The notes under the pieces: generated by a model
The model's input: the letters and a program-made list of their open reading frames with translations, nothing else
Told to the model about the DNA's origin: nothing
The model's database searches: none
Part shown: piece by piece, positions 1 to 64,000 of the stretch
Position numbering within the stretch: position 1 is the first letter of the stretch
How the letters are laid out: every line of letters starts with the position of its first letter
Made by a program: the position numbers and the translations under genes
Assembly (NCBI RefSeq): GCF_001005315.1
Contig: NZ_LBMG01000002.1
Span: 1-64,000 of the forward strand
Reading direction: 5' to 3'
Source: Kordia jejudonensis
GTDB taxonomy: Bacteria; Bacteroidota; Bacteroidia; Flavobacteriales; Flavobacteriaceae
Length of the DNA: 64,000 nt

Positions 1-182
1 ATGCATTAGAAAAACTAAAAGAAGACAAGCTATTTCGTTCGTATGATATTAAATCCATTGCATCAGAATTGGGTTTTAAATCCCCTGATTCCTTCTCAAG
101 AGCCTTTAAAAACAAAACGGGCATCTATCCGTCGTATTATATTAAAAATATCAACAAAATCAATAGTTCAGAAAGTATTTAA
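1..182 (+). CDS. AraC-family transcriptional regulator, C-terminal fragment
   Basis: The reading frame is open from base 3 to a TAA at 180-182 and encodes the last 59 residues of a protein that begins outside the window. The pattern ...SIASELGFKSPDSFSRAFK followed by NKTGIYPSYY is the second helix-turn-helix of AraC/XylS regulators, including the usual 'F-x-R-x-F-K-x-x-x-G-x-x-P-x-x-Y' run. The family binds DNA as a transcription regulator. The sensor part is not visible, so the signal is unknown. It precedes two small leader-peptide genes on the same strand, which could be its targets, but that is only neighbourhood inference. Confidence 0.85.
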   Translation, partial: ALEKLKEDKLFRSYDIKSIASELGFKSPDSFSRAFKNKTGIYPSYYIKNINKINSSESI

Positions 183-214
183 CAACCTTTAATTCGATAA
201 TAAACGGTTGTTTT
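181..214 (+). terminator. Weak hairpin at the end of the AraC gene
   Basis: AACAACC (181-187) pairs with GGTTGTT (205-211), followed by a short T-rich stretch. It overlaps the stop codon. It could be a weak terminator or chance. Confidence 0.35.
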
Positions 215-268
215 ACTTTGTTTTTTAACAAGCTACAACTACTTTCGATCACTCTAAAACATATTGTC

Positions 269-508
269 ATGAAGAAACAAAAAAAATTAAAATTAGGTAA
301 AATTAGTATTGCAGGAATTAGTACATTAAACTCAATTGTAGGTGGTGCACCTGATTCAATTGTAATATGTATAACACGTGATCAAGCTTGTCTTACTGAC
401 CTCTGCAATACAGATACTGGAGGACCATGTTCAACCACTCTACACACAAGAGCGAATAGCGATTATTGTGGAGGAAACGACCCTAGTCAAGGAGGAGAGA
501 TTTGCTAA
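269..508 (+). CDS. Small double-glycine leader peptide (RiPP-type precursor candidate)
   Basis: 79 residues starting MKKQKKLKLGKISIAGISTL. The ATG at 269 is preferred over an upstream in-frame start at 218 because it gives the basic MKK leader shared with six other small genes in the window. The leader ends in a Gly-Gly (VGG, residues 24-26), the usual processing site for peptidase-transporters. The following region is rich in Cys, Thr and Ser (five Cys: CITRDQAC, LCNT, GPC, YCGG, EIC). Bacteroidota proteins of this form are commonly annotated as class I lanthipeptide precursors. No modification enzyme or exporter is nearby, so modification is not shown. A strong terminator follows at 531. 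Confidence 0.7.
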   Translation: MKKQKKLKLGKISIAGISTLNSIVGGAPDSIVICITRDQACLTDLCNTDTGGPCSTTLHTRANSDYCGGNDPSQGGEIC

Positions 509-530
509 TAACTTGTATTCCAAAATTATT

Positions 531-566
531 AAAAGCGCATAAACCAAGTTTATGCGCTTTTTTTTC
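531..566 (+). terminator. Rho-independent terminator
   Basis: AAAGCGCATAAA and TTTATGCGCTTT form a 12-bp stem with a short loop, followed by a T-run. It ends the leader-peptide gene at 269-508. The same hairpin recurs at 789-822. Confidence 0.85.
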
Positions 567-612
567 GGAATGCTTTTTGTGAGTTTTATTATTAACTTAT
601 AAGATCAAAACT

Positions 613-762
613 ATGAAAAAAAACAAAGTACTTAATCTAAAAAAGAATACCATTTCTAAATTTCAGTCGCTTAAACTTACAGGTGGAACAACTATCAAAA
701 CTAAAGCAGAAAGTGATTTTTGTAGCTTAAATGAACTAAGCCAGCCAGGAAAAGTTTGTTAA
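613..762 (+). CDS. Small double-glycine leader peptide (49 residues)
   Basis: A 49-residue product starting MKKNKVLNLKKNTISKFQSL and continuing KLTGG (Gly-Gly at residues 24-25), then a short core with two Cys (FCSLNE...GKVC). The leader pattern, basic start then 'NxISKxQ' then a hydrophobic residue and TGG, matches the other small peptides here. It lies 104 bp after the first peptide gene and is followed by almost the same terminator, suggesting tandem duplication with divergence of the core. Function is unknown; the likely role is a ribosomally made, exported peptide. No modification genes are adjacent. Confidence 0.65.
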   Translation: MKKNKVLNLKKNTISKFQSLKLTGGTTIKTKAESDFCSLNELSQPGKVC

Positions 763-788
763 GACTCCCTTACATTGAACAGTATTTT

Positions 789-822
789 AAAAGCGCATAA
801 ACCAAGTTTATGCGCTTTTTTT
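789..822 (+). terminator. Rho-independent terminator, duplicate of the one at 531
   Basis: The stem AAAGCGCATAAA / TTTATGCGCTTT with loop and T-run is the same as at 531-566. It ends the 613-762 peptide gene. Confidence 0.85.
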
Positions 823-1020
823 ATCATCTCAACACATTCCCCAAAATTTGTTTTTGATGATATATATGTTTGTTATTGATTACAGTGTAAAACTATACCG
901 AAAGATTCATGTATCCAACTAAAATAAACTACGATTCGATAATTATAGGTGAGATAATAAAGATTTTAACTATTGATTTTCAAATAATTAAACTAAAACC
1001 CATGGTAATTTTTACGCAAT
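823..1020. other. AT-rich intergenic stretch
   Basis: Between the peptide terminator and the terminator of the minus-strand DUF5686 gene I see no ORF with a credible start, no RNA gene and no clear repeat. Confidence 0.5.
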
Positions 1021-1049
1021 AAAAAAAGTGAGTCTTTCAACTCACTTTT
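1021..1049 (-). terminator. Terminator of the DUF5686 gene
   Basis: AAAGTGAGT and ACTCACTTT form a hairpin. Read on the minus strand it is followed by a T-run (the A-run at 1021-1027). It lies 28 bp beyond the stop codon of the gene at 1077-3599. Confidence 0.75.
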
Positions 1050-1076
1050 CGTATAAATTCTTAAAAATTTTTCTTT

Positions 1077-3599
1077 CTAAAAATGGAATCCAAATGCACC
1101 TGTGACTCCAAATTGTCGTGCATCAATGTTATTTTTGTAATTTCCACGGAAGTTAAAGTCAATTCGGAAGACTTTAAAAATGTTACCAATTCCAAGTGAA
1201 TATTCCCAATATATTTGATTGTTTGGTGCAATTCTTTCTGTAGTAATACTTCTAAACGGTAAGCTTTGAAATGCGGGTATATTCATGTCTACATTTTCCT
1301 GAGAAATACTTCCCCAAACACCTCTAATCCCCACAATTTCACGCAAATTCAGCTTTCGCAAGAATGGAATTCTCGAAAAAAGACGTCCATTAAAGTTATG
1401 TTCTACGTGTAAAGAAGTGTAAGTATCAGTTACAAATTCGTAAAAGTTTAGTTGTGAAAAGGTATTATGAATGGAAAAATACGCTTGATTTCCAGGAACA
1501 ACATTTAACAAACTTAATGGCACAGTTCCAAATGTTTTTCCTGCTTCTAAAGTGGTGTATGTACGTCCAAAACCACCAACTTGAAACGGTTGCCTGTAAA
1601 ACAATTGTACTCTAGAGTAATTAAAATCACTATTAAATAAACCTTCTACGCCTCTACTATAATTTAAATAAATTCGTGGAAAATCATCATTCACTATTTT
1701 TCGTTCCACACCGTGACGAATGGTTTTTCTTCCAGGTGTCATATCAATAGAAAAGTTCACTTCCGATTGTACCAATCGATCATTTATACCATTTGGTGCT
1801 TGCGGATCTATATATGACAAACTAAATGTAGTTGGCGAAGCCGATCGCATGGTTTTATAGGAACTTCCCAAACGCATGGTTATGTTTTTCCAAGGTTCCA
1901 TTTGTATGGCAAATGTAGATAAATTAATATCTGTTAATCGATCACTATTTCCGCTAGCAAATAATGCTGATGAAGCAAAACTTCTTCCCAATACATTGTC
2001 ATTTACTGTTAAACTTACACCAGTTTGCTCTACATCACGACGATTTCCAGCAGAAATTATCAAACGGTTTTTAGGATCTAACAACCACTTTCCTGAAATT
2101 CCATATTTAAACTTGTTGTCTCTAAAACCATAAGCGCCATAACCTTCAATTCGCCATTTATCATTAGGGCCGAAATACGTTCGTCCACCTGCACGCACAC
2201 GAATTCCTTCAACATCATTGAACCCAAATGTTGAAAAAATTGGTCCGTAATCAAGATTGTATTTGTCAAATTCGACATAACCCGAAGCCAAAATTGAAGC
2301 CAAACTGTATAAACGTTTAAATTTTGGAACTGTCTTTAAAGTATCCAGCATTTTATAAACGCCTTGTTCGTCCTTATTCAACTTTTCCATTCGATTTTCT
2401 TGCCAAAAAGCATCATCACGTTCGTAAATCTCTTCGTTAAACGGATTGATCTCTTCGCTATAAAACTCTGCAGGTTTCTCTTCATCAAACACGTAATTAT
2501 CATACAATGTTGTACGTTTTCCATATACACCTTTTGATTTTTCTTTTTTGTTTAAAGCAAAATCAGACAGCATATAATCACGCTTAAGCAGAAATACAGA
2601 ATCATTAATTACATCGAATTCTTGTTCTATGTAAATTTCCTTTACCCAGTTAATATTGGCACTTTTACTCGCTTGAAGATTTATTTTTTTGATGGCAAAT
2701 GTAGAATCGTTTACCCAAAAATCGCCTTTAAAGGTCAATTCGTTCTTACGTCGTGGATAAAATATAATATTATAACAATATTTATTGTCAATATAGGCTG
2801 TATCAGCTAATACATAATTGTAGGTGTTGATTCCTGTACGCGATAATGGACTTGTAAAACTCTTGTCAAAAAACTTTAAATAATTATCATAAATATCATA
2901 ATCGGCATACAAATCTTTGATAAAAGCAGTAATGGTTTCATTGCTACTAAAACCTGAATTTTTGTTCCCTAAAAGATCTTCTTTGACTTTATTTTTTACA
3001 TTATCGCCATATACTTTTGAAACGGCTTCATTGATAAAAATAGGCAAGTATGTTTTTCCTGTAACGCTGGAAGTATCTATTTCTTCAAAAATAAATTCCA
3101 TGCCACGAAACAGTCTGCTTTTCATCATGGCACTATCAATCGTATTCAAGTCAAACTCTACTTTTTCATACTTATCGTAGGCATATTGTTTAAACTGATT
3201 GACTCCATTGAACCGTTTTCGCTTCCAAATTTTTCGTAAAATATCAATGGCAGGATTGTTCTTCTTAGACTGTTTCCCTGAAACGACTACAACAGCTTTT
3301 AGTTTTTCTCCTTCTTCAAGGACAATTTCCATTTTGTAGTTAATGCGCTTCTCTAACTTGATTTCTTTCGTTGTAAACCCAATAAATGAAACTATAATAA
3401 CATCATATGTTTTATCTGATTCTAAATAAAAGCGTCCATCTTCATTACTAATCGTTCCTTCAATTGAATTTTTGAATACAACATTTGCAAAAGGAACAGG
3501 TTCGCCTGATTTATCTTTAATGAGTCCACTTACTTTGGTCTGCGAATATCCTGTGTAACAAATAAATAGGGCTAAAAAACAATATAGGGTAGTCTTCAA
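1077..3599 (-). CDS. DUF5686 / carboxypeptidase-regulatory-like outer membrane protein
   Basis: 840 residues. Residues 1-19 are a signal peptide ending GYSQ. Residues about 20-105 are a CarboxypepD_reg-like beta-sandwich (SGEPVPFANVVF, then TISNEDGRFYL). The remainder is the DUF5686 region, ending in many amphipathic strands and a C-terminal phenylalanine (FGFHF), as in outer-membrane barrels. The family is widespread in Bacteroidota; its role is unknown, though the N-terminal domain is shared with TonB-dependent receptors. The start is TTG at 3597-3599: no ATG lies in or just before the signal peptide and the in-frame upstream region offers none. It stands alone, with terminators on both sides. 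Confidence 0.85.
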   Translation of the reverse strand: MKTTLYCFLALFICYTGYSQTKVSGLIKDKSGEPVPFANVVFKNSIEGTISNEDGRFYLESDKTYDVIIVSFIGFTTKEIKLEKRINYKMEIVLEEGEKLKAVVVVSGKQSKKNNPAIDILRKIWKRKRFNGVNQFKQYAYDKYEKVEFDLNTIDSAMMKSRLFRGMEFIFEEIDTSSVTGKTYLPIFINEAVSKVYGDNVKNKVKEDLLGNKNSGFSSNETITAFIKDLYADYDIYDNYLKFFDKSFTSPLSRTGINTYNYVLADTAYIDNKYCYNIIFYPRRKNELTFKGDFWVNDSTFAIKKINLQASKSANINWVKEIYIEQEFDVINDSVFLLKRDYMLSDFALNKKEKSKGVYGKRTTLYDNYVFDEEKPAEFYSEEINPFNEEIYERDDAFWQENRMEKLNKDEQGVYKMLDTLKTVPKFKRLYSLASILASGYVEFDKYNLDYGPIFSTFGFNDVEGIRVRAGGRTYFGPNDKWRIEGYGAYGFRDNKFKYGISGKWLLDPKNRLIISAGNRRDVEQTGVSLTVNDNVLGRSFASSALFASGNSDRLTDINLSTFAIQMEPWKNITMRLGSSYKTMRSASPTTFSLSYIDPQAPNGINDRLVQSEVNFSIDMTPGRKTIRHGVERKIVNDDFPRIYLNYSRGVEGLFNSDFNYSRVQLFYRQPFQVGGFGRTYTTLEAGKTFGTVPLSLLNVVPGNQAYFSIHNTFSQLNFYEFVTDTYTSLHVEHNFNGRLFSRIPFLRKLNLREIVGIRGVWGSISQENVDMNIPAFQSLPFRSITTERIAPNNQIYWEYSLGIGNIFKVFRIDFNFRGNYKNNIDARQFGVTGAFGFHF

Positions 3600-3611
3600 A
3601 TTCTTATGTTT

Positions 3612-3660
3612 TAAAAAACAAAAACTTCATCAACAAACATGCCGATGAAGCTTTTTTTAT
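3612..3660 (-). terminator. Terminator after pdhB (bidirectional form)
   Basis: CTTCATC (3625-3631) pairs with GATGAAG (3644-3650). It is flanked by an A-run on the left and a T-run on the right, so it can work in either direction. It sits 16 bp past the pdhB stop and just before the start of the DUF5686 gene. Confidence 0.7.
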
Positions 3661-3675
3661 GTTAAAAGTACTGTT

Positions 3676-4653
3676 TTACTTGTACATTACTTTTTTGACA
3701 GCTTTAATCACATCGTTGTGATTTGGTAACCATTCTTCCAATAATACTGGAGAATATGGTGCTGGCGTGTCAGCCGTATTTATTTTTTGAATTGGCGCAT
3801 CTAAGTAATCAAATGCTTGTGCTTGTACTTGATATACAATTTCAGTAGACACATTTCCAAAAGGCCATGCTTCTTCCAAAATAACCAATCTATTTGTTTT
3901 CTTCACAGAAGTCAAAATGGCATCGTGATCCATTGGACGAACTGTACGCAAATCGATAATTTCACAAGAAATTCCTTCTTTTGCTAATTCGTCTGCTGCT
4001 TTGTAAGCTTCTTTGATAATTTTACCAAAAGAAACAATCGTAACATCCGTTCCTTCACGTTTTATATCTGCAACGCCTAACGGAATTGTATATTCGCCTT
4101 CAGGCACTTCTCCTTTATCTCCATACATTTGCTCAGATTCCATAAAAATAACTGGATCATTATCTCTAATGGCAGTTTTCAATAATCCTTTTGCATCATA
4201 CACATTAGAAGGAACAACAACTTTTAAGCCTGGGCAATTTGCAAACCAGCTTTCAAAAGCTTGTGAATGTGTTGCTGCTAACTGTCCAGCTGAAGCTGTA
4301 GGTCCACGAAATACGATAGGAACATTTAACTGTCCGCCTGACATTTGACGCATTTTTGCGGCATTGTTGATAATTTGGTCAATCCCTACCAATGCAAAGT
4401 TAAACGTCATGAACTCAATAATTGGTCGGTTTCCGTTCATTGCCGAACCAACTCCGATTCCTGCAAAACCTAATTCTGCAATTGGCGTATCAATAATACG
4501 ATCTGCTCCAAACTCATCAAGCATTCCTTTTGAAGCCTTGTAAGCTCCATTATATTCGGCAACTTCTTCTCCCATTAAATAAATGCTATCATCTGCTCGC
4601 ATTTCTTCGCTCATAGCTTCGGCTACCGCTTCTCTAAACTGTATTGTTCTCAT
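3676..4653 (-). CDS. pdhB: Pyruvate dehydrogenase complex E1 component, beta subunit
   Basis: 325 residues, the normal length for E1 beta. With E1 alpha and thiamine diphosphate it decarboxylates pyruvate and passes the acetyl group to lipoyl-E2, feeding the TCA cycle. Seen: the N-terminal pyrimidine-binding domain with the GEEVAEYNGAYK motif carrying the cofactor-activating Glu, the DTPIAELGFAGIGVGSA segment, and a C-terminal transketolase domain (from about residue 195) with DLRTVRPMD and EEAWPFGNVS. The alpha subunit and E2 are not in the window, so pdhB is unlinked here. Branched-chain E1 beta is a relative, but this sequence fits the pyruvate type best. Confidence 0.9.
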   Translation of the reverse strand: MRTIQFREAVAEAMSEEMRADDSIYLMGEEVAEYNGAYKASKGMLDEFGADRIIDTPIAELGFAGIGVGSAMNGNRPIIEFMTFNFALVGIDQIINNAAKMRQMSGGQLNVPIVFRGPTASAGQLAATHSQAFESWFANCPGLKVVVPSNVYDAKGLLKTAIRDNDPVIFMESEQMYGDKGEVPEGEYTIPLGVADIKREGTDVTIVSFGKIIKEAYKAADELAKEGISCEIIDLRTVRPMDHDAILTSVKKTNRLVILEEAWPFGNVSTEIVYQVQAQAFDYLDAPIQKINTADTPAPYSPVLLEEWLPNHNDVIKAVKKVMYK

Positions 4654-5093
4654 ACAATTATTATTGTTTTAAAAAAGTGAAAAACAAAAATAACAATTAA
4701 TTCTAAAAATGAGAATACCAAAATCAAACATTTATCAAAGTGAGTCGTTTTTGTGATTTCTTCAGTAAATCCAAGAAAATATTATGCATCTTCTTTATTT
4801 TCAGTGCTAAAAATTGTTAAAAAATCTTCTTCATACTTTTTCTACACGCAAATTAATGCAGAAATATGACCGCTTTTGAGATTTTTTACACAAATAAACG
4901 AGCTTTTGCAAAAGCATTTTATCACAAAAACTTGATAAATTAGCCTCAAACACAGTTAAATATTATTAATAATGGAAAAAAGTAGCCTGAAAATAAAAAA
5001 TAATTAAAATTTATTATGCACGCACAGTATTTTTAGAGAAATTATCAGTATCTTCGTAAAAAATTTCAAAAAACACTAAAAACATATATATCA
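4654..5093. promoter_or_regulatory. Divergent promoter region between pdhB and etfB
   Basis: 440 AT-rich bases between two divergent genes. No ORF or RNA gene is evident. For etfB, TATCTTCG at 5049-5056 is one base from the Bacteroidota -7 box TAnnTTTG. For pdhB, TATTTTTG lies on the minus strand at 4685-4692. Neither has a well-spaced -33 TTTG, so both are tentative. Confidence 0.35.
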
Positions 5094-5840
5094 ATGAAAA
5101 TATTAGTATGTATTAGTCACGTGCCTGACACTACTTCAAAAATCAATTTTACAGAAGGAGATACTAAATTTGATACTACTGGTGTGCAATTTGTGATTAA
5201 CCCAAATGATGAATTTGGATTAACTCGCGCCATGTGGTTCAAAGAAAAACAAGGAGCATCCGTAGACGTTATTAATGTTGGAGGAGCAGAAACTGAACCA
5301 ACACTTCGCAAAGCCTTAGCTATTGGTGCAGATAAAGCAATTCGTGTAAACGCAGAAGCAACTGACGGTTTTTTTGTTGCCAAACAATTAGCCAACGTTG
5401 CAAAAGAAGGTGGTTACGATTTAGTAATTGCAGGTAGAGAATCAATTGACTACAACGGTGGAATGGTTCCTGGAATGTTAGCCGAATTAATTGATGCTAA
5501 CTTTGTAAACAACTGTATCAGTCTTGAAATTGATGGAACTGACGCAAAAGCAGTTCGTGAAATTGATGGCGGAAAAGAAACTTCAACGACAGCATTACCA
5601 TTAGTAATTGGTGGACAAAAAGGATTAGTTGAAGAAAGCGACTTACGTATTCCAAACATGAGAGGAATTATGATGGCGCGTAAAAAACCTTTAACAGTAG
5701 TTGATGCTACAGATGCTGGAAAAGAAACTACAGCTGTTAAATTTGAAAAACCAGCACCAAAAGGAGCGGTAAAATTAGTTGACGCTGCAAACATTGATGA
5801 ATTAATTAGCTTACTTCACAATGAAGCAAAAGTGATTTAA
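5094..5840 (+). CDS. etfB: Electron transfer flavoprotein, beta subunit
   Basis: 248 residues, typical for EtfB/FixA. With EtfA it forms a soluble FAD- and AMP-binding heterodimer that takes electrons from acyl-CoA dehydrogenases and passes them to ETF:quinone oxidoreductase. Seen: the N-terminal MKILVCISHVPDT start, the AMP-site segment DLVIAGRESIDYNGGMVPG at about residues 110-130, and the family signature region LPLVIGGQKGL...LRIPNMRGIM with KKPL. It is first in a two-gene operon: etfA begins 65 bp later. Carbon flux through fatty acid and branched-chain amino acid breakdown is the expected context. Confidence 0.95.
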   Translation: MKILVCISHVPDTTSKINFTEGDTKFDTTGVQFVINPNDEFGLTRAMWFKEKQGASVDVINVGGAETEPTLRKALAIGADKAIRVNAEATDGFFVAKQLANVAKEGGYDLVIAGRESIDYNGGMVPGMLAELIDANFVNNCISLEIDGTDAKAVREIDGGKETSTTALPLVIGGQKGLVEESDLRIPNMRGIMMARKKPLTVVDATDAGKETTAVKFEKPAPKGAVKLVDAANIDELISLLHNEAKVI

Positions 5841-5905
5841 TCGAAAGACAAAATCGAATTAATGTTTCAATCATTTAATCTTTAAATCATTAAATTAAAA
5901 AAATC

Positions 5906-6874
5906 ATGTCAGTTTTAGTATATACAGAATCAGATCAAGGAAAACTCAAAAAAGCAGCTTTTGAAGTTGCTTCCTATGCAAAAGAAGTTGCAAACCAATT
6001 AGGAACTACTGTTACAGCAGTTACTATCAATGCTGAAAACACTGCCGAATTAGGAAACTATGGTGTAGACAAAGTATTAACTGTATCAGCAGACAACTTA
6101 AAAGACTTTAACTCAAAAGCATACGCTTCGGTTTTACAACAAGCAGCACAACAAGAAGGTGCCAAAGTAGTTGTGGTAAGCTCTAGCGCAGACAGCAAAA
6201 CATTAGCGCCAAGCCTAGCCGTAGGATTGCAAGCTGGTTACGCTTCAAATGTAGTTGCTGCACCAACAAATACAAGTCCGTTTACCGTAAAAAGAACCGC
6301 ATTTACAAACAAAGCATTCAACTTTACAGAAATAAACTCTGATGTGAAAATTGTTGGCGTTTCTAACAATGCATTCGGATTGGTTGAAAATAGTGGTGCC
6401 GCTACAGCGGAATCGTTCTCGCCAAGTTTAGACGACTCGTTATTTGGTGTAAAAGTTGACAACGTAGACAAAGTAACTGGAAAAGTTACCATTGCAGATG
6501 CAGACGTAGTCGTTTCGGCAGGAAGAGGATTAAAAGGTCCTGAAAACTGGGGAATGGTTGAAGAATTAGCAGACGTTTTAGGTGCTGCAACAGCCTGCTC
6601 AAAACCAGTTTCTGACTTAGGATGGAGACCACACGGAGAACACGTTGGGCAAACAGGAAAGCCTGTAGCATCGAACTTATATATTGCTATCGGAATTTCT
6701 GGAGCTATTCAGCATTTAGCTGGAATCAACGCTTCGAAAGTAAAAGTTGTCATCAATACTGACCCTGAAGCTCCTTTCTTCAAAGCAGCTGATTACGGTG
6801 TTGTAGGAGATGCGTTTGAAGTTGTTCCAACACTAATCGAAAAATTGAAAGAATTTAAAGCGAATAACGCATAA
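5906..6874 (+). CDS. etfA: Electron transfer flavoprotein, alpha subunit
   Basis: 322 residues, normal for EtfA. The N-terminal half is a nucleotide-binding-like ETF domain. The C-terminal half carries the FAD site: SAGRGLKGPENW at about residue 204, then GWRPHGEHVGQTGKPV and LYIAIGISGAIQHLAG, which match the ETF alpha signature. Electron carrier partner of EtfB. Cotranscription is expected from the 65-bp spacing and shared strand. A strong terminator at 6901 closes the operon. Confidence 0.95.
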   Translation: MSVLVYTESDQGKLKKAAFEVASYAKEVANQLGTTVTAVTINAENTAELGNYGVDKVLTVSADNLKDFNSKAYASVLQQAAQQEGAKVVVVSSSADSKTLAPSLAVGLQAGYASNVVAAPTNTSPFTVKRTAFTNKAFNFTEINSDVKIVGVSNNAFGLVENSGAATAESFSPSLDDSLFGVKVDNVDKVTGKVTIADADVVVSAGRGLKGPENWGMVEELADVLGAATACSKPVSDLGWRPHGEHVGQTGKPVASNLYIAIGISGAIQHLAGINASKVKVVINTDPEAPFFKAADYGVVGDAFEVVPTLIEKLKEFKANNA

Positions 6875-6900
6875 TTTTTTTTAAATTGTGCCCAACTAAG

Positions 6901-6945
6901 GGCTGTCTAAAATGGGAAATCCCTTCTTTTAGACAGCCTTTTTTT
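6901..6945 (+). terminator. Terminator of the etfBA operon
   Basis: GGCTGTCTAAAA pairs perfectly with TTTTAGACAGCC, followed by seven T. The stem sequence resembles the outer arms of the dispersed repeats at 17979, 21376 and 29095. Confidence 0.9.
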
Positions 6946-6967
6946 ATGTTCATGCATTCACAAACAA

Positions 6968-7606
6968 ATGAGTTTAGTAAAACTAAATATTAAAGGAATC
7001 TCTTATAGTCAAACACAAAATGGTGCATACGCGCTTATTTTGAATGAGATTGATGGAGATCGAAAACTACCTATAGTCATTGGCGCTTTCGAAGCCCAAT
7101 CTATTGCCATTGCGCTCGAAAAAGAAATAAAACCACCGCGTCCACTTACACACGATCTTTTCAAAAACTTTGCAGATCGGTTTGATATTGTTGTCAAACA
7201 AGTCATAATTCACAAACTAGTTGATGGTGTTTTCTATTCGAGTATTATCTGCGAACGCGATAAAATTGAAGAAATTATTGACGCGCGAACTTCGGATGCA
7301 ATTGCCTTAGCGCTTCGTTTTGACGCTCCTATTTTTACCTACAAAACAATTTTAGACAAAGCTGGTATTTTCTTAAAATTGACTTCCAAAGAAGAGGAAG
7401 AAGCTGCTGAAAAAGAAAGCATCGTAGTCGATGAATTATTTACGGAAGAAGAAGCCGAAATTGTTGAAAATAATCCTGATAATGGATTAAAATCGCTTTC
7501 ACTTCAAGAATTATACAACATGTTAGATGGCGCTGTAGCAGACGAAGATTACGAAAAAGCTGCCAGACTCCGCGACGAGATTTCTAACCGAGAAAACAAA
7601 AAATAA
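6968..7606 (+). CDS. Bifunctional nuclease (DUF151) family protein with UVR motif
   Basis: 212 residues. Residues 1-135 are the DUF151/BFN domain (ISYSQTQNGAYALILNE, PIVIGAFEAQSIAIALE, then ARTSDAIALALRF), known from plant and Thermotoga proteins with DNase/RNase activity. An acidic linker (SKEEEEAAEKES) leads to a C-terminal UVR motif at about residues 172-210 (MLDGAVADEDYEKAARLRDE), as in the UvrB/UvrC contact helix pair. A role in nucleic acid turnover or repair is inferred from the domains. It lies 13 bp before the nucleoside transporter gene, so the two probably form an operon. Confidence 0.85.
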   Translation: MSLVKLNIKGISYSQTQNGAYALILNEIDGDRKLPIVIGAFEAQSIAIALEKEIKPPRPLTHDLFKNFADRFDIVVKQVIIHKLVDGVFYSSIICERDKIEEIIDARTSDAIALALRFDAPIFTYKTILDKAGIFLKLTSKEEEEAAEKESIVVDELFTEEEAEIVENNPDNGLKSLSLQELYNMLDGAVADEDYEKAARLRDEISNRENKK

Positions 7607-7619
7607 AAACCCTTTTCAT

Positions 7620-9380
7620 ATGCGAAAATTTGTAGCAAGTATTCTTACTGTTTTCTGTGTGCTTTTTAGCGTAAATGCACAAGAAATTGACGGTACATGG
7701 AACTTTAGTAGTATTCAAAATTCGTTACAAGAAAACATCATTCCTGTTACTAAAAATGATCAATTGAAGCTTGAAGCAGGAGAATTTAGCTATCAACTTG
7801 CCGCAAAAAATAACCTAAAAGCGAGTGGAGATTATATCTACCAAAATAAATTATTGGTTTTTTATTACAATGAACCAAACGATACCATTCGTAAATACAA
7901 AATTGCCACGCTTACCGACTCTACCTTAGTATTTACAGAAAAAGGAGTTTCCTATCATTTTGAAAAAGTAAAACAAAAAGAAGAGGCACAAGTAACTGCA
8001 ACGACTGATGCAACAGTTTCAAAAATAAAACCGAGTGAAGGATTTAGTACATCAAGTTTATTAAGAGGAATTCTAGGAATGTTCGTTTTGCTTGTAATTG
8101 CATTTTTATGCAGTAGCAATCGAAGAGCAATTAATTGGAAAACAGTTGGATTAGGTTTAGGTTTTCAACTTATTATTGCTATAGGCGTTTTAAAAGTAGG
8201 ATTTATTAAAACAGGATTTGAACTTGTTGGAAGATTATTTATTGAAATATTAGAATACACCAAAGCAGGAAGTGAGTTTCTGTTTGGCGGAATGATGAAT
8301 GTAGAATCGTTCGGATTCATATTTGCTTTTCAAGTATTACCCACAATTATCTTTTTCTCTGCACTAACATCCGTTTTATTCTATCTCGGTATCATTCAGT
8401 TCATTGTAAAAGCATTAGCCAAATTACTAACCAAATTACTCGGAATTTCTGGAGCTGAAAGTTTATCCGTTGCCGGAAATATCTTTTTAGGACAAACGGA
8501 AGCACCATTATTAATAAAAGCGTATTTAGAACGAATGACACGTTCCGAAATCTTACTCGTTATGATTGGAGGAATGGCAACTGTTGCTGGAGCCGTTTTA
8601 GCAGCATATATAGGCTTCTTAGGTGGTAACGATCCTGATTTACAATTGGTGTATGCCAAACATTTATTGGCTGCTTCCGTAATGGCAGCACCAGGAGCCA
8701 TTGTGATTTCAAAAATATTATATCCACAAACAGAAAAGATTGATAATGACGTTAAAGTTTCTCAAGAAAAAATTGGTTCAAATATTTTAGATGCTATTGC
8801 TAATGGAACTACTGAAGGATTGAAACTAGCCGTAAACGTCGGAGCCATGTTATTAGTATTTGTAGCGTTTATTGCTATGTTAAATGGTATTTTGGGTGGT
8901 GTTGCAGGTTTTGATGGTATCACGATAGAATCTATGAATATTAATTGGCATTTTACATCGCTTAATGAAATTATTGCAGCAAATACACCATACGATTCGT
9001 TATCATTAGAATTTATTTTAGGATATCTCTTTGCGCCATTAATGTGGTTAATTGGTGTTGATAGTCAAGATATGTCACTCATGGGACAACTATTAGGAAT
9101 CAAATTAGCTGCCAGTGAATTCATTGGATATATTCAGTTAGCTGAATTAAAAGATGCAACGAATGCTGTACATTTAACGTACAATAAATCGATTATCATG
9201 GCAACATATATGTTATGTGGTTTTGCCAACTTTGCTTCTATCGGAATTCAAATTGGTGGAATTGGCTCGCTAGCACCTGGACAACGTAAAACACTTTCCG
9301 AATTTGGTATTAAAGCACTTATCGGAGGAACCATTGCTTCTTTAATTTCTGCTACTATTGCAGGAATGCTGATTGGATAA
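7620..9380 (+). CDS. Concentrative nucleoside transporter (CNT/NupC family) with extracytoplasmic N-terminal domain
   Basis: 586 residues. A signal peptide (1-20, ending SVNAQ) and about 110 residues of soluble beta-rich, lipocalin-like sequence precede the transporter. The CNT core starts at about residue 143 with multiple membrane helices. Key family segments are GNIFLGQTEAPLLIKAYL and, in the C-terminal half, CGFANFASIGIQIGG. CNTs import nucleosides with sodium or protons. The extra N-terminal domain makes it longer than E. coli NupC (about 400 residues). The neighbours (nuclease domain protein before, thyA after) fit a nucleoside/thymidylate salvage context. A terminator follows at 9407. 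Confidence 0.88.
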   Translation: MRKFVASILTVFCVLFSVNAQEIDGTWNFSSIQNSLQENIIPVTKNDQLKLEAGEFSYQLAAKNNLKASGDYIYQNKLLVFYYNEPNDTIRKYKIATLTDSTLVFTEKGVSYHFEKVKQKEEAQVTATTDATVSKIKPSEGFSTSSLLRGILGMFVLLVIAFLCSSNRRAINWKTVGLGLGFQLIIAIGVLKVGFIKTGFELVGRLFIEILEYTKAGSEFLFGGMMNVESFGFIFAFQVLPTIIFFSALTSVLFYLGIIQFIVKALAKLLTKLLGISGAESLSVAGNIFLGQTEAPLLIKAYLERMTRSEILLVMIGGMATVAGAVLAAYIGFLGGNDPDLQLVYAKHLLAASVMAAPGAIVISKILYPQTEKIDNDVKVSQEKIGSNILDAIANGTTEGLKLAVNVGAMLLVFVAFIAMLNGILGGVAGFDGITIESMNINWHFTSLNEIIAANTPYDSLSLEFILGYLFAPLMWLIGVDSQDMSLMGQLLGIKLAASEFIGYIQLAELKDATNAVHLTYNKSIIMATYMLCGFANFASIGIQIGGIGSLAPGQRKTLSEFGIKALIGGTIASLISATIAGMLIG

Positions 9381-9406
9381 TACATACAATTTATTTAACA
9401 AAATAT

Positions 9407-9449
9407 AAAAGCACATTTTCCATTAAAAGAATAGAAAATGTGCTTTTTC
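9407..9449 (+). terminator. Terminator after the nucleoside transporter gene
   Basis: AAAAGCACATTTTC pairs with GAAAATGTGCTTTT, followed by T-rich sequence. It separates the nuclease/transporter operon from the toxin-antitoxin pair. Confidence 0.85.
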
Positions 9450-9524
9450 TGTGTAAAAAAACTATAAAAAAGTTTCTAGCTCAAATAAAAAATAGTAAAT
9501 TGTCGTTTCAAAACGAAACATTGC

Positions 9525-10154
9525 ATGAACAAGATAGCGACACATACCAAGTTTGAAAAATCTACAGCTGACTTTTATAAAATCTTAGATGAAATTATTC
9601 AACCAGATATTGATAATTTCGTCCCTATTCCAAAAATTAAAAACAAAGCTGCATCCGTTGGCGAACAAATTATCATGTATACGAGTTCTAAAACTGCTTC
9701 AACGCATGCCTCACATACAAAAATACCTGAAATAGGTTCTACTCGTAGAAAAAAAGAAACTGCTGAGCTTTATTTCTCGTATTCCGCTATTGATACGATT
9801 ACTTCTGCTCGAAGTGGTGTAAAATTCAACGATTTCAAAAAAGTCTATGATTTAATGCAATTGTCCAATACTAAATGGGCAGAAATTATTGGCGTTAGCG
9901 AACGTACCATGCAAAGTATTTTAAAAGACAAGAAAAATTTAGATCAAAATAAATCTGAGAAACTTTTGTCATTTTTAACTTTAATAGAATACGCCTTAAA
10001 TGTGTTAGAAAGTAAAGAAAATGTAGAAGAATGGCTTGGTTATAAATCGCCTGCATTACAAGGAAAATCGCCTATTGATTATGTTGATACATTTCAAGGT
10101 ATTACCATGCTGCGTGAACAATTATTCAAAATTGACTCAGGTAACTTGGTATGA
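9525..10154 (+). CDS. RES/Xre-type antitoxin (ParS/MbcA toxin-binding domain)
   Basis: 209 residues. The middle region (about 100-160) has an Xre-like helix-turn-helix (NTKWAEIIGVSERTMQSIL). The C-terminal DUF2384/MbcA-ParS-Xre toxin-binding domain runs to the end (residues 165-209: WLGYKSPALQGKSPIDYVDT). In this family the antitoxin binds and inhibits the RES toxin and represses its own promoter. Its stop codon overlaps the toxin start by 4 bp (ATGA), a usual translational coupling. AAACGAAACATTGC just upstream could be an operator, but no palindrome is convincing. The N-terminal 70 residues are family-typical extension. Confidence 0.88.
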   Translation: MNKIATHTKFEKSTADFYKILDEIIQPDIDNFVPIPKIKNKAASVGEQIIMYTSSKTASTHASHTKIPEIGSTRRKKETAELYFSYSAIDTITSARSGVKFNDFKKVYDLMQLSNTKWAEIIGVSERTMQSILKDKKNLDQNKSEKLLSFLTLIEYALNVLESKENVEEWLGYKSPALQGKSPIDYVDTFQGITMLREQLFKIDSGNLV

Positions 10155-10609
10155 TAGTTTATAGAGTTTGCGGTTCTAAATACGCGAATGACATTTCAGG
10201 TGAAAGTTCAAAAAGACAACGAAGTAATCGCTGGAATTCCTTTGGAACTCCTATGCTATACACTTCTGACAGTCCAGCTTTGTGTGCTGTAGAAATACAT
10301 CAATATCTTCCTCCTTCTTTTATTCCAAAAAACTATTCATTGCTTCAAATTGAAGTTCCTGATGTTGAACATTTGCTGGTTGAAGACACATTTTTTAAGG
10401 ACGAACAATGGATTGATCAACTATTAGTTACACAGAAATTCGGAGACTTTTTTATTGAAAAGAACGAACATTTAGTGATGAAAGTTCCTTCGGCTATGAT
10501 TTCTTCTTGTTTTAATTATTTAATCAATCCGATGCATAAAGATTTTAATAAGGTAATCATCACAAATACTAAGACGTTTCCAATGGAAGGAAAGTTATTC
10601 AAAAAGTAA
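10151..10609 (+). CDS. RES-domain toxin
   Basis: 152 residues. The RES domain is an ADP-ribosyltransferase-like fold; characterised relatives such as MbcT and ParT attack NAD+ or modify a metabolic enzyme. Seen: the conserved Arg in RWNSFGTPMLYTS, the Tyr in LYTS, and the Glu in CAVEIHQYL, followed by SAMISSCFNYLINPMH with the usual near-C-terminal Asn-Pro. It is coupled to the antitoxin at 9525. The module sits between the transporter gene and thyA on the same strand. A second, diverged pair is at 52941-53818. Confidence 0.87.
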   Translation: MIVYRVCGSKYANDISGESSKRQRSNRWNSFGTPMLYTSDSPALCAVEIHQYLPPSFIPKNYSLLQIEVPDVEHLLVEDTFFKDEQWIDQLLVTQKFGDFFIEKNEHLVMKVPSAMISSCFNYLINPMHKDFNKVIITNTKTFPMEGKLFKK

Positions 10610-10737
10610 AGAAAATTGTAATTTTTTACGGTTGATAACCTATTGATAAAATACAAATGCTTTGGTTCAAAATCAACGTGTTTTTTTTATTTTTACACCC
10701 TACAAAAATTGTATCGCATCATAAAAAAGAAATCAAC

Positions 10738-11562
10738 ATGAGACAATATTTAGACCTCGTAAAGCATGTGCTGGAAAACGGAAATGAAAAAGGAGATCGT
10801 ACAGGAACGGGAACAAAAAGTGTATTTGGATATCAAATGCGTTTTGACTTGAATGAAGGTTTCCCAATGGTAACGACGAAAAAATTACACCTAAAATCGA
10901 TTATTCATGAGTTATTGTGGTTTATTAAAGGCGATACGAATGTAAAATATTTACAAGAAAACGGTGTACGTATTTGGAATGAATGGGCAGACGAAAATGG
11001 CGATTTGGGTCCTGTATATGGACATCAATGGCGTAACTGGAATAGCGAGAGCATTGACCAATTGTCAGAAGTTATTGAAACGCTCAAAAACAATCCAAAT
11101 AGTAGACGTATGTTAGTTTCCGCTTGGAATCCGAGTGTGTTGCCAAATACAAAAGTGTCTTTTAGCGAAAATGTTGCCAATGGAAAAGCTGCGTTACCGC
11201 CATGTCATGCATTTTTTCAATTTTATGTAGCTGACGGCAAATTATCCTGCCAATTGTATCAACGAAGTGCTGATGTATTTTTAGGTGTTCCTTTTAATAT
11301 TGCTTCCTATGCGTTACTAACCATGATGATGGCAAAAGTATGTGGCTACGAATATGGCGATTTTGTTCATACTTTTGGCGATGCACATATTTATAGCAAT
11401 CATTTTGAACAAGTAGAATTGCAATTGACAAGAGAGCCTTATCCATTACCAACCATGAAAATAAATCCTGAAATCAAGAGTATTTTCGATTTTAAATTTG
11501 AAGACTTTGAGTTGGTAAACTATCAACATCATCCACGAATTAAAGGTGCAGTCGCTATTTAA
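10738..11562 (+). CDS. thyA: Thymidylate synthase
   Basis: 274 residues from the ATG at 10738. An in-frame upstream extension to 10657 would add a 27-residue tail not found in the family, so it is rejected. The enzyme methylates dUMP to dTMP with methylene-tetrahydrofolate, giving dihydrofolate. Seen: GDRTGTGT with the phosphate-binding Arg, the active-site Cys in [28 protein letters not shown], and [12 protein letters not shown]. Dihydrofolate reductase, which recycles the product, lies about 3 kb downstream at 14338. Confidence 0.96.
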
Positions 11563-11586
11563 ATTAACTTTCTCACATCATATTAT

Positions 11587-12435
11587 ATGACGTATAAAAA
11601 CGTATGTATCGGAGTACTTTTTTTCTTTACAACATTTGTAATTTCTCAAAATAAAGAGAAAAAAACATCGTTTAGTGCTGAAGTAATCACCGTAGAAGGT
11701 TGTCAATTTGAAGAAGATGTCTATCAATGTTCTACCGAAAAGTTGCAACGCGCTACATTTCAATTCTTACAACCCGCTGATGTACTCAATGTGGCAAAAA
11801 TTACTGAAAAAGATACAATTTTGGTCAATGTGAGTCTTACTACAAATAAAAGTGGAGAAATTCTTGAAAAAGATTCTTTCTTAAATTTTTATGAAAGTGA
11901 AATGAAGCCTTTAGCTGTTGAAGTTACAACGCCAATAGAAGAATTTGAAATTGAATTGGCATCTGTGTCTAAAAAGCAAAATGGTTACATCTCAAAACAT
12001 TTATTTCTTAAAATAGATCGAGAAAATAATGTATTTATTCCATTGTATGATTATGTTCCGAAACGAATTCCATTTAGTGGTCCTGAAGTTGGAGTTATTT
12101 ATCCTGGATGTAGTAGTGCAAAAACAAATGAAGAACGAAAGCGTTGCATGTCTACAAAAATCTCGCAATTTATAGCAAAGCGATTCAATACAAGACTCGG
12201 TAAAAAGTTAGGTTTAGATGGTGTTCAGCGAATTTACGTAGTTTTTAAAATTAATTTACAAGGAAAACCTGTTGACATACGTGCACGCGGTCCACATCCA
12301 AGATTGGAAAAAGAAGCGATTCGAATTATCAAAAAACTTCCTAAAATGATTCCGGCTACTATTGAAAATATTCCTATAAGCGTAGCGTATACACTTCCAA
12401 TTGTTTTTACTGTACGAGGAAAACGTTCCAATTGA
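11587..12435 (+). CDS. TonB-C-like domain protein (exported, two paired-Cys repeats)
   Basis: 282 residues with an N-terminal signal segment (residues 1-18, ending TFVISQ). The C-terminal 120 residues resemble the TonB C-terminal-like domain common in flavobacterial exported proteins: YPGCSSAKTNEERKRCMS (Cys-x11-Cys), ISQFIAKRF, then YVVFKINLQGKPVDIRARGP and PKMIPATI. An earlier region (VEGCQFEEDVYQCS, Cys-x8-Cys) looks like a degenerate second copy. Proteins of this type are often labelled energy transducer TonB, but no membrane-spanning energising helix or proline linker is seen, so that role is doubtful. It follows thyA by 24 bp. Confidence 0.65.
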   Translation: MTYKNVCIGVLFFFTTFVISQNKEKKTSFSAEVITVEGCQFEEDVYQCSTEKLQRATFQFLQPADVLNVAKITEKDTILVNVSLTTNKSGEILEKDSFLNFYESEMKPLAVEVTTPIEEFEIELASVSKKQNGYISKHLFLKIDRENNVFIPLYDYVPKRIPFSGPEVGVIYPGCSSAKTNEERKRCMSTKISQFIAKRFNTRLGKKLGLDGVQRIYVVFKINLQGKPVDIRARGPHPRLEKEAIRIIKKLPKMIPATIENIPISVAYTLPIVFTVRGKRSN

Positions 12436-12545
12436 AAAGGTAGATGATGCAGTATTCTACGAAAAATATATGCTAAAAAATCATTTTAAATTACAAGTGT
12501 ATTTACAAGAATGATTCGTAACTTACTATTTCAAGGAATTTGAAT

Positions 12546-13139
12546 ATGATATTATTAGATTTCAATAAAAACTACATTTTAGATAATGGTTTTGTGCAAT
12601 TGCGTCCGCTAACTATGGACGATTTTAAACACCTACTTCCCTATTCGTTAAACGAAGCCGAATTGTGGAAATATTCCCTAACACCTGCAGATGGCGAAGA
12701 AAATTTAAGAAATTATATGCAATTGGCAATTCAAGCCCGAATTGACAAAAAAGCATATCCTTTTATTGTGTATGACAAACGGTTTAACACCTATGCAGGT
12801 TGCACACGTTTTTATGATTTTCAACAAGAACACCAAGCCGTTTCCTTAGGTTATACATGGTATGGAAAAGAATTTCACGGTACTGGATTGAACAAAAATT
12901 GCAAATTTTTACTACTTCAATTCGCATTTGAACATATGAAAGTGCAACGTTTAGAGTTTAGAGCAGATGCAAACAATAAACGTAGTATTGCAGCCATGAA
13001 AAGTATTGGTTGCAAAGAAGAAGGTATTTTGCGGAGTAATTGCCTTTCTCCAGAAGGAAGACGCGACAGTATTGTGCTCAGTATTTTAAAGCACGAATGG
13101 TTTAGTCGTGTAAAAAGAGAACTTGCTAAAAAATTATAA
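12546..13139 (+). CDS. GNAT family N-acetyltransferase (RimJ/RimL-like)
   Basis: 197 residues from the ATG at 12546; a TTG two codons earlier is possible but less likely. RimJ/RimL-like features: an N-terminal 'VQLRPLTMDDF' strand-helix, VSLGYTWYGKEFHGTG as the acetyl-CoA region, and the RLEFRADANNKRSIAAMKSIG stretch with GCKEEGILRSN, which is diagnostic. Such enzymes acetylate N-termini or small amines using acetyl-CoA; the substrate is not predictable. It lies alone, ending at a weak bidirectional hairpin shared with the convergent glycogen-binding gene. Confidence 0.87.
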   Translation: MILLDFNKNYILDNGFVQLRPLTMDDFKHLLPYSLNEAELWKYSLTPADGEENLRNYMQLAIQARIDKKAYPFIVYDKRFNTYAGCTRFYDFQQEHQAVSLGYTWYGKEFHGTGLNKNCKFLLLQFAFEHMKVQRLEFRADANNKRSIAAMKSIGCKEEGILRSNCLSPEGRRDSIVLSILKHEWFSRVKRELAKKL

Positions 13140-13177
13140 AAACAACACCTCAACTATACGTGTAAGATGTTGTTTTC
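13137..13177. terminator. Weak bidirectional hairpin between convergent genes
   Basis: AACAACA (13141-13147) pairs with TGTTGTT (13168-13174), with A-rich and T-rich flanks. It is located between the GNAT gene and the isoamylase-domain gene. Confidence 0.5.
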
Positions 13178-13193
13178 ATATTCCTAGAAAAGA

Positions 13194-13490
13194 CTATAAA
13201 CTTAACACGCCGTTTTCAGCAGCTGCAAAATCATTCCATTTGTAAGCATCTGCTTGCTCGTCATTTTTATAAGCGCCATCGACTACATATCTAAATTCGT
13301 ATTCGCTGCCCTTTTCTAAATCTACCGTTCCTTTAAACGTTCCGTTTTTTAACTTTTTTAAGCTGGTAGCTTCTGTATTCCATTCATTAAAATTTCCTAC
13401 TACAGAAACTGAATCTGCTTCTTTTGCCGCAACGCTGAATGTAACTTTACATACAGGTTTGCTTTTTAAATATTGCTTCTTAATTGCCAT
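13194..13490 (-). CDS. Isoamylase early-set (CBM48/AMPK-type glycogen-binding) domain protein
   Basis: 98 residues, consisting of little more than one E-set/CBM48-like domain: VTFSVAAKEADSVSVVGNFN with EWN, then LEKGSEYEFRYVVDG and DEQADAYKWNDF. This fold binds alpha-glucans in AMPK beta and branching enzymes. Alone it may act as a glycogen-binding adaptor; no enzyme domain is attached. No signal peptide, so cytoplasmic. It is convergent with the GNAT gene and divergent from the TonB-C-like gene at 13838. Confidence 0.85.
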   Translation of the reverse strand: MAIKKQYLKSKPVCKVTFSVAAKEADSVSVVGNFNEWNTEATSLKKLKNGTFKGTVDLEKGSEYEFRYVVDGAYKNDEQADAYKWNDFAAAENGVLSL

Positions 13491-13837
13491 AATTTCAAGT
13501 GTTTGTTAAATTCAAATGTATAGAAGAAATTTCCACTGACAAATGAATGATTTCACAAAAATGAAAGAATTATCATTTTGACAAAAAACACAATTCAAAA
13601 TCAAAAAGAAATCAAAAAAAAGCAGCTTTAATTAACAGATATTCAATGGCATTTTAACAGGTTTTCTTCCTGATTTTCAACGACATCGTTTTCGTTATTT
13701 TTCAAAAATCGTACAAAAACACAACATACGTTCATCTAAAAAAGTTGCATTTCATGGTAAAAATTCATCTTTTCGTATCAACAGAATGTAGTATTCAAAA
13801 AAGAAAAGTATCTTTAGGGTATTAAAATTATAAAGTG
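13491..13837. other. AT-rich divergent intergenic region
   Basis: About 345 bases between divergent genes. TATCTTTA at 13809-13816 could be the -7 box for the plus-strand gene. No ORF, RNA or repeat was recognised. Confidence 0.4.
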
Positions 13838-14323
13838 ATGAAAAAATTTATTATTCCTATTCTATTTTGTTTAATTGCACATGTTGGTTTTGCACAAAAA
13901 GCAACAAATACATCTCTAGCAAAAGTATCAGCAAATGGAACTGTTCATTATAGCTTAATAGACAAAGCGCCAACATTGGAAGGTTGTGAGAATATTTCCG
14001 ACGCAAAACAACAAAATACATGTACTGAGGAAAAAATTCAAGCATATATTCAGAAGAATTTTACGGCATCCATTGCAAGATCGATTTCTGCAAATAGAAA
14101 TATTGCTGGAAACAAAATATATGTTCGCTTCATTGTAAACAAGCAAGGAGTTGCAGAAAATGTAGGTGTGCGTGTATCAAACGAACAAATGAAAGCAGAA
14201 GTAGAACGAATTTTAGCAACATTGCCTAAATTTTCAATAGGAATGCATCAAGGAAAAGCTGTAAAAACTTCATTTACTTTTTGGCTTCAAGCAGATACAT
14301 TGTTAAGAAATGCTGCAAAATAA
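13838..14323 (+). CDS. Small secreted TonB-C-like domain protein
   Basis: 161 residues from the ATG at 13838 (the codon before it is GTG). A signal peptide (KKFIIPILFCLIAHVGFAQ) is followed by LEGCENISDAKQQNTCTEEK, with the same Cys-x11-Cys spacing as the proteins at 11587 and 56535, and then YVRFIVNKQGVAENVGVRVS and LPKFSIGMHQGK, the strand pattern of the TonB-C-like domain. The two Cys probably form a disulfide after export (inference). It is 14 bp upstream of the dihydrofolate reductase gene and likely cotranscribed, although no functional link is apparent. Confidence 0.65.
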   Translation: MKKFIIPILFCLIAHVGFAQKATNTSLAKVSANGTVHYSLIDKAPTLEGCENISDAKQQNTCTEEKIQAYIQKNFTASIARSISANRNIAGNKIYVRFIVNKQGVAENVGVRVSNEQMKAEVERILATLPKFSIGMHQGKAVKTSFTFWLQADTLLRNAAK

Positions 14324-14337
14324 AAAACTGAATACTT

Positions 14338-15267
14338 ATGTTCGGTAAGAAAAAGAAACCTACCACTCAAATTGATCAAGAACAATTAGCGCTTATTGAA
14401 ACGGCTCAAAAACGTATCAAACAAAAAAAGCAATTATACTATCACTTGGTCATCTTCATTATTGGCTCTGCATTTTTAGTGCTTTTAAATGTTGTTTTAG
14501 GATATGGACAAGATGTTAAGTTATTCAATACGGACTGGTTTGTCTGGGCAGTATTGGCTTGGTTGTTCCTATTTTTATTTCATGTGTTTAATGTATTTAT
14601 TACAAACAAATTCATGGGGAAAGATTGGGAAGCCGCACAATTGGAAAAATTGGTTGCCAAGCAAGAATATCGCATTGAAAAACTAAAACAACAATTTTTA
14701 CTACAAGAGACTGAAATTGCGAAAGCAAAAGCAAAAAAAGAAATTGCCAACGCACCAAAACCCATCACAGACCGACAAAATGTATCTCTAATTGTTGCGG
14801 CGGCTGAAAATAATGTCATCGGAAAAGACAATGATCTTATTTGGCATTTAAGCAACGACTTAAAACGATTTAAGCAACTCACTTCTGGTCACTACATTAT
14901 TATGGGACGCAAAACGTTTGAAAGCTTCCCGAAACCACTTCCAAATCGTACGCATATTGTTATTACACGACAAGAAGACTACAAAGTTCCTGTGGGAGTT
15001 ATTGTTGTTGACTCAATTCAAAAAGCGATAGAAATTGCTACAGCAAATGACAATGAACCTTTTGTCATTGGTGGTGGAGAAATATACAAACAAGCACTTC
15101 CGTTTGTAACAAAAATTGAATTAACGCGTGTACATCATGAATTTGAAGGCGACACCTACTTTCCTGAAATTAATTTAGACATATGGAAAGAAGTTGCCAA
15201 TACTTTCCACACAAAAGATGAAAAACACGAATACGAGTTCTCTTTTATTACCTATGAGAGAATCTAA
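14338..15267 (+). CDS. folA: Dihydrofolate reductase fused to an N-terminal 2TM domain
   Basis: 309 residues, nearly twice a normal DHFR (about 160). Residues 1-35 are basic and charged. Two membrane helices follow at about 37-57 and 67-88 (2TM domain), then a charged helix of about 60 residues (LEKLVAKQEYRIEKLKQQ). DHFR proper begins at about 147: SLIVAAAENNVIGKDNDLIW (the substrate-binding acidic residue is near here), IMGRKTFESFPKPLPNRTHIV, then PFVIGGGEIYKQALP. It reduces dihydrofolate to tetrahydrofolate and complements thyA at 10738. The fusion implies membrane anchoring with the enzyme in the cytoplasm. Confidence 0.92.
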   Translation: MFGKKKKPTTQIDQEQLALIETAQKRIKQKKQLYYHLVIFIIGSAFLVLLNVVLGYGQDVKLFNTDWFVWAVLAWLFLFLFHVFNVFITNKFMGKDWEAAQLEKLVAKQEYRIEKLKQQFLLQETEIAKAKAKKEIANAPKPITDRQNVSLIVAAAENNVIGKDNDLIWHLSNDLKRFKQLTSGHYIIMGRKTFESFPKPLPNRTHIVITRQEDYKVPVGVIVVDSIQKAIEIATANDNEPFVIGGGEIYKQALPFVTKIELTRVHHEFEGDTYFPEINLDIWKEVANTFHTKDEKHEYEFSFITYERI

Positions 15268-15288
15268 AAACGATTAATATCTACTTTA

Positions 15289-16437
15289 ATGAACATCCTT
15301 ATTTTCTTAAAAAGAAAAATAACAGTTTGCGTTATTTTAATAAGCCTATTTGTAGGTGAAAATCTATACAGTCAAAACAAATGGATAGCTTTTTCTCAAA
15401 GTGTTGAGATAAAAACTGATAAAAAATTAAAATTCAGACTTACGGGTTCTGTGAAAGTAAAAAATAAAGGAGACATAACTTGGGCTTCTCTTTGGGCTAG
15501 AGTGGACAACAGTAATGAAGAAATTGGTTTTTTCGACAACATGGGAGATCGTCCTGTTACTTCCAACAAATGGGCTACATATACAATAGATGGATATATC
15601 GATAAACATTCGGAAGATTTGGTGTTTGGAGGAATCTGTAGTTCTAACGGAACATTTTATTTTGATGATTTTAAACTTTTTATAGAAAATATGAATACTG
15701 GAGAGTTAGAAGAAATAGAAATTTCCAATGCTAATTTTGAGAATACTCCTAAAAGCTTAAAACTAACTGGATGGTCTTTTCGATCTGACAAAATTAGCAC
15801 CAACTTTAAGGAAGGTTTTGCTTTTGATTTGGTAAAAGATGATGCTCAAAAAGGATATTCATTACATATAGAAGGGAAAAATATCAAAGTTGACAGGGAA
15901 AGTATAATTGGTACACGTGAAGGATATACTCCACAAATAGGTACATTAGTTTCAATGCTTAATAACTTAAGTGATCGTGTAGAACGTGTCGTTAAAAATT
16001 TAAATCAAAAACAAATAGATCATTTACATGATGAAAAAGCAAACTCTATTGGTGCTTTAATTATGCATTTGGCTGCTGCCGAGAAAATTTACCAATTATA
16101 TACGTTTGAAAACAGAGGTTTCAATGAAGAAGAGGAAAAATTTTGGGGACCTGCATTAAATCTTGATGATGCAGGTAGAGAAACGTACACAAACCATGAT
16201 GTTGAGTACTATCTGAAAATTTACAAAGAAGTAAGAGCTGTAACTCTTGAAGAACTAAAAAAACGAGATGATGATTGGCTCAACAAAATTAATCCTGCAT
16301 ATGAATCTAACAATCACTATTATTGGTTTCATGTTATGGAGCATCAGTCTAGCCACTTAGGACAAATATTATTTTTAAAGAAGAGAATTCCTGAAGAGTT
16401 AAGCATCGATTTAAACAAAAAAAAGAAGATAGATTAA
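15289..16437 (+). CDS. Exported protein with C-terminal DinB-like four-helix domain
   Basis: 382 residues. Residues 1-28 are a signal peptide (ending GENLYSQ). Residues about 30-200 form a beta-rich, jelly-roll-like part (RLTGSVKVKNKGDITWASLW, FYFDDFKLFIEN). Residues 215-375 resemble the DinB/YfiT superfamily: SIGALIMHLAAAEKIYQ supplies the first metal His, and HVMEHQSSHLGQILFLK supplies two more, the usual His triad. DinB proteins are generally cytoplasmic metal-dependent thiol transferases or of unknown role; a signal peptide is unusual. It lies 21 bp after the DHFR gene. Confidence 0.75.
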   Translation: MNILIFLKRKITVCVILISLFVGENLYSQNKWIAFSQSVEIKTDKKLKFRLTGSVKVKNKGDITWASLWARVDNSNEEIGFFDNMGDRPVTSNKWATYTIDGYIDKHSEDLVFGGICSSNGTFYFDDFKLFIENMNTGELEEIEISNANFENTPKSLKLTGWSFRSDKISTNFKEGFAFDLVKDDAQKGYSLHIEGKNIKVDRESIIGTREGYTPQIGTLVSMLNNLSDRVERVVKNLNQKQIDHLHDEKANSIGALIMHLAAAEKIYQLYTFENRGFNEEEEKFWGPALNLDDAGRETYTNHDVEYYLKIYKEVRAVTLEELKKRDDDWLNKINPAYESNNHYYWFHVMEHQSSHLGQILFLKKRIPEELSIDLNKKKKID

Positions 16438-16555
16438 TCTTAAAAAGCAGATTAAATAGCTTGGCAACAAAGATTCTATAGAATTGTTTATTTTTGCCAA
16501 ACAATTCTAACAAAAATGACTACTTCTTTTATTAGAAGAAACAAAATACATACAC

Positions 16556-17446
16556 ATGAAAGCATATATATTTCCAGGACAAGGCGCACAATTTACAGGA
16601 ATGGGATTGGATCTGTATGAAAAATCAGATGTAGCACAACATCTTTTTGAAGATGCAAATGACATTCTAGGATTTCACATAACAGACATCATGTTCGAAG
16701 GTACTGCGGAAGATTTAAAACAAACCAAAGTTACCCAACCAGCCATCTTTTTACATTCTGTAATTTTAAGTAAAGTATTAGGCGAAGGTTTTCAGCCAGA
16801 AATGGTTGCTGGACACTCTTTAGGAGAACTGTCTGCTTTGGTTGCCAACGGAACATTAACGTTTGAAGACGGTTTAAAATTAGTCTCACAACGTGCATTA
16901 GCCATGCAAAAAGCTTGCGAAGCACAACAAAGTACTATGGCAGCCGTTTTAGGATTAGACAATGAAGTGGTTGAAAAAGTATGTGAAGAAACTCCTGGAA
17001 TTGTGGTAGCAGCAAACTATAACTGTCCAGGACAAATTGTAATTTCAGGAGAAATTGACGCCATAAACGCAGCTTGTGAAACCTTAAAAGAAGCTGGCGC
17101 TAGAAGAGCGTTGGTATTGCCTGTTGGTGGTGCTTTTCACTCGCCATTGATGGAACCTGCACGTGAAGAGTTAGCAGCAGCAATTGAAAACACACTATTT
17201 AATACTCCTAATTGTCCAATATATCAAAATGTGACAACTACGGCGGTGACGGATGCATCCGAAATTAAGAAGAATTTAATTTCACAATTAACGGCACCTG
17301 TAAAGTGGACACAATCAATACAGCAAATGATTACTGACGGAGCTACTTCATTTACAGAAGTAGGTCCTGGGAAAGTATTGCAAGGATTATTGCGTAAAAT
17401 TGATCGTTCGGTAGCAGCACAAAGTGCTACTTTTGGTGACGAATAA
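16556..17446 (+). CDS. fabD: ACP S-malonyltransferase
   Basis: 296 residues, close to the usual 300-310. It transfers malonyl from CoA to acyl carrier protein, starting fatty acid elongation. Seen: FPGQGAQFTGMG at the N-terminus, the nucleophile Ser in VAGHSLGELSAL (about residue 88), QQSTMAAVLGL, GGAFHSPLM with the catalytic His (about residue 195), and GPGKVLQGL near the C-terminus. The rest of the fab genes are not here. lspA follows after 19 bp, probably in one transcript. Confidence 0.95.
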   Translation: MKAYIFPGQGAQFTGMGLDLYEKSDVAQHLFEDANDILGFHITDIMFEGTAEDLKQTKVTQPAIFLHSVILSKVLGEGFQPEMVAGHSLGELSALVANGTLTFEDGLKLVSQRALAMQKACEAQQSTMAAVLGLDNEVVEKVCEETPGIVVAANYNCPGQIVISGEIDAINAACETLKEAGARRALVLPVGGAFHSPLMEPAREELAAAIENTLFNTPNCPIYQNVTTTAVTDASEIKKNLISQLTAPVKWTQSIQQMITDGATSFTEVGPGKVLQGLLRKIDRSVAAQSATFGDE

Positions 17447-17465
17447 AACAAATTAAAAAATTGCT

Positions 17466-17972
17466 ATGAAAATTTCTAGAACCTTCCGAATGTTGTTGAT
17501 TTTCGGACTTATTCTGATGAATGTTGGTTGCGATCAGGTTTCTAAATCCGTAGCACGAACGCACATCAGTACTGGCGAACATATTTCGGTACTTGGGGAA
17601 TATGTGACATTGACAAAAACTGAAAATAAAGGTGCTTTTTTAGGATTTTTATCTACATTGGAAAATCCAATACTAAGAGCAATACTTTTAATATTGCTTC
17701 CAGTTGCAGTATTATTTTTTATTTTACGAATGATCATCGTCAACACAGATTTAGATAAATACATGATTTTTGGATTGTGCTGTATTATTGGTGGCGGAAT
17801 CGGCAATTTGTACGATCGTATTTTATACAGTTCAGTAACTGATTTTATGTATATTGATTTGGGCGGAATTTTTAAAACAGGAATTTTTAACATGGCGGAC
17901 GTTTCCGTGATGCTTGGAACAGGGTTTCTCATTCTGTCCTTTGTCAAACGAAAAGAAGTTTCGATATCATAA
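17466..17972 (+). CDS. lspA: Lipoprotein signal peptidase (signal peptidase II)
   Basis: 168 residues with four membrane helices. It cleaves signal peptides of prolipoproteins after diacylglyceryl modification of the Cys. Seen: CDQVSKSVAR at helix 1 end, VTLTKTENKGAFLGFL (the 'ENxGAAF' motif), and the two catalytic Asp in GNLYDRIL and VTDFMYID...FNMADVSVMLG. The window encodes several predicted substrates, including lipoproteins at 19757, 26536, 37824 and 54839. A structured repeat at 17979 begins right after the stop. Confidence 0.93.
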   Translation: MKISRTFRMLLIFGLILMNVGCDQVSKSVARTHISTGEHISVLGEYVTLTKTENKGAFLGFLSTLENPILRAILLILLPVAVLFFILRMIIVNTDLDKYMIFGLCCIIGGGIGNLYDRILYSSVTDFMYIDLGGIFKTGIFNMADVSVMLGTGFLILSFVKRKEVSIS

Positions 17973-17978
17973 ATTATA

Positions 17979-18138
17979 AAAGCGACTGCCTGAAAAGCTA
18001 AATTTTCGTCAAATTGAACTTGATTCAATTTCTCATAACCATTGAAAATCAATACAATGATACTCAGAATTGATGCTGAATCAAGTTCAGCACATATTCA
18101 GAATGACGCTTTTTTTATACTTATTAGACAGCCGCTTT
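17979..18138 (+). repeat. Dispersed structured repeat, copy A
   Basis: About 160 bp with outer inverted arms (AAAGCGACTGCCTGAAAAG and CTTATTAGACAGCCGCTTT region). The interior closely matches the copies at 21376 and 29095 (shared GCTAAATTTTCGT, GAACTTGATTC, ATTGAAAATCA, AATGACG). Its first internal hairpin is TTGAA-CTTGA-TTCAA, whereas the others have CCGAA-CTTGA-TTCGG, a paired change on both arms. It lies between convergent genes, lspA and the peptide gene at 18175, so it may also terminate transcription. Confidence 0.85.
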
Positions 18139-18174
18139 CTTTTGGCTTCCATTTTTTACTTTTCTACAAATAGC

Positions 18175-18378
18175 TTATAGAGGAACACTTTCACATTCAC
18201 TAGGAAGTGCACCATTCATATCTCTTGATGTATGTGGTTGGTGAGTTTGACAATCAATCGCATCCGTTAATGCGTCTTTTGGACAAAACCAAGTATATCC
18301 TGGTAAACCGCCTTTAATTGTTAAATTAGAAATTGACTTTTTGTTTAATGTCAAACTGGTTAACTGCCTTTTTTTCAT
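18175..18378 (-). CDS. Small double-glycine leader peptide
   Basis: 67 residues: leader MKKRQLTSLTLNKKSISNL, then TIKGGLPGY with Gly-Gly at residues 23-24, then a core with three Cys (WFCPKDALTDAIDC and SECES). The leader matches the plus-strand peptides at 18607, 18990 and 19308. It is the only one of this group on the minus strand. Likely an exported or modified peptide; modification machinery is not in the window. The palindrome at 18533 is 154 bp from its start and faces the other way, so its own promoter is not identified. Confidence 0.65.
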   Translation of the reverse strand: MKKRQLTSLTLNKKSISNLTIKGGLPGYTWFCPKDALTDAIDCQTHQPHTSRDMNGALPSECESVPL

Positions 18379-18532
18379 TGTTTGTAGTTTATAGATTTAT
18401 AATTTATTTGCATCTAAACTATGAAAGAATACGACATGTAATGAAAGTCAATTGCTGAAAAGGAAGTTTGAATTGCTAAACTGTAACTCAAACAGCAATT
18501 TCTCATATGCTACACTAAATCAAAATGTTAAC

Positions 18533-18547
18533 TACGGTATTCCCATA
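18533..18547 (+). promoter_or_regulatory. TACGG-N5-CCRTA palindrome, site 1 (before peptide 18607)
   Basis: TACGGTATTCCCATA. A TATTTTGA box begins exactly 22 bp after it, and the start codon lies 59 bp after it. It is one of five equally placed sites in the window. Confidence 0.7.
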
Positions 18548-18606
18548 AACAATTGTCATTCTGTTTTTATATTTTGAAAGTATTATAAACCAAAATACTT
18601 TTAATC

Positions 18607-18846
18607 ATGAAAAAAAGAAGCACTAAATCGTTGAAACTTCGCAAAAATTCTATTTCACATTTAAACCATGATCAAATACATGGTGGTCAACTTATACAAA
18701 TTACAAAAATTAATGTCTGCGGCTCACAAATTGACGCTTGTCCGTCTGCGCTTAGTTGTACGTTTTTCCCAACATGTCAGACATTAAACAATACATGTCC
18801 AACATTTAATTACGTATGCCAATCATTGGTAGAATGTCCGATATAA
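18607..18846 (+). CDS. Small Cys-rich double-glycine leader peptide
   Basis: 79 residues. Leader MKKRSTKSLKLRKNSISHL with Gly-Gly at residues 26-27 (QIHGGQ). The core has nine Cys, many in 'CP' or 'TC' contexts: QIDACPSALSC, PTCQTL, NTCPTF, YVCQSL, VECPI. The DxCP[ST]A motif is shared with the next two peptides (18990, 19308). The high Thr/Ser/Cys content would suit lanthionine formation, but this is only compatible, not shown. It has its own palindrome-linked promoter at 18533. Confidence 0.72.
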   Translation: MKKRSTKSLKLRKNSISHLNHDQIHGGQLIQITKINVCGSQIDACPSALSCTFFPTCQTLNNTCPTFNYVCQSLVECPI

Positions 18847-18913
18847 ACAACTTAGATAAGTATAAAAAATTAACGAATTGTTCTTTTCATTCAATGAAGA
18901 GTTTCCAATAATT

Positions 18914-18928
18914 TACGGTATTCCCGTA
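18914..18928 (+). promoter_or_regulatory. TACGG-N5-CCGTA palindrome, site 2 (before peptide 18990)
   Basis: TACGGTATTCCCGTA, with perfect outer arms. TAATTTAA begins exactly 22 bp after it and the ATG is 61 bp after it. The sequence is nearly the same as site 1 (one base different). Confidence 0.75.
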
Positions 18929-18989
18929 CTTATATCGTAGTTGATTTTTATAATTTAATACTTGCAATAAACTTAAAACATTATAAATT

Positions 18990-19190
18990 ATGAAAAAAAG
19001 AAGTGTAAAATCATTAAAACTTGGCAAAAGTTCAGTTTCCAAATTAGGAAATCAACAAATTAAAGGAGGAACTTTACAAACAACTTCCGTAATTATTACA
19101 AAAACAGGTTGTACCTCATTTATTGATGCTTGTCCTACAGCTTGGTGTCCACCAACAGTAGATCCAAAAACATGTCCTTTTCCATATTAA
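18990..19190 (+). CDS. Small double-glycine leader peptide
   Basis: 66 residues: leader MKKRSVKSLKLGKSSVSKL, Gly-Gly at residues 26-27 (QIKGGT), and a core with four Cys (KTGCTSFIDACPTAWCPPT, KTCPFPY). The DACPTAWCP segment aligns with DNCPSAWVCP of the 19308 gene and DACPSALSC of the 18607 gene, so the three are paralogues. The palindrome promoter at 18914 drives it. The next peptide gene starts 117 bp later without its own palindrome and may share this transcript. Confidence 0.72.
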   Translation: MKKRSVKSLKLGKSSVSKLGNQQIKGGTLQTTSVIITKTGCTSFIDACPTAWCPPTVDPKTCPFPY

Positions 19191-19307
19191 GAATTGTTTA
19201 CCAAAATCTGTTTGAAATGAAAGTTGAACTATTATAAACCAGCTTTGCGCCAAATGGATTTGATACATTTTTACAAACATTCCTATAAATTTTAAAAATA
19301 TAAAATC

Positions 19308-19487
19308 ATGAAAAAAAGAAATGTAAAATCATTAAAGCTTCGTAAAAATTCTATTTCTAATCTGGAAAACAGAAAGCTTACAGGTGGTCTAAAATTAACA
19401 GATACGTGTACGTCTGTTGTTGATAATTGTCCGTCTGCTTGGGTTTGTCCAACCGACATTCCGTTTCTTTGCAATCTTCCTTTTTAG
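19308..19487 (+). CDS. Small double-glycine leader peptide (59 residues)
   Basis: 59 residues, ATG 19308 to TAG 19485-19487. Leader MKKRNVKSLKLRKNSISNL, Gly-Gly at residues 26-27 (KLTGGL), core with four Cys (TDTCTS, DNCPSAWVCPT, FLCNLPF). It closely resembles the preceding two genes, showing local duplication. No TACGG palindrome lies in the 117 bp before it. A good terminator follows at 19505. Confidence 0.7.
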   Translation: MKKRNVKSLKLRKNSISNLENRKLTGGLKLTDTCTSVVDNCPSAWVCPTDIPFLCNLPF

Positions 19488-19504
19488 GAAAAGAAATTGA
19501 TAAG

Positions 19505-19543
19505 AAAAAGAGGAGCAAATGTATATTTGTTCCTCTTTTTTTT
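19505..19543 (+). terminator. Terminator of the leader-peptide cluster
   Basis: AAGAGGAGCAAAT pairs with ATTTGTTCCTCTT (one mismatch), then a T-run of eight. Confidence 0.85.
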
Positions 19544-19756
19544 ATAGAAAAATGTACGTGTTTAGTGCGAATCAATTCTCCTAGTCTTCATCACAAATAC
19601 TATATTTTTTTCATTATATCAATACCTTTGATGATCTCTTTGTTTACCGTTAGTATAGTACCTAGACTAATATCGATCGTTAAAAACAGGTATTTTTACC
19701 GAGATATGTTTGATAAATTATCTATACATTTGAAAACTAACCAAATACTAATCATT

Positions 19757-21340
19757 ATGAAGAATTTATTTTTTAAAGGCTTATCGCTCGTCTTAGTTTT
19801 AGCGTTTGTTACGGTTTCCTGCGAAGAAAAAAAAGAGAAAGGAAAATATACAACGACAACTGATGATGTAGAAACCGCTTCGGCGCAACTTGTTATGAAC
19901 ACTCCCATAAACACTAAACTTCCTGCCGATGTATTACAATCGTGTACAGTAAGTAGTTCAGATTTTAGTTCTTGGTTTGCTTCTGCAACTGTTTCTAAGG
20001 ATGGTGCTGTAAATGCTGCCAATTCTGTAACTGCCGTACATGAAAATAATTGTGATTTTTACAAATGGTCTGAACAAATGTTTTTGTGGGTTACGTCCCC
20101 AAATACCTCAGGCGATTATAGTAGTGGAACTGTGATGGAATCAAGTAGCTTTTATACCGTATCTACCGTTAATAACGATACACGTACGTTAATACCTCAT
20201 GAAACAGGAAAACTCATAACTGCAGTAGCTAATGCTCAAAAAAATGACAGACTGTTTGCTGATACGGAAGAAGGACAAGCTACAGATGATGTATTGATGG
20301 CTCAAAATGGTTCACTTATTTATTATATAAGTATGGTAAATGATGTGTATGCGCAATACTTGAATGGTGTTGCAAATAGTGGAGGAAGCGTAAGTGGAAG
20401 CGAATTCCCTACAACTCAAGATCAACTAAATACAATTATTGATTTTGCAAAAACACAAGGAATTACGGTAAAAGATCCTAATACCTTAACAATGGAAATT
20501 AAAACTTCGTGGGTAGATGCCAGTGAATTAACGAATGTTAGTGATTATATTACCATGAATGCTATTGTTCCGACATATGATACAAGTGATGATATGAAAT
20601 GGGTTCCAAATGGTTCAGCGCAAAAAAAGTTAGCGATGATAGGAATCCATATTGTAGGAACCATTGATGGACATCCTGAAATGGTTTGGGCAACTTTTGA
20701 ACATGTCAATAATGCACCTAATTTGGAATATACATATTTAGATACATCAAGTACTACGAAAACACAACCAGCGGATACTGGAAATGATTGGTTATTGAAT
20801 GGCGATAGCGCAAGTGCAACCTACAATCAATCACATATGAAGTATTGTAATGAAAACGAATTAAAAGCAAAGAGTTGTGATGAACTTAATACTATTTTTG
20901 CAAGTTCAGGCAATACTATTAGCGCAAGTAATACCAAAATGACAAAACCTTGGGGAGTTGCTAATGAAGGCGCGCCTAATCCTGAAAATAGTTCTCCAGC
21001 TGCATCGAACAGTGAAGTAATTTCTATGAATAATAGTGTTTTAGGAAAATTAGCTGAAGGTGATTTACGTAAAAACTACATTTTTATTGGAGCTACTTGG
21101 ACAGATAGCGGAGCAGCACCAACTGGAGAAAGTTATTCTACAGCAAATTCAGGTTCTGGTGTGGCTATAGGAACGAGTCAATTAGCAAATAGCACTATGG
21201 AAACGTATGCACAAAACGGCGCTGGATATGCGCAATATGGAAGCTGTTTTAGTTGTCACTCAAATTTTTCTAGCCCAGGTTTAACGCCTTCGGACTTAAG
21301 TCACATATATGCAGAATTACTAAAAGGAGAAACTAAATAA
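19757..21340 (+). CDS. Lipoprotein with a C-terminal CxxCH haem-binding motif
   Basis: 527 residues from the ATG at 19757. A longer in-frame reading back to 19427 would overlap the peptide gene and lacks a signal peptide, so it is rejected. The lipoprotein signal is LVLVLAFVTVSCEE (lipid Cys about residue 21). The body matches no family I can name. Near the end, GSCFSCHSNF is a single c-type haem motif. This suggests a cell-surface or periplasmic electron-transfer or oxidoreductase protein (inference). A TACATTTG box at 19726-19733 fits the -7 consensus. Confidence 0.75.
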   Translation: MKNLFFKGLSLVLVLAFVTVSCEEKKEKGKYTTTTDDVETASAQLVMNTPINTKLPADVLQSCTVSSSDFSSWFASATVSKDGAVNAANSVTAVHENNCDFYKWSEQMFLWVTSPNTSGDYSSGTVMESSSFYTVSTVNNDTRTLIPHETGKLITAVANAQKNDRLFADTEEGQATDDVLMAQNGSLIYYISMVNDVYAQYLNGVANSGGSVSGSEFPTTQDQLNTIIDFAKTQGITVKDPNTLTMEIKTSWVDASELTNVSDYITMNAIVPTYDTSDDMKWVPNGSAQKKLAMIGIHIVGTIDGHPEMVWATFEHVNNAPNLEYTYLDTSSTTKTQPADTGNDWLLNGDSASATYNQSHMKYCNENELKAKSCDELNTIFASSGNTISASNTKMTKPWGVANEGAPNPENSSPAASNSEVISMNNSVLGKLAEGDLRKNYIFIGATWTDSGAAPTGESYSTANSGSGVAIGTSQLANSTMETYAQNGAGYAQYGSCFSCHSNFSSPGLTPSDLSHIYAELLKGETK

Positions 21341-21375
21341 TAATTTTTATTTTGAAGTAAATTTTTAAATACATA

Positions 21376-21512
21376 AAAAAGGCGGTCTAAAAAGCTAAAT
21401 TTTCGTCAAGCCGAACTTGATTCGGTTTCTCAAAATCATTGAAAATCAGTGTAATGAGATTCTGAATTGAATTCAGAATGACGCTTTTGTATACTTTTTA
21501 GACCGCCTTTTT
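21376..21512 (+). repeat. Dispersed structured repeat, copy B
   Basis: About 137 bp. The outer arms GGCGGTCTAAAAAG and CTTTTTAGACCGCC pair perfectly over 14 bp with A and T runs outside. Inside are CCGAA-CTTGA-TTCGG and CTGAA-TTGAA-TTCAG hairpins and a CGTCA/TGACG pair. Located between convergent genes (19757 and 21520), it probably doubles as a bidirectional terminator. Confidence 0.88.
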
Positions 21513-21519
21513 ACTTATT

Positions 21520-22800
21520 TTATTGCTTATATATTTTTCCGTCTTTCATCACAAATACGACATTTTCCATCGTGTTGATGTTCTGCGTAGGATCGTCATT
21601 AACAGCAACAATATCAGCTAAAAATCCTGCTTTTAACTTTCCTAGTTCATCTTCCATTCCTAGAATTTTTGCATTCGTTACCGTTGCAGATTGAATGGTT
21701 TCCATAGCTGGCATTCCAGCTTCTACCATAAAACCAAATTCTTTTCCATTGAGTCCATGTTCATATACTCCAGCGTCCGTTCCAAAAGCGATTCCAACAC
21801 CTTTTTTGTAAGCTTTGGCAAATGTTCCTTGAATTTTAGGTCCAACTTCTAACGCTTTTGGTACAATGATATCTGGATAATACCCTTTTATTTTTGCTTT
21901 TGCAGCCACTTCTTTTCCTGCGGTAATGGTTGGAACTAAATACGCATCATATTTTTTCATGAGTTCCATCGTTTCGTCACTCATTAAAGTTCCATGCTCA
22001 ATGGTTTTTACACCACCAATAATAGCGCGTTGCATGCCTTCATCTCCATGTGCGTGCGCTGCAATATGCATTCCATAATCTTTTGCAGTTTCACAAATCA
22101 CTTTGATTTCTTCTACTGTAAATTGTGGATTGCTTCCACTTTTCGCAACACTTAACACGCCACCAGTAGCCGTAATTTTAATGACATCAGCACCATTTTT
22201 ATAACGTTGACGCACTGCTTTTTTTGCATCACTTACATTGTTTACCACACCTTCTTTTGGTCCTGGATCGCCAATAATTTCTTTTCGGTTTCCATTGGTT
22301 GGATCAGCGTGTCCACCAGTTGTAGCTAGTGCTTTTCCTGCGGTAAAAATTCGTGGACCAACTATTTTTCCTTGCGCAATAGCATTTCGCAATGATATAT
22401 TGATTCCTGTTCCTCCCAAATCGCGCACAGTAGTAAAACCTGCTTGTAACGTTGCGTTTGCAAAACCAACGGATCGAAATGCTACATCGGCATCATTTAA
22501 GGTATATTTTTCTATGTATGCTTTCGGATTGGTTTCACTTTCAATATGAACGTGCATGTCTATTAATCCTGGCATGACCGTTTTCGATTTTAAATCGATA
22601 ACAATAGCTGTTGAATTTTCAGGATTTACATACCCATTTTGAATTCGTGTAATCTTGTTTCCAGAAACAACAATTGTTTTTTCCGTGAGTACTTTTCCAT
22701 TTTCTGTATCAATGATTTTCCCACAATGAATATATGTCTCTTGTGCCAATGCAATGGTAGAACACATTATTCCTAGGAATAGTATGAGTAGTTTTTTCAT
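21520..22800 (-). CDS. Exported amidohydrolase-superfamily metal-dependent hydrolase
   Basis: 426 residues. A signal peptide (1-19, ending IALAQ) precedes the amidohydrolase fold: MPGLIDMHVHIES gives the first metal His pair, HIAAHAHGDEGM and TIEHGTLMSDE supply further His ligands, and FGTDAGVYEHG the Asp. The C-terminal KLKAGFLADIVAVNDDP strand is typical of imidazolonepropionase-like or Xaa-Pro dipeptidase-labelled members. It probably hydrolyses a cyclic amide or dipeptide in the periplasm; the substrate is not predictable. It lies downstream of galE with a 19-bp gap. Confidence 0.88.
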   Translation of the reverse strand: MKKLLILFLGIMCSTIALAQETYIHCGKIIDTENGKVLTEKTIVVSGNKITRIQNGYVNPENSTAIVIDLKSKTVMPGLIDMHVHIESETNPKAYIEKYTLNDADVAFRSVGFANATLQAGFTTVRDLGGTGINISLRNAIAQGKIVGPRIFTAGKALATTGGHADPTNGNRKEIIGDPGPKEGVVNNVSDAKKAVRQRYKNGADVIKITATGGVLSVAKSGSNPQFTVEEIKVICETAKDYGMHIAAHAHGDEGMQRAIIGGVKTIEHGTLMSDETMELMKKYDAYLVPTITAGKEVAAKAKIKGYYPDIIVPKALEVGPKIQGTFAKAYKKGVGIAFGTDAGVYEHGLNGKEFGFMVEAGMPAMETIQSATVTNAKILGMEDELGKLKAGFLADIVAVNDDPTQNINTMENVVFVMKDGKIYKQ

Positions 22801-22819
22801 CTAATTGTATTTATGGTTG

Positions 22820-23845
22820 TTATTTGGTTTTTCGTATTTTCTGTTCCCATTGCCAAGCGGAAAGCATAGCTTCATCAAGTGTGGAAGTAGCTTTCCAACC
22901 TAGAATTGTATTTGCTTTTGTCGTATCTGCATATGCAGAAATTACATCTCCTTCTCTCCTATCTACTATTTTATAGTTTAATTTTTGCTGGCTTACACGC
23001 TCAAAACTTTCAATAACTTCTAATACAGAACTTCCTGTTCCTGTTCCGATATTGAATACTTCAAAAGACGTTTCATGCTGTTCATTTAGTAACCTTTTTA
23101 AAGCAATTACATGCGCTTTCGCGAGATCAACCACGTGAATGTAATCACGAATACAGGTTCCATCTTCCGTTGGATAATCGTTTCCAAAAACCGCTAATTG
23201 TTTTCGTAAACCAATTGCCGTTTGTGTGATAAAAGGTACCAAGTTTTGCGGAACACCATCTGGCAATTCGCCAATAGCAACACTTGCATGTGCGCCAATT
23301 GGATTGAAGTATCGCAAAGAAATTACTTGTAAACCTTTGGCAATTTTGGCAGTGTCTTGCAATATTTCTTCTCCGATTTGTTTGGTATTCCCGTAAGGAG
23401 AAAATGCTTGTTGAATTGGCGCATTTTCCGAAATCGGCATTTTTTCGGCTTGACCGTATACCGTACACGAAGAACTAAAAATGAACGCAATATTTTCTTG
23501 ATGCTGAATTTGCTGTAATACCGTTACCAACGTAGAAATATTGTTTTCATAATATAACAACGGATTTTCAACACTTTCGCCAACCGCTTTACTTGCTGCA
23601 AAGTGAATGATTCCTGCGATATTTTGATGTTTTTGAAAGAATGAAATTGTAGCTTGTTTGTCGCGTAAATCTAATTCTTCAAACTCGGGACGAATTCCTG
23701 TTATGCTTTCTATTCCATCTAAAACTTTTACCGAAGCATTTGATAAGTTATCGATAATGATGACTTCAAATCCTGCCGTTTGTAACTCTACAACTGTATG
23801 AGAACCAATGTATCCTAATCCGCCAGTTACTAATATCTTTTTCAA
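22820..23845 (-). CDS. galE: UDP-glucose 4-epimerase
   Basis: 341 residues, a normal length. It interconverts UDP-glucose and UDP-galactose for surface polysaccharides and galactose use. Seen: the NAD-binding VTGGLGYIGSHTVVEL, the catalytic Ser/Tyr region SSSCTVYGQAE...PYGNTKQIGEE, LRYFNPIGAH, and EDGTCIRDYIHVVDLAKAH. The start codon is TTG at 23843-23845, because the family begins exactly at this KKILVTGG and no ATG is near. It follows the DegT aminotransferase on the same strand. Confidence 0.94.
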   Translation of the reverse strand: MKKILVTGGLGYIGSHTVVELQTAGFEVIIIDNLSNASVKVLDGIESITGIRPEFEELDLRDKQATISFFQKHQNIAGIIHFAASKAVGESVENPLLYYENNISTLVTVLQQIQHQENIAFIFSSSCTVYGQAEKMPISENAPIQQAFSPYGNTKQIGEEILQDTAKIAKGLQVISLRYFNPIGAHASVAIGELPDGVPQNLVPFITQTAIGLRKQLAVFGNDYPTEDGTCIRDYIHVVDLAKAHVIALKRLLNEQHETSFEVFNIGTGTGSSVLEVIESFERVSQQKLNYKIVDRREGDVISAYADTTKANTILGWKATSTLDEAMLSAWQWEQKIRKTK

Positions 23846-23903
23846 ACTTATCTGATTTAGGGTTTTTAGGTGTTGGCTGTTAAAAGTTTCTTTTATGTAT
23901 GAA

Positions 23904-25061
23904 TTATCCGTTTACGAAATCTAAGATTGTTTTTGTGATAAATGCTATTTGATCATCTTCCAATTCGGTATGCATTGGCAATGATATTACTTCCTTTACC
24001 AATTGATTCGTCACAGGGAAATCTGCTTCATTGTAACGTTCGTCTTTGTATGCTTTTTGCGCATGTAACGGAATTGGATAGTATACGCCACAAGGAATTC
24101 CATTGTCGTTTAAATGCTTCACCAACGCATCTCTATCCACATCAACAACACGTAAAGTATATTGATGAAATACATGACAGTTGCATCCAGTACAGATAGG
24201 ATTTTCGCATGATTTCGAGATTTGTGGTGTCACAATTTTATCGTTTCCAGCAAACGCTGTATTGTATTTGCGAGCTGCATTTTGACGAGCTGCATTGTAT
24301 GCGTCTAAGTTGGGAAGTTTTGCACGTAATATAGTTGCTTGGATAGAATCTAATCGAGAATTTACACCAACTACATCATGATGGTAACGTTTGTACATTC
24401 CGTGATTTACAATTCCTCTGATGGTATGTGCTAAATCGTCATCGTTGGTAAAGATAGCACCGCCATCGCCGTAACAACCTAAGTTTTTTGAAGGAAAGAA
24501 TGAAGTTGAAGCTACATGACCAATTCCACCTGCTTTTTTGACACTTCCATCAGCAAATGTATAGCTTGCGCCAATCGCCTGCGCGTTATCTTCAATGACG
24601 TATAAGTTGTGTTCTTTGGCAATTTCTTGAATGGCATCCATATTGGCACATTGTCCAAATAAATGTACAGGAACAATGGCTTTTGTTTTTGGTGTGATCG
24701 CGTTACGAATGGCAGCTGGATCAATGTTGAACGAATCTTTTTCCACATCCACTAACACAGGAGTTAATTGCAATAATGCGATTACCTCAACGGTAGCAGC
24801 AAAAGTAAAATCGGCAGTAATGACTTCATCGCCTGGTTTTAGTCCAAGTCCCATCATCGCAATTTGCAATGCGTCAGTTCCGTTGGCACATGGAATTACG
24901 TGTTTTACGTCTAAATATGCTTCTAATTCTTTTTGAAATGCGTGTACTTCAGGTCCGTTTATGAATGCAGATGACTCAATTACATCTAATACGGATTGAT
25001 CAACTTGGTCTTTTATTTTTGCGTATTGACCTTTTAGGTCGACCATTTGGATTTTCTTCAT
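23904..25061 (-). CDS. DegT/DnrJ/EryC1/StrS family PLP-dependent sugar aminotransferase
   Basis: 385 residues. This family aminates keto-sugar nucleotides for LPS, capsule or glycan synthesis. Seen: CANGTDALQIAM (PLP phosphate site), DNAQAIGAS, and FFPSKNLGCYGDGGA with the Schiff-base Lys. Unusual for the wider family is the cysteine run CENPICTGCNCHVF near residue 285, which could be a metal site, though I recall similar runs in flavobacterial relatives. With galE downstream and the Kdo transferase divergent, the block fits LPS/surface glycan assembly. Confidence 0.9.
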   Translation of the reverse strand: MKKIQMVDLKGQYAKIKDQVDQSVLDVIESSAFINGPEVHAFQKELEAYLDVKHVIPCANGTDALQIAMMGLGLKPGDEVITADFTFAATVEVIALLQLTPVLVDVEKDSFNIDPAAIRNAITPKTKAIVPVHLFGQCANMDAIQEIAKEHNLYVIEDNAQAIGASYTFADGSVKKAGGIGHVASTSFFPSKNLGCYGDGGAIFTNDDDLAHTIRGIVNHGMYKRYHHDVVGVNSRLDSIQATILRAKLPNLDAYNAARQNAARKYNTAFAGNDKIVTPQISKSCENPICTGCNCHVFHQYTLRVVDVDRDALVKHLNDNGIPCGVYYPIPLHAQKAYKDERYNEADFPVTNQLVKEVISLPMHTELEDDQIAFITKTILDFVNG

Positions 25062-25159
25062 TCGTATCTTTCTTTTGTTCTAACAATATTACAAAATTGT
25101 ACAACGATACCCAATGAATTTAAGTGAAAGAATGTATTTTAGCATCAAACTTTTGTCAT

Positions 25160-26398
25160 TTGTATTTTATCTATAACATATTAATCTACATTACGGGGTT
25201 CTTCCTAAATATAGTTGCACTATTTCATAAAAAACTTGGACTTTTTGTGACTGGACGAAAGACGGTTTTTGAAACTTTAGCAAACCAAATTGAAACTACA
25301 GACAACGTTATTTGGTTTCACACAGCTTCTTTGGGCGAATATGAACAAGGTTTGCCTGTTTTAGAAGCTTTGAAAAAGCAATATCCAACACACAAATTTG
25401 TACTGACATTTTTTTCTCCTTCTGGTTATGAAGTGAAAAAAGATAGTGGCGTTGCAGATGTAATTACCTATTTGCCATTAGATACGAAAGCGAATGCCAA
25501 GCGTTTTTTAGATTTGGTAAAACCAACATTGGTTGTGTTTGTGAAGTATGAGTTTTGGCCAAATTATTTAGCGGAGTTAAAGAAGCGTACGATTCACACC
25601 ATTTCTATTTCTACTATTTTTAGGCCTTCTCAGGTGTTTTTTAAATCGTATGGTGGCTGGATGCGAAAGTCGTTGCATGCGTTTAACCATATTTTTGTAC
25701 AGGATGAAGCTTCAAAAAAGTTGCTTTTATCTATTAATTATACAACTGTAACAGTTAGTGGCGACACACGTTTTGACAGGGTTTTAGAGATTTTAGAACG
25801 TGATAATTCGTTGCCGTTTGTAGCAGATTTTAAAGGAAATTCAACGTGTATTGTGATTGGAAGTAGTTGGCAAGAAGATGAAGCTATTTTTGTGCCTTTT
25901 ATCAATTCGTCTCCCAATGATTGTAAATATATTATTGCGCCGCATAACATTAAACAACAAGAAATTCTGAAACTGAAACAAAGCATTACCAAATCTACTG
26001 TATTGTTTTCAGAAATGGAACAGCATGAAAATTTGAATCAGTTTGATGTGTTTATTGTAGATACAATTGGAATTTTGACTAAAATTTATAGTTATGCAGA
26101 TATTGCTTATGTTGGTGGCGGCATGGGAACTACAGGATTGCACAACACGCTAGAACCTGCCGTTTTTGGAATTCCGGTTGTGATTGGCAAAACGTATGCT
26201 GGATTTAAGGAAGCTGAAGATTTGGTACAACTTGGTGGTATTATTTCTGTGAAGCATCAAGATGAGTTTGCAAATACGATGACACGTTTGCTTACAGATA
26301 CAGATTTTAATGAAGAAGTTAGTAACATCAACCACAACTATGTTCATTCTCATGGAAATGCTAGTGAAATTATCATGAATTATCTATCTAAATTTTAA
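25160..26398 (+). CDS. waaA: 3-deoxy-D-manno-octulosonic acid (Kdo) transferase
   Basis: About 412 residues. It adds Kdo to lipid A precursor at the inner membrane. Seen: an N-terminal membrane anchor (FIYNILIYITGFFLNIVAL), the VIWFHTASLGEYEQGLPV region with the catalytic Glu, FFSPSGYEV, IGSSWQEDE (nucleotide site), and YVGGGMGTTGLHNTLEPAVFG near the C-terminus. No ATG exists in the first 150 residues. The relatives start near YFIYN, favouring the TTG at 25160; a GTG at 25124 directly after an in-frame stop is the alternative and would add 12 residues. Confidence 0.92.
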   Translation: MYFIYNILIYITGFFLNIVALFHKKLGLFVTGRKTVFETLANQIETTDNVIWFHTASLGEYEQGLPVLEALKKQYPTHKFVLTFFSPSGYEVKKDSGVADVITYLPLDTKANAKRFLDLVKPTLVVFVKYEFWPNYLAELKKRTIHTISISTIFRPSQVFFKSYGGWMRKSLHAFNHIFVQDEASKKLLLSINYTTVTVSGDTRFDRVLEILERDNSLPFVADFKGNSTCIVIGSSWQEDEAIFVPFINSSPNDCKYIIAPHNIKQQEILKLKQSITKSTVLFSEMEQHENLNQFDVFIVDTIGILTKIYSYADIAYVGGGMGTTGLHNTLEPAVFGIPVVIGKTYAGFKEAEDLVQLGGIISVKHQDEFANTMTRLLTDTDFNEEVSNINHNYVHSHGNASEIIMNYLSKF

Positions 26399-26535
26399 GA
26401 TATCTTCAAAAAGTTACCTTTTATCTATAAAATTGACAATTTTACAGTGTGTTAAAAAGATGTTAAAGCATTCTTTGTTTATCCGTAAAAGAAATCTTAA
26501 CATTGTTGTACAATTAACAATAAATAAGATCAGAG

Positions 26536-26925
26536 ATGAAAAAAGTAATTTTAAAAGTAGCACTTGCAGTTGCATTGGTATTTGGTGTAACTTCATGTGA
26601 AGAAGTGAAGAAAAAGACAGACGAAGCTGCTGAAAAAACGGAAGCTGCTGCAAAAAAAGCTGGAGAAGAAATTGAAGAAGCTGCCGAAGCTACAAAAGAA
26701 GCCGTAAAAGAAACAGCAAAGGATATTGAAGAAGCAGCAAAAGATGCAAAAGATGCTACTGAAAAAGCGGTAAATGATGCTGTTGATGGAGCAAAAGAAA
26801 CTGCTAAAGATGTAAAAGAAAGTGCTGAAAAAGGCGCTGAAAATGTAAAAGATGCAGCAAATAAAGCTGTGGAAGATACGAAGAAAGCTGCTAGTGACTT
26901 GAAACAAAAAGCTACAGAAAACTAA
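26536..26925 (+). CDS. Small lipoprotein with LEA-like Ala/Lys/Glu repeats
   Basis: 129 residues. Signal peptide VALAVALVFGVTSCEE has a lipobox (lipid Cys about residue 21). The remainder is a low-complexity amphipathic helix of roughly 11-residue repeats rich in Ala, Glu, Lys and Thr (KETAKDIEEAAKDAKDATEK), like late embryogenesis abundant or apolipoprotein-type helices. A stress-related, membrane-associated or spacer role is inference; compositional bias makes homology searches unreliable. It has its own terminator at 26953. Confidence 0.75.
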   Translation: MKKVILKVALAVALVFGVTSCEEVKKKTDEAAEKTEAAAKKAGEEIEEAAEATKEAVKETAKDIEEAAKDAKDATEKAVNDAVDGAKETAKDVKESAEKGAENVKDAANKAVEDTKKAASDLKQKATEN

Positions 26926-26952
26926 GCATAACTTAGTTATTTTATAAAAGAT

Positions 26953-26983
26953 AAAAGCTTCTCCAATTGGAGAAGCTTTTTTT
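26953..26983 (+). terminator. Terminator after the LEA-like lipoprotein
   Basis: AAAAGCTTCTCC pairs with GGAGAAGCTTTT, followed by T-run. The stem is palindromic and strong. Confidence 0.9.
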
Positions 26984-26993
26984 ATGTTTTATA

Positions 26994-27179
26994 CTATTTT
27001 AAGGGTTCTGTACAATAATTTCTACATGTATTATTTGTTAAATCTGTACAGTTTTCGCAAGAATATAAAGGACAAGAAAAAGTATCTGTATCTAAATTCA
27101 AACCACCACCTCTTTTGTTTTCAAGGTTAGAGATTGATTTTTTATTCAATGCTAAACTTTTGAAATTCTTTTTTTTCAT
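26994..27179 (-). CDS. Small double-glycine leader peptide
   Basis: 61 residues: leader MKKKNFKSLALNKKSISNL, then NKRGGGL (Gly residues 24-26), then a core with six Cys (FSCPLYSCENCTDL, NTCRNYC). It is of the same type as the 18-19 kb group but 7 kb away. On the minus strand, TAGATTTG at 27210-27217 matches the -7 box, 31 bp before the ATG. A TACG-N4-CGTA motif at 27266 has different spacing from the five regulated palindromes and is not counted with them. Confidence 0.7.
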   Translation of the reverse strand: MKKKNFKSLALNKKSISNLENKRGGGLNLDTDTFSCPLYSCENCTDLTNNTCRNYCTEPLK

Positions 27180-27209
27180 AATTTACTATTTTATAATTAA
27201 ACAATGACC

Positions 27210-27217
27210 CAAATCTA
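27210..27217 (-). promoter_or_regulatory. Candidate -7 box of the peptide gene at 26994
   Basis: Minus-strand TAGATTTG is an exact TAnnTTTG. A TTTG 15 bp further upstream is closer than the usual spacing, so this is tentative. Confidence 0.4.
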
Positions 27218-27327
27218 TGGTGTAAATCTATCCAAAAAAAGGAATATGAGTCGCTATTTATATATTACGAGTCCGTAACATTAAGTCATGCTTATGATTT
27301 ATAAATTGCAAGTGTTTGTGAAAAATT

Positions 27328-27367
27328 AAAACAGCAACTAATACACGATCAGTTGCTGTTTTTTTTA
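27328..27367 (-). terminator. Terminator of the first S74/T9SS gene
   Basis: AAAACAGCAACT pairs with AGTTGCTGTTTT with A and T runs on both sides. It lies 34 bp past the stop at 27401. Confidence 0.8.
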
Positions 27368-27400
27368 TTATTTAGTATGTACGATATGGTAAATTTGAGC

Positions 27401-28900
27401 TTATTTGATAATCATTTTTCTAGTCACTTTGATTTCTCCGTTAGAAGTTAAGCTGTAGATAAACATTCCTCTTCCAATTTCATTTGAGTTGATACTTACT
27501 TGTCCTTTTTCACCAGATATATTGTAATCTCTGATAAATTTACCTGTCATATCAAAAACAGAAATTGTTGCTTCTGTACTGCTTGGCAAAGTATAGTTAA
27601 TTACTGTTCTACTTGTAAAAGGATTTGGTCTGTTTTGATCCATAGAGAAACCTACATCTTCAAGACCTTCTACCGTTCCTTTCTTTTCTATAGCGTTGCC
27701 ATTTTTTAGTGCTTCTAGTTCATTTTCTAATGAAGCTACTTTTTCGTTCATTTCATTTAAACTTGATGTCAAAATTGAAATTAATCCAACATAGTTTACG
27801 GCTTTGTATTCAAATGTACCAGCTTCTTTTTCATCTTTCCCAATAATTGGTCTGTTGATCGTTGTTACCAATTCAGGAAATACTTCTTCAATGTTTTGAG
27901 CGATGAATCCGTGTTGTACTTCAGAAGGTAAGTTTAAATGATCATTTTCTTTAAATGTATATGTAACTGCATCTAACTGTGCTAACTTGTCTAATACATT
28001 TTCTTCATTTTGAATATTTTCTTTTAACTTTCTATCAGAAGCTGTAAATGTTCCTGTTACGGTAACATTTCCATTAAAATATCCTGCAAAACGGTTTGTT
28101 GTTGTTGGAGAGCTTCCATAAATAGCTGCACCAAAACCAGTAGGATTACTTACAATACTTCCAATAAATCCTTGAACACCATAGGTACTTCCGTTAGAAC
28201 TACCTGTTACTCTTGCACGTACTCCTGTACTTTGAAATGCATCACTTACATTTACATTGACACCTGTATCACTGTAAGCTCCTCCTTTGTGATTTACATC
28301 GACACCTGTTTTTATGTAGCCCGAAAGCAGATTGATAGCTTTCATTTCTGTAAAGTAACTACCTGTTGTAGTATTGTTTCGTACAATGAAACCTGTTTTA
28401 GTACTACTTCCTGTCAAAGTACTGTAATCGATACCAACCATTGGTTCGTTGGAAGCTAGTGGTTTTCCAAAAAATGTTCTCCCATCAAAAGTCATGGTTG
28501 CATTTAACGTAGATGATGTTGAAGTAAAACTTGTAGCAGATCGAAACTCTAAGTTACTCTTCGTAGTATCTCCAATCCATTGAATTCTCGGATTATCGTC
28601 ACCTACATCTTGATATCCCATAGTTAACGCTCTATTTTTTAACTGAAAACGCAATCCGAATACTTCTTGAGTTCCCGTGTTGAGTTTACCTATAGAAAAC
28701 CACTGACTCGAATTGAAGTCAAATGCTGTTCCCGCATCTAATTGTGTTACCAAACCTGGTCGGAATCTAAAAATTTCCTGTCCGCTAAATTGTTGTGGAA
28801 TCGGATTGAAAATTGAAGAAAACACAGATCCTGATGATTGGTTTTGCGCAAAAGTTATTCCCGCAAAGAGTAAGGCTAATAGTAAAGTAATTTTTTTCAT
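27401..28900 (-). CDS. T9SS-exported tail-fibre-like protein with S74 chaperone domain (1 of 3)
   Basis: 499 residues from the ATG at 28898-28900; an upstream in-frame start at 28954 would put 18 residues before the clear signal peptide KKITLLLALLFAGITFAQ. The N-terminal region (30-280) holds repeated short beta motifs such as GSSNGSTYGVQGF and AAIYGSSPTTTNRFAGYFNG. TASDRKLKENI (about 287) opens the peptidase S74 / intramolecular chaperone of endosialidase domain, which includes QHGFIAQNIEEVFPELV. A short coiled coil follows, and the last 85 residues (NRPNPFTSRTVINY...) are a T9SS sorting domain. Probably a surface adhesin or fibre. Confidence 0.88.
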   Translation of the reverse strand: MKKITLLLALLFAGITFAQNQSSGSVFSSIFNPIPQQFSGQEIFRFRPGLVTQLDAGTAFDFNSSQWFSIGKLNTGTQEVFGLRFQLKNRALTMGYQDVGDDNPRIQWIGDTTKSNLEFRSATSFTSTSSTLNATMTFDGRTFFGKPLASNEPMVGIDYSTLTGSSTKTGFIVRNNTTTGSYFTEMKAINLLSGYIKTGVDVNHKGGAYSDTGVNVNVSDAFQSTGVRARVTGSSNGSTYGVQGFIGSIVSNPTGFGAAIYGSSPTTTNRFAGYFNGNVTVTGTFTASDRKLKENIQNEENVLDKLAQLDAVTYTFKENDHLNLPSEVQHGFIAQNIEEVFPELVTTINRPIIGKDEKEAGTFEYKAVNYVGLISILTSSLNEMNEKVASLENELEALKNGNAIEKKGTVEGLEDVGFSMDQNRPNPFTSRTVINYTLPSSTEATISVFDMTGKFIRDYNISGEKGQVSINSNEIGRGMFIYSLTSNGEIKVTRKMIIK

Positions 28901-28957
28901 GGTTAAATAATTTTTGATTAGTTTGTTTAAATATATTTCTAAAACATTAAACACAAT

Positions 28958-28972
28958 TACGGTTTAACCGTA
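28958..28972 (-). promoter_or_regulatory. TACGG-N5-CCGTA palindrome, site 3 (first S74 gene)
   Basis: TACGGTTTAACCGTA has perfect arms. On the minus strand TATATTTA (28928-28935) begins exactly 22 bp after it, with the ATG 57 bp away. Confidence 0.75.
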
Positions 28973-29094
28973 AAAATGACTCTGTATCAGATAATTATGA
29001 TTTTTTTAACATGCTGAAGTTTTTCGTAAAATGATAAAAAAGGAAGCGCTATCGTATGATTTGAAAGGATTTTTTAAAAAAAGTATTGTATTGA

Positions 29095-29241
29095 AAAGAG
29101 GCTTTCTAAAAAGTATAAAAAACGTCATTCTGAACTTGATTCAGTATCAATTCAGCATCTCATTACACTGATTTTCAATGGATATGAGAAACCGAATCAA
29201 GTTCGGCTTAACGAAAATTTAGCTTTTCAGGCAACCTCTTC
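29095..29241 (-). repeat. Dispersed structured repeat, copy C
   Basis: About 147 bp on the minus strand. Its reverse complement matches copy B (GCTAAATTTTCGTTAAGCCGAACTTG region) and copy A. It keeps CCGAA-CTTGA-TTCGG and CTGAATCAAGTTCAG hairpins. The outer arms (GAGGTTGCCTGAAAAG / CTTTTTAGAAAGCCTC) pair less well than in copy B. Confidence 0.85.
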
Positions 29242-29273
29242 AATTTTTATAGTACGTTTTTATTAAATAAAAA

Positions 29274-30857
29274 TTATCGGACAATCATCTTTTTAGAAAT
29301 GATTATTTCATTGTCTGAGATTAAGGTATAGATAAATATTCCTTTCCCTATATCGCTTGAATTGATCGTCAATTGCCCTTTTTCATCAGATAGATTGTAT
29401 TCTTTGATAAACTTCCCTGATAAATCGACAACTGCAATTGTTGCTTTTGTATTACTAGGCAATCTGTAGTTTATAACGGACTGATTTGTAAACGGATTTG
29501 GTTTATTTTGCTCCATGGAAAAACCTGAATCGATAGTATCATCTAGATTGTCTAAATCGCCTTTATCCGTAAGTCCAACTTCCCTTCTCATGTCTTCTAA
29601 CTGACTTTCTAGCGTTGCTACTTTTTCATTTAATTCTTCAATATTGGCTGTTGATTTTTCATTTAACTCTTTGATACTTGACGTTAAGATTGAAATAAGT
29701 CCTGTATAGTTTACCGCTTTGTACTCGTATATTCCAGCCGGTTTATTGTCTTTATCCATAATAGGCTTTTGAATCGTTGTTACCAATTCAGGATATACTT
29801 CTTCAAGGTTTTGTGCCAAAAATCCGTGCTGTAAGTCACTTGAAAGATGCAATTGATCATTTGATTTAAATGTGTAGGTAACCGCATTTAACTGTGCTAA
29901 TTTTTCCAACACATTGCTTTCGTCTTTAATATTGTCTTTTAATTTTTCATCAGAAGATGTAAATGTTCCTGTTACAAAAACATTTCCATTAAAATAACCT
30001 GCAAATCGATTGGAGTCTGTTGCTGAAGTACCATAAATAGCGGCGCCAAAAGCAGGATTTTTCACATCAGCGGTACTTGATACGGATCCAAAAACACCAT
30101 ATGTTGGACCATCACTACCATTATCAGTTACAAGTGCTCTTACACCTGTATTCTGAGTTCCTCCATCTAAACGCACATTAATTCCAGTATTATCGAAGCT
30201 AGAACCCGTAGTACTTTCAATATCTAAACCTACTTTACTAAAGCCTCCAGCATTGTTTATGGATCGTATTCCTGTCATAAAAGCACCATTTTGACTCGCA
30301 TCGGTTTCTAAAGTTAAACCCACACGCGAAGAAGCGCCACTGACTACTGTATAATCAATACTAACTTTTGTATCAAATGCAGATAATGGATCTCCAAAAT
30401 ACGTTCTTCCATCATTTGTCATCGTTGCTACGAGTGTAGAACTAGTAGATGTAAAACTGTTTGCAGCTCTAAATTCTAAAGAAGTTGTTGAAGCATTGGC
30501 ATTGCCAACCCATTGAATTCTTGGGTTTATATCACTTAAATCTTGATATCCCATAGTTAATGCTTTGTTTGGCAATTGAAAACGTAAGCCATATACATTT
30601 TGACTTCCCGTGTTTAGTCTTCCGATAGAAAACCATCTACTATTTGTAAAACCAAAGCTCGTCCCTGAATCTAGTTGAGTTACTAAACCAGGTCTGAATC
30701 TAAAAATTTCTCCTGTTCCAAATTGTTGTGGTATTGGATTGTTGATGGTTGATTGTACGGGATCAAAAGATTGATTCCGAGGAACAGGCTGTGCTATAAT
30801 TTGCGAAAAACAAATTGTAGTAATAAATAATGCAAAAAGTAATGTAATTTTTTTCAT
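29274..30857 (-). CDS. T9SS-exported tail-fibre-like protein with S74 chaperone domain (2 of 3)
   Basis: 527 residues with signal peptide KKITLLFALFITTICFSQ. The architecture is that of the neighbour at 27401: a conserved N-terminal part (IFRFRPGLVTQLDSGTSFGF, RLNTGSQNVYGLRFQLPNK), a divergent middle, TSSDEKLKDNI opening the S74 domain, LQHGFLAQNLEEVYPELV, a longer coiled coil (ELNEKSTANIEELNEKVATL), and a T9SS sorting domain (NKPNPFTNQSVINYRLP). The S74 catalytic-type Ser-Asp and His are present. Middle regions differ strongly between the three copies while both ends are conserved, suggesting diversification of exposed parts. Confidence 0.88.
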   Translation of the reverse strand: MKKITLLFALFITTICFSQIIAQPVPRNQSFDPVQSTINNPIPQQFGTGEIFRFRPGLVTQLDSGTSFGFTNSRWFSIGRLNTGSQNVYGLRFQLPNKALTMGYQDLSDINPRIQWVGNANASTTSLEFRAANSFTSTSSTLVATMTNDGRTYFGDPLSAFDTKVSIDYTVVSGASSRVGLTLETDASQNGAFMTGIRSINNAGGFSKVGLDIESTTGSSFDNTGINVRLDGGTQNTGVRALVTDNGSDGPTYGVFGSVSSTADVKNPAFGAAIYGTSATDSNRFAGYFNGNVFVTGTFTSSDEKLKDNIKDESNVLEKLAQLNAVTYTFKSNDQLHLSSDLQHGFLAQNLEEVYPELVTTIQKPIMDKDNKPAGIYEYKAVNYTGLISILTSSIKELNEKSTANIEELNEKVATLESQLEDMRREVGLTDKGDLDNLDDTIDSGFSMEQNKPNPFTNQSVINYRLPSNTKATIAVVDLSGKFIKEYNLSDEKGQLTINSSDIGKGIFIYTLISDNEIIISKKMIVR

Positions 30858-30916
30858 AAGTTGATGTATTTTTTGGTTAACATGTTTAAATGTAGACTCA
30901 AAAAACTAAACAATAG

Positions 30917-30931
30917 TATGGGATAACCGTA
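30917..30931 (-). promoter_or_regulatory. TACGG-N5-CCATA palindrome, site 4 (second S74 gene)
   Basis: On the minus strand TACGGTTATCCCATA. TACATTTA (30887-30894) begins exactly 22 bp after it and the ATG is 59 bp away. Confidence 0.75.
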
Positions 30932-31020
30932 AAATTAAACCATTAATAATCAGTATTTTATAAATAAATTATTTCATTAATGACATAACAATTGCAGAAA
31001 TATTGCTGATATAACTACAT

Positions 31021-31062
31021 AAAAAAGCCGAAGTTGTTGTTTAACTTCGGCTTTCGTTTTTT
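31021..31062 (-). terminator. Terminator of the third S74 gene
   Basis: AAAGCCGAAGTT pairs with AACTTCGGCTTT. Read on the minus strand it ends in a T-run. A near copy is at 32843. Confidence 0.8.
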
Positions 31063-31084
31063 ATTCTTACATACATGAATAAAA

Positions 31085-32656
31085 TTATCGAATAATCATC
31101 TTTTTAGAAATGATTACTTCATTCCCTGAGATTAATGTATAAATAAATATTCCTTTTCCAATATCGCTTGAATTGATAATCAATTGCCCTTTTTCATTAG
31201 CTAATTCATATTCTTTAACAAACTTTCCTGATAAGTCTACAACAGCAATCGACGCTTTAGTATCGCTTGGCAACCTGTAGTTGATTACAGACTGATCTGT
31301 AAAAGGATTTGGTTTGTTTTGCTCCATTAAGAAACCACCATCTATAGTACCTTCATCATCTTCTACTTTAGATTTTTCATTAGATTGTGCTTCGTATCTT
31401 AAATCTGCCAATTCACTTTTTAACAACGTCATTTCTTCGTTCATTTCTTTTAAACTAGATGTCAAAATTGAAATCATTCCAATATAGTTTACAGATTTAT
31501 ATTCATATATACCTAGCTCTTTATTATTTTCATCCAAAATAGGCTTCTTAATTGTAGATACTAATTCTGGAAAAACTTCTTCAACATTTTGAGCGATGAA
31601 TCCGTGTTGTAAATTTGAAGGAAGATTTAATTGATCATTTGGTTTAAATGTATAATTAACAGCATCTAACTGAGTTAATTTTTCCAACATATTTTCTTCA
31701 ACCTTAATATCATTTTTCAGTTTTCTATCTGAACCTGAAGAAAATGATCCTGTTACTACTACATTTCCTGCAAAATAACCTGCATATCTGTTTGTCGTTG
31801 CTGCTGAACTACCATATATACCTGCTCCAAAACCAGTAGGTGTTACACCACTAGGTCCAGTAACAGATCCTCGTACACCATTAGAGCTACCGCCACTTGC
31901 TTGACTTCGCACAGATGAACTTACTCCTGTATTATAATATCCATCTAACAAGCTAACACTAACACCAGTATTCCCGTAAGAACCACCATCACTTCTAATG
32001 CTCATTCCTGTTTTTATGGTACACGAAACATTGTTGATAGACTTGAAACCCGTAATTGTATAATAATTACTTTCACTTTTACCGTTTTCAACAGTTACAC
32101 CTGTTCTGCTATTGGTAGCAACATCGCTATAATCCACGCCAACTTTTGTTTCACTAGTTGCTAATGGAGATCCAAAAAAGGTATTTCCTTCATTTGTCAT
32201 TGTTGCGACTAATGTAGAATTTGTAGATGTAAAACTATTGGCTACTCTAAATTCAAAATCCGTTCCTACGGAAGAGCCTGCGCCTACCCATTGCAGTCTA
32301 GGATTTGTATCGTTAATATCTTGATATCCCATAGTTAATGCTCTATTTGGCAATTGAAAACGCAAACCGTATACATTCTGACTTCCCGTATTTAGTCTAC
32401 CGATAGAAAACCATCGGCTATTGGTAAAACCAAAACTACTTCCAGAATCTAACTGTGTTACCAAACCTGGTCTGAATCTGAAAATTTCCCCTGTACCAAA
32501 TTGCTGCCCTATGGGAAAATTAATTGACGAACTAACACTTCCAAAAGACTGGTTAAACCCAAGCAATATAGGTGTCGGCGAAGGTGCTGGAATAGGTGTT
32601 TGAGCAAAAGAAATTGCTGTAAAAAAAGAGATTAAAATAAACGTAATTTTTTTCAT
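31085..32656 (-). CDS. T9SS-exported tail-fibre-like protein with S74 chaperone domain (3 of 3)
   Basis: 523 residues from the ATG at 32654-32656 (signal peptide KKITFILISFFTAISFAQ); the longer in-frame reading to 32710 is rejected for the same reason as in its paralogue. It contains IFRFRPGLVTQLDSGSSFGF, a Gly/Ser-rich middle (SQASGGSSNGVRGSVTGPSG), SSGSDRKLKNDI and LQHGFIAQNVEEVFPELV of the S74 domain, and the T9SS sorting domain NKPNPFTDQSVINYRLP. Compared with copy 2, the ends are almost the same and the middle is changed. The group of three is probably the product of tandem duplication. Confidence 0.88.
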   Translation of the reverse strand: MKKITFILISFFTAISFAQTPIPAPSPTPILLGFNQSFGSVSSSINFPIGQQFGTGEIFRFRPGLVTQLDSGSSFGFTNSRWFSIGRLNTGSQNVYGLRFQLPNRALTMGYQDINDTNPRLQWVGAGSSVGTDFEFRVANSFTSTNSTLVATMTNEGNTFFGSPLATSETKVGVDYSDVATNSRTGVTVENGKSESNYYTITGFKSINNVSCTIKTGMSIRSDGGSYGNTGVSVSLLDGYYNTGVSSSVRSQASGGSSNGVRGSVTGPSGVTPTGFGAGIYGSSAATTNRYAGYFAGNVVVTGSFSSGSDRKLKNDIKVEENMLEKLTQLDAVNYTFKPNDQLNLPSNLQHGFIAQNVEEVFPELVSTIKKPILDENNKELGIYEYKSVNYIGMISILTSSLKEMNEEMTLLKSELADLRYEAQSNEKSKVEDDEGTIDGGFLMEQNKPNPFTDQSVINYRLPSDTKASIAVVDLSGKFVKEYELANEKGQLIINSSDIGKGIFIYTLISGNEVIISKKMIIR

Positions 32657-32713
32657 GGTTAATTGTTTTGAATTAATTTTGTTTAAAAATAATCTCAAAA
32701 AGTTAAACAAAAT

Positions 32714-32728
32714 TACGGGATAACCGTA
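32714..32728 (-). promoter_or_regulatory. TACGG-N5-CCGTA palindrome, site 5 (third S74 gene)
   Basis: TACGGTTATCCCGTA on the minus strand has perfect outer arms. TATTTTTA (32684-32691) begins exactly 22 bp after it and the ATG is 57 bp away. Confidence 0.78.
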
Positions 32729-32842
32729 AAATTAAATCATTAATAATCAGTATTTTATTAGTATAATCGTTGCATTAATGACAAAAGAATCGCAGAAACA
32801 TTGCAGAAATCGTAATAAAAAAATTTCAGATATGATTGCATA

Positions 32843-32880
32843 AAAAAAGCCAAAGTCTTATCAACTTCGGCTTTCGCTTT
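32843..32880 (-). terminator. Terminator downstream of tRNA-Leu
   Basis: AAAGCCAAAGTC...AACTTCGGCTTT hairpin with minus-strand T-run, right after the tRNA. It is nearly the same as the hairpin at 31021-31062. Confidence 0.75.
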
Positions 32881-32883
32881 TTG

Positions 32884-32965
32884 TGCGGGTGAAAGGACTC
32901 GAACCTTCACACCGTGAGGCACTAGATCCTAAGTCTAGCGTGTCTACCAATTTCACCACACCCGC
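32884..32965 (-). tRNA. tRNA-Leu (anticodon UAG)
   Basis: On the minus strand a cloverleaf starts GCGGGTG and ends CACCCGC plus A, with a D-arm containing AAATTGGTAGACA, an anticodon arm CTAGA-CTTAGGA-TCTAG (loop anticodon TAG), a long variable arm typical of Leu (GTGCCTCACGGTGT region) and a T-arm GGTTCGAGTCC. CCA is not encoded. It reads CUA codons. Confidence 0.93.
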
Positions 32966-33074
32966 AAATGTGGGTGCAAATATAAAGAAGATTTTCAATT
33001 TTCAAAGCAACTCGCAACTATTTTTACCTCTTTTTTTAGTACATTTGAGTATCTAGATAAATTCAATATACTTC

Positions 33075-34463
33075 ATGAATACTATAAAATCTTATGTTGA
33101 AGCGCATAAAACTCGTTTCATTGATGAACTCATCGAACTTTTAAAAATTCCCTCAATAAGTGCTGACCCAGCCTACACACAAGATGTAATCGATACCGCA
33201 GCCGCAATCAAAACAAGTTTGGAAAAAGCTGGTTGCGATCATGTTGAAATCTGTGAAACACCTGGTTATCCTATTGTATACGGTCACAAACATATTTCAG
33301 ATGATTTGCCAACGGTCTTAGTATACGGACATTACGATGTGCAACCGCCAGATCCATTAGAACTCTGGGAAAGTGGTCCTTTTGAGCCAATCATCAAAAA
33401 AACAGACATTCACCCAGAAGGTGCTATTTTTGCTCGTGGTTCATGTGATGACAAAGGACAAATGTACATGCATGTAAAAGCGTTGGAATTAATGAACGAA
33501 ACCAACCAATTGCCCTGCAATGTAAAATTTATGATCGAAGGCGAAGAAGAAGTTGGTTCCGAAAGTTTGGCTTGGTTTGTAGAACGCAATCAAGAAAAAC
33601 TTGCCAATGACGTCATTCTAATTTCCGATACGGGCATGATTAGCAATACGCAACCTTCCATTACAACAGGTTTACGCGGATTGAGTTATGTAGAAGTTGA
33701 AGTTACAGGACCAAACCGTGATTTACACTCAGGTTTATACGGAGGCGCAGTCGCTAATCCGATCAATATATTGACAAAAATGATTGCTTCCCTACACGAT
33801 GAAAACAATCATATCACCATTCCAGGTTTTTACGACAACGTAGAAGAACTATCTGCGGAAGAACGCGCTGAAATGGCAAAAGCACCATTCTCCCTTGAGG
33901 AATATAAAAATGCACTCGATATTGACGATGTATACGGAGAAAAAGGGTACACAACTAACGAACGGAATTCCATTCGTCCAACACTAGATGTCAACGGAAT
34001 TTGGGGCGGATACACAGGCGAAGGCGCAAAAACCGTAATTGCGAGTAAAGCTTATGCTAAAATTTCAATGCGTTTAGTACCAAATCAAGATTGGCGAGAA
34101 ATTACAGAATTATTTAAAACACACTTCGAAAGTTTGGCTCCAAAAGGCACAACCGTAAAAGTAACGCCACATCATGGCGGACAAGGATACGTAACGCCGA
34201 TTGACAATATTGGCTATCAAGCAGCGAGTAAAGCCTATGAAGATACTTTTGGCGTTCCTGCTATTCCACAACGTTCTGGCGGAAGTATTCCGATTGTCTC
34301 TTTATTCGAAAAAGAACTGAAAAGTAAAACCATTTTGATGGGATTCGGACTTAACAGCGACGCAATTCACTCGCCAAATGAGCATTTCGGAATCTTCAAT
34401 TATCTCAAAGGAATTGAAACCATTCCACTATTTTACAAATATTTTACTGAACTTTCTAAGTAA
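33075..34463 (+). CDS. M20 family dipeptidase
   Basis: 462 residues, typical of M20/M25/M40 dipeptidases. It is a two-zinc cytoplasmic enzyme that cleaves dipeptides; no signal peptide is present. Metal and catalytic positions are visible: VYGHYDVQPPDP (His, Asp), FARGSCDDKGQMYMH (bridging Asp), MIEGEEEVGSES (general-base Glu and ligand), SDTGMI, and near the C-terminus SDAIHSPNEHFG (His). The dimerisation domain occupies about residues 205-370 (LHSGLYGGAVANP begins it). It is expressed alone, ending at a clear terminator. Confidence 0.92.
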   Translation: MNTIKSYVEAHKTRFIDELIELLKIPSISADPAYTQDVIDTAAAIKTSLEKAGCDHVEICETPGYPIVYGHKHISDDLPTVLVYGHYDVQPPDPLELWESGPFEPIIKKTDIHPEGAIFARGSCDDKGQMYMHVKALELMNETNQLPCNVKFMIEGEEEVGSESLAWFVERNQEKLANDVILISDTGMISNTQPSITTGLRGLSYVEVEVTGPNRDLHSGLYGGAVANPINILTKMIASLHDENNHITIPGFYDNVEELSAEERAEMAKAPFSLEEYKNALDIDDVYGEKGYTTNERNSIRPTLDVNGIWGGYTGEGAKTVIASKAYAKISMRLVPNQDWREITELFKTHFESLAPKGTTVKVTPHHGGQGYVTPIDNIGYQAASKAYEDTFGVPAIPQRSGGSIPIVSLFEKELKSKTILMGFGLNSDAIHSPNEHFGIFNYLKGIETIPLFYKYFTELSK

Positions 34464-34481
34464 AAAACACATACAATCTAT

Positions 34482-34510
34482 AAAATCCGCTTCGTGCGGA
34501 TTTTTTTTTG
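34482..34510 (+). terminator. Terminator of the M20 dipeptidase gene
   Basis: AAATCCGC-TTCG-TGCGGATTT hairpin (pairing AAATCCGC/GCGGATTT) followed by a long T-run. Confidence 0.9.
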
Positions 34511-34585
34511 GGCGTTTCCCAAGGGTCAGGCTATCGGCAGTCGCTCTCTTCGAGGAGCTTCAACAAAGCCTCTATCCTTAACGCG
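34510..34585. repeat. GC-rich noncoding block with inverted ends
   Basis: A 76-bp island much richer in G and C than its surroundings, beginning GGCGTT and ending AACGCG so the ends pair. Internal short inverted parts (CTCTTCGAGGAG) are seen. I recall similar blocks in other flavobacterial intergenic regions, but cannot verify. It has no plausible coding function. Confidence 0.4.
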
Positions 34586-34702
34586 AAAGTAGAACCTACC
34601 TATTAATATTAAGTTGTAAAGATAAAAATATGTAGGAACAAGTTTAGTGCTTAATACTCACTACTCCAATCGCAACACTTATTGAAACGAACTATTTTAC
34701 CT

Positions 34703-34742
34703 CTACATTTGTAGAATTAAATTTTATGTTCTACATTTGTAG
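34703..34742. promoter_or_regulatory. Two BlaI-type operators overlapping -7 boxes
   Basis: CTACATTTGTAG occurs at 34703-34714 and 34731-34742, 28 bp apart. Each has TACA/TGTA arms, the core of BlaI/MecI operators, and contains TACATTTG, an exact TAnnTTTG -7 box. Binding would block transcription of the BlaI/M56 genes that follow. Confidence 0.65.
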
Positions 34743-34853
34743 AGTAATATTACACTACTTGGTATCTCCTGAGCTGTTTTTACGTTGATGTCGACCAAAG
34801 TAAAAACATTCATTTGTACCAATACCTAAAAGATGAACTAAAATTTTTGACTT

Positions 34854-35225
34854 GTGAAACTATCGAAAACTGAAGAACAATTGATGCAACATTTATGGAA
34901 GCTCCAAAAAGCATTCATGAAAGACATTTTGGAACAATATGATGAACCAAAACCAGCAACCACTACAATTGCTACGTTGCTAAAACGTATGACAGACAAA
35001 GGATATGTTTCCTATACAACGTTTGGAAAATCAAGAGAATACTATCCATTAATAAAAAAGGAAGACTATTTCTCCAATCATCTAAACGGATTGATTAAAA
35101 ACTTCTTCAATGATTCAGCATCACAATTTGCTTCTTTCTTTACCAAAGAAACCAACTTGTCCGATACTGAATTAAAAGAATTGCGAAAAATTATCGATCA
35201 ACAATTAAAAGACAATAACCAATGA
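34854..35225 (+). CDS. BlaI/MecI/CopY-family repressor
   Basis: 123 residues, normal for BlaI. It starts with GTG at 34854 (an in-frame TGA is directly upstream). The winged helix is in the N-terminal 75 residues: TEEQLMQHLWKLQKAFMKDI, PATTTIATLLKRMTDKGYV (recognition helix), and FGKSREYYPLI (wing). The C-terminal part is the dimerisation helix region (LSDTELKELRKII). BlaI proteins repress their own operon until a BlaR1/MecR1-type M56 protease inactivates them. The stop overlaps the next gene by 4 bp, as expected for this pair. Confidence 0.9.
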   Translation: MKLSKTEEQLMQHLWKLQKAFMKDILEQYDEPKPATTTIATLLKRMTDKGYVSYTTFGKSREYYPLIKKEDYFSNHLNGLIKNFFNDSASQFASFFTKETNLSDTELKELRKIIDQQLKDNNQ

Positions 35226-37705
35226 TTACTTATATCATCAAATCAGGATTGTGTATCGCACTAATTTTGCTGGTATACAAAGTACTTTTAGAACGCGAAC
35301 GTATGTACAAATTCAATCGGTATTATTTACTCTTTGGCTTGTGTTTTGCACTAATTGTACCATTCATTACCATGGAAACAACGCTTGTAATTCCTGAAAC
35401 GGAAAGTGCTTCAATGATCAATTTCGAGCAACCAAATCTTTCAGAAATACTTCCTGTAACACAAACAACTGCGGAAGTACCAAGCGGAATTCCTACTTGG
35501 ATGATCGTATTAGCAAGTGTTTATAGCATTGGCTATTTGGTATTCTTTTTACGTTTCATGAATAATATTTATCAAATCTTTTATAAAATTACGCGAAATG
35601 CAAAAGCATTGTACAAAAAAGCATCGCTCGTTTTACTAAAAGAAACAACACTTCCACATACATTTTTACATTTCATCTTTATTGAAAAAGAAGCGTATGA
35701 ACGGCAAAATATTGCTGAGGAATTGTACACACATGAACTCGCACATGTCACGCAAAAACACACATTGGATATTATTTTAATCGAATTGATTCAGATCGTA
35801 TTTTGGTTCAATCCATTATTAATTTTTTACAAAAAGGCAATTCAGCTCAATCATGAATTTTTAGCGGATGATGCCGTACTAAAATCAAACATTCAAATTC
35901 CAAGCTATCAACAATTATTACTCAACAATGCTAGTTGGAATCATAACTTATACTTAGCCAGTAATTTAAATTTTTCTGTAACTAAAAAAAGACTTCAAAT
36001 GATGACAAAACATACATCTAAAATTCGAGCTTGGCTTTTTGCTGCACTCACAATTCCTGTTTTTATTGGCGCACTATTTTTGTTTAGCACAAAAGTAGCG
36101 GCAAAAGAAACTACGTCAGCAACTATTGAAACGCCAACGGAAGCGGTAATTATCATCGATCAACAAGATCCAAAAGAATATTATTACCAAAATGCAACCT
36201 TTATTTTTGAAAAAGAAGATGGTTCCAAAGTCAAAAAGAAATATGCGCAATTAACGCAGGAAGAAAAAGCCTTATTGCTGCCTGTTCCAAAAACGCCAGT
36301 TGCGAAACGTCCGACAGCAAAACTATTAAACGACTGGAAAAGCAAAGAAGGATTTGCCATTTGGCTCGATGGAAAAGTGATTGAAAACAACGAAATTTCA
36401 AACTATGACATTGTTCATTATACAGGAAGTCGTGTGGCAAAAAATGCGCGAAGCAAGCGTTTTCCACAGTTGTATCAAATGCACTTATACACTGCGAAAG
36501 GTTTTGAAGCGTTGAAAGCTGAACTATCGAATCCATTATCGAAAAGCGCTATATTGTATTTCAAAAAAGGAAAGCACAACAAAAAAGTTGGTGCTAGCAC
36601 CATACAACGAACGGTAAAAGAAGAACTTGCCAACGCCGACAAATTATCAATTACATATGTTGATGAAAAGAAGGAATCAAACGAAATGAAGTTTCCTGCC
36701 AAAGAAAAAAGACAAGGAAATAGAAAAGACATCGTGATTTATATTAACAAAAACGGAAGGTTTTTAGTGAATTATGAGCACATCTGTGATTTAAAAGAAC
36801 TGAACAAATACATCCAAGCTGAACTTTCAAAAATTAAACACAAAAGAGCAAGAACTGGGCTCATTATTTACGATGGTTACGAAAAAGAAGCGCTTACAAC
36901 ACCAATTGCAAACGCAAAAAAAGCACTAAAGGAATTCAAAATTCGTCAAATTGAGACGATCAGTTCTACTGATATTCCGCCACCGCCGCCGCCACCAGCT
37001 CCAAAAGTTCCTACTATTAAAGAGGTAAAAACTGGGGAAGTTCCTAAACCGAAAAAACCAGTGGTTATTGAAGTGAAAGAAACAGCATTTCCAACTGTAA
37101 CCGAAGCAAGGTCTAAAGATATTGGTAAAATGCATGAAAACATTAAAGGTCAAAACGTACAAACCATGACTATTAATGGTAAAAAGCACTACTATATCGT
37201 AAAAAATGGCGTAAAATATATCTACAATGAACAAAGTCAATTGGTTGACGAGAACGGAAACATAATTCCGCCACCACCGCCACCGCCAGTAGCACCAGAT
37301 GCTAAAAAAGCTGCCGCTTGGGACGGTAAAGAAGTGCACGCAGGTTATACGGATATTAACGGGGAAACATTTTATTTTACAATTAAAGACGGGAAAAAAC
37401 TACTATACAATCGTTTTGGACAACCTGTAGATAAAAACGGGAAAGTATTGCCGCCACCGCCACCAAGAAAAAAAGGAAGCGGTAAAACAGTCGCAGTTGT
37501 CAAATCGATGCCTGCGGTAACTGCTGATAATATTGTGAATCATATAAAAGTAATGAACAGACACAATGCTGTATTTTATTTTAATGAAAAACGTATTACG
37601 TATAGAGAAGCGTTGCGTATGGTTCGTAAAAATAAAAACCTCAAGGTATATTCAAGAACTGAGACTGAAAATAGTAGTGCTTTTGTAAAGTTATCAGATT
37701 CGTAA
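35222..37705 (+). CDS. M56 family (BlaR1/MecR1-like) metallopeptidase with proline-rich C-terminus
   Basis: 827 residues. The N-terminal 300 residues are the membrane zinc peptidase: helices at about 5-25, 38-55 and 97-115, then YTHELAHVTQKHT (HExxH-type HELAH motif), WFNPLL and NHEFLADDAVL (third ligand Glu). A membrane helix at about 263-285 precedes a long extracytoplasmic part with the penicillin-sensor domain absent. This part has three proline runs (PPPPPPP around residues 583 and 682, PPPPP around 740) separated by two alike units (KKHYYIVKNGVKYIYNE and ETFYFTIKDGKKLLYNR). It is coupled to blaI by a 4-bp overlap. Its signal is unknown. Confidence 0.87.
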   Translation: MITYIIKSGLCIALILLVYKVLLERERMYKFNRYYLLFGLCFALIVPFITMETTLVIPETESASMINFEQPNLSEILPVTQTTAEVPSGIPTWMIVLASVYSIGYLVFFLRFMNNIYQIFYKITRNAKALYKKASLVLLKETTLPHTFLHFIFIEKEAYERQNIAEELYTHELAHVTQKHTLDIILIELIQIVFWFNPLLIFYKKAIQLNHEFLADDAVLKSNIQIPSYQQLLLNNASWNHNLYLASNLNFSVTKKRLQMMTKHTSKIRAWLFAALTIPVFIGALFLFSTKVAAKETTSATIETPTEAVIIIDQQDPKEYYYQNATFIFEKEDGSKVKKKYAQLTQEEKALLLPVPKTPVAKRPTAKLLNDWKSKEGFAIWLDGKVIENNEISNYDIVHYTGSRVAKNARSKRFPQLYQMHLYTAKGFEALKAELSNPLSKSAILYFKKGKHNKKVGASTIQRTVKEELANADKLSITYVDEKKESNEMKFPAKEKRQGNRKDIVIYINKNGRFLVNYEHICDLKELNKYIQAELSKIKHKRARTGLIIYDGYEKEALTTPIANAKKALKEFKIRQIETISSTDIPPPPPPPAPKVPTIKEVKTGEVPKPKKPVVIEVKETAFPTVTEARSKDIGKMHENIKGQNVQTMTINGKKHYYIVKNGVKYIYNEQSQLVDENGNIIPPPPPPPVAPDAKKAAAWDGKEVHAGYTDINGETFYFTIKDGKKLLYNRFGQPVDKNGKVLPPPPPRKKGSGKTVAVVKSMPAVTADNIVNHIKVMNRHNAVFYFNEKRITYREALRMVRKNKNLKVYSRTETENSSAFVKLSDS

Positions 37706-37727
37706 TTTTTTGAGTGCTTGAAACTAT

Positions 37728-37780
37728 AAAAAGTTCTTTTGTATAATTTGAATCCTAAAATATACAAAAGAGCTTTTTCT
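37728..37780 (+). terminator. Terminator of the BlaI/M56 operon
   Basis: AAAAAGTTCTTTTGTATA pairs with TATACAAAAGAGCTTTTT (one interruption), followed by T-rich sequence. Confidence 0.8.
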
Positions 37781-37823
37781 TTTATGTATCTTTAAAAATC
37801 AGACATCAAATTAAAACCTCAGC

Positions 37824-39266
37824 ATGAAACCAATCCTTTTTTCACTTCTTTTAGTCCTTTGCATTTCTTGTACTGTAAAAGAACAAAAACCAGCTTCAAT
37901 TAAAGTTAACGCGCCTGATATACAATTTATTGAAGTAAGAAATCCGATTGACGATTTTATCTTGTGGAATGAAAAAACAGATACTATTTATAAAAATGAA
38001 CAGGATGAATTTGTATTTACGAAAACCATTGAAACTCCTGAATTTATCAATGTTATTATTGGACAAAAAAACCTGAAAGCGATTCTGTTACCTGGTCAAC
38101 GTATTGAAATTATTCCACAAGATTCTGCCTATGTTTTTACCGGAAAACATAACGCTGGAATGGAGTTTTTGAATAGTGTTGAAAGACCGTATTTTACGAT
38201 GACTGAATCTAACAAGTTTAAAAATGATACCTTAGTTACGCAAGTAGTAGAAAAAATCAATTTGTTGAAAAATGCAGAGTTAGAAACATTACAAAATAGT
38301 ATCGACACTAAAAAAATTGATCCTAAGCTGGAAGAAATATTGAAGAAGGAGATTGACTATTTTTATGCGATGCGAACTGCTCAAATTGTAACAACGAAGC
38401 AATATTTTCAAACTACCATTCCAGATGATTTTTTAGCGCTGTTTGAAGAAACTGTTACTACGTATCCACTTGAAACCGAGTACAAACCAAGTTTTTGGAA
38501 TACGTATGCAAACACTGTTTTGAAAGAGCATGCTACCTATGAAGTACTTTCGGAAGGAACGATTACGAAAGATTCTTTGCAAAATTATTACACAAATGAT
38601 AAGATGCATCCGTTTCACTATAACTTAATTCGTACTTATGAAAATCAATCCGTTGCCGAAAAAGCTGCGGCAGCATATATTATCGAAGAAGCCAAACAAA
38701 CTAAATTTGAAAAAAGCTTGATTTCTGTATTTGAACAGTTTCAAGAAGATTTTCCAAATAGTGTATACACTCCATATTTAAAACCTGATATTGATAAAAT
38801 TCGCGAATATCATTTGAAAATTTCAGGAGAAATGCCCGCTGATGTAAAATTCTATGAAAATGAAACGGTTGCAAGTTTAACAGATTTACTAGCAGATTTA
38901 AAAGGCGAACCGTATTATATAGACCTTTGGGCAACTTGGTGCAGTCCTTGTAAGCGAGAATTTAAACACAATGACACCTTAAATGCTTTGTTGAAAGAAA
39001 AAGGATATAAAAAACTATACATTTCTTTAGACAAACCTGAAAAACGCACCAAATGGGAACAAGATATTAAGTATTTTGAATTAGATGGTTTGCACTTATT
39101 AGCGAGTCAGGAATTTTTTGTCGATTTTGAAAAAAATCACTCTTTAGTTGATGGATATGTGACCATTCCTCAATATTTGATTGTGGACAAAAAAGGAAAT
39201 TTAGTGACCAATAATGCACCAAGACCAAGTGATATAGCGAAACTTCGAGCATTTTTAGAAAAATAA
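37824..39266 (+). CDS. TlpA-like thioredoxin-domain lipoprotein
   Basis: 480 residues. Signal peptide with lipobox SLLLVLCISCTV (lipid Cys about residue 15). The first 120 residues resemble DUF4369-type beta-sandwiches found before redoxin domains in Bacteroidota. The C-terminal 130 residues (about 350-480) are a thioredoxin-fold domain with WATWCSPCKREF (CxxC active site) and the cis-Pro region VTIPQYLIVD. It likely reduces or isomerises disulfides outside the cytoplasm, anchored by lipid. It stands alone between terminators. Confidence 0.87.
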   Translation: MKPILFSLLLVLCISCTVKEQKPASIKVNAPDIQFIEVRNPIDDFILWNEKTDTIYKNEQDEFVFTKTIETPEFINVIIGQKNLKAILLPGQRIEIIPQDSAYVFTGKHNAGMEFLNSVERPYFTMTESNKFKNDTLVTQVVEKINLLKNAELETLQNSIDTKKIDPKLEEILKKEIDYFYAMRTAQIVTTKQYFQTTIPDDFLALFEETVTTYPLETEYKPSFWNTYANTVLKEHATYEVLSEGTITKDSLQNYYTNDKMHPFHYNLIRTYENQSVAEKAAAAYIIEEAKQTKFEKSLISVFEQFQEDFPNSVYTPYLKPDIDKIREYHLKISGEMPADVKFYENETVASLTDLLADLKGEPYYIDLWATWCSPCKREFKHNDTLNALLKEKGYKKLYISLDKPEKRTKWEQDIKYFELDGLHLLASQEFFVDFEKNHSLVDGYVTIPQYLIVDKKGNLVTNNAPRPSDIAKLRAFLEK

Positions 39267-39357
39267 ACACTGCTGACATAGAAAAAAGTAGTCACGAGTT
39301 TGTAACATTTCTACAAAACTTGCGTTCTTATAGTATCATCAATCAAAAGACTTTTTT

Positions 39358-40458
39358 ATGTTAAAACAATTTTTTCTCGTTTGTTCGGGCGTAGACCTCG
39401 ACTTGGTTCGCGATTGTAGCGATGGCGAACAAACCAAATATGCTGGAATTGGCGCCACGGTTTTCTTCACTGCTTTAATGGCTTTTATTGCAAGTAGTTA
39501 CGCTTTATATACCGTTTTTGACAATGCGTTTGCAGCTGTAGGTTTTGGACTCGTTTGGGGATTGTTAATTTTTAATTTAGATCGTTTTATTGTTTCTACA
39601 CTTCGAAAAAGAGACAACAAGTTTGATGAAATTCTCCAAGCAACTCCTCGAATTATTTTAGCGCTAATTATTGCCGTTGTCATTTCCAAACCATTGGAAT
39701 TAAAGATTTTTGAGAAAGAAATCAATCAAGTGTTGTTGGAGCAAAAGAATGAATTAACACTGGTGAATAAAACACAAATTGCACAACAATTTACACCTGA
39801 AATTGAACAAATTAAAGGAGAAATTACACTACTGAAAAATGAGGTTGCTGCCAAAGAGAAAGAAGTAAAAGACTTATACGAAACATATATTTCGGAAGCA
39901 GAAGGACGAAAAGGTACCGAATTGGTTGGAAAAGGTCCTGTATACAAAGAGAAAAGAGAAAAACACGATGCTGCGTTGTTAGAATTACAAACGCTACGCG
40001 CAGAAACAAATACCAAGTTGGCTGCTAAAGATCAAGCGATTGTTGATTTGATTGAAAAACAAAAAACACAAGAAGCAACGACGCAACCTATTATTGAAGG
40101 TTTTGACGGATTAATGGCGCGTGTGAATGCTTTGGGAGAATTGCCTTGGCTTCCTTCCTTTTTTATCTTTTTATTATTTTTGGCTGTAGAAACATCGCCA
40201 ATTTTCGCAAAACTATTTTCCTCTAAAGGAGAATATGACTTGAAATTGCAAGATGCGGAAGACGCAGTAAAAACTTGGGTTGCACAAAAAGTAGATCAGC
40301 GCAAAACATTATTAGATACTGATATAGCACTAAATAATAAAGTGTATGCTGATATTGCGGAAGAAGAAGAATTGTACGCACACAAACGCAAAAAAGCACG
40401 TGAATTGATGAAGTTACAAGCCGATGCTTTTTTCAATTTACAGAAAAAACAATTCTAA
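39358..40458 (+). CDS. DUF4407 membrane protein
   Basis: 366 residues. Membrane helices at about 31-50, 56-74, 93-112 and 262-282. Between helices 3 and 4 is a long charged coiled-coil region (LLKNEVAAKEKEVKDLYETY and others). The family is present in many Bacteroidota and has no known function; the helix-coiled coil-helix layout could suit a mechanosensing or scaffold role (inference). The N-terminal CSGVDLDLVRDC is family-like. The gene is 9 bp from the convergent small gene at 40467, with no hairpin between. Confidence 0.85.
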   Translation: MLKQFFLVCSGVDLDLVRDCSDGEQTKYAGIGATVFFTALMAFIASSYALYTVFDNAFAAVGFGLVWGLLIFNLDRFIVSTLRKRDNKFDEILQATPRIILALIIAVVISKPLELKIFEKEINQVLLEQKNELTLVNKTQIAQQFTPEIEQIKGEITLLKNEVAAKEKEVKDLYETYISEAEGRKGTELVGKGPVYKEKREKHDAALLELQTLRAETNTKLAAKDQAIVDLIEKQKTQEATTQPIIEGFDGLMARVNALGELPWLPSFFIFLLFLAVETSPIFAKLFSSKGEYDLKLQDAEDAVKTWVAQKVDQRKTLLDTDIALNNKVYADIAEEEELYAHKRKKARELMKLQADAFFNLQKKQF

Positions 40459-40466
40459 GTCAGCTC

Positions 40467-40691
40467 TTAATTGCTCATACTTTTTAGATGTCTAATCATG
40501 CGTTGCTGCGCTTTTGCTTGGGCAATTTGTAAACTAGTTGCAAATTCACTCTCAGCGATAGCTCTGTATAGTACTTTGCCATTTTTGTAGACAATCCACC
40601 AATATTTACTTTCTTGGATGTACTCTGCTTTTAGATGATAGCCGTCATCGGTAATGACTTCCTTGAATTTTTTATTTCCTTTCCATCTCAT
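40467..40691 (-). CDS. Small conserved-looking cytoplasmic protein
   Basis: 74 residues. It has a beta-rich beginning (EVITDDGYHLKAEYIQ, KYWWIVYKNGKVLYR) and a helical, Gln/Ala-rich C-terminus (LQIAQAKAQQRMIRHL). The layout faintly resembles DUF1508/YegP-like small domains, but I cannot assign it. No signal peptide or membrane segment. It is convergent with DUF4407 and separated from the LytTR gene by 125 bp. The coding quality (ordered amphipathic elements) supports a real gene. Confidence 0.55.
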   Translation of the reverse strand: MRWKGNKKFKEVITDDGYHLKAEYIQESKYWWIVYKNGKVLYRAIAESEFATSLQIAQAKAQQRMIRHLKSMSN

Positions 40692-40816
40692 GGGTTCAGT
40701 AGGTTAATTTCTTGAGATAAAATATAAGAAAAATATTGCAATTATTTCAAGGTGCTGACGCTAAATGTTCTATATGTGAGAAAAATGACCTTTAAACCCT
40801 TATAATTTGTTCTAAA

Positions 40817-41536
40817 TTATAATAAGTTTAGACGCTGCATCAGTTCTTTTTTGTTCGCTCTGCTTACAGGAATAACGTCTTGTTTTATCAATACACTATT
40901 GTCTTCTATATCAACAATTTTTGTTGTATTGATAATGTAGGAACGATGTACTTTTAAGAAAAGAGAGTTTGGTAATTTTTCTTCTATCTTTTTTAGTGTA
41001 GAATGTACAATGTAGTTTTTGTCTTCGGCTTTAATTTTTATGTAATCACCTTTTGCTTCAATCACACAGATATCAGGAATGTTTATTTTTACCAAACGAC
41101 GATCGATATTTACATACAAATCGTTTCCTATGCTTGCAGTATCGTCAGAAGAAGTTAATACAGGCTCTTCAGTCTTTGCAGGAGCTGTTCTATCTTTCAT
41201 GCGTTCCACAGCTTTTGCAAAACGTTCTGGCGTAATTGGTTTTACTAAATAGTCAACAACACAGTCGTACTCAAAAGCATCCAATGCAAAATTTTTATCG
41301 GAAGTGGTCAAGATGATTTGTGGTGGATTTTTCAAGGTTTGAATAAAATCAAATCCTGAAAATGTAGGCATATGAATGTCTAGAAAAATAAGATCAACTG
41401 TTTCTGAGTTTAAGTATTTGATCGCGTCAATGGCATTATCAAATTCTTCCTCAATAACCAATTCTTCTATTTTTTTACAGAGCTGTCTGGTAATTGCTCT
41501 TGCTGCAGCTTCATCGTCAACAATTATACACTTCAT
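40817..41536 (-). CDS. LytTR-family response regulator
   Basis: 239 residues. An N-terminal receiver (CIIVDDEAAARAI, phospho-acceptor Asp in LIFLDIHMPTFSG at about residue 54, the Lys in LVKPITPERF) is joined to a C-terminal LytTR DNA-binding domain (DLYVNIDRRLVKINI, EAKGDYIKIK, then FLKVHRSYIINTTKI). LytTR regulators bind promoters upstream of the -35 region. It is the last gene of a phosphorelay-type operon with the Hpt protein and kinase at 41549-43937. Confidence 0.92.
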   Translation of the reverse strand: MKCIIVDDEAAARAITRQLCKKIEELVIEEEFDNAIDAIKYLNSETVDLIFLDIHMPTFSGFDFIQTLKNPPQIILTTSDKNFALDAFEYDCVVDYLVKPITPERFAKAVERMKDRTAPAKTEEPVLTSSDDTASIGNDLYVNIDRRLVKINIPDICVIEAKGDYIKIKAEDKNYIVHSTLKKIEEKLPNSLFLKVHRSYIINTTKIVDIEDNSVLIKQDVIPVSRANKKELMQRLNLL

Positions 41537-41548
41537 AAGTAGGTAGGC

Positions 41549-41872
41549 TTAAATTTTGGTTAAAAAATCTTCCATGTTTTGCAGAATTCTCATAAACGTA
41601 TCGTATCCACTTGAATCATCATTTTTTAGCGCTTCTTCAAAAGAAACGGCAAACTCATAGCTTTTTTCAAGTCCCAAAATACTAATTTTATGTTTAATTT
41701 TATGTACGAGCTCCGCAGAATTTTTATAGTTTTTATTCTGGATGCTTTGCACGAAAGCTTCTTTTTCTACAGGAAGTTCTCTTTTTAGGATGGCTATCAT
41801 GCTGGTTTCAAACTCTTCGTCTCCGTCAGACAGCATTTGTATGTAGGATAAATTTGGTGTATCTAGCTGCAT
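41549..41872 (-). CDS. Hpt (histidine phosphotransfer) domain protein
   Basis: 107 residues. A single helical-bundle Hpt domain with LVHKIKHKISILGLEKSY as the phospho-His helix (the first His corresponds to the HKLK position). It relays a phosphate between receiver domains. It begins 1 bp after the kinase stop codon and lies 12 bp before the LytTR regulator, so it is probably the step between the kinase-linked receiver and the LytTR protein. The kinase itself has no receiver domain; the separate receiver at 44085 is a candidate partner. Confidence 0.85.
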   Translation of the reverse strand: MQLDTPNLSYIQMLSDGDEEFETSMIAILKRELPVEKEAFVQSIQNKNYKNSAELVHKIKHKISILGLEKSYEFAVSFEEALKNDDSSGYDTFMRILQNMEDFLTKI

Positions 41873-41873
41873 A

Positions 41874-43937
41874 TTATTTTTTTATTGTAAAAAAGAATGT
41901 AGTTCCCTTTTGTGCTTCAGATTCAAGATAAATTTCGCCATTGTAGAGTTCTATAATTTTTTTCACGATAGATAAACCAATTCCTGTTGATTTGCCTTTT
42001 TTATCAAGTGTCTGAAATATTTTAAATATTTTGTCGTGATAGCTTTTGGCAATTCCAACTCCATTGTCTGCAACCGCAAATTTCCAATAGTCTTTTTGTT
42101 CTTCAAAACGCACTTCAATTTTCCCGTTTTCTTTATCAATATAATTAATTGCATTACTGATTAGATTTTGAAATAATTGTTTGATGCGTGTTTTGTCGGC
42201 ATTAATCGTTGGTAAGTTTGTTGGATATACGAACGCAATATGATCAGGAATGTACAAAATGGTTTCAATTTCTTGCAAAACTTCTTCAATAGCAACATTT
42301 TGTCTGGGCAAGCTGTTGTTGTTTGCAATACTTGAATAGCGCAAAATTCCATCAATAAGCGCATCCATTTGCTCTAGTTTGTTATTGAGTTTGTCAAAAG
42401 TTTCGGTCGCTTCCGCATCTAAAACTTCTTCATAATCTTCTTGAAACCAAGATATTAATGCATTTATACTTCGCAAAGGAGATTTTAAATCGTGCGAAAC
42501 AATGTGTGCAAAATCTTGCAGTTCTTTGTTACTACGTTTTAAGTTTTCTAATAGTTCTTTGTTTTGATTTTCTGCGGCAATTGTGCGTTCTAAGTTTGCG
42601 GCATTTGTCAACTGAATTGACACTAAATCGGCAACATTTTTGAGTAAGCGTAAGTGTTGTTTTGTGAAAAAGTTTTTTACTGAGTTTTCAGAATCTATGA
42701 TTCCTATAACTTCTCCGTTTACGATGATTGGTACGGTAATTTCGGAATGTCTTCGCTTGTCGTCAACAACATATCTTTCATCATTACAGGCGTCATGTAT
42801 TAACTCAGCTTTTCCTGTTTGTGCAACATGCCCAACGATTCCTTTGCCAAACGGAATGAATATTTTGTTAACAATTTCCTTTTGTTCATTTACTTTTGCA
42901 CCGTAACCTGCAATTTGTTCTAAGACTTGGTTTTCTTTGTCTACCAAGTATACTACACAGTCTTCAAATTCTAAGTCGCGCGCAATTACGTTTGCAATTT
43001 CCCAAGCAATGTCGTGAAAATTTAGTTTTCCTATAAATGATCGAGTGAGATTGTTGAGTGTATTCAACATTAAACGTCTTTTGTGTTTTTCGGTAATGTC
43101 TTGCACAAAAGCCAGTTGGTATTTTATGTTACCTGATGTATTTCTTATCGCAGTCACGTTTGTTTTGGATAGAAAAAAAGTACCATCTTTTCGTTTGTAA
43201 GTTTCTCTAAGATCGTACCGATCAATTTCGCCAGCAACCATTTGATCATAATACATATTCGATTCTTCACGTGCTTCAGGAAATGATAGCTTCGCTAGTG
43301 GTACTTCAAATAATTCTTCTTCCGAATATTGTGTGAATTCTTGAAATGCTTTATTGGTTTTAATGATTTTTCGATCTTGTGCCAACACAATTCCTGCTAA
43401 AGAGTTGTTAACTATAGCGGCTAATTGCTCTTGTTGTTCGTCAAAAATTTTCGTGCTTTCTTTGGCTTGTGTGATATCGCGTACAATACCTTGTGCAGCA
43501 ATGATACGTCCTTCTTCATTGTAGATAAGACTCGAATTGATTTGAACCCATTTTACTTGCTTTTCCTTAGTATATACGCGAGCTTCATAGTTTTCAAAAG
43601 ATCCATCTTCAATTAGTTTTGCAAAGGAATTCATGGCATATTCGAAGTCATCTTTGTAAATGATATTTAAGACATTGAGCTCTTCTTTTTTGATATCGTA
43701 TCCAAAAAGTTTGACAGCCGCATCGTTCATTTTGATAACGTTTCCCATGATATCCATGAGAATAAAAGAGTCGAGAATGTTTTGAAAAACGCCATCAAAT
43801 TCGATGGTTTTTTTCTTCAAGGCTTCTTGCACTTCTAAAAGCTCGCTTGTACGATGTAGCAAAAGAGATTCTGCTTTTTCGCGTGCTTTTTTTTCGTTTT
43901 CGAGCGCTAATTTTAGGGTTTGGATAGGGTCTTTCAT
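41874..43937 (-). CDS. PAS/GAF-domain histidine kinase
   Basis: 687 residues from the ATG at 43935-43937 (a TTG three codons earlier is less likely). N-terminal helix (LKLALENEKKAREKAE), then two PAS domains (about 45-165 and 175-285) with the PAC motif DGTFFLSKTNVTAI, a GAF domain (about 300-440; GIVGHVAQTGKAELIHDAC), and a soluble kinase core. DFAHIVSHDLKSPLRSINAL carries the phospho-His, NLISNAINYI the N box, and DNGVGIA and STGIGLSIVKKI the G boxes. No membrane segment, so it senses a cytoplasmic signal such as redox, light or a ligand. Confidence 0.92.
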   Translation of the reverse strand: MKDPIQTLKLALENEKKAREKAESLLLHRTSELLEVQEALKKKTIEFDGVFQNILDSFILMDIMGNVIKMNDAAVKLFGYDIKKEELNVLNIIYKDDFEYAMNSFAKLIEDGSFENYEARVYTKEKQVKWVQINSSLIYNEEGRIIAAQGIVRDITQAKESTKIFDEQQEQLAAIVNNSLAGIVLAQDRKIIKTNKAFQEFTQYSEEELFEVPLAKLSFPEAREESNMYYDQMVAGEIDRYDLRETYKRKDGTFFLSKTNVTAIRNTSGNIKYQLAFVQDITEKHKRRLMLNTLNNLTRSFIGKLNFHDIAWEIANVIARDLEFEDCVVYLVDKENQVLEQIAGYGAKVNEQKEIVNKIFIPFGKGIVGHVAQTGKAELIHDACNDERYVVDDKRRHSEITVPIIVNGEVIGIIDSENSVKNFFTKQHLRLLKNVADLVSIQLTNAANLERTIAAENQNKELLENLKRSNKELQDFAHIVSHDLKSPLRSINALISWFQEDYEEVLDAEATETFDKLNNKLEQMDALIDGILRYSSIANNNSLPRQNVAIEEVLQEIETILYIPDHIAFVYPTNLPTINADKTRIKQLFQNLISNAINYIDKENGKIEVRFEEQKDYWKFAVADNGVGIAKSYHDKIFKIFQTLDKKGKSTGIGLSIVKKIIELYNGEIYLESEAQKGTTFFFTIKK

Positions 43938-44084
43938 TAAACGCAAATCTGAATGGATTCGTATTTCGAGATGAATATACTAAATTCCGTATACTTTTCA
44001 GATGTTTAGCCTAATTAACCGATGATCTACACACTTTTTTGAAATGTATTGTTGTAAAGAAATGGGAAGATGGATGTTTTTTAT

Positions 44085-44498
44085 TTAGAGACTGATAACT
44101 TCATTTACCATCCAATAATCGATAACACGTTGAATTTTAACAATGTAATCTTCGTAGCGTAATGGTTTTATGATGTAGCCTGCGATTCCAAGTTTGTAAC
44201 TTTCCAGCATGTCTTTGTGATTGTTAGAAGTGGTTACAATAATTGCAGGAATGTAACGCAAATGCTCATCCGCCTTGAGTTCTTTTAAGAATTCAAGTCC
44301 GTTCATTTTTGGCATATTCAAATCGAGCAAAATGACGTTTGGAAGCTCTTCCTTTCTTTTTAAAACGGCTAAAGCTTCTTCTCCATTTTTGGCTTCAAGT
44401 ATCCGATGTTTAAAGCCCAATTTTTTTAAGGATCTTTTAAACTTCATTACTTCAATCTCGTCATCTTCGATGAATAAAAACGAAAGATTTTCTACCAT
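44085..44498 (-). CDS. Single-domain response regulator (CheY/Rcp1-like)
   Basis: 137 residues from the ATG at 44496-44498 (MVENLSFLFIEDDEIEVMKF). It has the receiver's acidic pocket (FIEDDE), the phosphoacceptor Asp in VILLDLNMPKMNG, the conserved Thr/Ser in IIVTTSN, and the Lys in YIIKPLRYED. There is no output domain. Rcp1-like receivers often partner hybrid-type or phytochrome kinases. It is upstream of and on the same strand as the PAS/GAF kinase (147-bp gap), so the operon can form a four-part relay. Confidence 0.9.
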   Translation of the reverse strand: MVENLSFLFIEDDEIEVMKFKRSLKKLGFKHRILEAKNGEEALAVLKRKEELPNVILLDLNMPKMNGLEFLKELKADEHLRYIPAIIVTTSNNHKDMLESYKLGIAGYIIKPLRYEDYIVKIQRVIDYWMVNEVISL

Positions 44499-44646
44499 TG
44501 GCGTTATTGTTATATCTCCAATCACAACGTAAATTTCTTATTTATATGTTAGAAAGAAAGTATCTTTCGATTAAATTGATTCTAAACAAGTCGAATGGTA
44601 CTTTATGATAGATAAATGGTTTGTTAAATAAAGTGTTTTTCGTCGA

Positions 44647-44919
44647 TTACGTACTGTTTTTACTGATGTTCTCATAATGCCTTTCTAAATCTGTAGGATT
44701 ATGAACACGTTTTAAACTTGGTGGATATTTTTCCAAAAGTCGTTTTGGACGCAATGGTCGTTTGGTAAAATTTCCGCCACAATTTGGGCATGTATTTTTT
44801 AAAATAGTCGTCACACATTTTTCACAATATGTACATTCAAATGTACAAATTAATGCATCAACAGCATCTGGTGGCAAATCTTTGTTACAGTGTTCGCAAT
44901 TTGGCCTCAGTTCTAACAT
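44647..44919 (-). CDS. DUF1272 zinc-binding protein
   Basis: 90 residues. Three pairs of CxxC-type knuckles: PNCEHCNKDLPPDA, CTFECTYCEKC and CPNCGG, giving eight Cys probably binding zinc. The family's name is DUF1272; its function is unknown. A basic C-terminal tail (KRPLRPKRLLEKYPP) follows. It is 15 bp before the MmcQ/YjbR-like gene's end, and both run on the minus strand (MmcQ/YjbR upstream). Confidence 0.88.
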   Translation of the reverse strand: MLELRPNCEHCNKDLPPDAVDALICTFECTYCEKCVTTILKNTCPNCGGNFTKRPLRPKRLLEKYPPSLKRVHNPTDLERHYENISKNST

Positions 44920-44934
44920 GTATTTTTTAGAATT

Positions 44935-45303
44935 TTAATGGTTTTTCAATTCGGCTTGTTGCTTTTTTGTCATGCCACTTACCACTAATTCATATGAATG
45001 ATCTATGAGTTGCTGTACAAATTCAGTTGACAGTTCGTGTTGAAACAATTCAATAGTGTTCCAATGTTTTTTACTCATATGAAACCCTGGAATGATACTT
45101 TCGTAGGTTTCCCGAAGTTCAATCGATTTTTCAGGATCACATTTTAGGTTTACAGCACCTAAGCCTTGCTCCCATTTTTTTAATGAACTGAGTGCAAACA
45201 TTTTTCCTAAAACCTTAAATACTAAGGTGTCTTGATCAAAAGGAAATTCTTCTGTAACGGCAGGTTTTGAAATACAGTAATTACGAAGTAATTCAATATT
45301 CAT
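44935..45303 (-). CDS. MmcQ/YjbR family DNA-binding-like protein
   Basis: 122 residues. The fold is that of YjbR/CyaY-like small proteins: an N-terminal helix (RNYCISKPAVTEEFPF), strand KVLGKMFALSS, VNLKCDPEKSIELRE and SKKHWNTIEL, a highly conserved motif. The name DNA-binding stems from relatives; a function is not established. It is first of a two-gene group with DUF1272. Confidence 0.87.
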   Translation of the reverse strand: MNIELLRNYCISKPAVTEEFPFDQDTLVFKVLGKMFALSSLKKWEQGLGAVNLKCDPEKSIELRETYESIIPGFHMSKKHWNTIELFQHELSTEFVQQLIDHSYELVVSGMTKKQQAELKNH

Positions 45304-45362
45304 TGCATTTAATTTGTGGCAAGATATAAAAAAGCGATGAATACGAAAATTGGCAAACTTTA

Positions 45363-45506
45363 CTAATTATTGATATTTGTCTTAGTGATCGTGTTGCTTT
45401 TATTTTTTTCTTGATTTCCAACTTTTTGAATTGGCGCGATATCTAAACTAACAAGAACGTCATTTAGATAGTAAACTACTTTATCAACCAAAGATTTCTT
45501 TTGCAT
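45363..45506 (-). CDS. Possible small protein (47 residues)
   Basis: A 47-residue reading frame starting MQKKSLVDKVVYYLNDVLVS and ending in an Asn/Thr/Lys-rich tail. The first half predicts an amphipathic helix. No family is recognised. The surrounding 300 bases have no other gene, and no RNA or hairpin was found. It could be a real small gene or chance. Confidence 0.3.
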   Translation of the reverse strand: MQKKSLVDKVVYYLNDVLVSLDIAPIQKVGNQEKNKSNTITKTNINN

Positions 45507-45600
45507 TGCTAATTATTTGCAACAAAGATACAACAAGAATTTCTGAGTTTACGTTATGTAAGTATTAATTCAGCATAAACTTCATGCGAAATTAAGGCAA

Positions 45601-46215
45601 TTAACGTGCTTTTAGATACGAGATATCATCTTCTAGAAGTGCTAGTTTTGAATAGTCTAATTCCCAACCGATCGTTTCTACTATTTTCTCAATGATAAGT
45701 ATGGCATCAAGTGCTTCTCTTTTAGCAGTTTCAATCAATCCGCTATCGGGCACTTTATCAATAATATATTGTTTTGCTTCTTTATTTAAAGCTGTTAAAT
45801 CTTCAGCACCAAATTTGTTTAGCAAACCATCTTTTTTATCATAATAGGTAAAATCTGTTTCGACTGATAGAATTTGAGGTTCTGGAAAATGAATAATTTG
45901 AACTTGCTTTTTTTCTGTATCCGCTTTTAGTTGAAGTTTTTTCAAATCGTACCCAACACTTGCTTTAGCTTTTATGACAATAAGCGCTCTTTTTTTACTT
46001 GGTATAAGCTTTAGAAAGTGCGCTGATTTGTTTTCATAATGGTAAATTTCACTAAAGTCACCTTCAACCGTAGTCAACTTACAAACACTTCTTATTTTAT
46101 CTAATAATAACTGTGATTGTCGTGTTGTTAACTGTTCCCTTTGTTTCTTTCCTAAGTAATTGTAAATGAAATATGAAACAATTCCTCCAAGTAATAGTGC
46201 TAAAAATATATCCAT
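45601..46215 (-). CDS. DUF4230 protein
   Basis: 204 residues. A single N-terminal membrane helix (FLALLLGGIVSYFIYNYL), then the DUF4230 domain: SVCKLTTVEGDFSEIYHYEN, ALIVIKAKASVGYDL, and the terminal ALDAILIIEKIVETIGWEL. The topology suggests an inner-membrane anchor with the domain outside or in the cytoplasm; function unknown. It is alone on the minus strand. Confidence 0.85.
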   Translation of the reverse strand: MDIFLALLLGGIVSYFIYNYLGKKQREQLTTRQSQLLLDKIRSVCKLTTVEGDFSEIYHYENKSAHFLKLIPSKKRALIVIKAKASVGYDLKKLQLKADTEKKQVQIIHFPEPQILSVETDFTYYDKKDGLLNKFGAEDLTALNKEAKQYIIDKVPDSGLIETAKREALDAILIIEKIVETIGWELDYSKLALLEDDISYLKAR

Positions 46216-46323
46216 ATAATGCTCGTAATTACAATAACTATACCTTAATTATTGCACGACAAATTTACATTATTTTTAAGCAATTGTAAGAAACGGTGTT
46301 GTTTTATGCTAAAATACTCGAAT

Positions 46324-46581
46324 TTATATTCCTAAAATTCTATTTCGGATTTCTTGTGTTTCTTTTACATCTTCCTGCGTTCTGATAAATAGTTCTATGA
46401 TTGCGTTTTCAATATCTTCATTTTCGTTGAGTCCATTGAAAACATTTCGTATCATTGAAGAACCGTATGGCTTTCCATTTCTACTCGTAATTTTATTTTC
46501 TTTTAGGATTTTTAAGACACCATCTGTATAGTGATATCCCAAGATTTCTTTGAGTTTTCTTCTTTGTTCTTTGTGTATCAT
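46324..46581 (-). CDS. Small basic protein, possibly DNA-binding
   Basis: 85 residues. A helical N-terminus (EQRRKLKEILGYHYTDGVL), then KITSRNGKPYGSSMIRNVFNG, which resembles the recombinase-like or small flavobacterial DNA-binding segment 'NG-x-PYS-x-x-I-x-x-x', then acidic helices. I do not recognise a named family. It is divergent from the repressor-like gene at 46733 with 151 bp between, so the two may be regulated together. Confidence 0.6.
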   Translation of the reverse strand: MIHKEQRRKLKEILGYHYTDGVLKILKENKITSRNGKPYGSSMIRNVFNGLNENEDIENAIIELFIRTQEDVKETQEIRNRILGI

Positions 46582-46692
46582 TTTAGATTCTTGAATTTAT
46601 CCATATATTTACTAATTGTTATATTAATGCTGAACTACTATTGATTTTATGACGCTTGTAGTAGCTTACTCAATACAATTGCAAACTATTTT

Positions 46693-46715
46693 CTATAAAA
46701 TTAAACATTTTATAG
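46693..46715. promoter_or_regulatory. Operator-like palindrome before HTH gene 46733
   Basis: CTATAAAAT-TAAAC-ATTTTATAG has perfect 9-bp arms. It ends 17 bp before the ATG. The same left half recurs before the paralogue at 47300. Confidence 0.55.
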
Positions 46716-46732
46716 TATAATTTCTAATTATT

Positions 46733-47125
46733 ATGAAAATAATCGACAGAATTCTCCTCTTTATTCAATATAAAAACTTAAGCATGCGTGCGTTTGATAT
46801 GTCTATAGGCGTAGGAAACGGCTATACAAGTAAGCAATCAAAGTCAGGAGCTTCTGTAGGCAGTGATGTATTGGAGAGAATAATCGATATATATCCAGAT
46901 TTGAATCCATTATGGTTAATTACAGGAAAAGAGCCTATGATTTTATCTGTAGATACTTCTAAAGAACCACTTCCTGAGTATGGAAAATCTATAGATGAAA
47001 TTCTGGAGAACAAAATTAAACGAATTGTTAGCGAACAGCTCAAAGACTTTAGCGCTAAGCTGGAAAATTTTCCAACATTGGATCAAATTAGTAAAGAAAT
47101 TCAGAAAAATTTAAAAGGAAAATAA
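46733..47125 (+). CDS. Repressor-like HTH protein (first of two tandem paralogues)
   Basis: 130 residues. The N-terminal 70 residues are a phage-repressor-type HTH: MKIIDRILLFIQYKNLSMRA, MSIGVGNGYTSKQSKSGASV, then ERIIDIYPDLNPLWLITGKE. In Bacteroidota this region is usually linked to an S24/LexA-type peptidase domain, but here only about 60 residues follow (KIKRIVSEQLKDFSAKLENF, a coiled-coil-like helix), so autocleavage is not expected. A shared palindrome before both paralogues suggests autorepression. No phage genes are nearby. Confidence 0.75.
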   Translation: MKIIDRILLFIQYKNLSMRAFDMSIGVGNGYTSKQSKSGASVGSDVLERIIDIYPDLNPLWLITGKEPMILSVDTSKEPLPEYGKSIDEILENKIKRIVSEQLKDFSAKLENFPTLDQISKEIQKNLKGK

Positions 47126-47299
47126 GCTACTTCCTACTTCAAAAAAATGCTACTTTCAGCTACAGAATAGTGCAACTACAGTATAAAATTAGTCACTTTT
47201 CTAAATATCTAAACGAAATATGTATATTTACAAATTGATAAACTTGTGCTGTTTTACTGTCAGTTTATATAACATATAGCATATATTCAATCTTATTTT

Positions 47300-47321
47300 C
47301 TATAAAATTTGATTTTTATAT
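47300..47321. promoter_or_regulatory. Operator-like element before HTH gene 47339
   Basis: CTATAAAATTTGATTTTTATAT keeps the left half of the element at 46693 (shared TATTTTCTATAAAATT) and a degenerate right half. It is 39 bp from the ATG, as the first is 40 bp. Confidence 0.5.
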
Positions 47322-47338
47322 GGCTTAAATTCTCTATC

Positions 47339-47737
47339 ATGAAAATAATTGATCGAATTGTAAAATTTATAAAACATAAAAATCTAAGCATGCGTGCTTT
47401 TGATAATTCTATTGGTGTTGGCAACGGTTATACCAGCAAACAAGCCAAAACAAAAGCTTCGGTTGGAAGTGATGTATTGGAAAGAATTATTGAAAAATAT
47501 CCAGAGTTAAGCCCACTTTGGCTCGTTACGGGACGCGGCAAAATGATTATTGATCCTAAGCAACCAACAACGGACGAATCACCTTTGGAATATGGTAAAA
47601 ATATCGATGAAATTATCGAAAATAAAATCAAACGGATTGTTAAAGAACAGTTTCGAGAGTTTAGCGATCAACTTGAAAACGTCCCTACTTTGGAACAAAT
47701 AAGTATCGAAATTCAAAAGAATTTGAAAGGTCAGTAG
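47339..47737 (+). CDS. Repressor-like HTH protein (second of two tandem paralogues)
   Basis: 132 residues from the ATG at 47339, chosen because it matches the start of its paralogue (MKIIDRIVKFIKHKNLSMRA). It has the same architecture: SIGVGNGYTSKQAKTKASV, ERIIEKYPELSPLWLVTGRG, then a C-terminal helix (KIKRIVKEQFREFSDQLENV). The two proteins are about 70% alike by eye. Its stop codon (47735-47737) directly abuts the stop codon of the convergent cyclase gene, with no spacer. Confidence 0.75.
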   Translation: MKIIDRIVKFIKHKNLSMRAFDNSIGVGNGYTSKQAKTKASVGSDVLERIIEKYPELSPLWLVTGRGKMIIDPKQPTTDESPLEYGKNIDEIIENKIKRIVKEQFREFSDQLENVPTLEQISIEIQKNLKGQ

Positions 47738-48487
47738 TTATTTTTTTATCTTATACAAAACTGGCTTACTTGGCGATGCATCATTTTCAAAAGGTGCAAT
47801 TTGTAAGTTTAGATAGTACGCGCCATCTTTGATACTATTTGCTACGTAAATAAACTCTGTAATGGTAGCTTTCATACGAATTTCGCCATCAGTATTCCAA
47901 AAAGCATTGTGCGCCAACAGCGCTCCACCATCTTTTTCCTTATCAATACTCGGAAGATCTATCAACAAATGATTGATTCCTTTTTCTCGAAGATATATAA
48001 CAGCTTCTTCCGAGAAGTATGGCGGATTTGTATGCGAATATTGCATGCTTTTTTTATCCGTAAAGTTTGGAAGTGTTCTAATGACAATGGCTTCTCGTTT
48101 TTTATTTCCGATAGCAAATTGCAATTGTTTTTTTGAAATTACACGATCTTCTCCTTCTCGTTCAGGAACTACCGTAATTACCTCGGCATAAAAGAAAAAT
48201 CGTTGTAAATGTTGATTTATAGAATGAATTTCCTCTGTTATATGTCCAACACATTCTGTATGCGTTCCGTGTGCATGAGGATTGAAGTGAATGTTATTAA
48301 AATTGACATCGCCACCTTGTTTTACATTTCCAATCCAATCATCCGTTTTTACAGGAAAAATCTTTGGTGCTTCAACATACCAAGCATTTACATTGTCTTT
48401 GGAAGCATGCAAAGGAATTGAAATGTCTAACGGTTTTGATAAGTCAATTTGATGCTTTACGGTTTTGTGTTGAATGGTACAAATCAT
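47738..48487 (-). CDS. Cyclase family protein (kynurenine formamidase-like)
   Basis: 249 residues. The cyclase family (PF04199) includes kynurenine formamidases. The metal motif HFNPHAHGTHTECVGHI gives the His-x-x-x-His...His pattern, and PYFSEEAVIYLREKG plus LLIDLPSIDKEKDGG match the second half. No signal peptide. Substrate is unknown. It is downstream of hemW on the minus strand (48-bp gap), as often in flavobacteria. Confidence 0.87.
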   Translation of the reverse strand: MICTIQHKTVKHQIDLSKPLDISIPLHASKDNVNAWYVEAPKIFPVKTDDWIGNVKQGGDVNFNNIHFNPHAHGTHTECVGHITEEIHSINQHLQRFFFYAEVITVVPEREGEDRVISKKQLQFAIGNKKREAIVIRTLPNFTDKKSMQYSHTNPPYFSEEAVIYLREKGINHLLIDLPSIDKEKDGGALLAHNAFWNTDGEIRMKATITEFIYVANSIKDGAYYLNLQIAPFENDASPSKPVLYKIKK

Positions 48488-48535
48488 GTGCGTAGGCTTT
48501 GGTTCGTTTTTTCAAAATTACGCTAAAAAGTTAGA

Positions 48536-49660
48536 TTATACCTTAAAAAAGTCAGAAGCAATGCCGTCGCATAGAAATTTTCCTTTTTGTGTCGTTTTGA
48601 TGATTCCTGCTTCTTGTTGAATTGTTTTTTCTGTAAGATGTGTTTCCGCACATTGTACTGTGTGCAATTTGTAATGTTCGCCAAATTCTTCTTGAATATA
48701 CGATAACGAAATTCCCCAAATGGTACGCAAACCCGTCATTATGTATTCGTTGTATTGATCATCTAGCGAAAGTGTTTCAATCGTTGAAGGTAATATTCCT
48801 TCTTGAATTTTCTTGATATATAGTGCGTTGTTTGCCACATTCCAGCTTCTGGTTGTTTTGCTAAACGAATGTGCGCTGGGTCCAATTCCGATGTATTTGG
48901 CACCTTTCCAGTAAGAAGTGTTGTGCTTTGATAAATATTCAGGTTTCCCAAAGTTTGAAATTTCATAGTGTATGAATCCTTTTTTTGCCGTTTCTTCCAA
49001 CAAAACATTAAAATGTGCCAGAGATTCTTCTTCAGAAACATTTGGATAGGTTCCTTGTCGGATAAATTTTTCCAACGCCGTTTTCGGTTCTACTGTGAGT
49101 GCATAACTTGAAATATGTCGAATGCCAAAATTGAAAGCAATTTGAAGATTTTCTTTCCATTGTTGCATGCTCATTGTGGGAATTCCGTAAATGAGGTCAA
49201 TTGTAATGTTATCAAAATACTGTGTCGCAATTTCCAAACAGTGTTTGGCTTCTTCGGCTTTGTGCGCCCGATTCATAAGTTGCAAATCATCTTCAAAAAA
49301 AGATTGAATTCCGATACTTAATCGATTGATTGGAGAAGCTGCTAGTTCTTTTATTTTTGCTTCCGATAAATCGTCAGGATTGGCTTCAAGCGTAATTTCA
49401 GGAGTTTCTATTACGGTATATTGTTCTTGAACAACTTCTAAAATTTTGTTCAATTCAGCTAATGATAACAAACTTGGCGTTCCACCTCCGAAATATATGG
49501 TTTCAATTAAAACATCTTTCAATTCATCTTTACGAAGTTGCAATTCTTTGTGAATGGCTTCCAACATCACATCTTTTTTAGCTAACGAAGTTGAAAAGTG
49601 AAAATCACAGTAGTGACATGCCTGTTTGCAAAATGGTATGTGTATGTAAATTCCAGCCAT
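48536..49660 (-). CDS. hemW: Radical SAM haem chaperone HemW
   Basis: 374 residues, normal for HemW. Seen: IYIHIPFCKQACHYCDFHF with the CxxxCxxC 4Fe-4S site, IYFGGGTPSLL, LEANPDDLS, and NRLSIGIQSFFEDDL (SAM/radical features), then the HemW C-terminal domain (SYALTVEPKTALEKF, YEISNFGKPEYLSKHN). The Tyr and Cys pattern distinguishes it from oxygen-independent coproporphyrinogen oxidase HemN, which has an additional Cys. It delivers haem to membrane cytochromes. Confidence 0.92.
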   Translation of the reverse strand: MAGIYIHIPFCKQACHYCDFHFSTSLAKKDVMLEAIHKELQLRKDELKDVLIETIYFGGGTPSLLSLAELNKILEVVQEQYTVIETPEITLEANPDDLSEAKIKELAASPINRLSIGIQSFFEDDLQLMNRAHKAEEAKHCLEIATQYFDNITIDLIYGIPTMSMQQWKENLQIAFNFGIRHISSYALTVEPKTALEKFIRQGTYPNVSEEESLAHFNVLLEETAKKGFIHYEISNFGKPEYLSKHNTSYWKGAKYIGIGPSAHSFSKTTRSWNVANNALYIKKIQEGILPSTIETLSLDDQYNEYIMTGLRTIWGISLSYIQEEFGEHYKLHTVQCAETHLTEKTIQQEAGIIKTTQKGKFLCDGIASDFFKV

Positions 49661-49754
49661 ATGATTATAAAAAAGAAATGATTCGTGCTGACTTTCCTAA
49701 ACCGAAAAGTTTGTGTAAAAATACGGCGAAGTCTTTAGTTACAAAGAAAATATG

Positions 49755-50045
49755 TTAATATCTAGAACAGCGTACGGCAATACGGATCATGACAAGTATA
49801 AATATAATGATGCTGAGAGCCGTTCGCCACGGAGAAACTGAGTTTCCGCTTTCATCTACATAGTCACCTGCAACCATTGCAGCTTCACGTTCTTTGATTC
49901 TTTTTTCTTCTTTATCATCTTTAACAAAATCAGGACAGGTATTTGTAAATGTAGGCTTTTCATTGGTTAATCCACAAACAATACCTTGAGAGGAAGAAAA
50001 GGATTTGTTGACACATTTTTTACAGAATTCTAATTGGTAACTCAT
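49755..50045 (-). CDS. Small Cys-containing protein with a C-terminal membrane helix
   Basis: 96 residues. An N-terminal zinc-ribbon-like part (EFCKKCVNKSF, VCGLTNEKP, NTCPDF; four Cys) is followed by an acidic/lysine stretch (VKDDKEEKRIKEREAAM) and a membrane helix near the C-terminus (ALSIIIFILVMIRIAV). I do not recognise a family. It lies between ruvC and hemW on the same strand, an arrangement I have seen in relatives, so it may be cotranscribed. Confidence 0.65.
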   Translation of the reverse strand: MSYQLEFCKKCVNKSFSSSQGIVCGLTNEKPTFTNTCPDFVKDDKEEKRIKEREAAMVAGDYVDESGNSVSPWRTALSIIIFILVMIRIAVRCSRY

Positions 50046-50109
50046 ACAGTTTTAATTTGGTTATGTAGCTAAAATATCAAAATCATTCAATATTTGTTAA
50101 AATTTCGAT

Positions 50110-50664
50110 TTACTTTTTTACTCTTTTTTCATTTTGCTTTACAAAACTTGCCCAGCCTGAATAATTTTTTCCAATTTCTACTTTACCTTGATTGTAAAAG
50201 TGACAAACTGCAGCTGCCAAGCCATCTGTAGAATCTAAGTTTTTTGGCAATGTTTTTAAACCCAATAAGCTTTGTAACATTTTGGCAACTTGCTCTTTGC
50301 TTGCATTTCCATTTCCTGTGATTGCCATTTTTATTTTTTTGGGAGAATATTCTGTGATAGGAACTTCTCGCGATAAACCAGCCGCCATGGCAACACCTTG
50401 AGCGCGTCCAAGTTTTAGCATTGATTGTACGTTTTTACCAAAAAAAGGCGCTTCAATAGCAATCTCGTCAGGATGATAGGTGTCAATCAGTTCAATGGTT
50501 CGTTCAAATATTAATTTTAACTTCAAATAATGATCTGAATATTTTTGTAATTGAAGTTCATTGAGTTGTAAAAACTGCATCTTCTTCCCTACAATTTTTA
50601 TCAAACCAAAACCCATAATTGTCGTTCCTGGATCAATTCCTAATATGATTTTTTCTGTCTTCAA
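50110..50664 (-). CDS. ruvC: Holliday junction resolvase RuvC
   Basis: 184 residues. It cleaves four-way junctions in recombination with RuvAB. Seen: the first catalytic Asp in ILGIDPGTTIMGFG, the Glu in AIEAPFFGKNVQS, and the last acidic residues near NLDSTDGLAAAVCHFYN. The start is TTG at 50662-50664; no ATG lies close and the family begins at this point. ruvAB are not in the window. It is divergent from the flippase-like gene at 50802. Confidence 0.93.
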   Translation of the reverse strand: MKTEKIILGIDPGTTIMGFGLIKIVGKKMQFLQLNELQLQKYSDHYLKLKLIFERTIELIDTYHPDEIAIEAPFFGKNVQSMLKLGRAQGVAMAAGLSREVPITEYSPKKIKMAITGNGNASKEQVAKMLQSLLGLKTLPKNLDSTDGLAAAVCHFYNQGKVEIGKNYSGWASFVKQNEKRVKK

Positions 50665-50801
50665 TTATTTTTTTTAGAATGTTTTTGGTAAAAATTTGAT
50701 ATTTTTCTTACAATTTTGTTAGTTTTACCTTGCTTTTAGTCTTGCGTAGTAAAAGTAATGGATTATATAAATTTATGTAACGAAATGCTTTTCTTTGCAG
50801 C

Positions 50802-51785
50802 ATGCGCTTTACGGAATCTCACAAATCTAAGCAATTCTTTGCTTTGGTCATAAAACTTGCCATAGTTATTGGAGCGACTTATTTTATATATGATAAGTTG
50901 GTTCATAACGAGCAATTGGATTTTGATATGTTTAGAGCGCAACTGAAAGCATCAAACTTTATGAATATATCTATTATTTTGATACTTTTAGTAGCTACTT
51001 TTTGCAATTGGTTTTTAGAAATTTTAAAATGGAAAACGCTTGTTTCTCATCTTAAGAAAATTTCTATTTGGGAAAGTACCGCACATTCTTTAGGTGGACT
51101 TACTGCATCTTTGTTTACACCTAATAGAGTTGGAGAATATGGCGCAAAAGCATTGTATTTTAAAAAAGCAGAACGGAAGCGAATTGTAGGTTTAAATTTT
51201 CTCGGAAACGGAGCACAATTAATCACAACAGTCGTATTTGGTATATTCGGATTTTCCTTTTTTGTGTATCAATTTCATATAGAATTGCCTTGGTATAAAA
51301 TTACCCGAATGCTCACAATTGTGGGACTTTTTGCGTTTATTTTTTTCTTAGGAACCAAGCAAAAACGATTTCAACTCAAAGGCTATTCATGGGAAAGTTT
51401 GAAAAATTTTATTCGAAATATTTCACGAGATATTCACATTAAAAATCTTAGTTTTTCAGTGGCTAGGTATTTAATTTTTTCGCATCAATTTTACTTTTTA
51501 ATATTACTTTTTAGTGTTGACATTTCATATGTAAACGCCATGAGCACTATTACAGCCATGTATTTTATTACGTCTATTATTCCGATGCTTTTTATTTTTG
51601 ATGTGGTTGTAAAAGGAAGTGTTGCTGTTTGGCTTTTTAGTTACTTACAGGTTTCTGAGTTGCATATTTTAAGCGTTGTAGCACTGATGTGGATTTTAAA
51701 TTTTGTACTTCCTAGTGGTATCGGAAGTTACTTTGTACTGAAGTTTCAACCTTCTTTTGCAGAAGATAAAACTGTCTCATTATGA
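50802..51785 (+). CDS. Multi-pass membrane protein, lysylphosphatidylglycerol-synthase-like (flippase-type)
   Basis: 327 residues with about eight membrane helices. The pattern (NISIILILLVATFCNWFLEI, GLTASLFTPNRVGEYGAKAL, SAMYF... and a C-terminal GIGSYFVLKF) matches the LPG_synthase_TM/UPF0104 family of putative flippases. In Bacteroidota such genes sit beside glycosyltransferases and act on undecaprenyl-linked or lipid sugars. The stop overlaps the next gene by 4 bp (ATGA), so translation is coupled to the glycosyltransferase. Confidence 0.82.
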   Translation: MRFTESHKSKQFFALVIKLAIVIGATYFIYDKLVHNEQLDFDMFRAQLKASNFMNISIILILLVATFCNWFLEILKWKTLVSHLKKISIWESTAHSLGGLTASLFTPNRVGEYGAKALYFKKAERKRIVGLNFLGNGAQLITTVVFGIFGFSFFVYQFHIELPWYKITRMLTIVGLFAFIFFLGTKQKRFQLKGYSWESLKNFIRNISRDIHIKNLSFSVARYLIFSHQFYFLILLFSVDISYVNAMSTITAMYFITSIIPMLFIFDVVVKGSVAVWLFSYLQVSELHILSVVALMWILNFVLPSGIGSYFVLKFQPSFAEDKTVSL

Positions 51786-52915
51786 TAGATATTCTTCTGT
51801 GTTGCAGTATTGCAATCTACATTGTCATGATTGGCTGTTTTATTGTTGGCTTTTGGAAACAACCTACAATAAAACAACAAGAACATATAAATCCTGTTGT
51901 TGATTTTTCAGTAATTATTCCTTTTCGAAATGAAGCTTCAAATTTGCCTGCTTTGCTTGAATCGATTACACAGATACAGTATCCGACGACGAAAGTTTCT
52001 TATTGGTTTATTGATGATGATTCGGAAGATGATTCAAGTGAAATTATTGAACGTTTTCAACAAGAACATCCAGAAATTAATATCTCAGTTTTAAAAAATA
52101 AACGTGTCTCTAGTTCGCCTAAAAAAGATGCCATTCGAACAGCAATTCGACAAATTAAAAGCAATTGGATCATTACGACAGATGCCGATTGTATACTTCC
52201 GACGAATTGGTTGCAACTTTTTAATCAGGAAATTTTCTTGAAACGCCCAAGAATGATTGCTGCGCCAGTTTCGTATAAAAACACAGCTTCATTTTTCTCG
52301 TATTTTCAGTTACTCGATTTTTTGAGTTTGCAAGGAACAACAATCGGAAGTTTCGGTCTAAAAGCTCCTTTCATGTGTAACGGCGCCAATTTAGCCTATC
52401 AAAAAGAAGCTTTTTTAGAAGTGCAAGGATTTGCAGGAAACGATACAATTGCCAGCGGAGACGATGTTTTTTTACTTGAAAAATTCATTAAAAAATGGCC
52501 CAATAGAATACACTATTTAAAATCGAGAGCTGTTGTTATTTATACGTTTCCAGTCGCTACGTTTTCTGAATTAATTTCACAGCGCATGCGTTGGGCTTCT
52601 AAAAGTGCAAAGTACAGTTTAGCTAGAGGAAAATTGGTTGGTGCTGTTGTTATGTTGATGAATATACTTATTTGTTTGCTTCCGTTGTTACTACTTTTTA
52701 CTAGTGTTTCTTGGCAATTGATTGTTTTGATTCTAGTCCTAAAATTTTTAGTTGATAGTCTATTATTGGCACAAACATTTCGATTTACTGGACAGAAAAT
52801 TCGATTCCTATATTTTATAATAAGTGCTTTTTTATATCCGTTTTTTACAGTTTTTGTGTTCTTGAGTTCTCTATTTACGTCATATACTTGGAAGAATAGA
52901 GCGTTTAAAATGTAA
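51782..52915 (+). CDS. Glycosyltransferase family 2
   Basis: 377 residues. An N-terminal membrane helix (SIAIYIVMIGCFIVGFW), then the GT-A fold: VDFSVIIPFRNEASNLPALL, YWFIDDDSEDDSSEI, and TTDADCILPTNWLQ (DxD-type metal site). RMRWASK is the conserved R-x-R-W signature, and two to three C-terminal membrane helices follow (VVMLMNILICLLPLLLLF). It likely makes a lipid-linked sugar or surface glycan, coupled with the flippase-like protein upstream. Confidence 0.9.
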   Translation: MIDILLCCSIAIYIVMIGCFIVGFWKQPTIKQQEHINPVVDFSVIIPFRNEASNLPALLESITQIQYPTTKVSYWFIDDDSEDDSSEIIERFQQEHPEINISVLKNKRVSSSPKKDAIRTAIRQIKSNWIITTDADCILPTNWLQLFNQEIFLKRPRMIAAPVSYKNTASFFSYFQLLDFLSLQGTTIGSFGLKAPFMCNGANLAYQKEAFLEVQGFAGNDTIASGDDVFLLEKFIKKWPNRIHYLKSRAVVIYTFPVATFSELISQRMRWASKSAKYSLARGKLVGAVVMLMNILICLLPLLLLFTSVSWQLIVLILVLKFLVDSLLLAQTFRFTGQKIRFLYFIISAFLYPFFTVFVFLSSLFTSYTWKNRAFKM

Positions 52916-52940
52916 TATTGGTTATATTTTAAAACATTCT

Positions 52941-53405
52941 TTACACTTCATGATACAACCGTGAATCGAATGCAAATTTCTGAACTTTTACGACTTTAAT
53001 TTTAGGGAAATCTACATGTCTTGGATTTAAAATATAATTAAATTCATCTCTAACAATTGCAGATGGAACTTTAAGAACAGCTTGTTTATTATATTCAACA
53101 AACTTTGTAAAAATTTCTTGTGTTTTACTATTGTATGGGAAAGTATTCCAGTTTTTGGGCAATTTTTTTAGTTCAAAAACAGAAACATCGTCTGGAATTT
53201 CGATGTGAACTAAAATTCGATCACTAGGTAAATCTTCCGTAATGTCTAAATGCATTACAACTTCTAAATACGAAAGCGAAATATGTTGTGAAGTGTATAT
53301 GGCACGCGTTCCAATTTCATTCCATCGACCGCCGATTTTTTCAGCGCCAATTCCTGAAAGCAACTCGTTTTTACGTTTTGCTCGGTCTATTCTGTATACA
53401 ATCAT
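52941..53405 (-). CDS. RES-domain toxin (second pair)
   Basis: 154 residues. RES family: VYRIDRAKRKNELLSGIGA, GGRWNEIGTRAIYTSQHISL with the conserved Arg and Tyr, and SYLEVVMHLDI with the Glu, then RDEFNYILNPRHVDFP near the C-terminus. It begins within the stop of its antitoxin (1-bp overlap). It is diverged from the toxin at 10151 and has a different antitoxin, so the two pairs are probably not cross-neutralised. Confidence 0.87.
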   Translation of the reverse strand: MIVYRIDRAKRKNELLSGIGAEKIGGRWNEIGTRAIYTSQHISLSYLEVVMHLDITEDLPSDRILVHIEIPDDVSVFELKKLPKNWNTFPYNSKTQEIFTKFVEYNKQAVLKVPSAIVRDEFNYILNPRHVDFPKIKVVKVQKFAFDSRLYHEV

Positions 53406-53818
53406 TAGGCAAAAATTCCGTAATCAATACGTCTAATTTCATCAATAACTAATTTGACGCCGTAACTTGTATCAAGGAGTGAAAATGGTGTTTGACTTCC
53501 TAAAACTTTGCTTTTTTTATTTAGCCATCGTGTGAATTTTTTTTCATCGCCGAAAACTTCAAAACCTTTTGAGTATACTTCTGCAATTTCAAATAAGCGC
53601 TCACTAACTTCTTTGTCGTAACTGTTTTTTTTAGATAATGTAGAATAGGATGCAGGAACTATTTCTGATATTTTTGTGAGTGGCAAAGCAACACGCAAAC
53701 TAAATTTTTTTAGCTGTGAACGTGTGACTCCTGTTCGTGTGGCATGAATGATTTTTAGTTTGTTTTGGGGAGAATCATTCCTGTTATCAATGTAACTTGT
53801 TAATGTAAGCGCTTCCAT
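53405..53818 (-). CDS. RES/Xre-type antitoxin (second pair)
   Basis: 137 residues, shorter than the 209-residue antitoxin at 9525 because the N-terminal extension is missing. It has the HTH part (SLRVALPLTKISEIVPASYS with TLSKK) and the C-terminal toxin-binding domain (FGDEKKFTRWLNKKSKVLGS, TPFSLLDTSYGVKLV). It precedes and overlaps the toxin gene. It is divergent from the Bax inhibitor-1 gene by about 100 bp. Confidence 0.86.
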   Translation of the reverse strand: MEALTLTSYIDNRNDSPQNKLKIIHATRTGVTRSQLKKFSLRVALPLTKISEIVPASYSTLSKKNSYDKEVSERLFEIAEVYSKGFEVFGDEKKFTRWLNKKSKVLGSQTPFSLLDTSYGVKLVIDEIRRIDYGIFA

Positions 53819-53920
53819 ATTTTAGTTATTTTACCTATAAGTATGCGTAAATTTACGAATATTTTTTCGGAGTGCTATCATTTCCTTGAATTTTTTAGTA
53901 TTTTTAACAAAAAACAACAC

Positions 53921-54667
53921 ATGAGTTTATTTGGATTATCGACTTCTAATCCTGCTTTTACAGGTTATTTCTGGAATAGTGATGGCAATAAAAAGGTACG
54001 CAAAAAAATGACACTTTCGGGTGTTGTGTTAAAATCAATTTTTTGTTTGCTGCTCGTGTGTGCTACTGCAAGTATCACATGGAAACTACATTTTGATGGT
54101 GTTGCTATAAAATGGTATACAACTGCTGGAATTATCGTAGCCATTGTATGCAGCATTTTAATTTCTGTACGTCGTGAATGGGTTGCTTGGCTCACAATTA
54201 TTTACGCATTAGCCAAAGGATTGTTTGTCGGCGGATTTAGTGCTTACATGCATGCTAGTTATCCAAATTTACCTATACAAGCTGTCATAATTACCTTGGT
54301 TACGTTTATCATAATGCTGTTACTTTTTATCACAAAAATCATCATTGTGACAAAAAAGTTTAGAAGTGTTGTAATTACAGTAACGACAACTATTTTCATC
54401 ATTTATATTGTTGCCTTTATTTTAAGCTTTTTTGGTATTCAGGTTACGTTTCTATCGAGTACTTCGTGGTTTGCAATTGCTTTTAATATAGTTGCTGCCA
54501 TTTTTGCTTCCTTGAGTTTACTGCTCGATTTTGATTACATAGATCGGTATATGGGAAAAGCTAATAAATCATACGAATGGTTTGCCACTTGGGGATTGTT
54601 GGTAACGATTATTTGGTTGTATGTAGAAGTGTTGCGCTTGCTGCGAAAATTGGCAATTCGTTTCTAA
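53921..54667 (+). CDS. Bax inhibitor-1/YccA family membrane protein
   Basis: 248 residues from the ATG at 53921; an in-frame ATG-like extension to 53843 would add a 26-residue hydrophobic-poor tail and is rejected. The sequence MSLFGLSTSNPAFTGYFWN is typical of YccA-like bacterial members. Seven membrane helices are predicted, with a central AKGLFVGGFSAYMHASYPN segment and the conserved ASLSLLLDFDYIDRYMG motif before the last helix. The family conducts or regulates calcium in related proteins; its role in bacteria is unknown. Confidence 0.88.
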   Translation: MSLFGLSTSNPAFTGYFWNSDGNKKVRKKMTLSGVVLKSIFCLLLVCATASITWKLHFDGVAIKWYTTAGIIVAIVCSILISVRREWVAWLTIIYALAKGLFVGGFSAYMHASYPNLPIQAVIITLVTFIIMLLLFITKIIIVTKKFRSVVITVTTTIFIIYIVAFILSFFGIQVTFLSSTSWFAIAFNIVAAIFASLSLLLDFDYIDRYMGKANKSYEWFATWGLLVTIIWLYVEVLRLLRKLAIRF

Positions 54668-54828
54668 TACCAGTTATGATTTGAAATTACTGTAAAAGAA
54701 AATGATGATTTTTTTCTTTATTCGAGTTTCAAAAATCAACCATAGCCGTAGCTACGTTTTCTTTTTTAAAGGAAGAAGAAAGGAAAAAAGAGCGTTTTAT
54801 TACGGTAATTTCAAGTTGTAAATGGTAT
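54667..54828. repeat. MITE-like element with ~28-bp imperfect terminal inverted repeats
   Basis: About 162 bp. The left end ATACCAGTTATGATTTGAAA continues as TTACTGTAA. The right end, reversed, is ATACCATTTACAACTTGAAA then TTACCGTAA: about 22 of 29 positions agree. The middle is AT- and purine-rich with ATCAACCATAGCCGTAGCTA. There is no ORF. Only one copy is in the window. Confidence 0.6.
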
Positions 54829-54838
54829 AAGAAAAGAA

Positions 54839-55318
54839 CTATTCTTCCACGTGTAAAATAATAGGCAAGATAAACTTTGTTGCGACCTGAATGCCGCGTT
54901 TGTTAGCTGGATAAGCTTTTGGCAAACTGTTGATACTTTCGTGAAGTATACTATCTAATGCTGGCAATTGTGCAGAAGTTAACGAGCTTTTCTGAATCTT
55001 TTCAATTTGAATTATTCCTAAAGTATCAATGTGTAAAGAAACCTGAATGGTATCGTGAATATTTTTAGAAACCACCAAATTACTGACTGATAAACGCTCG
55101 TATATTTGATCGGTTAGTGTTTGAAAAAAGCAATCTTTTTGTGCTTCTTTCTCTAAATGATCGCAACTTTCAAATGATGGAAATTCATCTACAGTATCCA
55201 AATTGATACTCTTTTTTTCTTCTGCCACTATGGTTTCTTCTTTTACAATAGTGCTATTGATGTATTCACACGAAGTGCAAACCAAAAGTAATAGACCGTA
55301 TTTCCAAAGATGTTTCAT
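54839..55318 (-). CDS. TonB-C-like domain lipoprotein
   Basis: 159 residues from the ATG at 55316-55318 (KHLWKYGLLLLVCTSCEYIN has a lipobox; the Cys is about residue 17). The body repeats the paired-Cys motif SFESCDHLEKEAQKDCFFQT (Cys-x10-Cys) seen in the proteins at 11587, 13838 and 56535, followed by SLHIDTLGIIQIEKIQKSS and SINSLPKAYPANK, a diverged TonB-C-like ending. It has no membrane helix beyond the signal and probably acts in the periplasm or outer membrane. Confidence 0.65.
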   Translation of the reverse strand: MKHLWKYGLLLLVCTSCEYINSTIVKEETIVAEEKKSINLDTVDEFPSFESCDHLEKEAQKDCFFQTLTDQIYERLSVSNLVVSKNIHDTIQVSLHIDTLGIIQIEKIQKSSLTSAQLPALDSILHESINSLPKAYPANKRGIQVATKFILPIILHVEE

Positions 55319-55377
55319 GACTGTAAATATCATGAAAAATACAACTTTTAGATATTTTGCAATAATTTTCCGTTAGA

Positions 55378-56526
55378 TTATTCTGATTTTAAATGAATTT
55401 CCTGTTTCAATTCGCTAATACGAGCTCTTGCCAGCTTTTGCATACGCAATTTTGCTGTTGGGAATTTCTTTAAAAACAGTTCATACATTTTCAGTTTTTC
55501 TTTTAAATCGGCATATAAATTATCGGCACATAAAGCAAGTTGAAATTGTGCCGCTTCATAATCTGGATTTTCGCGCAAAGCAATTTTAAAGTAGTTCATG
55601 GCTTCAGTATGTTGTTTCCGATCAAAAGCCACCAATCCTAAAATATAATAATCGCCCGAACTGTCTAACATTTTTGCTGCAATAGCTTGTGAAGCGTGAT
55701 GTTCTGCTTTTTTAATTATACCATCTTGATAGTATAATTTTGCCAATTGCGAATGGTAAAAGTAGTTTCCTGTATCGCGTTTTAAAGCTTCTTCATAATA
55801 GGCAATTGCTTTGAGAATTTTTCCAGAACGATATGCCGCAAACGCAGATTTTTCATAAACATATTGTGTTGCTTTGTTCCGATTGATGATTTTTTCAAAC
55901 CAAACTAAGGCCGTTCTATATTCCTTTAAAGCATAATGTAATTGCGCATTAAATCCTGTAATCTTCAAATCGTCAGGATTGTTTTTTAACCCAATTTTGA
56001 TAATTTCCTGTACGTTGTCAAAATTTTTACGCTCCAAATGATAAACGATCAACTTGTGAATACTTTTTTGATGCTGCGAATCCAATTGAAAAGCGGTTTC
56101 ATACGAAGTAACGTAATCTATATGTTGTAGACTTTCTTTTGCCAAACCTATTTGATAATGAAAGTTTGGATTCAGCGTGTCTTTTTGTTTTAATTTTTCA
56201 AAGATTGCTAATGATTTTTCAAACTTTCCTGTGGTAAAAACTAATTTTCCATAATCGTACAACACCAATGTATTTAGTGAATCGATTTGCAATGATTTTT
56301 CATAGTTTTCAATGGCTTTTTTACTGTTTCCTAACGCTTTGTATGCTTTTGCAATTTGAACCGTTGCATACGCTTTATTGTCTAATTTCTCGTACGCTTT
56401 AATTGCCTTGGAGTAGTTTCCAACACGATACAAACTATCTGCGGTAGATACAGATAAAGTCGGAGATTGCGCTCCGACTTTACCACTAATGATACACATA
56501 ATGTATAAAATTATTATTCTGTTCAT
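55378..56526 (-). CDS. Exported tetratricopeptide-repeat protein
   Basis: 382 residues. A signal peptide (1-19, ending KVGAQ) and then about nine TPR units. Typical repeats are AKAYKALGNSKKAIENYEKS, LNPNFHYQIGLAKESLQ and YILGLVAFDRKQHTEAMNYF. TPRs bind partner proteins; the partner is unknown. It lies 8 bp after the M56/TonB-C protein gene on the same strand, so it may work with that membrane peptidase. Confidence 0.85.
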   Translation of the reverse strand: MNRIIILYIMCIISGKVGAQSPTLSVSTADSLYRVGNYSKAIKAYEKLDNKAYATVQIAKAYKALGNSKKAIENYEKSLQIDSLNTLVLYDYGKLVFTTGKFEKSLAIFEKLKQKDTLNPNFHYQIGLAKESLQHIDYVTSYETAFQLDSQHQKSIHKLIVYHLERKNFDNVQEIIKIGLKNNPDDLKITGFNAQLHYALKEYRTALVWFEKIINRNKATQYVYEKSAFAAYRSGKILKAIAYYEEALKRDTGNYFYHSQLAKLYYQDGIIKKAEHHASQAIAAKMLDSSGDYYILGLVAFDRKQHTEAMNYFKIALRENPDYEAAQFQLALCADNLYADLKEKLKMYELFLKKFPTAKLRMQKLARARISELKQEIHLKSE

Positions 56527-56534
56527 GTTGAAAA

Positions 56535-58013
56535 TTAATTTATTTTAAACATGATTGGCAACATGTATTTTACGTTTGTAGGTTTGCCATCTTTTTCTCC
56601 TGGTATAACTCTCGGTAACGATGTAAGCACACGTTTTGTTTCTTCTACCAAATCAGGATGTGGCGCTCTTATCGAAACTTCCGATACTTCTCCGTTGGTA
56701 TCAATGATAAACTTTGCGTATATTCTATTAATTCCTTTAAGATTTAATGTTTCTGCTATCTCCACTTTGAAGTTAGCATTTACGTGACGTTGTACATTTT
56801 GACTCATACATTTTTTTAAATCTTCTTGTGTTGCTTCATTTTCACAACCTGGAAACACTGGCACTTTGTCAAGAGACTTCAAGTCAAGTGCTTCTTTTTC
56901 CAATTCGCTCATACTCGCAACCTCTTCTCTACTTTTTGTTACAGAAGCCACATATTCTTCGTAAGATTGTCCAGAAAATCTAGGACCTTCACTGCTGCTG
57001 AGTAACTTTGAAGCTTCTTTATACAATACTGTTTGTCTGTCAAATTGTTCTTCAGTTAATATATCATTTGGCTTATTTTCTTTGTGAATAGCTCCAATTT
57101 TCTCCATAATAATTTGAAGCTGTTCTTTCTTATCAGCATCACTCATAGCTTCTACTTTATCTTCAGTATCAGTAACTGTGGTATCGTCACATGATGTGTA
57201 TAATAAGGAAACAATGAATACTGGAACTAATACCAAGTATTTTAATTTTAAAATTTGACGGGATTTTTGTTTTGTTAACATAATGATTCGTTTTTTAATT
57301 AATGAATGTTTAAAGAATTGATTGGTAAACGAAAAATGCTGGGTTTGAAAGACTTCAGCCAACAATTTTTCATAATAATCGGATGTATTATTTTCTTTTA
57401 CTACAGAAGCATCGGCAATGTATTCATGCACTTCTGAGATACGTTTTTGATAGATATAGACTAACGGATTGAACCAACACAGAATGCGTAAAAGTTCAAA
57501 ATATAATAAGTCGAGTGAGTGTTTTTCACGAATGTGAACCAACTCGTGTGAAAGAATATCTTGTAGTTTTTCTTCTTGAATATCGCTTCCGATAAATACA
57601 AAATTGAAGATGGAAAATGCTGCGGTACTGTTCGGTATTTTGATGATATTGTAATTTCCTTTACGGACAACAATTCCTTTTAATTTTAATCGGATTAATT
57701 GTACAATTTTGTAGATAAATAGTACACTACTCACTCCAATTCCTATGATGAGATACCAATTCCAAGATGGCGCAATAACCTCAACTGCTTTTCCTGGTGT
57801 TAGTACAATTTCTGGCAACAAGATGATATATTCTTGCGGAACTGCATTTTGAAAACTCTGAATTTTTATAAATGGCAGTGCAAATGAAATCAGCGAGGAA
57901 AAAATTAAATACACTCTGTTCCACTGGAAAAAGGTTTCTTTTTTAAGAAATAGATCATACGCTACTAAAAATAGCAACTGAAACGCAACAACTTGAATGA
58001 GATATTGTATCAT
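56535..58013 (-). CDS. M56 family metallopeptidase with C-terminal TonB-C-like domain
   Basis: 492 residues. BlaR1/MecR1-like N-terminus: helices at about 2-18, 34-52 and 88-106, then LSHELVHIREKHSLD (HELVH zinc site), CWFNPLVYIYQ and EVHEYIADASV (third-ligand Glu). A helix near 255-275 crosses the membrane. The extracytoplasmic part ends in a TonB-C-like domain with FPGCENEATQEDLKKCMS (Cys-x11-Cys) and YAKFIIDTNGEVSEVSIRAP. The second residue pair replaces the proline-rich tail of the first system at 35222. Operon with BlaI (4-bp overlap) and TPR protein. Confidence 0.87.
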   Translation of the reverse strand: MIQYLIQVVAFQLLFLVAYDLFLKKETFFQWNRVYLIFSSLISFALPFIKIQSFQNAVPQEYIILLPEIVLTPGKAVEVIAPSWNWYLIIGIGVSSVLFIYKIVQLIRLKLKGIVVRKGNYNIIKIPNSTAAFSIFNFVFIGSDIQEEKLQDILSHELVHIREKHSLDLLYFELLRILCWFNPLVYIYQKRISEVHEYIADASVVKENNTSDYYEKLLAEVFQTQHFSFTNQFFKHSLIKKRIIMLTKQKSRQILKLKYLVLVPVFIVSLLYTSCDDTTVTDTEDKVEAMSDADKKEQLQIIMEKIGAIHKENKPNDILTEEQFDRQTVLYKEASKLLSSSEGPRFSGQSYEEYVASVTKSREEVASMSELEKEALDLKSLDKVPVFPGCENEATQEDLKKCMSQNVQRHVNANFKVEIAETLNLKGINRIYAKFIIDTNGEVSEVSIRAPHPDLVEETKRVLTSLPRVIPGEKDGKPTNVKYMLPIMFKIN

Positions 58014-58378
58014 GATTTCTTTTTATTTTTTTCAACTTCCTTTAATATTTCTTCTAATTCTGAAGTATTGATATCATTTTTCTTCATAAAAAACGACACC
58101 ATACTTTTAAACGAACCTTCAAAATAACCATTGACTAATTTTGAAATAGACTGATTGCTATATTCCGATTGTGCCAATAATGGAAAATACACATGTCCTT
58201 TTCCTACCTTTTCATAACCGACAAATCCTTTGCTTTCTAAAATTCTAACTATAGTAGAAACCGTATTGTACGCAGGTGTTGAACCTTCAAAATTTTCAAT
58301 GATGGTTTTTACATTTGCTTTTTCTAGTTTCCACAGAATTTGCATGATTTCTTCTTCCGCCTTCGTTAATTGCTTCAT
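58010..58378 (-). CDS. BlaI/MecI/CopY-family repressor (second system)
   Basis: 122 residues from the ATG at 58376-58378 (a TTG two codons upstream is unlikely). Winged helix: TKAEEEIMQILWKLEKANVK, TPAYNTVSTIVRILESKGFV (recognition helix), VGKGHVYFPLL (wing), then C-terminal dimerisation helix (INTSELEEILKEVEKNKKK). It is diverged from the repressor at 34854. Three AACTAA-N4-TTAGTT palindromes directly upstream (58396-58460) are the likely operators. The stop overlaps the M56 start by 4 bp. Confidence 0.9.
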   Translation of the reverse strand: MKQLTKAEEEIMQILWKLEKANVKTIIENFEGSTPAYNTVSTIVRILESKGFVGYEKVGKGHVYFPLLAQSEYSNQSISKLVNGYFEGSFKSMVSFFMKKNDINTSELEEILKEVEKNKKKS

Positions 58379-58395
58379 TTTCAATTGTATTTTTC

Positions 58396-58460
58396 AACTA
58401 AATTATTAGTTCTATGCAACAAATATAACTAAATATTTAGTTTAAACTAATTTTTTAGTT
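58396..58460. promoter_or_regulatory. Three BlaI-type palindromic operators between divergent genes
   Basis: AACTAAATTATTAGTT (58396-58411), AACTAAATATTTAGTT (58427-58442; perfectly palindromic) and AACTAATTTTTTAGTT (58445-58460). All share AACTAA-N4-TTAGTT. They lie between blaI (minus) and the DUF456 gene (plus), so binding could control both. The sequence differs from the CTACA operators of the first system. Confidence 0.75.
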
Positions 58461-58512
58461 CAAAAAAATGTAACAATTTTTAGTTGCCTGCGTCTTACTT
58501 AAAAAAATAGCA

Positions 58513-59013
58513 ATGGATATTTTCTTTACGATTGTTGGCTTCTGTTTAATGCTTCTCGGTATTGTTGGCAGCTTTCTTCCTGTAATTCCTGGACCGCTGA
58601 CAAGTTGGTTTGGCTTGCTTTTTTTATACCTTACAGATGCCGTTCCAAACAATTGGACATTTTTAGGCATTACCTTAGTAATCGCAGTTATTGTTTTTGT
58701 GTTAGATTATATTATTCCCGCTATTGGAACCAAACGTTTTGGCGGAAGTAAATATGGCATTTATGGAACTACGATTGGTTTGGTTATCGGATTGATATTT
58801 CTAGGACCTTTCGGAATTATTATTGGTCCGTTTGTTGGCGCTTTAATTGGCGAACTGGCATTTGCAGATAAAGATACAGACAGCGCTCTAAAAGCTGCTT
58901 TTGGATCTTTTTTAGGATTTTTATTTTCTACTTTATTGAAGTTTGTGGTTGCAGTTGTTTACTTCGGATTTTTTATGCGTGATTTTTGGGAATACAAGAG
59001 TGTTATTTTTTAA
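58513..59013 (+). CDS. DUF456 membrane protein
   Basis: 166 residues with about four membrane helices (IVGFCLMLLGIVGSFLPVIP, WFGLLFLYL, TLVIAVIVFVLDYIIPAIG, TTIGLVIGLIFLGPFGIIIG). Conserved DUF456 features: IPGPLTSWF, GTKRFGGSKYGIYGT and GPFVGALIGELAF. Function unknown. A hairpin GGGAATAC/GTATTCCC spans its stop codon (58988-59024) and may be a weak terminator. Confidence 0.9.
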   Translation: MDIFFTIVGFCLMLLGIVGSFLPVIPGPLTSWFGLLFLYLTDAVPNNWTFLGITLVIAVIVFVLDYIIPAIGTKRFGGSKYGIYGTTIGLVIGLIFLGPFGIIIGPFVGALIGELAFADKDTDSALKAAFGSFLGFLFSTLLKFVVAVVYFGFFMRDFWEYKSVIF

Positions 59014-59024
59014 CTCGTATTCCC
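58988..59024 (+). terminator. Hairpin spanning the DUF456 stop codon
   Basis: GGGAATAC (58988-58995) pairs with GTATTCCC (59017-59024). The following sequence is T-rich only after a short gap, so termination is uncertain. Confidence 0.45.
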
Positions 59025-59346
59025 TAAAACTTTTCTTTTTTAGTGAACGTTAGTTCGATGTATGTGATTCAATTCATATTTGTAATTGAGCTTAGAAACT
59101 CTTTGCTAAATACCACATTTTCTGTGTTTTATTTTCATTTTCTTTGCTTTCCCAAAGAAAAGAAACAAAAGAAAGGGAACTTTTCCAGAGGTATTTTTAG
59201 TTTTTCTTTTTGAAAAAAAACTAAAACCGCATGAATTTCCCTAAATTTTTTCCAAGGATTCAAAAATTTTTAACGGAAAATCCCTGCTATACTGCGGAAA
59301 AGACAAATATTAAACGAAATTTTTACGTCGAATTCACGTTAGCTAT
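59025..59346. other. Low-complexity intergenic region before the A2M gene's end
   Basis: About 320 bases. It holds a purine/pyrimidine-biased stretch around 59147-59181 (CCCAAAGAAAAGAAACAAAAG) and a poor hairpin TTTTTAGTTTTT/AAAAAACTAAAA near 59198-59225. I recall this purine stretch being common in flavobacterial intergenic DNA but cannot verify. No gene or RNA is seen. Confidence 0.4.
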
Positions 59347-62300
59347 TTATTTTAGAATCTTCACTTTACAACCCGTTTTCCAAGTTTTAAATTCATCTCC
59401 GTAATATAAATACGCTGTACTGGCAGGAGCTTGATAGTTTCCAGCCACATCTGCTTTTAAGTCCAAGCGAATCGTTTTGACTTCGTTAGCTTTGAAAGAA
59501 CGCCAATAGAAAACCAAATAGTTGTCAAATATTTCGTAATACGCTACTTCATTTTCTTCTATTAGTTTTTTTAGTTGCCACGGTTGTGGAGTTATTCCAG
59601 ATGGAATCCCAATTACAGCAGTTCCCATACCTAAATTTTCACTTTTTTTATTCGCTATATTGATTGCCATACTTACATTATCGCCAACCGTAAACGCTTT
59701 ATCAGCAATGATCGTTTCTAGTTTTAATGGCGCTTCAACAGAAGATGCTGGCAACGAACTGTCATAATTAATATTCAAAGCATATGGAAATGCGCTTTTT
59801 GGATTCGAATAGGTAACTGTTACATTTTGAAGACCTTCCGTAAGGTATTGATCAATATTTTTGAGTACGATTTTACCGTTTTTTGCGATGTTTAATTCAC
59901 TATTTAAACGATTTCCATTAATCATTAATTCTATAAAATTACCTTTTACTAATAGTTTCGCTTTTTGTGTTTTTGTGTATTCGATCAATGCTTTTAAAGC
60001 GGTAGCTGTTGCTTGTGTTGCGCCAAATCGACTGTTTTTTCGCTTACTAACTAAATATTCAATTCCTTGAGCGATTACTATTTCGTGAGCTGCATTTTCT
60101 TTTAATAATGCTAGCAAAGAAAAAGCAACCGTTTCAATATTTTTTGAATCGCCATACGAACGTGTAATCGTATTTTTTACGGGTAATTTTGAGAAGCTAT
60201 ACGTTTCTATATTTTCTTTGATTTTCTGAATCAATTTTTTAGCATTTTCGTTTTTACCTAAATTAAAACTTGCGCATGCCAACAATGCCATTTTATAGGT
60301 GTCATTACTTTTTAAAGCATCTTTAAGTGAATGTTGGTATTCTTTTTCGATAGATACATTTATGCCGGCTTCACTTATAGCATATACAATGTACGCGTTT
60401 GCCACATCATCTGGCGAACTGGCAAAACTATCATAGCCTTTGTTTGTTCTGTTGAATCCGCCTTTTCCATCTCTTCTACTCATGAGCCATGCGACTGTTC
60501 TATCAATCATTTTTTGGTCAACTCCATCAAAGACTTCTTTCATTTCAGTAAATTCTAAAATACCATATGCTGTCAATGTTTCGTGTGGTGGCGTTTTTCC
60601 AAACCATTCAAAACCGCCTTTTTTTGTTTCAAAACCAATTAATCGTTGGTAACCTTCCTGAATGAACTCTAATGCTCGTTTTTCAATTGCTGGATTGGTT
60701 TTATTTGTTTCTTTGAGATATTGTAACACCATAATATTAGGATACGTCGCCGAAGAAGTTTGCTCAAAACAACCGTATGGTTTTCGGATCATTCCTTCAA
60801 TACCATCCATCACATCACCAATTATATCGGTATAGATTGTAAAATCTGCTTCCAAACTTCCATCTACAACATGATCTATTGAAAATTCAAAAGATTGTGA
60901 TTTGGATCCTGAAACGGAAACTTCTGTTGGAAAATAAGGACTTAGTATTGTTGCTTCTCTTTCAATGAAATCTGTTATTTTTTTCGATTTTAACTCAATT
61001 CCAATTGTTACTTTTTCAGCTTTTTTTACAGGTTTTACTTTTATGTATTTTACAATACTACTGTTTGCTTTTACACGAATATTTCGATCATACGACTCTA
61101 ACAGTTCAAGAGCTGCTGGAAGTTTCATATCTAGTGTAGCTTCTATAGCGTTAGTTGTTTCATTTGTAATGGTAACTGGTAAAACCACCACATCATTTAA
61201 AACCATGTAATTTGGCGATTTGAAATCAACATTTAATAATTTCTTTGTCGCATACGCTTTCTTCTTTCTTCCTACCAAACCATTATAGCCAATACCTTCT
61301 GCAAGTATTTGAAACGAAGTAATTGCATCAGAATTATAAAATTCAAACGACGCTTTTCCGTTTTCATCCGTTTGTACTACAGGATTCCAATAGATCGTTT
61401 GCCTAAAATCTTTACGTTCTTGTGGCAACTCTTTACTATCATATTTTGGAATATAAAACTGTTTGGCATAATATAAATGAGTAGGTTGATTATTCTGAAA
61501 ATTTTTAATCGCATAATTGTTATATTTTGCTTTGTTCAATTTCTTTTTACTCCAATTGTAGAAACTTCCTTTTTTTGTAGTAACTAATATGACGCCATTT
61601 GAAGCTGCACTACCATAGAGAGAAGTTGCTGCTGCATTTTTTAACACAGCAATATGCTCTATTTCATTTGCATTTAATTTCGACAACACTTTTTGATCAT
61701 AAGGAACGCCATCAACAATAAATAAAGGCTGATTGTTGCCTTTTATGGAATTCATTCCTCGTAATATAATCGCTGTATTATTGCCAAAAGCCTTATCTGC
61801 ATTCAAGACTTTTATCCCAGCAGCATTTCCTTGTAATAATTGTCCTAAAGATTCATTGCTGCGTAATTCTTCTGATTTTACTTCAACTACTGAAGCTCCT
61901 ATATTGCTTTTACTAACAGTGCCTCCATATGCAACCACCACTACTTCATCCAAACTTGAATCTCCAGTTAAAGAAACCGAGACTTTTGCTTTTTTCTTGA
62001 TTTTTTGTTGTGTTGGATTCTTGAACTTGGAAGGAGATGTGTTTACATCATTTTTTTCTTGAATATTTTTTGTTTTGGCATTGCTTGCATTCGTAACAAT
62101 TCGTTCTTCTTCAATGATCGTGAGTTTCCTTCCATCTTCCGCATAGGCAATTAAGGTTAAATTTGTGGCGTCACTAAACTTAAAAGAAAAATGTCCGTTT
62201 TTTGCACTTTTAAAGACTAAAACTTTGTTTCCAAATTGATCAAATAGTAATAAGTTGGCTTGAACAGGATTCCCTTTTTTATCAACAATTTTACCCGATT

Positions 62301-63909
62301 GCATAGTGAATCGCTCAGGTTGGTATTGTGCTCCTTGTATTGAAATTGGCGCCGTTATATAATCTCTCCAACCATGTGTAAGCATTACATAATTTAAGGC
62401 TTCATATGATTTTTCTTCTTCTGGATTGAAATAAAAATTTGGCTCGTGTATTTTAGCTTTTAACTCTGATGAAACCAACAAGTATGACAAAATATGATCT
62501 TGTTTATCATCCGCATAGGAAAGTAATTTATTATCAACAACAGCTACCGATATATTTGACGGAATAGGATTTTCGTCTTTGTCTTTTGTTGTAATTGTTA
62601 CGTTTACTTTTTCACGTGTTAGGTAATTTTTTTTATCAAGTTTAATGTCTACTTGAAGCTGTTTATGTGCGTTTAAAAACGCAAGTCTTTCTGCTAATGG
62701 TGTATTATTTTCATCAATGATTCTAAACTTTGTAATTCCAATAGGAAATTTGCTTGTCTGTATTGTAATAGCATGTTCATTAGCTGTTATTCTTTTTTTA
62801 AATAATACAGTATCAGCATTCAACACTTCTATATACAATTGTTTGTCAAGGTTAGCGTTTACTTGAATTTTTGTTGATACACTATCGGTTTGTAACGTGA
62901 AATTTACCCCTTTTTGATAAATTTTTGGAAGTGCAATTTTTTCCGTGGAAGTAAAAGGAGCTTTTATGTTGGCGAAGTATTTTTTCGTTGAAATAGGATT
63001 CAAATAAAAAGCGCCCATTCCATCATGAAAACTTTCAAATGAAGTTACGATACTTCCATTCTCGTCAACAATAGTTCCTTGTACATCTACAGGTTTGCCA
63101 AATTCATCAATAGCTTTGAAAGCAACTCTGTTTTTTGCATTATATAGTAGTTTTCCACTTTCTGGAAAAAACTGCAAGTCAATAGTATCCAACACCATTG
63201 GAACACTTCTAGAAATAGATTCTGTAGTGCCTTTGTGCGGAATTAGAACATTCAACACCACATCTCTTGTAGCGACATCATTTGGAAGTTGAAATGTTAA
63301 ATTAGCTTTTCCTGCCACATTCGTTTTACTCGTTTTAGCGATGACAATTTCTCCTTTTATGGAAACTTCATATGAGATTTCAGTATTGGTTAGCGGATTA
63401 TTTTTTAAATCTTTTGCTTCAAAATTAGTAATCACTGAAGATGATTTTCCATATCCTTTTTTCCCAAAATCTAGTGTTAATAGTACATTCGGTTTTACTA
63501 CTTTTTGAATTGTAATTTTTTTGGTAAAGAAAGCTTCTTCTCCATAATTCTGCATCCAATTGGTGTACATTCGTAAGGTGTAGATTCCGCCTGCCCAATT
63601 TTTATCTATTGTAAAATCGCCATAAGCATATCCTTGATTAATTGCTAATTTTATCGTTTTTACGGTACTTCCTCTGGGCGAGATTAATTCTGCATACATC
63701 GCATCATTTATCGTAGAAATTGTATGATTTGCACTCACAATATAAGATTTGAACCATATCGTTTCACCAGGAAAATAAAAGGGTCTATCCGTTTGTGTAT
63801 AGATTTTTTCTAAGTTTTGAGTTGCATCTTGTGCATTTGTCTGCATTGCAAAACTTGTCAACAATACGATACAAATTATTTTTACAATACTATTTTGTAC
63901 TATTTTCAT
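59347..63909 (-). CDS. Alpha-2-macroglobulin-like protein with an inserted TonB-receptor plug domain
   Basis: 1520 residues. Signal peptide (1-26, ending FAMQTNAQ). N-terminal macroglobulin-type domain from about 35 (TDRPFYFPGETIWFKSYIVS). About residues 655-780 are a SusC/TonB plug-like domain: VVVVAYGGTVSKSNIGASVV, LGQLLQGNAAGIKVLN, PLFIVDGVPYD, AATSLYGSAASNGVILVTTK. The remainder is A2M: at residues 1045-1050 GCFEQ (Cys1047, Gln1050), the thioester motif, in PYGCFEQTSSATYPN, then a thioester-domain helix region and a C-terminal receptor-like domain. Residues 1-650 and 800-1520 resemble bacterial A2M, a protease trap. It is probably envelope-attached. Confidence 0.85.
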   Translation of the reverse strand: MKIVQNSIVKIICIVLLTSFAMQTNAQDATQNLEKIYTQTDRPFYFPGETIWFKSYIVSANHTISTINDAMYAELISPRGSTVKTIKLAINQGYAYGDFTIDKNWAGGIYTLRMYTNWMQNYGEEAFFTKKITIQKVVKPNVLLTLDFGKKGYGKSSSVITNFEAKDLKNNPLTNTEISYEVSIKGEIVIAKTSKTNVAGKANLTFQLPNDVATRDVVLNVLIPHKGTTESISRSVPMVLDTIDLQFFPESGKLLYNAKNRVAFKAIDEFGKPVDVQGTIVDENGSIVTSFESFHDGMGAFYLNPISTKKYFANIKAPFTSTEKIALPKIYQKGVNFTLQTDSVSTKIQVNANLDKQLYIEVLNADTVLFKKRITANEHAITIQTSKFPIGITKFRIIDENNTPLAERLAFLNAHKQLQVDIKLDKKNYLTREKVNVTITTKDKDENPIPSNISVAVVDNKLLSYADDKQDHILSYLLVSSELKAKIHEPNFYFNPEEEKSYEALNYVMLTHGWRDYITAPISIQGAQYQPERFTMQSGKIVDKKGNPVQANLLLFDQFGNKVLVFKSAKNGHFSFKFSDATNLTLIAYAEDGRKLTIIEEERIVTNASNAKTKNIQEKNDVNTSPSKFKNPTQQKIKKKAKVSVSLTGDSSLDEVVVVAYGGTVSKSNIGASVVEVKSEELRSNESLGQLLQGNAAGIKVLNADKAFGNNTAIILRGMNSIKGNNQPLFIVDGVPYDQKVLSKLNANEIEHIAVLKNAAATSLYGSAASNGVILVTTKKGSFYNWSKKKLNKAKYNNYAIKNFQNNQPTHLYYAKQFYIPKYDSKELPQERKDFRQTIYWNPVVQTDENGKASFEFYNSDAITSFQILAEGIGYNGLVGRKKKAYATKKLLNVDFKSPNYMVLNDVVVLPVTITNETTNAIEATLDMKLPAALELLESYDRNIRVKANSSIVKYIKVKPVKKAEKVTIGIELKSKKITDFIEREATILSPYFPTEVSVSGSKSQSFEFSIDHVVDGSLEADFTIYTDIIGDVMDGIEGMIRKPYGCFEQTSSATYPNIMVLQYLKETNKTNPAIEKRALEFIQEGYQRLIGFETKKGGFEWFGKTPPHETLTAYGILEFTEMKEVFDGVDQKMIDRTVAWLMSRRDGKGGFNRTNKGYDSFASSPDDVANAYIVYAISEAGINVSIEKEYQHSLKDALKSNDTYKMALLACASFNLGKNENAKKLIQKIKENIETYSFSKLPVKNTITRSYGDSKNIETVAFSLLALLKENAAHEIVIAQGIEYLVSKRKNSRFGATQATATALKALIEYTKTQKAKLLVKGNFIELMINGNRLNSELNIAKNGKIVLKNIDQYLTEGLQNVTVTYSNPKSAFPYALNINYDSSLPASSVEAPLKLETIIADKAFTVGDNVSMAINIANKKSENLGMGTAVIGIPSGITPQPWQLKKLIEENEVAYYEIFDNYLVFYWRSFKANEVKTIRLDLKADVAGNYQAPASTAYLYYGDEFKTWKTGCKVKILK

Positions 63910-63912
63910 AGT

Positions 63913-64000
63913 TTAAATTTTTATGTTTAGTGTCAATCCAACTTCACTTAAAAGTGGTGTATTGAAAAAATTAAGTTCTTGTGCTGAGCGATTTCCATAC
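63913..64000 (-). CDS. C-terminal fragment of an outer-membrane-like protein
   Basis: The reading frame enters from beyond base 64000 and ends at a TAA (plus-strand TTA 63913-63915). The last residues are ...YGNRSAQELNFFNTPLLSEVG then LTLNIKI. An amphipathic strand at the very end suggests a beta-barrel or exported protein. Only 28 residues are visible; no family can be named. It lies 3 bp before the A2M-like gene and so probably shares its operon. Confidence 0.6.
   Translation of the reverse strand, partial: YGNRSAQELNFFNTPLLSEVGLTLNIKI

Follow-up and report, generated by a model that had tools for sequence, protein, structure and literature searches.

A 15-bp palindrome at a fixed distance from the -7 box recurs upstream of lanthipeptide-type precursor genes and S74/T9SS genes in Kordia: evidence for a putative dispersed regulon

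The window analysed in this study, a stretch of 64,000 nt from Kordia jejudonensis (contig NZ_LBMG01000002.1), contains five palindromes of the form TA[CAT]GG-N5-CC[GAT]TA, all of which are followed after exactly 22 bp by a -7 box, TAnnTT, and lie 57–61 bp upstream of an ATG (59, 61, 57, 59 and 57 bp in window order). The first two are oriented to the right, towards genes for small peptides: palindrome TACGGTATTCCCATA (18533..18547, plus strand) and its -7 box TATTTTGA (18570..18577, plus strand) precede a 79-aa GG-leader precursor (18607..18846, plus strand), which matches the lant_leader_L1a model with an E value of 0.00034 and 20.7 bits, under the 22-bit cut-off, and palindrome TACGGTATTCCCGTA (18914..18928, plus strand) and its box TAATTTAA (18951..18958, plus strand) precede a 66-aa GG-leader precursor of the same type (18990..19190, plus strand). 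A 59-aa GG-leader precursor without a site of its own (19308..19487, plus strand) follows 120 bp behind the latter gene, with which it is possibly co-transcribed. A divergent GG-leader precursor of 67 aa (18175..18378, minus strand) is separated from the palindrome at 18533 by 154 bp, and its membership of the regulon is therefore doubtful. The other three sites are oriented to the left, each towards a gene encoding a protein with an S74 chaperone domain and a T9SS sorting tail: TACGGTTAAACCGTA (28958..28972; box TATATTTA at 28928..28935) precedes the gene at 27401..28900, TACGGTTATCCCATA (30917..30931; box TACATTTA at 30887..30894) that at 29274..30857, and TACGGTTATCCCGTA (32714..32728; box TATTTTTA at 32684..32691) that at 31085..32656, all on the minus strand and the last with relatives in four other Kordia genomes. 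At 30917 and 32714, TAnnTT also stands 22 bp away when the site is read in reverse, with no gene on that side.

The sites, their geometry and the genes behind them are shown directly. The initial annotation had reported the five palindromes, the boxes after exactly 22 bp and the distances of 57–61 bp to a start codon, and each of these claims held at 5/5, positions and box sequences included; its definition of the arms as TACGG-N5-CCGTA held only in part, being slightly too narrow, with C, A or T allowed genome-wide at the third base. At no more than one mismatch the window contains six palindrome matches against 0.31 expected, and none of 100 shuffles reached six. The sixth match, at 23444, was not among the five originally listed.

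Genome-wide enrichment had been set beforehand as a test of the motif, and this test was passed: the exact palindrome occurs at 26 places in the K. jejudonensis genome, against 2 for the reversed pattern used as control, and related Kordia genomes are enriched too. The palindrome with TAnnTT at 22 bp, allowing up to two mismatches, was found 98 times (31 for the reversed control), and the palindrome alone at up to one mismatch showed a smaller excess (129 vs 67); only some of the two-mismatch hits were fetched for reading. The sites are spread over 27 contigs. The stretches read contain 44 site-orientations with the box, of which 36 lie upstream of lanthipeptide-type GG-leader peptides, two of them (C1:151764 and C157:22235) assigned by eye rather than by model, and 3 upstream of S74/T9SS genes. 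This classification was limited to TAHGG-N5-CCDTA, so that the one-mismatch hits C124:106838, C136:45851, C137:1035, C139:58181 and C181:22734 fall outside it; the first of these stands upstream of a leader peptide.

Enrichment was also evident across the genus, the exact palindrome being present 14–41 times in each of the ten other Kordia genomes (10/10), against 0–3 times for the control. In Kordia aestuariivivens, where 39 of 41 sites were read and two were not fetched, 27/39 precede leader peptides as judged by eye and 2/39 precede S74 genes; in another Kordia genome (G004) all five sites read, out of 27, precede leaders. S74-homologous genes in other Kordia (L214–L219, n=12) have the site and box upstream in 11 cases, the exception being the homologue in L216, and no site was found at the fourth S74 gene of the K. 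jejudonensis genome. The term 'five-promoter regulon' used in the initial annotation is thus too small for a set that is genus-wide and whose members are mostly lanthipeptide-type precursors; its proposal that exported-peptide candidates share their control with three S74/T9SS proteins has the support of recurrence over the genome, of the 22-bp geometry and of the other Kordia genomes.

The spacing between palindrome and box is the feature expected of an operator acting at a fixed distance, and it is met in both genomes read most fully. For the 37 scored K. jejudonensis peptides that have a strict site no more than 220 bp away, TAnnTT lies at offset 22 in 34, and at any one of the other offsets from 5 to 44 in no more than 5; in K. 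aestuariivivens, counting both orientations, the corresponding figures are 29/39 and no more than 7. The core promoters at the sites appear weak: a TTG 17–23 bp before the -7 box (the -33 element) is present in only 3/40 and the final G of the box in only 2/40, which fits promoters dependent on an activator. In a comparison of 40 sites, each having either a peptide or an S74 gene, flanks and spacers vary, with the arms and box kept; in 15 register-fixed rows (14 S74, 1 peptide) identity per column was 95% in the arms and 100% in the box, against 52% in the upstream flank, bearing in mind that rows were selected for site and box, so that the arm and box identities are partly built in. The proposal that the site lies near -42, as for a class II activator, therefore agrees with the geometry, as inferred from the sequence alone; there are no data on activation, start points or binding, and activation rather than repression is likewise an inference.

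Our working hypothesis is that a dimeric transcriptional activator has the palindrome as its operator and binds there, its centre lying about 42 bp upstream of the transcription start, and that the bound activator would bring RNA polymerase to promoters whose -7 box has no accompanying -33 element. Some 40 dispersed transcription units in Kordia would be turned on in this way, nearly all of them encoding lanthipeptide-type GG-leader precursors and a few encoding S74/T9SS surface proteins.

Of 348 candidates from the search for leaders, 150 were scored, and peptide fractions refer to 177 scored leaders, one of which (C24:43436) was outside the fetched sequence and was counted as having no site. 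A strict site is absent for 140/177, and the motif therefore accounts for only part of the repertoire. A search for a second palindrome upstream of the peptides lacking a site yielded nothing beyond low-complexity dyads and ACAA-N5-TTGT (six cases, none with the box), and these were rejected. Bacteroidetes class I lanthipeptide precursors have an LxLxKx5L leader, often with a Gly-Gly end (PMC7268733; NCBIfam NF038153), and the alignment consensus of the Kordia type-1 leaders, and of type 1 only, matches this motif and ends in GG. Four of five type-1 peptides scanned match NF038153 at 14.6–20.7 bits, short of its curated cut-off of 22 bits; the fifth gave no match, nor did the two type-2 peptides scanned. 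Five LanC-like genes exceed the cut-off, three of them strongly, though it is unproven that these peptides are their substrates, and LanB was outside the search. Modification and export of the peptides are inferred only. The published systems are described as biosynthetic gene clusters (PMC7268733), whereas here 177 scored leaders stand against five LanC-like genes.

The best candidate for the regulator, by inference and without binding data, is a NarL-type response regulator (G000:C163:93491-94162) paired with a TPR histidine kinase (TPR, HisKA_3 and HATPase domains), encoded on a contig other than that of the window. Its receiver domain matches PF00072. A Pfam scan of two regulator homologues reported no DNA-binding domain, and assignment of that domain therefore rests on the fold: the predicted structure (pLDDT 90.2) is nearest to solved NarL-family folds (full-length spr1814, RcsB, LiaR and VraR), with a TM(target) of 0.75 to DNA-bound RcsB. 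The case for this regulator comes from sister genera. Full-length homologues of at least 62% identity occur in 9 of 49 non-Kordia genomes, and the same nine have strong matches to an RNA model that matches 18/99 genomes in all; at 18/18 RNA loci, nine of which were left out of model building, the regulator gene lies just upstream, together with a T..GG-N5-CC..A dyad 22 bp before TAnnTT. This linkage is shown. The dyad is looser than the Kordia palindrome, and the homologous pair, with its adjoining dyad and promoter, would apparently drive a conserved RNA of ~100 nt, whose production is an inference. Rfam gave no family for the nine loci scanned, only a single chance match (E 0.96). In G025, the tenth non-Kordia genome, a fragment of the regulator (69%) lies at the end of a contig, and the RNA model gives no match.

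Each of 11 Kordia genomes has one close homologue of the regulator, the Kordia pair being 53–54% identical to that of the sister genera. No palindrome was found near the regulator gene in these 11 genomes, nor within the 11–12 kb read around kinase and regulator in eight of them, and nothing convincing was found for the RNA in Kordia (best E 0.023, with only 40 candidates per genome scored and stricter filters). Without an adjacent palindrome or a clear RNA, binding of the Kordia regulator to the Kordia sites stays an inference. Three weak Kordia RNA matches that were checked (L299, L301 and L303; weak matches had E 0.02–0.08) had neither regulator nor site and were set aside; a fourth, the second in G008, was left out of that check. 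In an unrooted regulator tree Kordia forms its own clade (94/84), seemingly outside the RNA-linked clade (83/91), and the letters EKRK of the recognition helix, placed by eye, also occur in some unlinked paralogues, so that they do not separate linked from unlinked regulators. Outside Kordia, none of the eight sites read in G024 (of 9) and none of the ten read in G048 and G038 (of 13) precede leader peptides, which slightly weakens the explanation as a whole; the box is at 22 bp in 4/8 and 2/10, respectively. The exact palindrome is not in excess in several of the genomes that have both regulator and RNA (G016 0, G027 0, G029 1). Sites in G036, G049 and one of two in G034 (L238) were judged by eye to be chance-like and were rejected. 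Taking together the activator operator, the dispersed regulon and the C163 regulator with its TPR kinase, we lean towards this explanation with a probability of roughly 0.64.

The alternative that survives best, and which is possible, is that regulon and activator are real and that another Kordia regulator is responsible, e.g. a TPR-AraC protein or another NarL-type regulator. A TPR-AraC gene (G000:C112:85487-87226) sits in a leader-peptide cluster near two palindromes, a palindrome lies ~400 bp upstream of a TPR-AraC gene in G024, and the proposed NarL-type regulator has no such local linkage in Kordia. However, AraC-type proteins generally bind direct or asymmetric repeats, unlike the symmetric 15-bp dyad, and among the genes examined linkage to the dyad is conserved only for the NarL-type gene, at all the RNA loci; other regulators were outside an equivalent search. 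That the palindrome is instead a repressor operator upstream of the core promoter is unlikely: a symmetric dyad at a fixed distance is compatible with any dimeric regulator, and there are no activity data, but 37/40 promoters have no -33 TTG and 38/40 have a -7 box without the final G, and a centre near -42, itself presumed, is not a usual position for repressors. The LytTR response regulator at 40817 lies inside the window, 8 kb from the nearest site; LytTR proteins, however, bind direct repeats and the regulon sites are on 27 contigs, and on these grounds alone its being the regulator seems most improbable, consistent with its description in the initial annotation as merely a neighbour, the regulator proposed here being instead the NarL-type/TPR-kinase pair on another contig. 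Some adjacent copies have flanks in common (C137:69319 and 69676), as if the palindrome were a mere conserved piece of a mobile or duplicated peptide cassette and no operator, but this too is very hard to sustain when flanks and spacers otherwise diverge with arms and box retained, and when dyad and spacing also stand before unrelated S74 genes and the sister-genus RNA gene.

An activator operator of the kind preferred here has counterparts elsewhere. GacS/GacA controls RsmY/RsmZ and RcsB controls RprA, and these systems share with the sister-genus loci, as far as the latter suggest, a NarL-type regulator, an upstream site and an activated small RNA; they differ in that the sister-genus and Kordia kinase is of TPR type, the RNA has no Rfam match, and Kordia has genes for peptides and surface proteins as targets, with no clear RNA found. 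The ComA box (TTGCGG-N4-CCGCAA) and the lux box at -42.5 are likewise dyads for NarL/LuxR-type activators, the one of a peptide regulon and the other at a class II position, whereas the Kordia dyad has N5 rather than N4, belongs to another phylum and serves a -7 type of promoter. The prochlorosins and synechococsins of picocyanobacteria, with 79 putative precursors stated for SyncM, also comprise numerous precursors, which may be encoded at dispersed loci (PMC10783134), but they are of the Nif11 family and are modified by enzymes of the ProcM group, whereas the Kordia leaders belong to the class I type of Bacteroidetes and have a common operator; the word 'promoter' does not appear in the main text of that paper. 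The Kordia palindrome regulon was not named in the open-access literature searched.

A bolder reading, to which we give slightly less credence than to its negation, is that the kinase/regulator pair is old in Flavobacteriaceae and governs a single adjoining small RNA, and that Kordia lost this RNA and the operator came to stand before dozens of new lanthipeptide precursors at scattered loci, as well as before surface fibres; if so, one signal would set free both a combinatorial library of peptides and surface proteins. How scattered precursors are co-expressed with few modifying enzymes is an open question, and a single short operator flags which of the scored leaders may respond jointly and suggests a kinase/regulator pair as the candidate behind that response. 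This may offer a way to switch on silent peptides in Kordia, which includes an algicidal species, and ties the peptides to T9SS surface proteins. A further outcome of the analysis is a conserved RNA, as yet unnamed, in 18 related genomes.

The five palindromes of the form TACGG-N5-CCGTA that the initial annotation had placed at 18533, 18914, 28958, 30917 and 32714 were confirmed at those positions, each oriented as the gene it precedes and lying 59, 61, 57, 59 and 57 bp, respectively, from the ATG; the accompanying claim that a TAnnTT box follows exactly 22 bp downstream also held at all five. With at most one mismatch allowed, the window contains six palindrome matches where 0.31 were expected, and none of 100 shuffles reached six. 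Each of the three S74 proteins of the window (27401-32656) combines an S74 chaperone domain with a T9SS tail; the S74 domain, which is usually C-terminal, lies in mid-protein with the tail behind it. Alike intergenic sequence on opposite strands (gaacttgattc...tttctcata...ccattgaaaatca) was spotted by eye at 18000-18115 and 29130-29240.

Across the whole genome (5.36 Mb in 217 contigs) the exact palindrome occurs at 26 places, compared with 2 for the reversed pattern used as a control. The palindrome followed after 22 bp by the box, with up to two mismatches, was found 98 times (control, 31) and the palindrome alone, with up to one mismatch, 129 times (control, 67), so that the loosest counts contain many chance matches. 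Flanking sequence was read for every one of the 26 exact sites, for the combined search's hits with no or one mismatch, and for some of its 2-mismatch hits. These stretches contain 108 site-orientations of the strict form TAHGG-N5-CCDTA, 44 of which, on 27 contigs, have TAnnTT at 22 bp. Downstream of 36 of the 44 is a GG-leader peptide (35 via ATG, plus C207:66879, recognised separately) and downstream of three an S74 gene; the other five comprise two S74 sites read in reverse, one site with a 379-aa frame 180 bp off and two without a clear gene. For two further peptides (C138:6325 and C171:339), the box stands at 23 bp or is a variant. The palindrome was looked for at a fourth S74 gene of this genome (G000:C101:33484-33660, locus L359) and is absent. 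A pair of exact palindromes 157 bp apart (G000:C112:84601-84772) has no clear gene behind it and may mark an RNA gene.

The leaders are of two types, with the consensus MKKxNLKSLxLNKKSISxL...GG for type 1 (alignment A1) and MLKxILNLxGxxxLxKxxQxxIxGG for type 2 (alignment A2). Type-1 leaders match the LxLxKx5L leader motif of Bacteroidetes class I lanthipeptides (PMC7268733), and the NCBIfam model lant_leader_L1a matches four of the five type-1 peptides scanned, all under its cut-off. A genome search gave 177 scored leaders, 150 of type 1 (150 of 348 candidates having been scored) and 27 of type 2, the last few of the latter being weak. A strict site lies within 220 bp of 37 of these and 40-65 bp upstream of 35, and nine more follow a site-bearing peptide in a chain; the operator thus marks a subset of leader peptides. 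TAnnTT is found at offset 22 in 34 of the 37 site-bearing peptides and at any other offset in no more than five. Among 40 site promoters, TTG lies 17-23 bp ahead of the box in only 3, and the final G of TAnnTTTG is present in only 2; upstream of site-less peptides (n=138), TAnnTTTG occurs within 100 bp in 16, with TTG in 7 of those 16. The scarcity of TTG and of the last G at site promoters suggests activator dependence, although this is an inference.

When 99 relatives were searched, exact sites were present in all 11 Kordia genomes (14-41, against 0-3 for the control), and most other genera were near control level. As an out-of-sample test, 39 of the 41 exact sites of K. aestuariivivens (G006) were read: leader peptides lie behind 27, in 25 cases with TAnnTT at 22 bp; the remainder comprise two S74 homologues, one lipoprotein-like gene with a box, one box without a gene and eight others. 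The relatives of both window peptides in this species retain the site, and in Kordia genome G004 leaders lie behind all five sites read. S74 protein relatives (58-77 % identity) occur in K. aestuariivivens, K. periserrulae, an uncultured Kordia and Kordia sp. TARA_039_SRF, which assigns the source organism to Kordia; at loci L214-L219, 11 of 12 homologous genes have the site, with changed palindrome letters, and the box upstream, the sole exception being the second such gene of L216, which has no site upstream. We consider it very likely that this is a real, genus-wide regulon with an activator, of an established kind (a dimeric activator in class II position), activation itself being inferred. 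What is unusual is its content, to which we add a concrete regulator hypothesis. It is not mentioned in passages of three Kordia papers concerned with biosynthetic gene clusters or nutrient-dependent algicidal activity (PMC7477175, PMC10734526, PMC10565126).

Four non-Kordia genomes exceeded the control: G024 (9 vs 0), G048 (8 vs 1), and G038 and G049 (5 vs 1 each). The box was present at 22 bp in four of the eight sites read in G024 and in two of the ten read in G048 and G038, and no leader peptide lay behind any of the sites read, box-bearing or not, so that the peptide link is seen only in Kordia. Of the G024 sites, one stands ahead of an Rce1-like protein and another ahead of a short HlyD-like frame. 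At L227:5001-10015 of this genome, a palindrome is followed by a short HlyD-like frame, GG peptides and the start of a C39-type ABC transporter, all named by eye. In four non-Kordia genera (L229, L230, L236, L237) a gene for a membrane-protein-like product of ~182 aa lies ~190 bp behind an exact palindrome; a Pfam scan of one copy gave no match.

In G024, an exact site also lies 48 bp past the stop of a response-regulator gene, itself downstream of a TPR histidine kinase. Of 49 genomes searched outside Kordia, 9 contain close homologues of this regulator (≥62 %, full length), and a fragment lies at the end of a contig in a tenth genome, G025. At all nine loci a dyad is followed after 22 bp by TAnnTT, beyond which ~100 conserved nt comprise a hairpin, an ATCCCTC loop and a terminator showing compensatory changes. 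Searching with a model of this RNA gave strong matches (E ≤1.6e-6) in 18 of 99 genomes, among the 49 exactly the nine with a close regulator homologue; the regulator gene and dyad adjoin the RNA in 18 of 18 loci, nine of which lay outside model building. Here the dyad needed the loose form T..GG-N5-CC..A, several reading TGCGG-N5-CCGCA, TACGG-N5-CCGCA or TGTGG-N5-CCACA. An Rfam search of nine RNA loci returned no family. Several RNA loci (among L242-L250 and L280-L297) have a second dyad 22 bp farther upstream.

One close homologue of this regulator (53-54 % identity) is present in every Kordia genome, adjoined in the genome under study by a TPR/HisKA_3/HATPase kinase. The predicted fold of the regulator is NarL-family (pLDDT 90.2), with spr1814, RcsB, LiaR and VraR as best full-length matches. 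Four results count against reading it as the counterpart: the gene has no palindrome site beside it, the model search found neither a strong match nor a clear RNA in any Kordia genome (99 genomes searched), the Kordia regulators form a clade of their own in the tree, and the recognition-helix letters are not unique to RNA/dyad-linked regulators. On balance we lean towards this NarL-type protein as regulator of the Kordia sites, with a probability of about 0.64.

Our preferred working hypothesis is that one kinase-sensed signal would lead to release of a set of modified, exported peptides together with surface fibres; production, modification and bioactivity of the peptides are inferred. Against 150 type-1 and 27 type-2 leaders, the genome has five LanC-like genes (three strong) and two C39 hits (one strong, one marginal) over the cut-off, so the enzymes would be common to many peptides, as they likewise are among the precursors of the prochlorosins and synechococsins (PMC10783134).
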